From NCBI RefSeq assembly GCF_949628265.1, contig NC_088787.1:17846501-17910500 (forward strand): 64,000 bases of DNA, given 5' to 3'. The notes under the pieces were generated by a model. That model made no database searches and was not told where the DNA came from. It was given only the letters and a program-made list of their open reading frames with translations. Origin of the DNA: Cloeon dipterum. Taxonomy: Eukaryota; Arthropoda; Insecta; Ephemeroptera; Baetidae. Within the stretch, counting starts at the first letter, position 1. Every line of letters begins with the position of its first letter. A program made the position numbers and the translations under genes. Positions 1-64,000 of the stretch are shown here, piece after piece.

Positions 1-335
1 CCTCCTGCTTTTGGATCTTTGGTTACTAGTCCTAGTTTTGAACCGGTGGGTCCGATTCCGCCCTCTTGCTTGATGTCATCCAATTTTAATGGATCTGTTT
101 TCAGTGCATCCAGGTCTTTACCACCTCCTGCAAATATCGAGAGGTAATATAGTTATACTTCAATTAGCAATCAGATAAATTCATAAAAGCTGGAAAATCA
201 TTTCTGCTTGAATTGATTTTGATTAAATCAAAGTTTTTCACACCAACCTGGTACTTCAATTTTGTCTGGATCTTCATCAAAATCGCTATCTGAAGAAGAC
301 TCTGACTCCATCTTATAAGTGCTCTTCCGAGACAA
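1..335 (-). CDS. Acidic protein of unknown function, 5' part (partial at window edge)
   Basis: I do not recognise this gene. The first coding exon is 311-248 and starts MESESSSDSDFDEDP. A donor follows at 247-246, an acceptor AG lies at 129-128, and the second exon runs from 127 off the window edge. The junction completes a glycine codon (G|GA) and the frame stays open. The visible 64 residues are very acidic and Ser-rich at the N-terminus, then contain GGGKDLDALKTDP and a Lys/Asp-rich stretch. There is no signal peptide or membrane segment, so a soluble nuclear or cytoplasmic protein is likely. An acceptor-like site just above position 335 suggests a 5' UTR intron, so the promoter probably lies further right, perhaps near 1300-1390. 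The ATG is chosen because it is the first in the exon and opens a frame that survives splicing. Confidence 0.6.
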
Positions 336-339
336 CTGA

Positions 340-946
340 AATTAAATTCATATTATTACTGTGTATGATACATACATACATACATACACGTGCAGTCTCA
401 TTGCTATTACATGAGGAAGCTTATGCGCCCCCCGAATTTATTGATCGGCCGCCATTTCGTGATCGGCCCCCTTGGGAATCACCTTTGACCTGAATCAGGG
501 GCTTCTGGGACACTCAAATGAAGTGCCCCTGAGACCCTGGGGCCTTAGCTAAAACCACAATCATCGAACACCGGCTCAAAAAATTGCATAACCCAAGCGC
601 CAGATACAAAAAAAATACGAAAAAATCGGGAATTCCTGTTTGTTTAACTATAGTATTCCCATTAATGTTAAATTAAGACTTGTTTAGTTCACCTGTGATT
701 CCCAGGAGGGATCCCTAACCCCTTGAACAAATCCTCAAAACCTTTTTCAACTGCGGATGCAACGAATTTTTTCGAGTGTGCGACTAACGCAATCTACTAT
801 GCCCGTATATAAGTAAATTTCGTCTCGATTTCAGTTTAAATTATCAATCAAATGAAGCAAAAACTAATCAAAATACTTACCGTGCGCTTTGGACGAGGCA
901 TTTCTTACTGGAACCTTTATCGAGAAGACAAAATTGGCAGACCTAA
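340..946. other. Non-coding stretch, probable 5' UTR intron of the left-edge gene
   Basis: Nothing recognisable as coding. It holds a short CATA microsatellite near 368-388. A GC-rich block at 425-545 has repeated GATCGGCC-like words and could be old repeat material, but no ends or family can be assigned. Confidence 0.4.
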
Positions 947-1266
947 GTGCGGAGCAGCCCCTGCTCACTCATATGGCGCGAAAATGCGCCAGCTAAGAAG
1001 TTCTGCAGCCACACACAGGTGGCAGGTCGATAGCTTTTTAAGCCAATCAGAGGCCGTCTCGGAGTTTGTTGCCTGTTACGCCCACGAAAAACTCCGCACA
1101 TACGCCCCTCTTCTCCTCCCTCTGCCCGTGGGCGTAACCGGCAACAAACTCCGAGACGGCCTCTGATTGGCTTAAAAAGCTATCGACCTGCCACCTGTGT
1201 GTGGCTGCAGAACTTCTTAGCTGGCGCATTTTCGCGCCATATGAGTGAGCAGGGGCTGGTGCGGAG
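947..1266. mobile_element. hAT-type MITE, near-perfect 304-bp palindrome with 8-bp target-site duplication
   Basis: The element runs from 955 to 1258. Its two arms, 955-1086 and 1127-1258, are each 132 bp and are reverse complements with a single mismatch; the spacer is 40 bp. The ends read CAGCCCCTGCTC...GAGCAGGGGCTG. The direct repeat GTGCGGAG flanks it at 947-954 and 1259-1266. An 8-bp duplication of the form nTnnnnAn and CAG...CTG termini are hallmarks of hAT transposons. There is no room for a transposase, so this is a non-autonomous (MITE or fold-back) copy. The same peptide (beginning MRQLRSSAATHRWQ) can be read from both strands, a consequence of the palindrome and not a gene. One mismatch between the arms and an intact target duplication suggest a young insertion. 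Confidence 0.88.
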
Positions 1267-1400
1267 CCAAAGTGTTTTTTATTTATTTAGCTAGCACGCA
1301 CAGCTGCCATCTTGCGGGAGAACGGACCAATCAGAGAGAAGCCCCCAAAGCTATTTAAAAATGTGCGGCGTTACCACATCGACCAATAAGCAGCCGCGAT
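1267..1400 (-). promoter_or_regulatory. Candidate promoter with two CCAAT boxes and a YY1-like site
   Basis: CCAAT occurs at 1327-1331 and 1383-1387. GCCATCTTG, the YY1 core, lies at 1306-1314 and reads CAAGATGGC on the minus strand. YY1-like sites just inside the transcript start are common at housekeeping promoters. It fits a minus-strand promoter for the left-edge gene, with the MITE inside the first intron or leader. This is inference from motifs only. Confidence 0.35.
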
Positions 1401-2029
1401 CGTGAATTGGAAAATTAAAAATTACGGATGTCATTGCTTAAAACGTTGAATAAAATAAGGAAAATGCATGTTTTTTTCATATGAATGTCATCATAAATCT
1501 CTCTGTTCTCTGTTGTTTAATTTCCTATATCCATTTTCTTTTCCTTAATCATGGACTTCTTTTATCCTTCTAAAATTTATCCTTTGTTAAACAAATATGA
1601 ACCCCCCTTGTGCCACCCTTATGCAACATCGCATTAATCGCGATGAGGTATAATGTTGTATGTATTTCTGAATTTTGATTCAAGTCTGCGAATCCTTAAT
1701 TTATGTTGCGACTCTCACGCATATATGCAGGCATCTTTGTTCATTAAAAAATCCGACAAAATGTTAAACAATTGAGAAAAAATATGAATCTGATCCAAAT
1801 TTAAAATTTCTATCCGATATCAAATACAAAATGGAAGAAACAAAACGTTTTGCTCCAGGAGTCCCTATGGTATAATGAACTATGTATAATATATGCAAAA
1901 AATTGCCTTATTTAACTAGATAGTTATAGTTTTCTCATTTTTTGTATAGCTCGCAAGATCAAAATATTTTGGAAACATTTTATTAAAGGTCTTAGAGAAA
2001 AGAACTAAAAATCAATTTGATGAATGGTT
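1401..2029. other. AT-rich intergenic stretch
   Basis: No coding exon, RNA gene or repeat recognised. It separates the presumed promoter of the left-edge gene from the 3' end of the RABGGTB gene. Confidence 0.4.
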
Positions 2030-2035
2030 TTTATT
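2030..2035 (-). terminator. Poly(A) signal AATAAA for RABGGTB
   Basis: AATAAA on the minus strand about 67 bases past the TAA stop at 2104-2102. Confidence 0.6.
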
Positions 2036-2101
2036 TAGTTTCCTTGTCCATAGTCCAAGAAAAAACTATCAAAGCTTGTAAATGTGGTCAGATGAAGAGG
2101 A

Positions 2102-3483
2102 TTAGGAAACATCCAGTCTCTGCGGGGAGAGTCTCAACTTGTTGATAACACTTTTGGGCATGCAGTAGGTAGGATCAACCACTTGCAAAGTCGATTCTCC
2201 CAAGAGTGAAAGCGCTGCCAAGCCAAAGAGTGTGTGGAATGGATCAGGCATGTTCCCTGGTCGATCAGCAAAACCGCCTTCACTGTCTTGGCAAGCAGAA
2301 ATAAAGGTGCACAGCTTTTGCTTGTCAACCCAGTGCAGGCGGCCAAGCATGCTCAAAGAGGCCAACACCCACCAAGAATAGCAGACGTCAGGCAACTTTT
2401 CTGGACGCCCATTAAGCCCACCTGATGGAAGTTGTCTTTCGCAAAGCCACCAGCCCAAAGTGTCTGCGTCCACCAAATCTAAGCGACCTGGAAATGTTAT
2501 ACTTTTTTTAGATGGAATGAACAAATAAATTGTTAACTAGTTTTAACTCTTCAAACCCTCACCTACTACAGAAAAGTAGCCAACACAACAATATATCAAG
2601 CCTGCATGACTTTCAGAACCAGGTCGAGAACCAAAGCCGCCATCAAAGTTCATACATGAAACAACAAACTCTGTAGCTTTCTCAACATCTATATCATTCA
2701 AGCGACCCTGAAAGCAATTTTGAATTTAATATTCATTTTTCAGAAGTAAAAGTAAACGTACAATTAGAGAAAGACATGCAACAGCACAGAAAGAAAATCG
2801 AGTATCTTCTTCTCCCCATTTGTCACCAATAAAACTTCCACTTGGCTGTTGAAGGGATTTGATATAGTTCACCACCTTGTCTTGTTCTTGGTCACTCAGT
2901 TTTTCATCATAAATGCTAAGAATCTGAATTTAAATTATGCTTAATGGTTCGTCCTCACTGTGCGAATATTTTACCTGAAGCGCACTTAATGTGTAAAGCA
3001 GGTGGGGATCATGACCTGGACTTGAGCTGATCCCACCACTGACAGGGTCTTGACATGATCTCACGAATTGTAACACTTCATCTTTGTTCATTCTGTCCAG
3101 CTCTCCCATCAGTGCCATTGCTGTCAGACCCCAGTAAATGCCAGACATTCTCAAATACTCTGTCATGCAATATTCCTGAAGGATACAAAAATTATTAATA
3201 TTGATATAAACGCACTTTTAAGGTTATCTAATTACATAATCTTCTTTGTTTTCTCCATATGCAGCGATATAGTCAGAATGAACTTTTAGCGTCAAAGGTT
3301 TAGCAATCACGCTGTTCAAATCAACATCCTTCTTTAGAGCCTAGAATATTAAAATAAGTTTGCTATCACTTGGAGCAGTGATCAGCTCAAAATAATCGGG
3401 GATTTGAATGAGATTATTCTAGCTAAAAGATTTAAAATATGACTTTGTTACATGCAAGGATAAATAAACAGAAAACTCACCAT
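2102..3483 (-). CDS. RABGGTB: Rab geranylgeranyltransferase (GGTase-II) beta subunit, 333 aa
   Basis: Catalytic subunit that adds geranylgeranyl groups to C-terminal cysteines of Rab GTPases, working with the alpha subunit and Rab escort protein in the cytosol. Six coding exons join in phase: 3483-3481, 3340-3236, 3175-2975, 2923-2762, 2707-2563, 2487-2102. The protein is 333 aa, against 331 in human. Recognisable blocks include [63 protein letters not shown] and DPFHTLFG. The zinc ligands known from the rat enzyme are present: Asp and Cys in PDVC and His in DPFH. The QDSEGGF and PSGGL blocks belong to the prenyltransferase alpha-alpha barrel repeats. Oddly, the start ATG is exactly the last three bases of its exon (donor GTGAG at 3480-3476). 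The gene is divergent from HINFP. Confidence 0.95.
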
Positions 3484-4188
3484 TATATGTATGTATGAGG
3501 AACCACCTATTTTATTCAATCTAAATTTTTGTATAAGAAGTTATTTTAAAAATTAATTTTAAATTATAAAATTAGAGGAATTTAGGGTCGTTTAACTGTT
3601 GCGTCAAATTAATTACAGCGACAGAGACAGTCAGACCTGAGCCAGACTGGCAAACGGCCTTCTGCTGCAATCATTTCCTTTAATAAATAAACAAGTGGGC
3701 GTGCCAGTTGCGTGCACAATTGCTCTTGTTTGTCTCCGTTGCTCATTGGGTCACCTGATTGAGAGCCTCGCAGACCCGCTCAAAACTCAAAAGGTAACAA
3801 GTAACAAGACAAGTGTAGCTGTAGCTGTTGGTGACCGGTGAGATTGCCGCAGCAGACACACACACACACAATTCCTGTTAGTTAATTGTTTTGCCCAACT
3901 GCACATATTATGTATGGTAAAATTACAGTTTCTGCCGCGTTACACATCTCGCCAGTTCTTATGAGAATCCCATGTTAAAGTAGGGGTAGCGAAAACTGTA
4001 GCTTTTCCATAATTTATGTTATTATGTATCTGCGGAATGCAGCGTGTAGATAACAGGCTCCCAAAGTAGATATATATTCGTACACTTTAATCCGTTTCAT
4101 TTTTATTGAATTTTGAGAACTCATTTTCTTTGTTCCTTGACCATGCACCATCTAGTTGTTAAATACCTTAAATACTATTCTATTTTAG
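3484..4188. promoter_or_regulatory. Shared divergent promoter region and HINFP leader intron
   Basis: About 740 bases separate the two start codons. A CCAAT box (ATTGG at 3745-3749) lies in the middle. A good donor (ACCG|GTGAGA, GT at 3838-3839) and an acceptor (TATTTTAG, AG at 4187-4188) suggest that the HINFP leader is split by an intron of about 350 bases. A short CA repeat lies near 3858-3871. No other coding sequence is seen. Confidence 0.5.
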
Positions 4189-4225
4189 GTGACGAAAATA
4201 CTGGATACAGAAAATTTAAAACAAA

Positions 4226-6711
4226 ATGAAGCGCTCAGCCAAAGTTGCTTTCAACAACGATGATTCTTCTGAAGTCGATGACCCAGATGCGGCTCAAATA
4301 AGCAGGGAAAAAGGAAAAGAAAGTGCTCCATCTAATAGCAGCACCTGCGATGCTGAATTAAAACAAATGGACAGAAATTCCGTCAAGAAAGTAGTGGCTA
4401 ATGTCAAGAAGCAGATGCTCACGTTGCACTGCCTGTGGAAAAATTGCGGCTTCAGTAATTCAGGCAATGTCAGCAAATTCGTTGACCATGTAGCCACTCA
4501 CATCAGTCAGCTAGAGGTGTTTCAGTACGAAAGCGAAGAATTTTGTAAAATTTAAATTTCTGAGTCGAAAGTCTCACTAAAATAGCATTTTTACAGCTTT
4601 GTGTTACAAGTGCTTATGGGGTGAGTGTGGGGCGTTTCTGAATTCAACTCTGGAGGCTCAACTGCATGTGTATTATCACGGAGCATACCAAGAGGCAATT
4701 GAGTTTGGCACGGCAGTCATGGCACATGAAAATTTTCCAGTAAGTAAAACAGTTTTCCACCAAAGCTTAATCTCATATCTCATATAAACTAAATCCATAG
4801 CAATGCAACAGGATCAGCGGCTTCAAAGACTGTATCTCTGAAGATTTTGACACCTCCAAGAAGCCAAAGTGTCTTTGGAGTTCGTGCACACAGCCTGAAT
4901 TCATTAATCCCTACAAATTCTATGAACACGTCAGTGGTCATGTTTCCAACACAGATTCTAAAGCTGAGTGCTGTGCTTGGGATTGTAAAACTATACTAAA
5001 TTAATTGGTTCATTTTACTAACAAAGAACTTTCCTCAGATTGCAACAAGAAATCTCGTAGCAAAAATGACCTGCGCCGTCATGTGGTATGTCACACAATG
5101 GAGAAATGCATTGCTTGCCCCACTTGCTCTGTTTCCTATTGCTCCGTTACAAAGTTTTTTGATCACTGCGTTCGGCAGGCTAAAGGTGGGTTGGATTTTA
5201 TTCACTGTTTCAAACACGAGTACAATTAATATTAACCTACTAAAATGATAGAAAATCGTCAACTTTTTTATTTATTTTGGGCTATTCATTTGTAGTGCTG
5301 TGAAATTCACAGTGTGAATATAAGACTGTTTTTTCCCAGTAATAGTTGGCTATTTTTAGACTGTTATTAGGTGCTAACTTTATGGTCATTTCATAATGGC
5401 TTTAATCGTGAATTTTTGGCTAGTTATAAGGCCTTTTCATAAAATTCAGTGCTCACAAGTTGAAATAATTATTGCCCATTTTACAGATAAACCATTTGAG
5501 TGCGACATTTGCGGTGAAAAATACCCGTCATTACGAATTTTGAAAACTCATCAGCGCTGCCACAAAAACACACTTGAGTGTCCATACTGCGATTTTACCA
5601 CCAGTGGGCCTTCGCACTTATCAGAACACGTTCGTAGGAAACACCTCTCAGCCAAACCGTTCAGCTGTCAATATTGTGACTACAGGTTTGTGTTTAAAAA
5701 ATTGTGTTTGTTTTACTTGATATTAACTGTGTATAATGTTAGCACCAAGACCAAAAAAAGTCTCCAAGATCATATGTACATCCACTTCTCTGATGCAGTG
5801 CGTAAGTGCACCGCTGATGGCTGTGGTTACAAATGCAGATCCTACTATAGTATGGAGAAGCACAGAGCAGAGGTACTCAATATTTGGCACGTATAACTGC
5901 ATAATTATTTTATCAAATTTTTTCTCCAGAAACATGGCATTGGTATAAGATTGGGATTCAACTGTGACATGTGTTCCATGAAATTCAGGAGAGGAAAATC
6001 TCTCAGACTCCACTACGTTCGGGTGCACAAAATCACACTGTCTGAGAAAGTTGAGTGAGTAATTTATATTATTTAATTTGAGGGGGGTTCAATAAAATAC
6101 GTTGCATTATTTATTTTCTTCAATGGGTACCAATGGATTCCAAAGAAATAGATGTATCTTTTTTAAATTTAAACTTTAAAGCAGGACGGTTCATTGAGAA
6201 TTGCGATTAATATTGTTTTACTCACATCTGGATTTCAAATTTTGTTCAACGGTTGTAAATTTAAGGAGCTATTCTGAGCAACATTGTTTTGAAAATGATT
6301 TTCAGATACTTTCGCAAAGACGACGGCTCGCATCTAGTGCTTCCCAAAGATGTCATTGACCGTGCTGAGAAAGAACATTCATCAGGTTCACCCGCTGAAA
6401 GTGACAGCAGCATAGACTCTGAAAGTTCTCTCTTTGTCACCTACGACCAGCTTGATACAGATGGCAACGTGACCTCCAAAGTGCTGGTTGGCACGCAGTC
6501 CATGACGTACATGCCGCAAGTGCTCACTATGCCAAACAACCCTGTCGAAGAAACGTCGCAAGAGCAGCTGACCAATATGAACCCCATCCCCCTTACCATC
6601 GATTATCCACCTATGTTCATCTTTCAGAGCAGCCTCGACTCGCTCCGTAACGCAAACAAGGATGCAGCAGCCTTCCACATCATTATGCAGAAGCCCACTG
6701 AGCAGGGGTAG
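4226..6711 (+). CDS. HINFP: HINFP-like C2H2 zinc-finger transcription factor, 550 aa
   Basis: Orthologues of histone H4 transcription factor (HINFP/MIZF) bind histone H4 gene promoters at the G1/S transition; nuclear. Eight coding exons join in phase: 4226-4544, 4597-4739, 4801-4984, 5039-5185, 5487-5685, 5743-5872, 5930-6054, 6306-6711. The protein is 550 aa, against 517 in human. The N-terminus (about 55 residues) is charged and disordered. About ten C2H2-type fingers follow, including LHCLWKNCGF, CLWGECGAFL, CLWSSC, CAWDYC, ACPTCSVSYC, FECDICGEKY, LECPYCDFTT, FSCQYCDYR, CTADGCGY and FNCDMCSMKF. The repeated LW-x2-C form and the finger with TKFFDH but no normal second His match HINFP. The C-terminal 135 residues are acidic, Ser-rich, then hydrophobic (IPLTIDYPPMFIFQSS), perhaps an activation region. 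Introns cut through several fingers. Confidence 0.9.
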
Positions 6712-6899
6712 CTCCTGAAGTGGTGAGTACCACACAACTGTGGTTACAATAACTTTGTGAATCGATTTACAACGTTTATTGTCACTACAAAGGAAGAGTG
6801 GCAGAATGCTATTGTAATTCAAGGACCAATAATTGTTTTCTAGACATTAATTTAGAATTTGTTAGGTGGATACCGCTATTTCATCTTTATAGATGTTCC

Positions 6900-6905
6900 A
6901 ATAAA
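6900..6905 (+). terminator. Poly(A) signal AATAAA for HINFP
   Basis: AATAAA about 190 bases after the TAG stop at 6709-6711. The convergent CSP gene has its own signal about 65 bases further on. Confidence 0.6.
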
Positions 6906-6967
6906 ATGTCTTGAAACTAAGAAATAACAATTTTACTTTTAAAAATATAGAATTTTTTCCCTTCTCG

Positions 6968-6973
6968 TTTATT
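6968..6973 (-). terminator. Poly(A) signal AATAAA for the chemosensory protein gene
   Basis: Minus-strand AATAAA about 150 bases past the TAA stop at 7123-7121. It lies so close to the HINFP signal that the two 3' ends nearly meet or overlap. Confidence 0.55.
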
Positions 6974-7120
6974 AGTCTTCTCACAAGAGAGCGCTATAAA
7001 TAGAGAGTATACTTAAATGCAGTGAGGCTTTCATTTTTAGAGAACGCACAATGGGAAAATTTGTCTAGTCGGCAGCGATTTCTTTGTTCAATTGGATTGT
7101 GAAAATGCAGAATACGAAAA

Positions 7121-7533
7121 TTACGTAGATCCGAACTGACGCACGATTTTGGACCATTCCGCTGGGTGATTGCGCTGAATGTGGGAAACAACTTTCTGGA
7201 TTTGCCTCTTCTCTACCGGTGTGCATTGGAAGCAAATGTTCTTGATCACCAGAGGTGCTAGTGCTGAAAATTGACGTACAAGATTAAATCATTGAAATTT
7301 AAAATGCGAAATTAACTACCTTTGAGCTTTCGTCCGACGGGGTCGCAGGGCACCTCGCCGAGGACACACTTGATTTGGCGCTTCATATATCTTGAGTCTT
7401 TTAGCGCGTTCTCCAGTGTTTGGTCCGACAAGGAGGATGGTGGTGGCACTGGCTTATCTATGGGGGCTGCCTCAGATTCGTCAGTATCCGCGAGCGCCAA
7501 AACTAGCACCACTGCCAAAACTGAGAAACGCAT
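7121..7533 (-). CDS. Chemosensory protein (OS-D/A10 family), 118 aa, secreted
   Basis: Small soluble secreted protein of the CSP family, which bind hydrophobic ligands in sensillum lymph or other tissues. Two exons, 7533-7320 and 7263-7121, join at an alanine codon (G|CA). The N-terminus MRFSVLAVVLVLALA is a signal peptide. The four cysteines follow the family spacing exactly, C-x6-C-x18-C-x2-C (CVLGEVPC ... CFQC). The motifs PCDPVGRKLK, TPVEKRQIQK and HPAEWSKIVRQF are typical, and the phase-1 intron lies after the GRKLK stretch. The mature protein is slightly shorter at the C-terminus than many CSPs. A possible leader intron acceptor lies just above the ATG. Insects usually have several CSPs; only one is present here. 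Confidence 0.94.
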
Positions 7534-10518
7534 CGCTGATCTGAAGGCCTAAAAGTTTAAAAGGAAAAGGGATGAATAAATTACCTCTTCTTTTCCTGTG
7601 AGAGCAATAATTTTTACTGTAAATATCGTTTGCCAAATGCTAACTTCCTTTATTCTTTTGGAGACGTTTCTCCTTATTTGTACTAAAGTGAAAATTTATG
7701 TCTGCATTATGCTCAAATTAGTTAAAAGTGTTGCAATTTGGCTTGTATTTCAAAAAGATTAATATTACTGAATTTAAAATACAGTTTTATCTTGGCTTGA
7801 CATTTTTAGCTAGTGGGATAAATGGTTCACTCACATATCAGAATAGTAACCCCGCGTACAATTACATATTTTACTAATCATTTCACGGTAGGAAATAAAT
7901 GCCATTACTTGATTATTTTGTATAAGCGGAAAGTAATTAACACATTTTAGCAATGCTGTTGAGAAAGCTATATATAATCTACAATATTTTAAGTGTATTT
8001 GCGCAACTACGTATTCTTGAGTTTGCTCTCGCGGAGAATCCTACCTCTCGCTCTGCTCTGATTAGCTTTTAGAAACTTAAAAACGTGATACATTTACAAC
8101 TCAATACCGTCGAGAAGTTTCTCGATTAAATTTGAGTTTTTAATTTAGATACTCGGCGAACCTGGCCGGCTTTTTGCGTCAATGGCTTGTCTAATAGTTA
8201 GAGGAATATACCAAAAAAATAAGGATTCGTGCAAGTGCAGTGATTTGGAAAGAACTGCGTACTTTGTGATTCATATATCAAGCAATCAGCCTCTTAATTT
8301 CAATGTCGCGTGGACACAATAGCTCGAATGGTGGAACAAATCGCTGCTTCATCACGAACGAATGCGCTACATGATAATTACTGGAGCAGCTTGTTCAAGG
8401 TAATCCCTGACTTTGCACAAACAACTCACAATACCAATGCAGTGTAAAAATTGCTTTTTGTTACACAATTTGAATTCCCAGCTACAAGAACTGCATCACC
8501 GAGATTAAAATAAACATAATTAAAATAAACACGTAATTCCACTTTGGAGATTAATAGAAAAAATTCCCCTTTTAAAAAGAAAACGTGAAATTCTGACCTC
8601 GTGTTTAAAAAACTCATTCCACCCAATGGCTATTAACAATTTTCGAGAAGTAAATATGAGCCAAAAGGCGGCGGCATACCTGCATCGTGTATTCGTCGAG
8701 GACGCGCGCGTGTGCTGCAAGCAAAGTGCACCAAAGGACTAGTCGAAGGTGGTCACAGCTACGAGACTTTGTAGGTCGCGCAACGAGCAGAGAAAGTGAG
8801 CGCGCGGCGTCGATCGAGGGGGAAAGTAATACCGTAAATATACACAACGCGTGGAGCTATGAGTGAGTATGAAGTGACGCTGGGACGCTCTGACGCTGGA
8901 TGCAGCAGCTCTCTTGACGCGAGTCAGGTTGTGAAAGGCACACGGGCTATCCCAGCATTCATTTCCGCCATTCTTCCGTTTGGTACGAAAAATTGGATAT
9001 GTATTCAACATCGATGCACTACGTCAGGGCCAGCTCGAGGGCCGCCGCGTGACCTTGAGCTCTGTCTATCAAGCTGAATCCGTAATTTTTCTATCTTAAA
9101 ATTTAAATCCTTCTTATTCTGCATTTCGATCATTAACTAGGCTGTGCTTTATTTTTGCATTTTTTAAAAATTGTTTTAAGACTGGATCCCTGGGATTTTA
9201 TAGATAAAAATATATTAGTATTCATAATTGAGACATTATCATGTATTCACAGCACAAAAACGATAGGAAATGATTGTCTTGGAAAAACCCAACTTATATC
9301 AAAGATAATTATTATTTCAACTGTGTTCAAGACCAGCTCTACCAAATCTCGAACTCGTTAGAAATTGTGCTCAGCGCCGCCTTGGATTTTCCCATTTGAT
9401 CCGGTTAGCATTTTTACTCTTGCGTTATACCGTGTCATGGTTATAATGATGCAAATGGTTAACTGCTGGGGAGGTTTTGAACCGATGCACATCATTTCAG
9501 CTGTTGTGACTGACAAACGGATTGTTTCCGCTTTCCAATGTCATATTGCTGCGTGACAATGATTTTAACCTTCCATTTCGCGCCGCTGCTTTCCGCCAAA
9601 CATGAAACTGCGTTCGTTAACCTTGTTGCGTCATTATGCTTGTTCAGAATATAAATGAAAAATACAAAATTATCCATCAATCGTAAAGAAATTATTTGCT
9701 TTTGGTGCCAGTCAAGAGGAAAATTTCATGAAATTTAATAATTTCATCAAATTTTTAAAAAAAAAAATTCAAGCAGCATCGATAAAATACACTTAATGCT
9801 GTTTATTTTTCACTGCAGTTTTATACTCATTTTTAGAAATGGTGACCATTTCACCCCAATTCGTCTTTTTTTCCACGCTGGCACCTGGTCCCGATCACCC
9901 TATTTTCATATGAACTGGGATTTTTGTTCTGTTTTCTAGAAGAACACCAAATATTCAATTCTAAAAATGATCACAAACCTGTGTTGCTGTTGCTAGAAAC
10001 GAGGAGCTCCGTGCAACGATCTACTCTTCTGATGCACCACTAATAAAACTGAGGCACCGCTGGTGTTGAGGAATGCATTTTTTGTTCGTCTGTGCCTTTG
10101 GGAGGGTCTTTTAAAAATATAGATAGTGCCTTTTCCAGGTAAATGCACTAGCTAGCAAAGGTGGACGTGGCGAGGAGAGATCAAAAACCCTCACGTGAAC
10201 ATTCAAAGGAAGGCAAGTTTTAATACACAAGGTGCACAACTCTTTTTGTAGAGTCAGAAATTTAGGTACACAAGATTCCTACTCTTAACGTGCGCAAAAA
10301 AGTAGTATAGTTCTCATTGTTAGGTTTACACGTTCGTTTCTCTTTCCTTTCATAAAAATAAGAGGAACACTTCAGATTTTTACTTACAACGTAGAGCATC
10401 ATGAAAAAGAACAATATATATTTTTGTTGACTCAACGAATCACACATTTTCTCCTCCTGGAAGAGTGCTAAAGCGCAGGAAATCCGTTCATCCGATTAAA
10501 TTTAGAGCGCCCTTAAAA
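7534..10518. other. Intergenic stretch between CSP and CaMKIV-like genes
   Basis: No exon recognised on either strand. A small tandem duplication of ATTAAAATAAACA-like sequence lies near 8504-8530. The block at 8640-9070 is GC-richer with many CG dinucleotides and could be a promoter or enhancer. A possible ATTAAA poly(A) signal for the kinase lies at 10224-10219 on the minus strand, about 300 bases past its stop. Confidence 0.4.
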
Positions 10519-17089
<6,571 letters not shown>

Positions 17090-17450
17090 GTCGGCGGGTG
17101 TTCACCCTTGGTTGAGTCGCAGGCCACCGTCTGTTGACGACTGGAGAGGCCGGCGCTCGGCTCGACCGTGTTCCCCACGCCAGCGAGCGGCACGCCAAAA
17201 CAGATCGCCGCCGCGGTGGGTGTGACGCAATCGCCGTCGCCGCCGAACTGAATGAGCATCGACCCGGGCCTTCGAAGGACTGATGTTGCCAGTGCATCTC
17301 CCGCGATACCCTTGCACCTTGCAGTCCTTGCACAACGATGCGCGCCGCAATGCACCAAAGTCCGCCACCCCTGATGAGCTGACCCCAATTCGCGTCGCAG
17401 CGGCCATTAGAATTGGCCGGCGACACTCTTTCAAACTTTTCTGCCTTTCA
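17090..17450 (-). promoter_or_regulatory. CG-rich leader and promoter region of the CaMKIV-like gene
   Basis: The 360 bases before the CaMKIV-like ATG are rich in CG and GC, and AT-rich sequence resumes from about 17570. No TATA box is evident. The several overlapping open frames here, on both strands, are an effect of base composition. Confidence 0.4.
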
Positions 17451-20400
17451 ACTACGTGGTTGCGGAATTACTGCATGACAAAATCACGGGGGTTCGTGTT
17501 TGCTCCTATATTTAGCTTGCCGTTTTTGATCTTGTGCAAACTTTGCGGAGATTTTCGCAAAGTTTGATTGTCTTTTTACGAGTTTTTTTTACAGTTAACC
17601 TTAAGCAAAGTCGACTTAAAATCGATCCCTGAGATTAGTTTTTAAAGAGACAAAAAATGTTTTAAATTATAGACAACATTTAGAAGATTTTTTGCAAGGT
17701 CAAGACTACATGCAAAAGGTTGATAAGTTTTTTTTTGATAAGAATCAACTGATTAAAGAATGCCTAGCAAATTAATGGAATGGTAAAACTTTGTTTACTT
17801 TACACAACGCAATTAAAACAAAGCGAAGATTCATTCAACATAAAGCTTGCAAACAACATTTTGTGGCGTCGTATTTAGTGATGTAAAAAATACTATCGGT
17901 TCAGATTGACCCCGCGCAAAAGAGATAACAGAGCTCGCAGTAACTTTATACAGAAGGGACGTAAAAAGTTTATTGATTACTCTAAAATCCTTCAGTGCTT
18001 GCCAAGGATTTCGTGATTTAAATCGCAAATTTTAGCAGTTATCTGCAGGAAAGCTGAAATTTGGCCCTGGTCCAAGCTGCAGTCACATCGCATTAAAAAA
18101 AAGCACAAACAATAACTTGCGCTCCACCAAAGAGTGTGACGCAGTTGCTGGTTTGCCAAAATTAAATCAATCTATTCCTTTCGCAGCTTACAAGCGTTGG
18201 ATTGCCACTTTGGGCCCGTTGCGAAACGTGTAGAATTGTGTGCAGATATCAACCCATCACATCACAACGTGGTGACATCATTTCTGACAGTGAACACGCA
18301 TGCATGCACGGGTGGTAATAAATTTCGCGAAATAGAAATTTACGCAATGTAGACGCATAAAGCAGTTGGTAGGTCCCTTGTGAGAGCAAGAAAAATTCCA
18401 ATTATGTCACATTTAGCTCCATTTACACTCGAGGGAGGCTGTACTCTTCCTGAAGATTTCCCCTGGGAACAAGGAAGTCTCAATTCGATTTCTCGCCTCA
18501 CTTGACCCTCTTCCGCAGGCTAAATCTGGGCGTAAATGGTTATTATCTCGCTGATTCATTTCCTGGACTATTATTTATATTTGAAATTCACAGTCAATAC
18601 GCTCAAAACAAATAGCTGTTCTATTTTGGCTCACCAGCGGGTTTTTAAAACTAATTATCGCTTTTCTGATAAGAAACTATCGCTTCTGCTGCTGGACTGC
18701 TGATAAAAGCGCGTTTTTACTTCAAAATCCTAGTTTCACTTTTCCCTGCTTGCAGGCAAGGTTGAGCAAATAATCGCACCGGCGGAGATAATGGGACTAA
18801 CGATTTGTTTTCTTGTGCGCGGCGATTAACAACAAAAAATAGCCGGCCATTAATTGCGTGATCAATATCCATATACGTGTGCGTCGACACAAAAGCGGCC
18901 GGGAGATTAATTCACCAGCGGCAGAAACGTGTGAATGAATGGCTTGGAGGGAGAGTCGATATTGATTGTGCTTTTTTAACAAATCGATTGCATGGTCACG
19001 TGCATTCAGCGCTTCCTCAATCGCCAGCAGATTTATTAAGTGTAGAAAATTTTATTTCTAAATTTTCCAAATATTATCACCATTGTATAAATGGCAATGG
19101 GAAATTCATTTAAATTCACTTTCTTTTTCACTCCATTTAGATGTCTACACATAAATTATCCTTCTACGTGGCCTCTTGGTTACCAGTTTCAGCTATAGTT
19201 GTTCAAAATGTTTAAAAATAAAAACTTTAATCTTCTTTTCCTAAAGGGTTAAAATTCAACACAAATAAAATACAAAAACATTCAATGAAGCCACAGAAAT
19301 CTCTTACTCGAATCACGACTCACAATTTTTTATGTTTTTAAGTTGCTGACACCGCAGGTTTTCAGCCCCAGACCGAAAGCGCAGCTTAATTCACTTTTCG
19401 TGTGCTGTACGAGATAATCGCCGAGCGCGCTCAGATGTTTAAATATTTGCATGTCTGCACGAAACCTGTTTGCACCGGTCTCCTTAAGAGTGGGACCGTG
19501 GCGAGTGGACTGATTGATTGATCGCCACAGGTGAATGGCTTGTTTGCGTCCATAAATAAAATTAGTACAAAGCTAGACGCGCGCGCGTAAACGTTCCCCA
19601 CGGCAGCTCGCTTTCAAGATCTATTTGGCCTCACGTTCGCTTGGCTCTTGCTCATTCGCATTGGCACCTGCTTACAGTGATAATTGACCTTAATGAACGT
19701 TCAAAATCACTGACGCCGTAAACCCATCAACAAATTAGCCTGTCGGTTTCAAGCCGAGGAAAATCAAATCGAACGCGGCTTTGATTTATGCTGATTGCGT
19801 GGAGGACAACTTTTCACTCGTCGAAAACATGAATGCAATTGTTAATCTCGCGTGTCGCAAAAAAAGGCGTACACTACATTGAATGAAATGCCTCGGCGAG
19901 AGCGTGAGTAATGCCTCGTATTTGCATCTCATTGAATAATTCAATTTTTCTGGGGCACCGCCGCGGCAGACTGAGTGGTTTTTGTATGTGGATAGAAGGA
20001 GTGCCGCGCATGTCGGTCCATTTCGCAGGTGCAAACTTCTCAGTCGGTGCGAGTGCGGGCCGTGACCCACAAAACTCTTTAACTCTTCACATCGCAGTCA
20101 GATTGCAAAATGCGTTTATCGAATTTGAGAGTCTCGTCGAACGATTCAGATGCGATAAGCGAGAGAATGTATCATTCGTGTTGCAAATGTCCTAACACAA
20201 TTTTTACTGAAGTTTAAATTATATCAGTGACTTCACTTTTTTTCGTACAAAACTGGTTGCTTATGAAAGAACAACGAGGAAAACAATTTGGTGTAGCGTT
20301 AGGTCATATTTTCGGTGGGATACATGAATTATGGATATACAGGAGTGAATTTTTCACTCGATGCCTTGCAGGGACAAGCGGCATTATGAGTTAGCAGCGC

Positions 20401-20597
20401 AGGCTAGCCATAAGAAGTGATTTAATATCACACGTCGCTGATTTAATGACAAGTATTCGGTCAGAGCCCAGAATGACGACTCTCTCGCAGTTGGCTCTGC
20501 CTTAATAAATGAATTTTGCTCTGGTAATCCGTCATCTGCACGGGGCACTGCCGACTTTTTGACAGCATAATTAAAATCTGAGAAGCACCAAAAGCGT
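17451..20597. other. Intergenic stretch between CaMKIV-like and ADAMTS genes
   Basis: No exon, RNA gene or clear repeat seen. AT-rich sequence alternates with moderately GC-rich patches, for example 19380-20160. Confidence 0.4.
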
Positions 20598-20603
20598 TTT
20601 ATT
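20598..20603 (-). terminator. Poly(A) signal AATAAA for the ADAMTS gene
   Basis: Minus-strand AATAAA about 160 bases beyond the TAA stop at 20764-20762. Confidence 0.5.
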
Positions 20604-20761
20604 TGCGCAGCAAAGATGAGCAACAGCAGGATCTTAAAATCGATGGACCTTTCTGCCGGTCAAAGGTTGAAATAAGAATACGTGATTGATATGATTTATA
20701 AAATAAACTAATGTATTTTGTTAGTATCACTAATTTGTACAAGATCTCGGCATCTTTCGTC

Positions 20762-23700
20762 TTAATTAAAGCACGATTCCAAGCAAGATCTGGCAGATTC
20801 AGGTTTCAAAAGTTCGCTGCATTCGTTCAGTCTGGGACATTTGACTGTCCTTGTGGACATTCCTATTACTTCACAGTCACATTTGCTCCAGGTCCCAACC
20901 ATCCACTCTGAGCACGGTCTCTGCAAAGCTTTTGTTTAGATTATTTCTGTTTTAAATTGACGAGATAAAATTACCAAGTTGCAAGGCTCATAGTCGACAG
21001 GTTTTTTGCCTGGACAGTGTTTTGCTGCCACGCGATGTCCACTCTGTGACAGTTGACAGTTCACACCTCGTTTTTTTATTCCATCACCACATGTTGTTGA
21101 ACACTGAAAGTATTTAAATTTTTAGATTCTTCAACGATCGAAAGCAGTTGAATAGCAATTGATATCTAAACACTAAATCCTGGAACGTATTTTGTGATTT
21201 TTTGGCAGATCATTTTTTTAACCTGATAAAAATTACTTACGTGAGTCCAGTCGCCGACATGCCACCTGAATCTCTTCTCCTCCCTTGTCTGATGGCTACG
21301 GAGCCTAGCCTCGGCCCTCTTTCTGTGTCTTCTCACCATCCTCTGGCGAACTGGCTTTGTCGTGGCCGCCACCTTGATGACCAACTTGCTCTTACCCACG
21401 TGCTCCTCGCTCGGCTGGTACCTATCACATTTCGGTAGGCCAGGGCATGCCTCCTCTTCGGGCGGCTTCGTGGCCAGGTCGCATTCCTCGTCAGGAAGAG
21501 CCTGGAACTCGGCTCCTTCCTCTAGGCTGCGGACGCATAGCACCGTCCGGTGGCGTCTGGTGTTCCACGGACCGCACGTTAAGGGACACAGTTGCCAGGG
21601 TCCACTCCACCACCTGGAAAATAAATAGCTAGATAGTTAATTTCCAGGTTTTTAAATAAACTCATCAATACTCTTGATATAATTTTGAGTGCGAAAGAAT
21701 CAAAATAAAACCCATGGAACTTGGTTTCATAATAAAAACTGGTTTTAAAAATTCCTCTTCTGAATTTATTTTTTAACAAAATATCATATTTATTTGGATG
21801 GCCCCCGTAAGTAAAAGTTTTGATATATTTTTTTTGTCTTCAAAACTTCTCTTTTGCCACATAGCCTGAATTTTTATTTAATATTATTCCTCCCACTTTT
21901 ATATTTTTGCTGCAGTTAGATAAAAATCTTGTTATAGCATTTTTTCTCTTTACCTGGCAGGACAGGGAGGCAGGTTGCATGCTTTAATCAGTGGACTTGG
22001 AGGTTGTCCAGCGCTTAAACATTTGATGTTATCCGTCGGTCCTAAATCACCTTCCATGCACTGTGGACGGGCAACCTGCGAACATGAGCTACCAATCAAT
22101 ATCACTTGTTTAGTAATAAGAGTGAAATTTAAAACGAGTTTCTTTAAAAATGGACGCAAACCTGAACGCCGGTCCCGCACGTAACTGAGCAGGCTGACCA
22201 ATCTGGAAATTGCCAGGAAAACTCGGAAACTCGTCCTGGCTTTCTCTTCACCGTGTACTCGTACTTGATGCGAGCCTTTCCCGGGTAAATTATCTGAGCG
22301 TGGTATTGAAATTAAAAGGCCGTAAACCGAGAGCAGCTTATTACTCACATAAACGTGCAGAGATTCATTGGTTGGCCCGTGAACAGTCAGCGACTCTCGG
22401 TGACCCCAGCGTTTGTAGGTTGCGATCGAACCGGCCACCGGAATGTAGTTATTCTCACCTTTGCCCAGCCTTTTTCGGGAGGTAAATTCCATATCAATTC
22501 ACATTTACGTCAGACTCAATTGCCGCGATCCGAAAATTAAAAGTATGCAGCACGGTCGACGTGCGTTCCTCGCGGGTTGCCTAACCGCGAAAGAACTTTC
22601 GCTCTCACCTGCGACCGTCGACATAAAGACGGTCCTCCGCCGGGCCCAACGCGATAAACGCCCGAGAACTGGCCGTCTCCTCCACGCGAATATTGCGTGC
22701 CTCGGGTGGAATATCCGCTATCGCCTGCATACCTGCTCTTCACGACATAAAACGGGATTACACGGGTGCTTTTATTAAATCCGGCCGAACACAACATGCC
22801 TTTGCCGTCTTTTCGGCTAAAGTGGTTGCTGTGGGTGATGCACTGCGAGCCGTCGCCGTTGCAAACGCCGCAGGCGTCCTCCTCGGCCCTCGAATCGACT
22901 TTCCAGTCGCACCCGACTATCTGCACCAAAGAGCGGAATTCGCGATGTACACGAGAACACAAAGCTATTGTCTGAAAGCCGTGTTTTCACGATTACTTAC
23001 CCTACATTTACCTTCAATGCACATGTCGTTGGATAAATTATTACACGGAGTCCCATCTTTCACTACAGGAGCAGCTTCCACGATCAGACTTTCGTTCGTA
23101 CAATAAAGCGAGCAAGGCGACCCTGATACAAAAATATTCGATGACGTAATTTTTAAATTGTATTTTCTTTGCGACTCACCAGGAACGAAGTATGGCTTCC
23201 AGTCTGGATCGAAAGAGGCGCACTGCTGGGCCCTGAAACTGGGTTCTGTCTGCGGACACGACTGTATTTAATGCATATTTATTTCCTGACTAAATTTCAA
23301 GACATTTCTTACTTTTGTGTTGCAAACGCGGTATCGTTTCCTCGCGCCTGTGCAATAAAGACCTCCGTGCGCCGGCTTCGGATGGTCGCAGTCCCTTTCG
23401 GAGGTGGCCACTCCGCCTCCGCAAGTACGCGAACACTCGGTGAACGCACGCCACTCGCCCCAGCCACCGTCAACGGCAACAGGGCTGTCCCGCACCTCCA
23501 CGCACTCTCGATTCATGCACCACTACAAAAAGATAAAAATATTTCTAAAAGCAACGATTGATTAAAAATGATTCAGTCACTACATTGAATAAGTAAAAAT
23601 ATTCATCATTAAACGAAACCCTTTCTGTGTGGATGTACTGCTTTGGATCGAATGTTAAATAAATATAGTTTTTGAAAGACTCTGCTTTCTGCATAAAATT

Positions 23701-26700
23701 AATAAAAATCAAAATACCTTTCTGTGCCCGCAGTTGGTTCCATCCGCTGGAGGCCGCAAGGATGTGGTGCAGGTGCCATTCACAGAGCACCATAAATACA
23801 AGCAAAACTAAAACAATTTGTTCATTATTCCCATTATTACAAAAATATTTTTCATTCATTTCAATTTCAAACTTTACAGATCATTTAAAATTACCCTAAT
23901 TATTTCCAGAACAGCCTCCTTGATATCTTTATAAACAATTTTAAACAATTTATCACTAAGCAGAAGTTTATTGGCAGAAAAAATTATGAAGAGGACAAAA
24001 ATTAACAATATCATGTAAGTTTCATTTAAACCTATTTCACATTTATGAGAAAAGTGCCAGACAATATTCAATGGAATATCATTATTTTAGCCCAAATTAA
24101 CTCACATCATCCTCTTCCGAACAAACAGAGGTTGCTAACGAGCTGTACTGAAGCCGGCACTGGTGGTCTGCGTCGTAGAGGGCGCCTGCAGGAAGTTCAG
24201 AAATATTCGTCGGCCCTTCGGCATCAATAGATTGATCGTTCAAACACTCTCCGTCCCCTTTGCTGTCGGCATTCATCTTTAGAAGTTATTACCATCACGC
24301 GATCATATGCGGCTTACTCAAAGAATCTGGTTATAGCCTTGCGGCTGCACGAGGACCACTCCATGCTGGTGGTTTCCACGTCGAAATTTGGCGTCATGAT
24401 GTGTAGCGCCGACCCATTGCGTGAGAGGCAGTCGTCCGCGTTGTTGCTCTCGTCCCCCGCGTCGTGCACCATTCCGAAACTGTCAAAGTTATTTAATTAT
24501 TGAACACGAACCGTCTCAATTTGGCTACTTGTGTCCGAGCTCGTGAGCAACGGTGTGAGCCACGCTCAGGCCGTTGTCTTGGTTCACCGAACACGCCCTG
24601 TTCAGGTCGCACATTCCACCGACATGTGCCACTCCCAAGGTGCCACACGGCTGGTCAGATTTGGAACAAATGTCCACCCTGGAATTAATTTTTACAAATT
24701 ATGTCCCAACCGTTCATTATTTTGACGCAGACCTTGTCAGCAGGATGGCTACATCGTGATGGTCAGATGATTCATCGTCAGGGTTGTTCGCCTTCTTTTG
24801 CCAGAAGCAGAAACTGTCCAGTGTCTTGTCCGCGTTAGTTGTCACGTTGAACGAGAGACCACTCTAGCAAAAATTTTTGATAGGTTTAAAATTATTGACG
24901 GGGCTAATTTGTCCAATGGGAAAAGGATCAAAATCAGAGAATTTTCTTCAGTAGCATATAGAGGACATTAAACGCGTCACCCCTCAAACCTAATCAAATA
25001 TGGGAATGTTGTAATATATTTTCCATATTTTCTGGGACTTATTTTGGAATGTTTGCATTTGTTTTAACCAAATAAATGTACGATTTTTTTTAAATTATAT
25101 TTTCTTGAACGTCATATGCTAATTTTCGCCATACTTCAAGCCTAAGAAATTGGCTTATTATGTAAGAGACTTGCTGGTTTAAAATTTTGGAATTTTCTTG
25201 ACATTTATTCACCTGCATGCTTTCGTCTTCGACCCTCAGCTTGGCCACAACAATGTTCACCCTGTTCCCCAGGCTCGGGATTCTGTAAAATGCCGATACC
25301 TATGCAGGAAATCGTGAGTTATCTGAAAGCGACGCGCGCTCATTAATCAAACCATATTCATGACGGTAAGCAGATAAGTTTCGAGGTCGGAGGCGCTTTC
25401 CTTGTCGTGGAAATCCATCATGCTGCGGTCGGCCACCACCATTACTTCCACGTTCCGCTCCTTGCTGACGGAGAACGCGTGCGGATTTTCTCCCTTGAAG
25501 TTGTGTCCCAAATAGGGCCGCCGCGTGGCTAATTCCTCAGGAAGCAGGAAATTTTCTTCGTACTGTTCTTGCGACGTGCTTCTTTTCAGTCTGTTAATTC
25601 TTGTGCCGTCTGGCTTTTTGAAGATGCGAGGGGGCTCTGATTAAAAGGTGAAAAACATATTTATAAAAACTAGGATTAATGGGCTGGCGTAGTTTTAGCT
25701 TAGGTTTCATTTAATTTCTTTAAAAGCTTCAATTGATCTATTAGTCTTTATTTTTAATCTTTGTATACATCTTGAAAATTGAATTTAAAATAGTTTGTTG
25801 CCAATATTAAGAATATAATTTAGTGCATATTTAAGTTCTGATTCCAATAAATAGATAAAATAGATCAAGACAGTAACAGGAAAGGTCTAAAAACTCGCTG
25901 GATGAAACTTTGAACGGTATTTGTTTAAGTTTTAATCAACGGTCTACAGAATAATATTTTGTACTTAAACTCACAAAATTGATTTATCAGGTTATCATCA
26001 TAAATAATAAGTCAAGTCTCTTCATGCTTCAACTAAATATCAAGAAATTCAATTATAGCCAAACCAATTTATCTGAGCGCCGTTTTTCAAGACAGCAGAC
26101 AGATACGAGAAGAAAGGTTAGTTCTAAATTGGTTCTCTCTGATTACGATCTGCGAAGCCAAGGCTCATATAAGAATCATTGCGAACCTTCTGTTCCGCAG
26201 CTGTGGGAGGCGCTTTTGGCTGAAGAGGAAGGCCTTTTGTAAATGACATGTTGATGTCCTTTCACACCTCCGTTCCTAATCGGCTCGATCCAAAGCGTTC
26301 CGTGCCTCTCGCTGCGCACCATGCCCGCCTACAACAGCAACAATAAACCATTTTCGAATCACGAGTGAAATAAATTACGACTCGGGCAGCAAAAAAAGGA
26401 ACGGCGTGTTATTAAAAAATGAGTCAGTTTTGGGTGTCTCCGAGACCGTTTTAATAGCGCGCGCGGCGTATAATTTATTTTGGCGAGTGAGCGAGACACA
26501 TTGATCCGCGGCTGATAAAGATATATTGCTAATAAATAACGCGCGCGCGTGTGATGCAACGCAACAAGCCCTCGAGGAGTGGTCTGCTTTTTAATGTCAA
26601 AAAGTCACCAGAGCGGTAGTCATTAAATTAAAACCGTGTCGTGACTCTCGTTTGGCGTTTCTTGAAAAATTGCCGCTGCGCAGCGGCCGTCTGCTTTTTT

Positions 26701-29700
26701 ACCAGCGTATGTGTACACACGCTCATGAGTGTCTCTAAATAAGACTCTCAAGTAGAGTTCTCCTCGTGTGCGGCGGTGGGTGCTGCATCTCGTTGCCGAC
26801 CGGCATATCCTCCCGATAAATGGGTGGCTGTAAATCAGCCAGCGTCCGTTTTTAATTTTGCACGGCTTCCTTTGCGAGCCGCAAAGAAAGGAACAACCTG
26901 CGCCGGGTGGGTGGCTCGGCCGGCTTTTTATCATTGTGCGCACGAGATCGCCGTGTTTTGGCGCCCGATTTTTTCTCCTTTCTTTCTTTTTCACGGAGCA
27001 CGCCCTTTGGCCTGATCCAGCGTTTGGAACGGACTCAGGGCGTTTCGAATGTTCAAAAACCACTAACACGAGGACCAAGAGTGAAAAAAGTGTAGCTATT
27101 AATTAGACTTCGTTTGACGGGTTTCGTTTGTTTGCAATACAATATAGCTTTTTACTTTGTTTGCTAGATATTGATAATGTTGAATTTTGAAAAGGTCGTT
27201 TTCAACCTACGTCCTCTTTTTTAAAGCTAAACATTTCTTAATTTTGTTTGGTTTCTGATCATTTCGAAAGCTAAAAAAGAAATAAAATGATTTGGATTTG
27301 GATGCCACTTTACTGAATGATGTCTGTCCAAAAATGCGTAATTTATAGGGGAATATTGAAACACTCGCAATTATTATGCAATCAGCAAAAATGCAGTGGG
27401 ATTTATAACTCGAGATGTCTGATCTTAATACATTTAGTAATTTTTAATACGGAGAATAATCTGAACTAAACTTCTATTAAATTCACTCTTTATCACTTGC
27501 ACCAATAAAAAAATAAAAAATGAATAGTCTTGTCATCTACAAATACAAACCTTGAAAATAAATGTTACAAGACATGAATTAATTTTTAAACTGTCAGTAT
27601 TTCTTGTTATTACACAAATTTTTGGAAGCCACATTTTAAAGCAAAAATGGCTGTTCAATTACGCTATACATGTACAACTATATGTACTTCTAGTTTTTAG
27701 CGCAAAAATACTATTTTTATTTGCTTTCAAAAATGGATACTTTACTCGCAAAGCAAGGCAATGAAATGCATACAAATACCATTTATCAAATCATATTTTA
27801 AATTTAAAAATGCTTGGATATTTTCATTTCATAATTATGATCTCCCATGTTTCAATTAATTGCCCTCCCAGCTCTGATTGAAATTTTTATTTTTTTATTT
27901 TTTATGTTAATATTTTATTATTATTTTTATTAAATAAATCAGTTGTTTCACAGAACGTTCCATTCCAAGCAACCGTATGTGCTTGTTTGATATTTCGTTA
28001 TCAACGACGATTTCGAATAAAAATATATCGGAGGCCTTTAAATGGAAAATTCACCGATAGTCGCGAAGACAACTTAGCGAGGTCCGAACTGAATTATTGA
28101 TTCGCATGTGAGCAACTCGTCTTTTATGATGAGTATTAGGGCCGCTTGATGCTCTTAGCGCGCGTTCAAATCAAAAGTAGAGAGTAATAACACTAAAAGT
28201 CAAATTTCAAGCTGATAACGACGGCGGACGAACCAATAAAAATGGCATGTGTCTCTTAATTGACGACCCCTGGGGAGTGTGGCTGCTGTGTCGCATTATA
28301 AATCGAAACGCAGCGTGTGGGATAGGCACAGGCGGCTCTGAACTGGATTACGCGCCGTGGCGCCAAAATGAAAAGCTACCGGAGCCGCGGTGCCGAGCGC
28401 AAAAAGACAGATATACACTCTGTGGCATATAAAATCGCGCGCGGTTCAGAGGCTGCCTGCCTGAGAGAGTGATCTCGGCCTCGGTTGGCGCCGCCAATTT
28501 ACCCGGGGAGTCATAAATACCAATGAAAATATTAACACTTGAAGCATTGGTTGCGCCTCTGCACAAACAGCACTCGTCGCAGACACTCCTGTCAGGTTGT
28601 TATTAACAACAATAATAAAGAAATGGGGCCTTTTCCAATCTGATTCGCCCCGATGTGCTGCGTAGCGGGTTTAATTAAAAAATTTCGAGTCGGTAAAAGT
28701 ATGCAGGCCGGCCAGACACCGGACTACACCTCGTAAGTAGTTATTTGGCGCCACCTTCATAATTCTAATGACACAACGCGCCAGCCTCGTTCTCTCCGCG
28801 CCCGCCGTGCAGAAAGAGATAAACGTAGACAGGGTTTATTGCAAAACGGTGCTATTTGTGCGGCAAAGGCAAATAAATAACGAGCAGTAAGTTGGTTTTA
28901 AGTACCGACTCGAACGCTTATAGGTGGCTTTCTCGCTCTTACGAGATACACCAGAAGGTTATTTAGGGTTGTGAATTTTTGGCTGCAAATTATCATATCG
29001 GCTAGAGGACAACTCTGTACAGAATTTTTTTTATTCTGTGACTTGTGAGATATTCTTCTACATTTTGGCCTCTTTTTCAGAGAATGGATACCATTTATCA
29101 CTCATATCTTATACTCTTTTTAGCTTAATATTGAAAGAATTTGTAGTTTTTATTGCCTCTTTAGTTGCAGAACGACTTTGATCAAAATAGATGGTTTTGA
29201 GTTTTATAGTTGATTCAGACTGTTTTAAACAACGAGAATTTATTGCTTGTCTCTTTTTGCCGAAAAGAGTTTCGTTCTTCTGATTCATTTACGTTTTTTT
29301 TTTCTTGAAGAATATCAATACATACCGTGATTTAAAAAAATATGGAGACGTAGGCCCTTTGGCGTACGAAAATATCCAATGCCAAAGTTGAAACATTAAG
29401 GTACAAAAATTAATTTTCTTTTACAAACTAAACAAATTTGGCGTATTTTTAATAAAAATCTCTAAATTTAGATTCCAAACATGTTCTTATAATCATAGAA
29501 AAATGTACAAAGGTCATAAATTGATACCTTTTTATATCAACAATTATTTGAATTGTTCTAAAACGCATACTTATTTTTCAGAGCCTCCACTCTGCACATT
29601 TGTTGGGTTATGAGCTCACCACCGAGCGGAAAACACGGGGCCTGATTTTGCCATCTTTTCGCCTGCCCGCAACGAGGTGTTTGATTTAAACTTTGATTGA

Positions 29701-32700
29701 GAGGTGCGAAAACCAACAAGTTTAGTGGCGAGTCGGCACCGGTCCAGCGTCCCAGCCCGTTGAACAGTTTTAGCATTTCGAGTCATCAAATTAAGCACCT
29801 TCAATTCATGTAAAATTTACTAAATAGCCTCATATTCCAATCCCTAAGGTAGAATTTTAAGACTTAAAAACGGATTGAATTTGATACTAGGTTAGGAACT
29901 TAATATTTTAGCCTCAATAACTGCTCCGTGTTATGAAATATCGTGCTCATTAAACATTCACACAAAAGAAATATTGTTTGTTTAATTTGAATGCCCTAAC
30001 ATTTACTTATGAATTATGAAACTTTTTTATTTTGAATCACTATTAAAATGGCTGGTTTAAAATTCACGACCCTTGATATTATTTATCGTCATTTTCTCAG
30101 ATTTTAGCGGCGATAAAAGATGTGCGCGTTGTCGTCAGGCTGATTTGCATGCGAGCTTACATACAGCGAAGATTAGCACGACGAGCAGACGGCGTGTCTT
30201 TTAATGCGGAGATTAAAGTCGACTTGAGGCTAATGTGTGGCGACAAATAACCGCGAAATTTCGCTGTCGCGCGATAAGTTAATCCCCTAAATCTCCTCGG
30301 CGCGCGGAGGTGTCAAATTCCCCGTGCGCACGCGAGAGAGTATGTGATTAATAAAGCAGAAAACGAACAGCGATCTCTCACCAATCCGCTGCACGCGGAG
30401 AGCGCGACCGTCGAGTCAGGTTCGCCCTGGACGACGCCCTGAAAGTGACACGAGTGGAAGGCAGATCCGATTGAGCGACGTCTCCTGCCGCTCGGACGGT
30501 GCACGCTCAGTCTGGACGAGATGAAGTCGACGCTGGGCCACAGCTCGAGGATCAGCGGCGCATCCCGCAATGGCACCTCAAACTGCACCTTGTGCTCGTC
30601 CAGGGTGGCCCTTTTCGACCTGCTTGAGTGCCACGGGCTCACTGGGTGGTGGTGCTCCAGATCGCCGCCGGCACCGATCTTGCGTGGAATGACCACCTCA
30701 AAGTCAGTCAGCTGCCCAGTGAAAATTCCTGTAAAATGGAATGCATGAATTTTTTAGAAATGGAGTGGTCTGAAAAGATCGTCGAAAATTCAAAATTGAG
30801 CACATTTGAACCAAACGGGATTAAGAATACCATGCCATGAGGAAGATAAATACTTTAAACGGAGGATTTTAAAGAAATTATCAAACATTTTCTGTATAAT
30901 TTAGGGCACTAGCTTGACTGCAGGAATTTCTAAGCTCGGAAAAACTGGGAACAAGGCAGCCGAACTGCGTTCACAAAAATTCGAGTGATTCCCTGATATT
31001 TCCAAATGTGCAGAACACACGACCCAACACTTCATCTGTCAAATTTGTTTATTTCTGCCATGTGTAGTGTTATCCTTTTACACATCTTCTTTCATCGTTT
31101 TCCCCTTTCCTCCCTCCTTCCCTAAAAAATTTCTTTAAAATCTTCCTTTTGAAATAGCGAGAAAATTTGAATGATTTTTCCCCGCAAAAAATCAAGCTCT
31201 ATATGAGATCTGCCTTTTTGCTATTATTAAAACTTCTTAATCTTAATTCTGCACTCTTTCTTATCGTCTATAGTAGTGAGGAAGATTATTTATGATATTT
31301 TAAAAACCATTTGATTAATTGGCCTAATTTTCAAGGTTATTGCAATCGTGAGGTACTAAAAGAAAATGACGCCTTTAAATTCGAAAAGAAAATGAAGGAT
31401 ATGATTCTTGCTCAAAAACCTTACAGCTAGCTAATACTTTGATAAATAATTATAGTAAAATATTGCAATTCAAACCAGTCCATTTTCAGAAATAAAATAT
31501 TTCTATAAATTGAGGACTCTTAAACGGAAAAATTACTCCATGCTAAGTTCTCTGTTTAATAATTTTAAGATTTACTTTGAAATAATGATTAAGCATAAAG
31601 CAGTTTGAGTTAATTATTTAAAAATCAGACACAATAAACTGCACTAATCAAAGCAAAAGCAAAGCCTTATAATAAGAATTATATTTTGCTAATTTTGCAT
31701 TTGCCCGTTGACTCGTATTGTAAAGACATTCTTCGCAGTGACAAGGCAATAGGAGATATTTCAGCATTACGAGGATCTAAAACTGGCTGCTCTTTGTCAG
31801 AGATGGCAAAAATTTGGTTAAATTAGTGACTCAAAATGCGCACGGGTGCCGATTCGACTTGCTGATTTTCGCACCTTTCCACCGGCTTTAGGGACAAATG
31901 TCTGGCGTTTCAATAAAAGACCTCGGTGCGAGGAGGCCACTCGAGCCCCATGTTATCCGCTCAGCGGTGTTATTGGAATCCGGAGAGCTCATAGCCTACG
32001 GGATGTGCGGAGCAAAAGGAAAAAAATATCTTGAAATTTTACACCACTTTAACCATTTACTTGAGGCAGCTTTTAATTCCACTCCAAGAGATCTATTTAA
32101 TGGTGTATGCCTTGTTTAGGAAAATATCCTAGAAATTACAAGTATAGGGAGGCAGTGCTCGCAATTTGAAAAGAACACGAATTTTGAAGCCACTTTTGCA
32201 AGCTAAAAATTAAAACTTTGATTTATGCAATAGAGAATTTTTTTATATTTTTTATCACTCTGAGGCGTTTACTCAATTGAATGGTTGACAAAGACAACGA
32301 TCTCTCAACGTCGCGTCAAAACATCTTATTTTTCAACGAATTCTTCTTCAAATGAATCAAATGATTTTTAAACTGAACGACAGGATATTATGGTTTAAAT
32401 ATTTTTAATGTATCATCAGTCTACAGCAAAAATCTGTAAAACTGTTTCCACATTTTTGCGTCATTTATAAAAATTCCAGCATCATATTTGAAAATTTGGC
32501 TCTCAAATCGGCCCTCGCAAGTTTACAGTAATAGAGACAACTATATTTACATTAAAATCTAGATTTAAAAAGTACCATAATGAACAAACTTAAAAATAAT
32601 AACCTCTAAAGATTTGAAGTTGAGCGCGTTGTATACATTTATATCTCTTTAAAGGACTAACAATAAAATAAGCAACCGATTCAATGCTATATGTTTATCT

Positions 32701-33112
32701 GTTGCATATCTCTATTTGAGCTTAACATTGTGCTGCAATGCAATAAATTGCAAATTTGACGTCCAATTAAGGGAGCAAACACAGACGTCAATTACCAGAA
32801 ATAAAATTGCGATAAACCAACATCTCTAGCTTTCTATCGCTCAAGTCCGGCATTGTGCGCACGTAATCTGATGTTTCTCTCGGTTTGTTGAGTCGCGCGA
32901 GGCCTCTCGTACGTTCGTATTATAGGCGGTGGCTCTCTTTGCAGCGAGAACAACGTAATTCAATTCTGAATAGCAGAGCGAGCCGCTTTGTTTCCGCAAT
33001 CAGAGAGCAATTAGACGCGGGCAATTGCTGCATGGGCGACCGAACGAGAGCGAGAGAGCAAACGATCAGAGAGTAAATGCATTCTTCCATGCGTTATTTA
33101 CGTGTGTGTTTA

Positions 33113-33143
<31 letters not shown>

Positions 33144-34310
33144 GAGAGACGATCGTTTTATACAAGCTCTCTAGCTGTCACTCGCGTGTTTGTTTTCCAC
33201 TGTCGCACGCGGCGGCGGCGGCTGCGATGGCGACGGTGAACAGTAAAGTTACATTTTTTGAAAAGTCTCAATTAAACAATTTCTCCGCCAACAATGATGC
33301 TCAAGGAAAACCGCTTTTATTAAAATAATGAGTCGCTACTGCCACACAAAATCCTCTCGCGAGGTCAGTCGCCGCGCGCCATGCAGGACTAATGAGACAA
33401 AAACAAGCGATTGGCACCTGACGTCCACCTCCTCAGTCAGAGGCAAATTTATGCTTTAATTATAGGCTGCGTCCGCTCGAATGTCATGACGATGGTATTG
33501 GATTCTGCGTGTGCGGCCACGCTGCTATATACACAGTTTATATCGTCGTATGTACACAGCACCGCGCCAGGAACGTTTAATTTGATTTTGATCGCGCAGT
33601 TATCAGGTTACGCGACCTCGATCGAAGCACTCCGGATAATCGATATGTATAACAATTTCCAACGACCCGTTTATTATTATTATTTGCAGTTCGTAAAACA
33701 CGAGGTTGCAAAACTGCTCGTAATGTGAAACGACTTGTCGGCGGCAGACAAGAAAAATGTTTCAATTTTCGGTCCGATTTGCATTCAAATGGACCCGCAT
33801 AGTGGGATCTGAATATGGTAGATATACGCTGCAGCTAATAAATATTTGATTTTTTTCAAGTCCATCCATTTAAAGTTTCGACTTAAAAGCTCTTCTGCGA
33901 AATGAACAAAGCCGATTTTTAAATTTTGTCGTTCACTTCCTGAATGTCCTGAAGGTTATTTAAATCCGTTTTGCAATGAAATTCAAGGCCTGATTGTAAG
34001 TAAAATGCATTCGGGCGTTTTGTTTGAATTCGATGCTTCTATAAAAAAAGAAAGAAATCCCATCCCGTGGGCGATAGACGATAAAAATTAACGCAATAAA
34101 AATTTGACTCGTATTCAAAATAAACTGAGGTCCAAGCGTGTGAACTCACGGCCGAAAATAATAGCAAAAGTCTGCGAAATCTAGTCTCAAACTCTCAATT
34201 TGCATAATTAAGACATAAAATATGGTACAGTTACCTTGGAACGATTGGGCCGACGCGAGTAGCAGCAGCAGCAGTAGCGGCGTCAGCGCGGCGCTCAGGG
34301 TGCGGATCAT
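20762..34310 (-). CDS. ADAMTS secreted zinc metalloprotease, about 1,106 aa, 21 recognised coding exons
   Basis: Secreted extracellular-matrix protease. Exons: 34310-34235, 30728-30382, 26328-26187, 25637-25353, 25299-25213, 24863-24733, 24678-24529, 24479-24318, 24262-24106, 23807-23718, 23522-23313, 23261-23180, 23122-23001, 22920-22800, 22732-22609, 22469-22349, 22293-22162, 22075-21954, 21613-21241, 21103-20975, 20920-20762. Order: signal peptide (MIRTLSAALTPLLLLLLL), prodomain, furin-type RLKR, catalytic domain from RNVEVMVVAD, zinc site HELGHNFGMVHD around residues 400-412, Met-turn HIMTP, disintegrin-like LPAGALYDADHQC, TSR1 (WGEWRAFTECSRTCGGG), Cys-rich (ACGVCNGDGSQC), spacer (GPTNESLHVY), then four more TSR-like repeats (DWSACSVTCGTG, GPWQLCPLTCG, CSTTCGDG, GTWSKCDC). 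No C-terminal PLAC domain is evident. Active-site residues look intact. Exons 3 and 4 do not join in phase, so a small exon is probably missing. The exact subfamily is unresolved. Confidence 0.92.
26329..30381 (-). other. ADAMTS intron between the prodomain exons
   Basis: About 4 kb, mainly AT-rich, with GC-richer, CG-rich blocks at 26440-27060 and 28200-28820. No coding exon or transposon end recognised. The GC-rich blocks contain spurious open frames on both strands and are better explained as regulatory or first-exon-like sequence. Confidence 0.4.
32033..32212 (+). repeat. Diverged dispersed repeat, copy 1
   Basis: By eye this aligns, same orientation, with about 47010-47195. Shared words in order include GAGATCTAT, a run ending TTTAGG, an AAGTA(TA)GGGAG block, TTTGAAAAG, and GCAGCC/GAAGCC followed by ACTTTT. 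I estimate roughly 65-75 percent identity, not computed. The family is unknown and the ends are approximate; an old MITE or SINE is likely. Confidence 0.5.
33105..33139 (+). repeat. GT dinucleotide microsatellite
   Basis: A (TG/GT)n tract with one interruption, followed by a short GA run (AAAGAGAGAGA). It lies in ADAMTS intron 1. Confidence 0.8.
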
Positions 34311-34620
34311 GGCGCACCCTGAGAGGTGCTGGCTGCTTGGTTGGTTGTCGACCCAGCGAGCACTGCGCGCCTTACCTCCGCAGCGCAGCCTCTCCCGCGA
34401 CGGCCGAGAGCAGGAAAAGGCTCGTTCGCGAGCCAATCAGATAGCCTAATCAAATGCAGCAGGCGCCGCGCACCAGCGTAACCGGCGGTCGCCACCAGCC
34501 ACCGTCCGACAATGAGGCGGCTGGCTGGCCGGCCGGCCCGCCGTCCAAGCTCTGCGCTCGCATTAAATCATCTCGCTGCTCTCATCCTGCGCGCGAGAGC
34601 TGTTGCAACTTCGGCCACTC
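34311..34620 (-). promoter_or_regulatory. CG-rich ADAMTS leader and promoter region
   Basis: Some 300 bases upstream of the ADAMTS ATG are GC- and CG-rich, then the sequence turns sharply AT-rich. The frame is open upstream of the chosen ATG, but only the ATG at 34310 gives a clean signal peptide, so it is preferred. Confidence 0.4.
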
Positions 34621-37600
34621 GTTACGTATGGTAATTTTGGCGACGCGCTTTCTACAATTGGTCAAAAGTCAGCGATTTTCGCGAAATCAATACCATATCA
34701 AATCTTTTATAAATTTATTGATATATATATATTTTGTCATTCTCTCTTAATACGAATTTATTTGTATATAAAACTAACTATCTATAGGTTAACTATTTTG
34801 TGATATATTCGTTTTAACATTTGAAACTGTTTGTTTATTTTAATTTAGAAATTTGTCGTCTAAGGTAAAAAAACTTCAGGCACAGGCGTAACTCACACAA
34901 TCTCTAATAATTTAATATTACATGGCTGTACAATTTACAGCCAAAACTATTTTTTTTTTAACAAAAGGGAATATCACCTGATTACTTTTCTCATACATGA
35001 TTCCATCCTTTAGCATCTCTCTATATCTTAGAGCAATAATTGCATCAGGCATTGAAACCAATTGTTAATATTTCAAACTGGGCAACTGTTAAGCATCTTA
35101 TACTATTTACGATTTTGTTAATTAGTTTATGTCGAGACTGTTTACTCTCTTTTCCGATTTTAATTATAAATATTCCGATCAGTTCTCAAAGCTTTGGCCT
35201 TAATAGTAAGTTTTTCCTTTAAACCAGTTCGACGACATTTGAGCGTGTGTTTTCATTTTCATGCTCCGCGCTCGAGAAGATATCTTTAGTAAGATCTGTT
35301 TTCAAAACGAAACTTCGGATTTTCCAGGAATGCATTTGCTGCATTCATTAATGTTAGAAATACGTCCCATCTGGACATGTAAAGCAATTTAATAAAAAAA
35401 AAACGCCAATTAAGTACTTTAAAAACATTAACGCTCGTTTAAAATGTCACTCTGAATAGGAAGTTATCTTTTATTATTAAAAACTGCGTTGCTAACTTGT
35501 AGTTGTTAATATCCAACTCATCAGCGGTGGCTTTAGATGTTGCAAAATGAGCCGCCACTGCCGCCAGTTGATCCATTCCACTCTAAAATTCAGCCATCAT
35601 TGAACGGAACGCTTAAAATCAATTTCTGTAAACAGTAATTATAAATAATTGCAGCTTTAGTTCACGTCGTTTCGGCGTAACGTGTCTCTTACTCTCGTCT
35701 CGTGAATTAATCCGAAACGATACACAGTGGTCAAGCCTTCATCTCTTTGACTTGGCCTTGCATATCAAAGGAGAAGGACTCACTTTTGACACTTGTCTAC
35801 TCTGAGAGGAGATCTTAAATGGAATAAAAACGCGTTCTTCGTTCCTGAAAGTGTCCAAAGAAGTTATAAAGACAGAAAAACATATTTCTGGGTATGCTTG
35901 TCGTACCAGAAATAAAATTTTAAAAATAAACGATGATGGAATGCTCCAATTTCCTTCTGATATAGATATAACTTTGATGTCTAAATTGCAACCGAAGAAA
36001 ACAATAATAATGAATTTTTAAAATTTGCTGTTTTTGTTATATAATCGAGCAGGAAAATGCAATAACTAATATATTTTCGTTCATGTGTATGTTCTATTTT
36101 GAACTCAAGTATTGTTTTCCCCGTGAAAAAGAAAAGCACAATTAATTAATTTCCTTGTCACACCTGGTGTCACTCTCAAAGCCGTGTTTTCTCTAACTCT
36201 GTTTGAATAAATTTAGATTTTTTTTTTAATGTTGCACCCACGTTGGCAGGACCACCTTATTATTTTTTGCTACAAAAAATAATATTTCGTGAAATTGAGG
36301 CACTCAAGAAACGGACAGCACCCATAATTGCGGCCTGCTGTAATCTGTCAAAACGCTCTTCCAGTCCCAGCAGCTTCGATTCCCGCGTGTCACTCTCCTA
36401 GCGCTGCGCTGAAGATAAGCATTAAATCGCCATCTGCACACTCCAGTCCTTTCTGTGTACAAACTCATTACTGGAGCAAGCGACACAACATGTGCATTAA
36501 AGTTAAACAGATGATTGAGAGTACTGTCATTGTTGCGTATAAAAATAATGTAACGACATCTTATATGCGAGCACTTGACATGCCAGTGAACACTCACGAC
36601 ACAAATTATCTGCCGGTTAAACCAGTTCGCAGTCTAGAAAATGTTCTTTTCTATTAACATTTAAAAAAAATCAATTTCTTTAATTTAAATCTTTTGTTCT
36701 GTCGTAGTCGCCACAATTGCTGATGATATAATGAAAATGCGTGTTTTATTATGGTTATCTTATGTTATCTAAAGGACCTTTGTGCGAAATTTCCCTGTTC
36801 GGTGTAAAGTCGTGTCCTTTGCTCTTTACATTTTAAACTATATGAACTGTTTGAAAATTTATACCCCTTTTTATGTCTCACAAACAGAACTGACGCATGA
36901 GAGAGTGCTGATCACATGATAATGCAGGATGAATTGATTATTATAAAATCACAAAGTCAATTTGAATTGAGGCAATTTATTAAAAATGGAAATCCATTTA
37001 TCTGTGAAGTGTATAATAATTATATAGTATACATATATAATACGTGTTTTAGGACATTTTTATAAACTAGTTACGCATATCTTGAGGTCTTTCTGAATAC
37101 CTTGTTTTAAAGGGTGTTACAGTTATAAGATTTCCTTACACAACTACTTTGATGAAAAAGTTAACTCTTCCGATTTTGTACATTTTTATCAATGAACAAA
37201 ACCCGTCCCGTTAAAAAAGGCCGCGACATAAAAAAAATTTCAATTTAGTCATCAGTTTGGATTCACAGATTAAATATTTAGCAATTTTGAATTGTTGAAT
37301 TTCAGTTTGGGAGGTGCACTGAGTATGCATTAGGCGAATTTTGATCTTCTCAGGCGGACTAGAGCAACCACGTCGAATGTGCAACTATCTAATTGAGCAG
37401 ACGGGGTTGATTAAGCTATGGCAAGTAGACAGACTTGTGATGCGCGCGTTTAAGATCATATTACAATCGCTAAAGCACGTAACTATGATGGGCGTGTTAC
37501 GCAGATTACATCATTTCAATATACCCAAAGTGGTCGAAATTCGAGCTTGTGAAAGAGATATTTTATGCTATGAATAATTCGCTCGTAGAGCTAGGATTGA

Positions 37601-37687
37601 GAGAAATCCGGCCAGCCCGCTTGAGCCGCACAAGAACCACAAATGAATTAGGAACTGCGAGGAGAACACGTCAAACGAGTGTCTTCT
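34621..37687. other. Intergenic stretch between ADAMTS and the SOCS-box gene
   Basis: AT-rich, with no coding exon or RNA gene recognised. Overlapping frames near 36304-36657 on both strands have no domain. A minus-strand AATAAA at 36981-36976 could serve the SOCS-box gene. Confidence 0.4.
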
Positions 37688-40600
37688 TTAAAAGAGATCC
37701 TGCATCAGCAGAGTTCTTTTCAAGGGCGGCGAAAGGCCTAAAAGGGGCACTCCGTGAGAAGTCCGGCCACCCAGTCGGCGTCTGATTGCGCTGAGGCAGC
37801 TGAATTGTAAGCTCTGAGGGTTGGTCCAGTAGACGGAGAGCACTTCCTTCACTCGCTTGAAGATTGGCCCCAAAACCTTTGGACATTTGGCGTGTCTAAA
37901 ATATAAAAAGTTAAATTAGCTTATTTAATTTTCTACACAATTTAAATTGTGAAACTTCGTAATTTATCAAAAATGAAAATATTTGTAAATTTGTCTTTGG
38001 TGTTATAAATTATAAATTTGTTAACATCAATTTTATTTGATTATATTTTAATTTACTGTAATTTTGACAGCTTTTTTATACATGTACAACGTGAATGCGT
38101 AGAAAAATAATATCTGATTAGATTATTTTTTATTTTTACAGCGTTTTCCGGGTATGGCAATATTTATAGTGTAAAAGCTTTCACAATGCAAATAGTATAC
38201 ATTTTTTAACAATTAAATGATATGATAGCATAGTTTAAATTAATACAAAGAATCTTAAATAAATACCTATTTCCCGTATCTTCTAATATTAAATTTTAGT
38301 AACCCCTAATTGTGTTGTGCCAATTCAAGATCACTGTTTGCAATATAGCTGACCTTATGTATAGTAATGAATGAACAAGATTTTAAAGAAAACTTATTTT
38401 TGCCGTTTTTACACAAAGATTTATAAAACTCAATAATTAAAATAATGTTTCTGGGTGGTGCCTTCAGCACTGCAAAAGAGCACAAGACCTAACCTTGGTC
38501 CAACAAAAAATAAAATCCTTTAGCAAAACACTCCTCAGATATCATCTTTCCATCTTATGATCGAAAAGTTAAATTAAAATTTCAGTCCTAACAAAAAATA
38601 GTGATGAACTAACCTAAACATGGCCCTGAGCACGTGGGCCTTCATCTGCGCAGGTCGCTCGCCCATAACTCTGGCGAGCATTTCCAGGGTGAGGTCGCAG
38701 TTTTCAAAGCGGCGTCTCAGGATAAGCGCCCTAAGCAGCCAGGTGAAGGGGGAGTGGTCGGTTTCCGCAGGGGCGCCGAGGTGCCACACACTGGCGCCGT
38801 TGTTGAGCAGCAAGCGCGTCAGGGCGGCCGTGTCGTCCAGACGCTGCACGCTGTGGCTGAGGAGGGTGCGCCCCTCAGGGTCTGTCTCGTCAGGGTCCGC
38901 GCCGGCCGCGAGCAGGAACTCAGCTAGCTGGGTCGCCGCCTCAAAGTTCCCTTTGCTCAGGGCGCTGCGCACCTCGAGCAGGGAGGTTGGGAACGGTGAA
39001 GGTTCTTCGTCGAGATCACACGTCGAACATTCTGTGAAGGGAGAGAATGTCAGTCAAATTTCATAACGTTTGGGACGATATTTAGATATTTTCAAAATTA
39101 CATACAATTTTCAAACAAGCACCACATGATAAGTTTATTGAATGAAGGGCGAAATATTAAAAATATATTTTTAAAAAAAATTGACACTGACTGTCAAATT
39201 ATTACAAATAATAACTAAATGTTCATGTTGCTAATTGACCAGTTGAAATTAATGCTGTTGTTTAACTCAAGAAACATGATGGTTCTAAAATGTTTTCATT
39301 TTATATTGCTTTTTATTTGGTGTAATTTATAAGAGCTGAAAAACTTTAAACTTCAGACTTAATTCTGGTTGCTTCAAAAATTGTTATTTCTTTTTTAATT
39401 ATTACAAGTTAATACTGACTTTATAATTAAGAGATTTTGGCAAGATGAGATATTTTCCTTTTTTTACTATTTAAATTTTCAGTTTATAACTTAACAAAGA
39501 ATAAACCATTTCACAGCAAACAATTCGGTTCAAATTTTTTACCTTTAGCAGGGAACGTTTGTCCTAGCCATTGACAAATCCGTTGGCAGACGCAGGAATC
39601 GGATACTGGCAGTGCTTGCAAGGTGAGAATCATAGATACATCTTCCGTCAAGGGTTTCAGACTGGGCTGGGGAAGGTGAACACAAAGGTCCAACTCAAGG
39701 CACAGTTGGTGCTTCGAAGTAAACAGGGAAACCCCAGCGTTTCTCTCGTGCCTGAAATTTGAAACGAATTTAAGAATTCCTGCAGGTGAATCAAAAATAT
39801 TACAAATTTTATTTATAAGAATTCAACATTAAGCTTTTTAACAATCGTTTGACAAATTAAAAAAAAATTCAAATATTTTTCTTGTCGTATTTTATAAATT
39901 GTCGTAAAGCCATTGTCCTGCTCCATCAATTAAATGTTTAGTTTGATTTCTTAAATTTTTTAATATATATTCATTTTGTTAAACCCTATCCATCTTATGA
40001 GTACATGAATCTAAACCAATTCGTTCGTGTTCAGTTATTAATCTAAAATACATATTTTAAATTGAACTTAGATCAACTTTAGATGAGGCAGTTGGTTAAA
40101 AACATTAATGAACGGTTAATTGAAACAAATCTAATAATTCGAACGTGGCAAAAAGGCGTGCGAGATTAAAAATCACGTCTGGAAATTCCTTCAGCAAAAA
40201 TGACAGACGGACGGCGTGCAATGAGGCGAAAAGCAAAAAGAAGTGTGAAGAGCAGTGTCAGTCACACCGGCGCAAAATTCCGTTGAAAAAGTGTCAACGT
40301 GCCCACTAGAAAACGGTCACGGCAGCGAGCGAGTGACTGCTGACGAGCGGATGAAATTTTAACCTGCAGCGGCGCGAGAGCGGTGCACTGCGGCAGTCTT
40401 TCTTTTTACTCGTCTTTTTGCTCGCAATTACTCCGCGGCAAGAGGATATGAAGAGGCTCGTCGTTGTACTCTCAGGGTTGCCTATGATTGGCAACACTTG
40501 TGGCGGTCTAGCGGAGCGAACGAACGAACGAACGAACGAACGAGCGAGTGAGCGAGCGAGCGAGAGCTCAGTCAGAGTCACTGACCAGCCCAACACTCGC

Positions 40601-43600
40601 GAGTCATCGGCCTCGTTGGCCCCGCTAGTGATCTCTCCGCTTTTGTGACGCTCCTCTTTTTGGCCTAGCTGCCAGCTATTTATCCAAATAACACACACGC
40701 CGCATGTGTCCCGAGAGAGCTATATTTTTCGGGCGTTTCACGCGGAAACGAGCCACGCTAATGCACTGCAGGCTCGAATTATGCTTGTCAACGCGGCGCG
40801 TATTATTCATTCACACCGCCCTACAGATCGCAATCAACGAGCTGGCCGCAGTTAAACGCACTCTTTTCAACTTTGGAAAGAAACCGTTCTTTTTGTGAAC
40901 TCGTGCCGGCCAATTTTCATCTCGGTCCGAGACACGCTATAGAGGCTGGATAATCGAAACTGCGCGTATTTGATTTGCTGCAGCACCGGAAATACTTAGT
41001 TTGTTAGTAGTTCCCTTGATGCGCTCAATAAATTTTTAAATACGTTAAATTTAAAATAATTTAATGCTGTTGACCTCACTCAGGACTCAAGCGAAGACTA
41101 GAAACACAACATCAATCTTCATGACTGCCTAGGTCAACTTCATTTTTTGCTTTAAAATTAAATATTTTTTTCATTTTCCTTATTTTATATTTCCTGGCAG
41201 TATAGAGTGCGTTGAACTCTTCTTTCCCTAATTGATTTCCGACGCACCATTCAAGCTCATCCCCTCGCTATGGGTTTTACTGCCGACAAAAAACTTGCGA
41301 CATAATCAAACTCCATTTCGTACCTGCCAGGGTGGGTAAGGTCGTCAACCTAGAAGACCGTGAAACCACGTGATCAATGGGCATTATCCTGGGGTGGATT
41401 GAACAAATGCACAATAAACTTAGAGCAGCTTTTGACGGTATGGTCAGTGAACTCACCCCCTCAAGCATCCCTCTTTTCCCACCCACAACAAGAAAGGACC
41501 GGAGCCGCGCGGCGTATTTTATATATGATCTGGCACAGGAGCGGGAGGACTGTAAAATAAACTAGCAGCTACCTGCACGCTGACAAAACACAGAAAGATC
41601 AGTAATGCTTCTCATTCTTACCCCTGCATGCGCACAGAGGGTCGCATCCTTTGTTTGCCTCGTCCACGAAAACAACTTTTATGGAGAGGTCAACGTCTCC
41701 TCGAGTAGTTTAGGCGGCGCGTGTGTGTGAGTGTGTTTGTATGTTCTCTCTGGCAGGAGGAAGATGCGTAATTGCGACAACGAAATGATTATTGCGGCCC
41801 AATTGGCCAGATGAGCTACTGGCCACTCACCTGTCGCTTCCCGCGAAAGAGGAAATCGTTTGCGACATGAGTTGAGCCGTGCCTTTCTTCTAATCGTCGC
41901 AGTGGAATCTGTTGGCAACTTTGTAAGCGCGGCTCGCGACTTATTTTAAGGGTGAAAATTTACTGCCTGTCCGCGCTTAATGTTAATTGAGAGGGCTAAT
42001 TAACGTTGTTTAGACCGACAGTTTTTTCTTGTTTAAGCTTTTCAAACAGCAGTCGTATTTTGCCTGCTAGACAGCTGGTGCTTGCTTCAAAATAAGAAGA
42101 GTCTATTTGAAGGAAAAACTATTTAGAAACTTCGCGAATTGCAATGATGCCTGAAAAAATCATTTGTACTGCTAATTAAACCTGTATCCAAGTAAAAGAA
42201 ATGAGAATTTATGAAATTTTATTTTAACAGAGGTGGTATTTACGGGGCATCAAAATTAAAAAATGTTAAATGAGAAGGCCAATTAGCATTTTTAAGGTTG
42301 TTGAAACAAGCCAAACAAACAAAGGCTTGTTAATCAGAAAAGCAGAGTTCTCAAATGATGCAGAAAAATAATGGTACCTATTTTGAGAGCGTTTCTGTTT
42401 TTAAATTTGGCAGAGGACAAAATAACCCCATCAACTAAATCTTGGACACTACATAAAACTAAACCAAACACATGAAATTACTTTTTCCTAAATTTATTGT
42501 TGACCCATCGATTTCAGGAATCAATAGATTATTTTTAGTTCGAGATTTTTATCAAAGCAAAACAGGAAAAAAAAGGAATTTCACGAGAAAAGCAGCTGCA
42601 AGACGACTAAGAACGAAGCGCAGTCTGTTTCGAGGAAATTTCTATTTTGCGAAAATAACCGTGCGGCAGGTGAACCCTTGCGAAAAGCAAGTGCCAGCCA
42701 GCCAGGCAGAGCGCGCGCCACGCGTGTACAGTGTAAGAAATATGTGCCAAACTATGCAATACGGCGATCACCGTTAGGCGTTCATTCACCTTGAGTATCA
42801 AAACTTGCTGCATTCTCTTAATAAAGAAAGAGCTGCTTGCTGCCTTCAGATCATTACGGTTTAACAGTTGCATGAATACCGCTGCACAGTCGCGTCTTCA
42901 AAATATCGCGGTCGGACGTCAACCCCGCTCCACGCGGAGTGAGAGAGCGCGCCGCAGCCTCCCAATTTCTGACCCTTACCTCGCGAGTCTTGACCCCACG
43001 ATTTCCGTAATTTTCGCTAATCGCGCCGCCGGAAGAATTAGCAGAGATGTGAATCTCACCGTTTACGCACTCACACGTTTTCTACGCCGAAATGCATGAT
43101 AGGTTTATTGGTCTGGACTGTTTTTTTAATATCAAAATATAAAAGAAACAAAAGAAAAATTGGGTGGTGTTTGCTTTCAGTTTGATTAATCTTACAACAC
43201 TCAACAGTAATATTATAAAATTTGTATTTCGTCTCTTAATTTTTTACCAGTGATATAAAACATGTTCCTATTAAGCAATATGATTAGTTTTTTAGGTATT
43301 TTCCCAACATTCTTTTAAAGCATAACATAATTAAATTTTTCTTAAGAAATTTTCGGAAATGTCTTTTTTTAAGCAATATGTATACGATAAAATCATTCCT
43401 GAGATTGTTGTCGATTTAAGAAATATCAGCGTTGTTGGGGCCGTTGACCCTTGAGCTCACAATCTCATTCATCTTCAAGCGAACAATAGGTTTTTCTTGA
43501 TGTTTGCTGTCCAGTGTTCAACCTGCCATTCTTAACGCAGCTGCAACCTGGCATCGAACGATAACAACCCTAAAATTTCTAAAAATAGCTCAGAGAAACA

Positions 43601-44039
43601 CTCCCCTTTTAGCCTTGCGTGGAAATCTCTGCATCCCTTCAGATACCGATACCGAGGGTGCTTTACAGGAAGCTACACTGACAAGCCCTCTGGATTTTTG
43701 TTATTTTTATAATCTCAGACAATTTCCGCAGATTCTGTTTTTATCATTTATCGAAATATCTCGAATGTTTCGTTACTAGTGACTTTCAATTTGAAAATTG
43801 TATTGACACTTTATAGAATTTTTAGATTACTATCGTTTATTGCTTTTCTGTTTCAAGCTGTAAAAAAATTAAACTAAGGTATTGCGTGTTATTTTAGTAT
43901 AAATTAAATAAAAAAGTATAGTAAAAATGTAATAAATAACTAAAATTTTTAAATGGCAATAAAATCTTTAGTAAATCAAAAATTTCCCTCTGTGGTTCTC
44001 TTACCTCCGAGAGGAAGGACTGAGTCGGAGGGCCTTCAT
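37688..44039 (-). CDS. Ankyrin-repeat and SOCS-box protein (ASB-like), 289 aa
   Basis: Probable substrate adaptor for a Cullin5/ElonginBC ubiquitin ligase. Four exons join in phase: 44039-44005, 39751-39543, 39031-38614, 37895-37688. The middle has ankyrin-type helices (LAEFLLAAGADPDETDPEGR and TRLLLNNGASVW), only about two clear repeats. The C-terminus ends with a SOCS-box-like segment: QFSCLSAIRRRLG followed by LLGLSPPLKRTLL, the usual BC-box then LPLP...LK.YLL pattern. The N-terminal exon (MKALRLSPSSRR) is short, sits in a CG-rich promoter 4.25 kb upstream, and rests on phase agreement and a good donor alone, so it is the weakest part. The particular ASB member is not identified; few ankyrin repeats make it unusual for the family. 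Confidence 0.75.
39752..44004 (-). other. Intron 1 of the ASB-like gene
   Basis: About 4.25 kb. Contains a GAAC/GAGC tetranucleotide microsatellite at about 40516-40565 and GC-richer patches near 40250-40900 and 42880-43090. No exon is recognised on either strand. Confidence 0.4.
40516..40565 (+). repeat. CGAA/CGAG tetranucleotide microsatellite
   Basis: At least six CGAA units followed by GAGC/GAGT units. This gives repetitive Asn-Glu-Arg-Thr or Arg/Ser-rich frames on the two strands, which are not genes. Confidence 0.85.
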
Positions 44040-44330
44040 GGCTTCTGTCAGTCCGAGAACACGCGCTGCATGAATCGGGAGCACTGACTGCACGAGAGTG
44101 TCGTTGGCGCGGTGTCCAGGCGAAGACTGTAGCTGCGAGGGAACGGGCACGATGCACGGCGCTTCCCACTCCTCGCTCGCTCCATACAGCGAGCTCGCTC
44201 ATCTGCTTGTTGAGGCTATTAACACTCGCGACTTACGCGAACCCGCCGCGGCCGGCACAGCGAGCAGGTGTCCGCGCGTGTTTTCTCGCTGCTCTCGCCG
44301 CACAATATAATCAATGGTAATAACAATCGA
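44040..44330 (-). promoter_or_regulatory. CG-rich promoter region of the ASB-like gene
   Basis: CG-rich block of about 290 bases directly upstream of the ASB-like ATG, ending about 90 bases before the poly(A) signal of the dynein-tail gene. The two minus-strand genes are thus tightly tandem. Confidence 0.4.
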
Positions 44331-44422
44331 TCTGACAACCTCTCGGTATTGCTTTATGAGCACACAGGTTTATTACAGGTCAAAGCTTTTTTTAAGCAAA
44401 TATATTTAACTATGGGATTAAT

Positions 44423-44428
44423 TTTATT
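44423..44428 (-). terminator. Poly(A) signal AATAAA for the dynein-tail gene
   Basis: Minus-strand AATAAA about 50 bases past the TAA stop at 44479-44477. It supports a real transcript end here instead of a continuing dynein heavy chain. Confidence 0.55.
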
Positions 44429-44476
44429 ATTGTTGTTCTGCCTCCGCGGATTCCTTTGTCGAGCCTCTGCTTATAC

Positions 44477-46737
44477 TTAGACCTTTTTGTACTTGTGATC
44501 TGCAACGAGAGAGGTTGGAGCATTGTCTCTTTTTTTCTCGACGGCACACTTACTGGGGTTGAACATGATGGTGCCGACGCTGGGCAGATCCTTGGTAACC
44601 TCAAAGATGCGGGGCACGCTGGAAGCGATGAACTCTCGCGCTCTGATCATTTCCATGCCCAGCTGCTCGACCGTGATGTCCAGCTTGAACTTGATCAGTG
44701 GTTTCGGCCTCTCATTCTCCTCGGCACAATCGCTCGGCTGTCAAAATGAAAAGAAAAACGGTAGATTTGTTTCTCTTTCTTGGTAATTTAATTTAAATAA
44801 ACCTCTCCGTTAGCAGTTGCAACTGCCAACAAAATTTGTTATTTTACAAAATAAAAAATTTAATACCGCTATGATCTTTCTCCTCTTTAACTTTTAATTA
44901 AATTAATTTTTAACGCATTCATTAGTTTGAATTTTGATTACAGAATTAAATCTGAATAATTTGTTAAATTGTTTGGAAGGGTAAAATATGAATGTTCTTC
45001 CGACTTATAGAGTCCCTCACCTAATTTTATCAAGAAATTTTTAAGTTTTGCAATGTATTCATTCATTAGAATTTAAAACCGTTCAGTTTTTTTAGTTAAA
45101 TGAAATGGTAAATTGTAACTGAATTTATGTGGGTCATAATTAATGTAAATTGAATGATGCTTGCACCTGGTAGGAGAGAATTAGCTTGGTCCAGGCATCG
45201 ACAGTTGCAAGCGTCTTTACGCGCAGTCGACGGCACATGAGTGACGTGATGCAGTTGAGAAGGCGCACCATGTCCGCGCTTACCCCGTGTTCGCGGCTCA
45301 GAAGTTTGTCCCACTGCTTCTGGTGACGCCACATGTGCTCGGCACAACGAAAGATGAAACTTAAAGTGAAATTTAAAAAAAAGATCTTGATAATTTCTAA
45401 CAAGTACAGAAGTATCCTTTTTCGAGCATTGTCTAGGGAAGATATCACCTTTTCCTCCAGCTCGTACAGGTACCACGGACGATTATCGGTAATTTCTTGC
45501 GCTGAGAGAAATTCATAGTCCTCCAGTCTACAAAAAAATCCAAGGGCAAATAATAGCAGTCTCAAACTAATATAAAATCCGTTGAAAATATCGAAAGAGT
45601 TATTAAAAAAATCAAATAACTTATTATTATCTAAATAAAAGATACTCGCACTATACTTTTTCAGTAAACACCATAGCCATATGATATTTAAAATCATCTC
45701 ATTTTTTAAATTATGTTGCTATGAAACTAATTGAGCAGTGCTTTTTGTAAAAAATAATAATAATAATGAATGGGGTGAATACAGTCTGTTCCAGATTGGG
45801 TTCATGGTGAGGACGATAGTGGAGGCGGCCATGAGGCTGTTCTCGCAGAAATTCCTGGCCTCGAGGAAGGACTGTCGCCAGGGTGCGGGGCCGGTGATCA
45901 CGATTCGAGGAAAGGGCGGCGGCAGCTTCCGCACGCCGAGCCGCTCCTGTTGCCATGGTTCCCTGAGAGCCTCCTTCAGCAGGGCCTCGCGGCTGCCGCG
46001 GTCCCAGTCGCTCTCGGCCCGTTTTCGCAGCCACGCGAACAGACTATGCAGTCTGCGCATTTTCGGTTTGATTTTGCGATGAATAAATGAGAATTGTTAA
46101 TTTTCGCACCGTTTGTCTGACGCGTACTTCTGAATCGTTTTCGCAACGGCTCTTTCCCACACGTGCGCCGGCATTTGTTCCACGTCTTTCGCGGTGATTC
46201 CCTAGAGAAGCAATAGGTTAAAAAGCATTTTCTTTTATAGCAAAAGCCGTGTTTCAGCTGAATTAACACTTCTGTGAGGTAGTACTCGATGTACTTCAAC
46301 TCCTGACTTGTCGGCTCAAATTGTATGTCCTCCTTAAAAAGCTCCAACTGGTTCCGGATTTGCTCCTCGGGCATTTTCGAAGCAGGATCCTGCCACTTGG
46401 TGCCAACGTCAACCTGTGATTTTATGGTTCTGAAATGTCAATCTTGTCCTGAATTTTGATGTATGAAATTACGGTTCTGTGCAGAAAAGCAGTCAGTTTC
46501 TCCTTATACTGGCAGCCGATCAGCTCCACTGGCATTTTGCCGCGGTTTTCAGGCCGCTACGCATGATGCCATAGTTAACTGAGAATTTTATTCCGTAAGA
46601 AATTGGTGAAGTGCACTGTTTACCCTAACGAAGCAAGAGGTGACGATGCCTGACCTGTCCATCAGGTCCAGTGGGCCGTCCTTTTTGCGGTATTTGGCGG
46701 GAGGCGCAAGATCTTCATTACTAGGTCGTTTATCCAT
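44477..46737 (-). CDS. Stand-alone axonemal dynein heavy-chain tail-like protein, 407 aa
   Basis: Nine exons join in phase: 46737-46624, 46556-46473, 46413-46270, 46201-46110, 46052-45783, 45527-45408, 45359-45167, 44737-44554, 44499-44477. The product resembles the extreme N-terminal tail (DHC_N1-like start) of inner-arm dyneins of the DNAH3/7/12 type. PAPWRQSFLEARNF corresponds to the NPWHSSYVQARN block, LLNCITSLMCRRLR to FYSCVSTLMSNQL, and PLIKFKLDIT to LPIFKIELT. No linker, AAA+ P-loop or stalk follows; the frame stops after NHKYKKV and a poly(A) signal follows. Eight further kilobases to the left hold no dynein exons. The last intron (44553-44500) is only 54 bases, keeps frame and has no stop, so retention gives 425 aa with the same end. 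Tail-only function is unknown; a broken gene remnant is possible, but the open, in-phase exons argue against long decay. Confidence 0.72.
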
Positions 46738-48269
46738 GTTCCGGGTTTTAAATTCAGCGACTGCACCGATTTTAATCAAATTACTGGTATCCTATCTGAA
46801 TTGTTAATACCAATTGTTTGATTCATTCTTCTTAAAATTCGTGTTTCTTGTTTTGTTGCTGATTGGACTTAAGTTAAGTATATCAATACAGGGCGACATT
46901 TGAATATTATTTGAATTGTTGAATGCAATAAGCAGTTGATCGAGAAATATTTTTTTACAATACATAATAAAAAATGGACCTTGCTACACTGAAATTTCAA
47001 ATTTTCTGCAAAAATTTACAGCGCTTGACCACATTGTTTTGGCAGATTTCGATTCCTCTCGTCGAGATCTATCTAACGGTGCTTGAAACTTTTTAGGGAG
47101 ACTCTTTGTTGGGAAATAAAACAAAATATCAAGTAGGGAGACAGTCCTCACTATTTGAAAAGCATGCTAACTTTGCAGCCACTTTTCTCAAAAATGCACA
47201 GTGCTACTTAGATCAATTTTGGCTTCACCTGAATCCTATAAGGGAAATGAGATCATTCATTGGCAACAAGTATTTTCCAGACTTTTGCAGTATCAATTCT
47301 CTTTAATTGGTTCTTGCTAAATAATGCAACTGCAGAAATAAATTAAAGAAAAATTATTCACAAAGCTGATTAAGATTTAATCGATTTTGCTCAATCGAGA
47401 TTTGCTATTGGACAGAAGGTTTATATTTTTAATATGTGGAGAAATCACAAGGAGAATATATATTATTAAATTAAAATATGGCTTTCTTTTTTTACTTGTT
47501 ATTATCTCTGTCCGAGGACCGGGAAGGGCACGTACTGTGCTAGTACAATGCTGGAACCAGGGTCCCAGTAACACCGCGAACGGATAATATGGGCGCACCA
47601 GGCCGCACAGGAACCCAGCCCACTGAAGGGCCACTTGCCTCCGCACCGAGGACTTTTTGAAACGCTAGACATTCGTCCCGTGAAGCCAGATCACGCACGA
47701 TGTAAAGGTGCAAACCAGCAAGTAGCGAGTTTGCCTAGGGCTATGCGCAGTCGGCAGGGATAATATATTCTACTGCAAATGAGAGAAATGATACAAACAT
47801 TAAATTCGGTCGATTTGTCAACATTTATTGTTAGTGCACATTCTTTCAATACTTGGCAGTCTTCTCTAACAAACGAAGCAAATGAAAACATTTACTGCAA
47901 ATTCAAAAACTCTAATACACAAAACGATGAACAACAAGCTGTGAGAGTGACAACTACTACCTCCTCATTTTTCTTTACAATAATACAATTATTATACCGT
48001 ATATAAATAATTGCATTTTGGTTCCGAGAGATGATGTATTTGCATGAGAATTGTAACGCATTTCCGCCTGCTCACATATTATTAGTTAATTTTTGTATAA
48101 TTACATTTACAAAAATATACGTGTGGCTAGTCTTAGTTACAATGACATTAATCCTGCTGATGTACACATTCAAAGAGAAAAATGACCTAACGGTGATAGC
48201 AGCTAGTCGAAAATGACTTGATCGATCGCACTTCGGATATGAGTTTTGATCGGTTGGTCTTTTGAAAAC
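46738..48269. other. Intergenic stretch with one diverged repeat copy
   Basis: Contains repeat copy 2 (about 47010-47195), a minus-strand AATAAA at 47829-47824 that could end the MFSD6-like transcript, and a minus-strand open frame at about 47520-47660 whose hydrophobic stretch (QWAGFLCGLVRPYYPF) has no recognised family. Nothing else seen. Confidence 0.4.
47010..47195 (+). repeat. Diverged dispersed repeat, copy 2
   Basis: Partner of the copy at about 32033-32212, same orientation. Aligned words include GAGATCTATCTAA, TTTTTAGG, AAGTAGGGAGACAGT, TTTGAAAAGCA and GCAGCCACTTTT. The ends cannot be defined from two copies. Confidence 0.5.
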
Positions 48270-51200
48270 CTAAAATCTTCCTGCGGCCTGGTCATTGCCC
48301 TTGTAGATCCTCAGAGGAGTATAAGATCCATTGGTCGTTGTAGCTGAAACGAAAAATGATAAGGTTTAAAATGGAAACAAAAAATTGAGTGGGGGAAGCC
48401 GCACCTTCAGCCGACAATTGGCTACCTTGTGAGTTCTTCTTCCTGCCGCATCCTGGCCGGACGCAACAATAGTAAATGCAGAAGTACAACCATCCAGCTA
48501 CGGCTGCGGCTACGCTGCAACCCTTGAAGAAGTCCCAAGGACCAGTGGCGCTAGTCACGTTCAGAACAGTGCTGGCAACCAGGGTGCCCAAAAATCGACC
48601 TGGAAATTAGTAAGACATGATATTTTTGCGGATATTTATTTTCATTGGTTACGAAAAATTCAGATTTGATCTGAATATTTTGCGTAAATTTGCTTAAGAA
48701 AGTTTTCTTCGCTAAATAAGTTGTAGGGTTGTTTTAAAAATGGTGTCTTTTTCTGTCTCTATAATGCTCAATAGTACAGAATCTAAATTAATCTATACTT
48801 TTAATACTTAAAATTATAAAAGAATAAAGTCATACCCAAGCAGAAGTGCGCTAGAACTATGAACGCCTGCGAGGTTGCGGTTATATGTTTGGCGGTCAGG
48901 TTTCTGGTGTAAATGACAGCAGTAACCCACATCAAGCAGAGAGTGAAAACTTCAAAAATCTCGCACACCAATGCTGGCCAGGCAGCCTCCAAAAATCCAT
49001 ACCCTAGAAAAACAATGAAAATTGAGTTTGGGCCTTAATGGCGTTGGAGGCGTAAGACGAACCAATAAATCGGATTATGTAGAATGCGAAAGTGGCGATG
49101 AATATATTTGTAAATCCGCAATAGTCGATCAAGGTCTCTGCATTCCACAGCAGGGGCATGGTTAGGAACAGGCCAAAGGTCACAGTGAGTCCCATCTGCC
49201 AGAATTCGAGCTTGTACATATCCTTCAGGAACCTGAATTTAAATGGAGAGATATATTTAACATTAAAATTTGCAACAATAATTTTAACTCTCACCAAGGG
49301 AAATAGGTTTCCAAAGCGCCCCAGAAAATTCCGAGGAGCAGGAGGACAAAGAGGAGGACGACAGCCTCGCCAGGGTTGGTTACCTTGACCGAGGGCCGCT
49401 CACCCAGCTCCATCCGGCGGCTGTACCACACCGACGGCAGTTTGACCCACGAGAGAACCAGTGCGGCGAGCAGGGACAACAGGGCAAAGACCAGAATGGG
49501 CAGAGCGGACGGCGTGTTCTGCCACGGCGTGATTTCGTAGTGTACCAGCACGCTGACCAGAGGGGTGATTACAGCGGCGCCCAGGGCGCCGAACGAAAGC
49601 TCGCGGCCGACGTCGCTGTTGTGGACGCTGGACAGGACGACGACCATGGTGTCGGCGAGGGGCAGCGCGGCCACGGGGAAAATGTCGGCCACCGAGCGGG
49701 CAAGCAGATAGCTCCAGAAGGTCACTTGCGGGTCGGTAGATGGCAGGTGGGCTGGACAAACCTTTAAAAAGAAATAGTTATAAAATCAATAAACTTTCAA
49801 TCTCAGGGATATTTAATTGGCTTAAAAATGTATATTGAATCTTGAGTTGCAGTTAATTTGTAGAGGTCCGTCACTCTTTGGCGTAAATCTAGTTTGTATC
49901 AAATTCAAACTATTTTATTGGACGTGGTAGCGATTATTAAATTGAATATTAAATTTTACTCCTTTAATTTCCTTTATTCCCTTTAATATATGCGACAATG
50001 GAGTTAACCATCAGCATAACTTTAGTTAAATTCTAAAGATTTAGACGAAGTTTATTATTTTTTTCTCACCTGTTGACCACCAGGAACCCATTCCCACAGG
50101 CTGCTTCTCAAGCTGCACTTGACCACGCAATCTCCTCTGCAGTAGAGGGACGCGAAAGTATCGTTTTCATAGCCGAGTTTAATGTTGCTCAATGGATATT
50201 CGCATGTATCGTCCTTGGTGACCACATCAGGCAAGCTGATGTTGACCGTCAAATTGAACGATGGGTCCATCATGTTGCAGACAGGGCTTCCTTTGGAGCT
50301 GCAGAAGGGTGCAATATAATAATAAAATAATATATACAAATTCAAAGACTGCTTACATGCTACCGTTGAAGCACAGAGTCGGCGGCATCGGTTTTTCTTT
50401 GATAATAGCATCAAAATTATTGTTGGACTCATCTGCTTCCGTGAGGGAAATGGAGCCCTCAACATTCGGCTGTTTGTAATCATCATCATCATAGTCGCTA
50501 TGCGGTGTAGTCGTTGACGTCACTGAGGTCTTGGAAGGTTCGCCTTTTTCACCACAGTCATATTTGCAATTCTTGATGTGCACCTCCCATGCCTGAAACG
50601 AATAGATTTATTTACATGAAGAGTTGACCAAGATAATGCAATACAGGAAAGCCTGCACATAAAAATATTTTAATTAAAGGTTAACTTTTTCTCTAAATGC
50701 ATAATCGATTTTGAATGGTTTCAAACACCTCCATGAGCTAGCTGAATCCACATTTTTTGTTATCTTGAACGTTATGGCGTACTACCACTTTTTCGTCGTA
50801 AAAACAATACATGTTGGTCTTTTTGCACCTTTGCAGCATGAAAAATAAAATTGTGGCACTTATCTAAAGAAGCATTTTAGTGTTATCCCATTAAAACAAC
50901 AACTTACGGGATTTCCGGTATTTACACAAATAATGATATCAGTAAATTGACAAAAATGTTTGGACTGCTTTGTTTTGTTTTTAAAAGTGTTGTATCGAAA
51001 AAAAATAATTTAAAAAAAGAGTTGTTTATATATTACATTATTTTTCATTTTCCCCATATATATAATTTAAAATTTTCAAATCAAGCATGTTTCAACAATG
51101 TTTGATGTTTGACCAGAACAAAAAAATAAAATCTTTAAAATAAAACACGCAATCGCAAACCTAAATTCTTTTTAAGACTTTTGTTGTAAGTTTTCAACTC

Positions 51201-54200
51201 CATTTGTATAACGCAAAAGTTTCAAGGTCTTGCATGAAATTACTTCGGGACTAATTACCTCACTATAAAGGGTTCCAGCCATGAAAATTACTTTCATACA
51301 GTTCTTACCAAACATACAGTTCCTTCAACACTTGAAATAATAAGTAACAGTAAGGAAAACGCGTTTCTTAAAAGTTTTTGAAGTCGTTTTCAATATACGA
51401 CAGTATTACAGTGGAAAGTGCGTTGGTAGATGATTAAAAGAGATGTCAAGTTGCTTGATATCAATTGCTAGTGGAGTTCCCAGCCTGACAAGTCACGCTA
51501 TCACTTATAGGATTTCCTTCCTTGGTGGCCAATGGCGAAACCAGCAAGCGCCTTTAAGCAGACACATTTGCTGAATAATCTGGGATAACACCATGCGCAT
51601 ATCAAGCAAGCAATTGTCAGCGGCAAATATTTATTAAGCGCTCATGCAAGCACCTGGCTACCAAACAAGCGCGTGAAACCAAACACTCCGGGCCATAAAT
51701 CACCGCACGCCAAACCTCATTTCCCCTGGCGTCGGGCGCAGGCCCTCAAGGAGGAAACTTCATTTGTAAGACTGCCCAGCCGGCAGGCGGATCTCCAATT
51801 TCCTGAGCTCAACCCCGAAATTTGCGAGAAACAAAATGATGATCGAAAAAACTCACCCTATCGTCGGACCAGTGGGGACAGTGCGTCGAGCAGCGCTCCT
51901 GCACGATTTTCGAGAGCTGCGATTCGCACCTGAGCTGCACCTGCGGTGCTTTGTTCAGGGTGGACTCCTGGAAGTGGTTATTCTCGGAGGTTAGCGGCAC
52001 TGCGAGCAGGAGGCAGTAACACGCGGCCCCCAGAAGGAGGCAGCTGGTCAGCAACACCTGCTAATTAAAAATTAATCAATACTCATTTTGTGTGTCGCAC
52101 CTGAGATTTAATTAACTAATTCTGGCTGTACGTTATTTTGTGGGCCAAGTTTTTAAAATCACATCTTAACAAATATACTATACAGAGAGGGGTTTCAAAT
52201 TTGTAATTTTTGTGAAAAGCAACCAGTTTGGCTTATTTCTCTTGATGTTTCCTAAACATGGACAGTAATTGTTTTAAGTATATGCCGTTGAAGGCTACAT
52301 GCACTCAAGGAGTTCCTGGTGCTTTCAATTTAAATTAAATGCAGCTACCTCGTTGTCTATATAGCGAGCTGTTTTTATGTGCAAATAATACGGAGTGGGG
52401 AAAATTTCTGTATTATTACACAATACTAACATTAAACACCGAGGTATACCTATAGCTGCACTTAATTTCAACTAGAACGAGGTTAGCATTTTTAAATTCA
52501 ATTTTTTCCAGAGAGGAATAATTTTTTAAAAGTCTTTAATTGGTCTTTGAACAGTGGGAGCATTGCTAATAGTTTGAAATAATGCAACTGTTGCTGTTTG
52601 CACGCCGATGATCCAACATTAGGATTAATTTTTACCTTTAAATTGCCAACACCAATGGGTCTTTAATTTTTTATGTAAGATTCGTTACTGGTCCTCTGTA
52701 CGTGCATTGAATTGGTCATTAATTGATTGAGCAATCGAATATAAGGATATATTGTCAGTGAATATCAACAATGAAATTATTTAATGTAATTAGTTGGCAT
52801 CCCGCCAGACTAAATGCTATATATTATGATTATGATTTTTTTTAAATAATCATTTTTGTTCTCTTTTCGTCGCAGGTGCACAAAAAGTTAGTATGCGTAA
52901 TCAATCAGCCTGCTGAACAAAACGAGCTGTCACTTGCAGCCGGGGACCAAAATTCAAACCGCACACTCTTCCCAGGACGATTAAATTTAATGAGAGCCAT
53001 CTTTCATCAGGCGGCTCCAGATTTAGCAAACACCCCTTGTGGCACACACAACGAGATGATTAAACGCTATCCGAAAATCAATACACGCTGCCTCTGGCAT
53101 ACAGTGCGTGAGGCCGAATTAGAGCCGGGCGTGAGAGTGCAAAAATCACATTACTTCCAGTCGGAGGGTGCGACAATGACCGCACGGACGGAACGCGGAG
53201 ACCAACCTTGTGTTTGCCGAGCCGGTCAGAGGCCGGGCCGACGATCAAAGGGCCCAGGATGGAGAGCAGAGGGGCCACGGTCGAGATGACGCGCGAATGG
53301 TACTCCGAGAGGCCGACTTCTCGCATGTGCAGCGGCAGGAAGAGCACCAGGCACGCCAGTCCTACGGGGCAGACAGGGTTAATGCTCGCGTCGACAGGGT
53401 GGATTGGTGGATTTGCTTAATTGACTAGGGCGGGCCTGATTGGACGCACCCGGCCGGAAATAAAACAACCGGCTTTGGCGTGTGCCACCAACCAGCGATT
53501 GCGGGGTGTGCAAACAAACGCCCGCGCCGCTTTTTATTTGGACGGTGATTCTACTTCAATAATGGAGCTCAAATGAATGTTTGTGCGGGGGACGCGTTCG
53601 CGAAATCCGCTTTTCGGTGCCTAAGGCTATTCATCTCAGGAGGCGGTATTATTGATTTCGGACCAAGCCGATCTTGTTTTGAGCCTTTTTCGCTGTCGGA
53701 TGTGCTCGAGTGTTGGTCTAAACTTGGGAGCCTCCAGTTTCTTCGCCCTGCCGATTACGCTAGGCCTGACAGACACTTTTCGTAACAAAGTTTGCAGCTG
53801 TAATTAAACCTCTTAAAACTAATAAAGTTTCCACCGCCAACAAGGCTCAAATTCACAATCAAAATTGGTTTATGAGCGCCCATACATTTAATTAAATCAA
53901 TCGGGAAGTGAAACTAAACATAACAACTTTGGCGTCGAGTTTAATAAAAGATATCAGGCTTTAAAACAAACAAAAGTCAATAAATACCGATTTAGTGCCC
54001 GACAGACATGCCCCGAGTCTCGAGCGGAAATGAAACAAACCTACCTCCGAAAAAGAGAAACAGGGATATCCTGAGCGGAACGAGCGGCCAGTTGACCAAC
54101 TTGGACGCCTTATTCCGGATGCCGGGCTCTGGCCTGGAGGTGTTGCGAGTCGTGGACATCTCCTCGATGGAGGCTGACAGCCCCTTGGACAAACACGCCT

Positions 54201-54216
54201 GAGTGTCCGCGACCAT
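48270..54216 (-). CDS. MFSD6-like major facilitator superfamily transporter, 681 aa
   Basis: Multi-pass membrane protein of the MFS_1-like/MFSD6 group; substrate unknown. Ten exons join in phase: 54216-54045, 53361-53207, 52057-51857, 50592-50357, 50298-50070, 49761-49295, 49232-49063, 49003-48836, 48599-48426, 48343-48270. The cytosolic N-terminus leads to the first helix (LVPLRISLFLFFGGLACLVL). The MFS motif between helices 2 and 3 is VGPASDRLGKHK. A long luminal or extracellular loop of about 190 residues carries many Cys, possible N-glycosylation sites and an acidic SDYDDDDY stretch; large loops here are typical of MFSD6 proteins. Then ADTMVVVL, GRELSFGALGAAVITPLVSV and further helices follow, ending in a short cytosolic tail. 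A tempting acceptor just above the ATG (about 54255) implies a spliced leader, with the promoter perhaps near 60.7-61.0 kb. Confidence 0.87.
50593..51856 (-). other. MFSD6-like intron
   Basis: AT-rich 1.26-kb intron; nothing recognised inside. Confidence 0.5.
52058..53206 (-). other. MFSD6-like intron
   Basis: 1.15-kb intron. A plus-strand open frame at 52876-53289 runs into the neighbouring exon on the opposite strand and has no domain; it is not counted as a gene. Confidence 0.5.
53362..54044 (-). other. MFSD6-like intron 1
   Basis: 683 bases between the first two coding exons; nothing recognised. Confidence 0.5.
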
Positions 54217-57200
54217 GCTGTTGCAGGCTGGCCGTTTCTACATGTTTTTATACTGCGAACAGACAGAATTTTGATACGTGTGTCAATGAAACTTTAGTTA
54301 TTATGAATGAGGCAGACAGTGAGAACGCTCTATTTAGAGCTACAATGCAGGACGGGTCAGCAAGCATGCGCCTGCTCCTCCTCTCGATGATAAATAATAG
54401 TGGCGAACAGTAATGGATCTTGGTTCAAAAGCATAAGGAGATAGACGTCCGGACCAGCGAAATACATATTCTGGTTTTTAAGCAAATACTTTTAGGTAAA
54501 ACAGTTTAATTAATTTAAAATGGAAATTATGAATGTTTCATTTTTTGTTTTAAATTATATGCAATAAAATGTTTTAATGAGTCATTGATTTATTTCATAA
54601 AACCATTAAAATTTTCTTTTGTTTGACTGTAAAATTTTTAAGTTGAATGCTTCACTTAAAAATGTTTGCAAAAATTTTTGAAAAATACGAAAGAACATAT
54701 ATTTTGGCCCAGTCCGTTCCTTACGAATAAAGCCACCCGCAGATCGTAAATTTGTATTACGTAGAGACTGAGTAAGAAGACAACGCGGGATGACCACTAT
54801 TTGTCTCAATTAAAAACACAAGCAGCCGTTCGATTAATTAACGTTATAGAAGCGGCTTGTGCTGTGCGCCGGCTCGCAGATCGAATTGGTCGATTAGCCA
54901 GATATACCATGGCTCCCATTGAAACGGCGAACACGCATTATTCAATTAAGCTAACCATCTCTTTCATCGTGATTTTTTGCTCCGTCCATAATTGAAACAG
55001 AGCAACAGATCATTGCAGCAAGAGGGAACAAAAGGCTGTTCAACTGTTGAGACAAAACCAATTGCGATTTAACTTCAAGAAAAAATTTTCAAGGAAAGAA
55101 AAATAAATTTTAAAGTAAAAATTTACAAAGCATATTTTATATTTCTTAACTCTTAAATTTAATATATATTGGGTAGTTCAATTATTTTAGCATACCAAAT
55201 GAAAGTCATTGGACAATTAAATTAATGTAAATTGGAGCTGCTCATATTCAAAACGAGTTTGCCACATAGGGATATCAGGAACATCTTAAGAGAAATGTGC
55301 TAATGGCTTCAGTTCCGTGAAACATAAATCGATCCTGCTCATTTCATTACGGAGAAGTTCGTATAAGCTCCATATTGCATTGCTGTTTTGCATTAGTATT
55401 AGATTACTGCTGGCACGTTAGGCATCCACTTGCAGAAATACCCGTCAAAACAATTACGCAAAGTGTCGATATGACAATTAATGGAACAGGTGCTGGCCGT
55501 CAGCAAGGAACTGTCGCCGGTTCATTTAATCCGAGAAATGCTGCCGTTTGCGTAATGAGAGTGCACCGAGACACCTCCTGTAACACTAAACCACATCGTT
55601 TTATAAAAATTACTTCATCATTCAATCTATCCAAATCGAGCAGTGGCACTCGCAGATTTAAAGGGGGAAATGTTATTCAATTTTTCGCTTTATATTTCCT
55701 TTCCTGCTGAATACAATGAGAGCAAATTGAATCGCGATAAAGAAAAAAGTGTACTTTGCTACCGCTCCGTGTGCCGCAAACGACGCGCTGCCGCACAAAG
55801 GAGGCCTATTTCGAGACATGCAATTCTGAAATTAAAGTGTTCGCTGAGTCGCTTTTGAAAGCTATTGATCGAAAGAGCACGTACGTCCGCGGCCCCCTCT
55901 GCCCAATGTGAACGTTGGTTCTCACGCGTGCAAAATAAGCATGCTGGATTATCTCACGAGATATATCGAATGTCGGTGCCGGGCTCAAAATGTTACCCAA
56001 TGGAATCTGCGTAGAACGAACATTCCACCGCCCTGTGTGTCCTATTTTGATGCTTGTCTGCGAGTATTTATTTATTTATTTCCCAGAAGGAAGTTCCGCA
56101 TTTCCATGGAACTAGTTTAATTAAGGCAGACTTGCAGGCTTTTATGGAGGAGGATTACTCATCTCTCTATTTAAATATAAAATGCATTCGGTTACAAAGT
56201 CGTTCTCCGTGTCTTCTTTTATGGGTGTTGCGTGATCGAGAGTTGTAAAGCGAGGGCAGAGATGACTTTAGTAGAGGTGATGGCGAATCAGCGGAATTGC
56301 TCATCATATATATTTTATGTGTGTGTGCGTTGTAAAGGAAAAGAACAAAGAGAGCAGATTGATTGCCCCTACGCTTTAGGGCTTTCTTCCGATGGAAGTT
56401 GAGCAACTCGCCATATTGAAACGGAAATATGTTCATTTCCTTGGGAGTTGATTTTTGGTTATTCCAAAAATCTTAAAAAAAATTCGTACTCGGAGAAAAT
56501 ATTTTACATTTCCTTAGAAGGTAAAAAAGTGAAGTTGAAAAATCGCGCAAGGAAATCATTACAAAATCAATTGGAGTATTGGCTTGTATTGCAATTTTGG
56601 CTATTTTCAAGCCTCATCTGCAAACCCAGCTATTACAATACCCACGAGCCTTCCGGCACATCTGCTCACGGACTGACTGAAGAATATTTTACAAGTGGCA
56701 AGCGTGGCTTGTATACACCCACTACCGGTTGACTTCATCTTTTGTATTCTTTACAGCAATAATTGACATCAAACTTCTCCTTAATGTTCAACACAATTCA
56801 AATGTAACGGAGAGTTTTTATTGCCCGGAAAAATTTATTCTGTAAAAGAACAATTCCAATCTGGATTAGGATTGAATTTTCTCCCTCTAATCGTGGGTAG
56901 CAATAGATAGTGAAAAATTGCTCCCTCTCACTCTCCTAAATCGACTGCTAATGGAAAAGTTTACACGTTTCGAAAGAGCAACTTCCGCCCAAAATGCAGT
57001 TTTCGTGTCTCGAGACAGTTAAAAAGTTTTGATCGCTTTCGCCCCCCTGCAGAGAGCAAAACAGGTTCTTTCACTCGGCAGCAATAAATTTTATCGTGGC
57101 TGGTGTTTATATTTTTACTCTATTGCGTCATCTGTTTACACCCTGGCGCAAATAAGTAATCGATCTGAATATAAATCCCAGCAAATGAGTCATTTCGTGC

Positions 57201-60200
57201 TTGATTTGGCGCAATGGCCATTATAATGCACGGCATTCTGCCGAACGCTGGAACTCTGGTAATAAAATTTATCACGCGTCAGATTTGCATCAATGAGGGT
57301 GACATCATCGCAGCTGTTCTTTTAATAGAGAGTGTGAACTCACTATATGTTCTCCAGCACAAAATGAAAGGACTACAAAAGTTGAAGCGAATGACCCTTG
57401 AATATCAAGTTATTCCTCGAATCTTGGTGATGAAATTGATATTTTTACACGTGCACTCATGAGAGAATGGAAACTCCAGTCCCTTCCTGACTCGTATTAT
57501 TTGAGCTTTTAAAGGTACTGCTGCGGCTTTAACGTGATGGTAAATTCAGAGCTAAAAGAGGAAATTGTCATTTTTTGGTTGTACATATCTTTTTGAAAGC
57601 TTGTTCTTTATTTTTGAATTGAATGCGAAAAGGTTAGGGAAATTTCAACAAACGAGCTCTAATGGAAGAGAGGTGTCACAAATGTTGAGGTCTGGTGTGA
57701 TTTTCTACGGAAGGAATAAATCCTCTCAAAAATAAGCGCTCGGGTTAAAACACCATTGTTTTACAGTGAATGCTTTCAATGACGTAATTTAAAAAAGCTG
57801 ACTTTGAGATAATCCCCACTTTTATTCAGCGCCCTTTACTCTTTTAAGCGGGCCGTGCAAAAAAAAATCACGTAATATGCAAATATCAGTCTGCTATACT
57901 GGCGGCGCAAAGCAACACCCTATGAAGGCACTTTTCACTCTGTAAAATATGATACATAGGGAGACATTCTATATCGTTTATTTTTTCAGTTGCGCGTTCA
58001 CGCTCCAAATGTGAGCCAGCGTGCTGCTCTTCACTCGTAGCTGCCTGCCACCAGCATCTCAAATTTTTATACACATCACATTAATTCGTCTCTTGTTCAA
58101 CCGCAGGGCGCAGAAAAGATTGTGTGCGTGCGTGCAAGTGAGAGTCAGCAAGCCTCTCGCGATGTCAGAGGTCAGATTAAAATGCAGATTTCAGCAGACG
58201 GCGGCCATCGACCACAATAGGCAAACGCCGCTGCTATTGAAATAAATTCTCGTGCAAGCGCGCAGTGTACAATGCAGAGCTTGCTGCTTGGTAATGAATG
58301 CTGCTCAACTGGTTGTGTTTGCCGGGCCGAAATTTCCGCGGCCGCGAAGACAATGACTCTGCACATGGGTCGATACTTCGCTGCATTTAATGATAATTGA
58401 ACCCGTTGTTTTGCTTTGCGGTAAAAAGTTTTAAAAGTAATAAAAGACTTGTAAAGAATGTCAATGCATTTTTCGTGGCGGCTCCTTTTTGTCGCAGTCT
58501 GATACGAATCAACATCATTACCAAATAAAGACATAAAGAAAAACTGGACATTGATGGTAAAAAGTTGGCACGTCATCAGTCATACAGGGCAAAAAGTTCG
58601 TGCTCCGATTTTTGCAACCGCGTAACTGTAAAATTGATTTTTCCCTTTTTACTGGGAATTGTTTTTCTAGACAGAGTGAGAGAGAGAGGGGGGGGGGGCA
58701 CATTTATTTATATAAAATATATATAGTAATTTTAAAAGCAGGAATAATGATTTTTTGCCGTAACCTTTCATTGATCATTGGGGCGTTTTGGTTAGAAATT
58801 TTGAACGCTTATTTCATGATTGCTCAATATTTTGTGAAACGTTTGACTTGGAAAACAAGCATATCAAATTCCTAACTTTGTTGGCATTTATCTATCATTG
58901 GGAGTAATGGCCGAGGAAAGCTCGTCAAGTTCAAAACAAATAGTTGTATCCATCAACTATACAAGCGATCGAAAATATTTTGAATGTATTATTATTATGA
59001 TATAGTAGATAATATTAAATTGCTATAGTTGTTATTACTTATTCACTATTTCAAACAGCTAACAACGATAAATATCAAAATAAAATTTTCAAGCATTTCA
59101 AAGCATACATTCACAGCTTTTAGTTTTTCAACCGTCTCAAGTGAAATTCACTAAGTACGTGTGAAATAAAATACATTGCATATCACCAGATTTTGTACTT
59201 CCTACTTCACCCTATGCATAAATAAAACTCCCAGTTTGCTCTGTGAGCAACAAAGGTGCTCGATGCGTGAGAGGTCGGCCAGTAACACGGACTGAGAGAA
59301 CAATAAATCATAATCTGACGCATGCAATCAGTCTGACAGGATCGATCTTTTTTGCATCTGCCTGTTTTTCCACTTGCTATGTTAGCTCTCCGAAACGATT
59401 GTTTCGCTGGTTATGGCAGTGCATGCGTCTGGCATGAAAATTTCCTCCTTTACAGGCTGAAAACCACTTCTGTGCACGACTCTTGGATTGTATAATGGCC
59501 CAGCATCCAACACAGAGAGACAGAAACCTGTTTATGCGGAGTTTGATTTATGTCCTTGACATTGATTGTGCTAGTCTGGCGAAAGAAGCTCCCAAGAGGG
59601 CCGCAAATCAGCATACGAAATCGCCTCTCTCGAAACTGCGTGAAAAGGAGCTCTGCGCGCGCGTAATAAGGATAAAATGTTTATTGCGCATGGATAAGCA
59701 AGCTTTTCACTGCCAATTAGCACGTTTAAATGCAAATGTACACCCGACGCTCCCAAAAATGGCTGGAAAATCGGTGCTAATTTCTGGCTATTTGTGCCAA
59801 AGAGAAAATTGTTCGTGCAGGCGGACACACCCACCGAAGGGCGATTAACGTACCGCCTGGAAAATATTTTAGCTGGAAGAAAAACGGTCTCTGCGCACGA
59901 GACCCATTGTTCCTAGCCGTAGATTAATCAAATTAAAAGAACGCAGTTTGTGGGCAGGGCTGCGTTGTATTTATATACAGAGTAATTTATTTGTTCTCGA
60001 ATGCAACAGCACGCTTGTTGTTTTGCTTTGCAAAAAAGTGCTTAAGTGCGCAAATGTGGTTGCCCCAACTGCCGATTTCAACGATATTTTTATGGCTTTA
60101 GCATTATAATCACATTAAGTTTAAAGCACCCGCTTTGGCGCAAGTCAGAAGAAGCCTGAAAATTTTGCTTAACAAGCTTTTTATGAAATACCACAAAATA

Positions 60201-60735
60201 TGACTCGAATTGGGTATTAAATTGTTGAAGCGTGTGTGAACAAATATGTTCACTTTCACACACAGAAGAGAACGAATGCTCAGAGCACGGCGGACTTGTT
60301 TAAGTTAGTTCCACTCGGCACATCCCGGACAATGAGAAATGAAAAAAATCACGCGTGGCTAGCCAGGCGTGCCTCTCAGGTGAAATTAAACGGCGAATAG
60401 CATTGGATGCCGGCGCGATGAGTCCGAGCCAAGCATTTTTTTAACAATTTATCTGATGAACTAAATACATTGCAAGTACACCTCACGTTTATCGGCTTTT
60501 AAAAAGCGAATAAAAAGTTGCCGCGGCGCGCGAAGTGTATTTCGCAAGGCCCATTATTGGCCGAGCGGCGAAACAAAGGCCTCCCGAGGAGCAGTTTGCT
60601 CATTAGGCCCGCGCAGTTGTACTGATTCGCGCACGAAAACGCCGAAATTGTCCACGCACGACACACACAAAAAATACCTGCCACTCCCAAAAAAAAAAAC
60701 CCAAATTCCTGGGACGCGCGGCGGAAAAGGTGCTC
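54217..60735. other. Long gene-free stretch, probable leader intron of the MFSD6-like gene
   Basis: 6.5 kb without a convincing exon on either strand. Contains a GA/poly-G tract at 58676-58699 and scattered GC-richer patches such as 58080-58370 and 59560-59900. An open frame at 59483-59848 lacks any domain and overlaps one on the other strand. Confidence 0.4.
58676..58699 (+). repeat. GA repeat merging into a poly-G tract
   Basis: A run of GAGAGAGAGA followed by about ten consecutive G. Simple-sequence repeat, error-prone in assembly. Confidence 0.8.
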
Positions 60736-61011
60736 ACCCTCAGGTCGGCTCGAATCGGTGCGGCTTGCGGTGCGTAGGGGGTGAAAAGCGGCGCCGGTCG
60801 CGCGCAACTTGCGGTGCTGGCGTCGTCTCCGGTGCTGGCCGTGCGCTGGCTCGGCCGATAATGGTAATTGCGATGGCGCACACTCGCGGAGTCCCAACGC
60901 CGATGTATTATGCCTGCGCACTCGCTTCGGTTTGTTTCAGTGTTGGTCGCTCCGCTCGCGCGGCGTTGGCACCAACAACGAGTCCACCGCCGCAGCCGCC
61001 GCTATTTTATA
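60736..61011 (-). promoter_or_regulatory. Candidate promoter and leader exon for the MFSD6-like gene
   Basis: A minus-strand TATAAAA lies at 61011-61005, followed by about 270 bases of CG-rich sequence ending at a good donor (GAGG|GTGAGC, GT at 60737-60736). The nearest matching acceptor on this strand is just before the MFSD6-like ATG at about 54255. The link is inference; no transcript evidence is available. Confidence 0.35.
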
Positions 61012-62486
61012 CACACATATATATAAATTTTTGTATTATTGCTCACCGCTCCTCTTTCGCTGCAGTTGTACCTTCCTTTTCAAGGTCCCCGCACCTGAGC
61101 CTGAGGAAGCCACCTGCGGGAGTGGGGCACCCTCCCCTCTCCTCCCGCCCGCCGCTCTAACATAATATATTATACAACACAATCATTTTCTTTCCATTTT
61201 TTTCCTCTTTTAATCCTGCAGCTGCTTCTTAGAGAGAGCTTTTTGTTGCCCTGTAAATCGCTGAAAACAGCTTCTCCCGGCTCGTTGAGAATAATGCGCA
61301 GGGTGTAAATATTTTATAGGGGGTTCTTTCCTGTTGGTCTCTCATCTAGCCTCACACAGTGTTATTGTGGATGTGGAGGCTGCGTGCGGAGAGATTCTCT
61401 GCGATGGTGCAATAACTTTGCTCTGATGGATTTATGGCTCTGCGGGGAGTGCTTCTCACTACAAATATGTGGGTTATTCAATGAATTCTATAGTTATGGC
61501 GTATTTGAGTTGGGACTTGGGACTTATTAAACAGTCTGTTGAATAATAAATACACAAATTACTTTGCATTTGAAACTTTCAAGTAAAAATTGCATAAAGT
61601 TGCATTATTTCATGTTGCTCTACTTTTTAAATAATACATAGTAAAACGAATCTATGTTACTCATTGAGGTTTGAACTTAATTTTAGAACAACTATTGCTT
61701 CTCATTTCTATTGAAGTGATAGCGTTCTGTTCGAAAGAATATTTTATTATTATAAAATATAACTGAACTACATTATATGCAAAATATTATTAAAATTTTC
61801 CAAAATTTTAAAATTTGGTCAATTTTATTTTTAAAAATTATGAAATAAGGAGAAAATTTAAGGAAAAGGGAAACGACTTGCCGCAGGAAAGAGGAAATGC
61901 AGAAGGCAAAATTTGGGAAATTTGCGTTAATAGTGGTAACGCGGTGGGGCCAAAATCACAAAATAGAGTCGCATGAGACTCCGTTTCTAAAGTTTAATAA
62001 AATGTATATTTTTACTGTAGATTTCCAAGATCCTTGTACAATGTCAGGGTTCATCGTTAGTGTTTTTTTTTCATGAAAATATCTGAGAGAAAAACGAAGA
62101 TTAAAAAATACTTTTTAATGTTCCTTTTTTATAACTATCAGGTGGATATCTAAAAATTGAGTTGCCCCCTTAATTTTTAAATTTATATGAAAACAATTAC
62201 ATGATTTAACAGAAATACTGGAGAGTAAACATAATCTTGAAAAAAAATATCTGACATTCTATTTTGCTATGATTTATTTTCCGCATTTGAATATGGGTGG
62301 TAATTTCAATAAAACCGATAAAACCACATAAAATATAAAACAAAAATATAAATTAGCAGGGATACAGTTAATAGTTTCTTTGTTAAAATCTCTTAACCAA
62401 AGGATAAAAAATAGTAACCTTTATTTTTGTCATTTCGTGGTACTCGCGGTTTTCTGCACCAAATTTATCTGACAGAAGACAGCGGA
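61012..62486. other. Intergenic stretch upstream of the OST subunit gene
   Basis: No coding exon recognised; very AT-rich from 61500 to 62430. Confidence 0.4.
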
Positions 62487-62491
62487 CCAAT
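62487..62491 (+). promoter_or_regulatory. CCAAT box upstream of MAGT1/TUSC3
   Basis: GGACCAATCAGC context, 150 bases before the start codon in an otherwise AT-rich region that becomes GC-richer here. It matches an extended CCAAT (NF-Y) site. Confidence 0.4.
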
Positions 62492-62641
62492 CAGCTTGCG
62501 TGGTGTCCGATCGACAAAAGGGGCGTGACGCTGTGTACAGATAAGCAGACCCTGGCAGACACGTAACACTTTGTTGGACTCACTAAATGGACTAATTTAC
62601 CAGTATTTAGGCCGAATATCGAACCTCAAATTCTTTGCGCG

Positions 62642-64000
62642 ATGAGGACCATTTGGGCAGTGGCGTTTGCCACCTGTTTAGCTATTTTCCTAGTCTGCTT
62701 CACCACCCCAGCTCAAGCTCAGCAGAAAAGAAGAGAGGTTGTTGCTTTCAATTAATGTTTTTGTGCTATCAAATTTGCCGGCTTCCTGGTTCATGCAGTT
62801 AAATTTTGTTAGTTTCTATACTGATTGCTTTTCTTACATGCTATTAGATTAAGAGTAGAATTTCCTGTGAAGATTGACCAAGATTCGTTAAATTCTCTTT
62901 ATCAAAATGAACCTTCTTTTTTTACGCAACTTCTGTTTAACTTGGCACTGTTTTTGACCGAGATTCTTAACTTTTTTCATCTTTCAGGGCCTGACTCTTT
63001 CCGAAAAAGTGCAACAGCTGACTGAGATGAGCGCTAAGAGGTCCATTCTCCGTTTCAATGGCCATAAATTTAAAGATTTTGTTCGATCTACGCCAAGAAA
63101 CTACTCCATGATTGTCATGTTCACTGCTCTCGCCTCTCAGAGACAGTGTGTCATCTGCAGGTACGCTGCTTGAGATTGAGAATCAGTTAAATTTAAGTTT
63201 GTATATTCTTCTCATTTTTTCCAGACACGCTCACGACGAGTTTGTAATTGTGGCCAACTCGTTCCGTTATTCGCAGCACCATTCCAACAAAATGTTCTTT
63301 GCCATGGTTGACTTTGACGAGGGACCTGACGTTTTTACCAGCGTAAGAACCACTTAAACCTTACAAATACAATGTTTAACCATTTATTTGAAATTTCAGC
63401 TGAACATGAACACTGCGCCTGTTTTCATGCACTTCCCAGCCAAAGGCAAGCCAAAGCACAGTGATACCATGGACATCCAGAGGGTTGGGTTTGCTGCTGA
63501 GTCTATTGCCAAATGGATCACCGAGAGAACTGACATTTCGGTAAAAAAATTTATATTTTGTTGCTTATAGTGGACAATGAAAGCCATCCCTGAAAATTAT
63601 GGTTGGCTTATTCCATATGTTGGCTTAAATAGTTGAAGAACTCTCAACTGATATCAAACGAGTTAATTGCGCTCCTTTTTTAGCTAAAAAGTTAAATAAA
63701 AAATTGTCCAAAATATATGGGGGATATCATTGATTTAATTTTTTTTAAGTTTTGAGAGGTTATTTCTCATGATGATTTTCTTTAATATTTCAAAAGATTT
63801 TCGTTGAGCAGTGAAAATTCATTGGTTCAATGTGGAATTCTAGATTCGCGTGTTCCGCCCACCAAACTACTCGGGCACTGTTGCCGTTGCCATGCTCTTC
63901 GCCTTTGTCGCTGGCTTCCTGTACCTCAAGCGTAACAATTTGGACTTCCTTTACAACAAGACACTATGGGCCTTTGCAGCAATTGTGAGCATTGACTACT
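62642..64000 (+). CDS. MAGT1/TUSC3-like oligosaccharyltransferase subunit (OST3/OST6), N-terminal part
   Basis: ER membrane subunit of the STT3B-type oligosaccharyltransferase, a thioredoxin-like oxidoreductase that helps N-glycosylation of cysteine-containing sites. Exons 62642-62737, 62988-63160, 63225-63342, 63400-63540 and 63844 to the window edge join in phase. A signal peptide ([20 protein letters not shown]) and processing at AQAQQ are followed by LSEKVQQL and the thioredoxin fold with redox motif CVIC in [14 protein letters not shown] (human CVVC). [24 protein letters not shown] and [11 protein letters not shown] are family-specific. The first membrane helix ([16 protein letters not shown]) and the start of the second are visible before the window ends. 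The CXXC motif spans the end of exon 2, with the last Cys just before the donor. The gene is cut by the window, not broken. Confidence 0.95.

Follow-up and report, generated by a model that had tools for sequence, protein, structure and literature searches.

A tail-only dynein heavy chain gene in Cloeon dipterum and its possible origin by fission of an inner-arm dynein gene

The tail-only gene and its surroundings

The window analyzed here is a stretch of 64,000 nucleotides (C2:17846501-17910500) from a genome of 190 Mb in 10 contigs. On its minus strand, between positions 46737 and 44477, lies an intact spliced frame that encodes a protein of ~404 aa through nine in-phase GT-AG exons. Exon 1 (46624..46737), which begins with the start codon at 46737 and has an alternative donor noted by eye, and exon 2 (46473..46556) were both placed by the splice model and fall outside the alignment to the axonemal heavy chain DNAH3. 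The DNAH3-like region begins in exon 3 (46270..46413) and continues in exon 4 (46110..46201), both of them placed by the splice model and phmmer alignment. Exon 5 (45783..46043) carries a conserved P-x-PW stretch that is common to the tails of DNAH3, DNAH7, and the C. dipterum locus gC described below. The 3′ end of exon 6 (45408..45527; splice model) and the 5′ end of exon 7 (45167..45359; splice model and phmmer alignment) are uncertain, and alternatives at this junction yield proteins of 383, 404, 406, or 420 aa. The 407 aa given by the initial annotation fall within this range, with 404 aa in the present model. Exon 8 (44554..44737; splice model and alignments) ends at approximately DNAH3 residue 505, and exon 9 (44477..44499) holds the stop codon. 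AATAAA polyadenylation signals are found at 48 nt (44423..44428) and 102 nt past the stop, the former in agreement with the earlier placement about 50 bases on.

The initial annotation had described nine exons joined in perfect phase. A single open frame does run through them, and none of the base shuffles of the coding sequence (0/2000) kept an open frame. The count of nine is less secure, as the last two may be a single exon: the 54-nt “intron 8” has a GC content of 0.48, against 0.21-0.37 for the other seven introns, and if left unspliced, it contains no stop and leads to the same stop codon. Because this stop is reached with or without the splice, the short end of the frame is robust. The protein is short relative to relatives of about 4,000 aa, as would be expected of a decaying pseudogene fragment. 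However, the 404-codon frame is intact, its introns are GT-AG, and eight of the nine exons have a GC content of 0.44-0.64, well over that of the AT-rich introns. We regard the chance of a pseudogene as close to negligible.

Searches of the Protein Data Bank with phmmer related the protein to the tails of single-headed heavy chains. The best match was to bovine DNAH3 over residues 163-505 (1.8e-14), followed by human DNAH3 over 190-470 (8.4e-12), bovine DNAH7 over 165-409 (3.1e-10), and human DNAH7 over 165-410 (1.2e-7). Six chains in total were returned at E up to 10, the remaining two being chance matches. A tail-only gene of DNAH3/7 type was confirmed. DNAH3 is the single-headed inner-arm dynein c (Drosophila CG17150), and DNAH7 (Dhc36C in Drosophila) has a related tail to which the window protein matches more weakly. 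DNAH12 (Dhc62B), also with a related tail or motor, gave no match to the window tail at E up to 10. Against Pfam, the tail protein reached the cut-off for no family and matched no dynein domain. The DNAH3 chains are 4,116 aa long in human and 4,069 aa in bovine; we take PDB entries 8j07 and 9fqr to be human and bovine, respectively. The 4,069-residue chain Xx of 9fqr is labelled putative malate dehydrogenase 1B and behaves as DNAH3. It was taken for DNAH3 on the grounds that its length does not fit the label and that it behaves like human DNAH3 in searches.

No motor exons accompany the tail gene in the window, which contains 0/41 DHC_N2 and 0/24 DHC_N1 matches from genome-wide searches. The promoter of a next gene, previously placed right behind the tail gene, was not confirmed; an open frame at 43897-44232 (minus strand) had no Pfam match, and a scan for promoters of bacterial type yielded nothing usable. 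Just upstream of the tail gene, 48300-53420 (minus strand) contains MFS_1_like exons, two of which were tested and scored over the Pfam cut-off, with an MFSD6-type appearance by eye. Exons resembling an ADAMTS-type metalloprotease were seen by eye at 21169-34436 (minus strand), where one exon matched TSP1_ADAMTS over the cut-off and another, at 25350-25640, had no Pfam match. A signal-peptide-like exon at 7315-7548 (minus strand) showed a weak match to OS-D (insect chemosensory protein) under the cut-off. Repeats around the tail gene are short, low-identity pairs only. Near the start of the window, the 137-nt stretches at positions 950-1086 and 1127-1263 are 98% complementary and lie 40 nt apart; this inverted repeat is perhaps a young foldback element.

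Dynein heavy chain loci of the genome

Genome-wide, the 41 DHC_N2 matches grouped into 12 heavy-chain loci, and the 24 DHC_N1 matches fell in seven of the 12, though both counts can be lower bounds. A search for COX1 gave just one match, of 46 positions and under the cut-off, and by eye the starts of three contigs carried no telomere repeat. We examined the five heavy-chain loci without a DHC_N1 match, designated gA to gE; the best-chain call for each locus rests on a single exon or on a few pieces joined together. By phmmer, gA (C2:16.28 Mb, minus strand) was closest to DNAH3 (5.3e-114). The best chain for gB (C1:26.12 Mb, minus strand) was DNAH7 (3e-37), and for gC (C2:32.17 Mb, plus strand) it was DNAH3, both for the motor (1.2e-53) and for the tail (5.5e-40). 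The top match of gD (C3:31.12 Mb, minus strand) was a chain presumably from Chlamydomonas (1.8e-36), then DNAH12 (2.9e-32), and gE (C3:30.89 Mb, plus strand) was closest to DNAH6 (4.1e-23). Tails of their own were detected by profile for gB and gC, and a tail exon of gD was seen by eye.

The initial annotation had raised the possibility that the tail gene is a duplicated 5′ fragment and proposed a search of the genome for a full-length parent. A one-piece DNAH3 orthologue with its tail in place does exist in the form of gC, a joined but diverged paralogue. Its tail, the only other one recovered clearly by whole-genome searches with tail proteins, is just 27% identical to that of the window over 191 aligned residues, which speaks against a recent duplication.

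In Drosophila, the single-headed types DNAH3, 7, 12, and 6 are described as present and DNAH1 as absent, according to PMC6367277. Relative to this set, gA would be either an additional member of the 3/7/12 group or a re-assorted one. Its position among DNAH3, DNAH7, and DNAH12 was examined in a tree of nine sequences, in which the adjoining nodes had supports of 23 and 67; both the tail and gA should be read as closest to DNAH3 by score only. Over the linker and AAA1, the best identity to mammalian chains (joined fragments) was 61% for gA, 49% for gB, 38% for gC, and 33% for gD. The strong divergence of the latter three may indicate that the axoneme of this insect is unusual.

The tail-less motor gene gA and its relation to the tail gene

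The locus gA is a DNAH3/7/12-type motor gene at ~C2:16.27-16.285 Mb on the minus strand. Pfam searches with seven of its pieces recovered DHC_N2, AAA_6, AAA_8, MT stalk, D6, AAA_lid_11, and Dynein_C, its linker/AAA1 exon has 61% identity to bovine DNAH3 over 297 residues, and by eye its frame reaches a normal-looking C-terminus. At the other end it is short, with 332 residues before DHC_N2 in our model versus ~817 in DNAH3 (estimated from the alignment). Homology to DNAH3 begins at residue ~571 by profile or 641 by phmmer. The profile of the post-split region (DNAH3, DNAH12, and gC) matched gA at 6.3e-08 in a one-sequence search, and the first ATG of gA lies ~80 residues ahead of this match. 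Immediately upstream of the ATG are 1.2 kb with 29% GC and no frame over 66 codons, and beyond them, sharing the strand of gA, is a RING gene (one exon tested; extent and stop judged by eye). A tail would thus have no space directly at gA.

We found no tail in the ~27 kb upstream of gA using a profile built from the window, DNAH3, DNAH7, and gC tails, which gave a best E of only 1.2. This profile recovers the window, gC, and gB exons, with gB, outside the training set, as a positive control. It missed the gD tail exon, a false negative, and a tail lying upstream of the RING gene could escape it if diverged strongly enough. Across the whole genome, the window-tail protein gave nine matches, of which seven were to itself, one to gC, and one on C4 (E 0.35), and the bovine DNAH3 tail gave four (three in gC and one in the window). 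A third DNAH3-like tail was thus found by neither of these searches, both of which missed the gB and gD tails.

The tail gene and gA occupy the same chromosome, C2, and the same strand, 1.6 Mb apart with the tail upstream. Their coverage of DNAH3 is roughly complementary: the tail extends to residue 505, and gA runs from about 490-535 to the C-terminus. In one alignment, the two cover DNAH3 163-976 with a ~20-residue gap at the junction, where the first gA residues are placed without significant homology. The break site falls at a stretch, 534-574 in human DNAH3, that is unaligned there and nearly gapless for the bovine chain; it is possibly a tolerant loop. Other partners for the tail were also considered. 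Both gB and gC already carry tails, and gD was rejected because one of its exons, compared by eye with DNAH12, matches the overlapping final section of the tail. The gE locus, whose tail was viewed as open frames only, was set aside given its best matches to DNAH6 chains.

The initial annotation had suggested that a free tail could compete for dynein partners. The tail gene itself stands, and as gA is tail-less, lies on the same chromosome and strand, and starts approximately where the tail stops, half of a split heavy chain is the more likely identity. We therefore lean toward gene fission, in which an inner-arm dynein heavy chain gave rise to a tail gene and a linker-motor gene whose products presumably re-associate. 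On this reading, both would derive from one ancestral gene and both would be expressed. The level of divergence is in keeping with such a pairing: the tail is 23% identical to DNAH3 over 314 residues and the adjacent part of gA is 22% identical over 400 (28% over 449 for gC), so that the tail fits gA.

The same low identities, 23% to DNAH3 and 27% to the gC tail, would also suit an independent tail-only gene, either an old 5′ duplicate or what is left of a heavy chain that was lost. Such a gene would have a role of its own, for instance in competition for docking partners, and gA would have lost its tail in a separate event. Base composition favors this alternative as well. Third-position GC is 0.69 in the tail and 0.49 in the gA sample (0.44-0.58 among gA exons), and the recent compositional histories of the two accordingly differ. 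Yet two events would be required, with breakpoints coinciding within a few tens of residues, and the motor with the highest conservation among the four compared, gA, would be left without an anchor. On this evidence, we consider independent origins unlikely.

The shared contig and strand, the upstream position of the tail, and compatible splice phases could also mean that the tail and gA are one real gene, divided by an assembly error or by a 1.6-Mb intron; giant introns are described for some fly genes in PMC11207136. This was judged quite unlikely overall, as the tail gene has its own end and gA has the RING gene immediately before it. An intron of this size would have to span exons of other genes on the same strand, of which TSP1_ADAMTS, protein kinase, and prenyltransferase exons (over the Pfam cut-off) and an ankyrin match (under it) were found within 44 kb; a giant intron is therefore unlikely. 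Misassembly is a less likely explanation too, given that there is no N in the window or in the five fetched 20-kb gene regions. In addition, the DNA of both junction regions had only self-matches in the genome (very common words skipped), and misjoins usually occur in repeats.

A further alternative is trans-splicing of two pre-mRNAs into one full-length heavy-chain mRNA. The donor at the end of exon 8 of the tail gene reads GTAAGT and is in phase 1. Upstream of the ATG exon of gA, a candidate 56-nt exon was seen by eye whose acceptor is in this phase as well; it lacks an ATG, and its frame stays open into gA. Splice scores for this junction are no different from the spread seen for 13 other introns. 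There is also precedent in Giardia, where the accounts in PMC5224939 and PMC8494341 list the dynein heavy chains beta and gamma among the trans-spliced genes, with coding sequence likewise spread over separate loci. However, the tail frame stops near an AATAAA with intron 8 either spliced or retained, the gA ATG lies just past the putative acceptor, and phases would agree by chance one time in three. Pairing of two half-introns is a feature of Giardia-type trans-spliced genes. Here, the longest complementarity between the flanks is 11 nt, compared with a mean of 9.6 and a maximum of 14 in 200 shuffles (forward matches only). We find trans-splicing quite unlikely.

A two-piece inner-arm dynein and its precedents

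Few proteins are larger than dynein heavy chains, which are ordinarily made as one chain. DNAH3 is one chain in human and bovine, with its tail and motor corresponding to two loci here. In the literature, judged mostly by titles and abstract openings, we found no report of a dynein heavy chain divided between two genes in an animal. Giardia rejoins its RNAs, whereas in C. dipterum an end is apparent for one half and a start for the other. Campsomeris, a scoliid wasp, may offer a parallel at the protein level: its mitochondrial cox2 is described in PMC5374615 as one protein made as two complementary polypeptides, apparently forming a heterodimer. That gene is mitochondrial and small; the present case would concern a nuclear giant motor gene.

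If true, an animal nuclear gene would have undergone fission in such a way that each half can be identified. A natural two-piece dynein would mean that tail docking and motor function are separable in vivo, would mark a tolerated break point within the tail, and would make the tail gene a ready-made test of the role of the first 500 residues. Were the halves trans-spliced instead, the case would resemble that of the Giardia dyneins, but in an insect.

Under fission, a single-headed heavy chain of the DNAH3/7/12 group would have been split into two genes on C2, with the window gene retaining the N-terminal tail, equivalent to DNAH3 ~163-505, and gA retaining the sequence from about 490-535 to the C-terminus. 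The two polypeptides would meet again after translation, with helical-bundle contacts holding them together during cytoplasmic preassembly. Docking on the doublet microtubule, together with actin and DNALI1/p28, would fall to the tail piece, and gA would provide the linker, AAA ring, and stalk. We tentatively propose that the heavy chain consists of a ~404-aa docking tail and a motor estimated at roughly 3,500 aa, associated non-covalently, such that the tail would now be a separate dynein-arm subunit, possibly anchoring more than one motor. In Chlamydomonas, each single-headed inner arm is described as carrying actin with centrin or a p28 dimer, and in human the dimer of DNALI1 makes contact with tubulin and DNAH3 is identified as IDAc, as set out in PMC10266980. 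In the C. dipterum genome, p28/DNALI1-type sequences gave three matches at two places.
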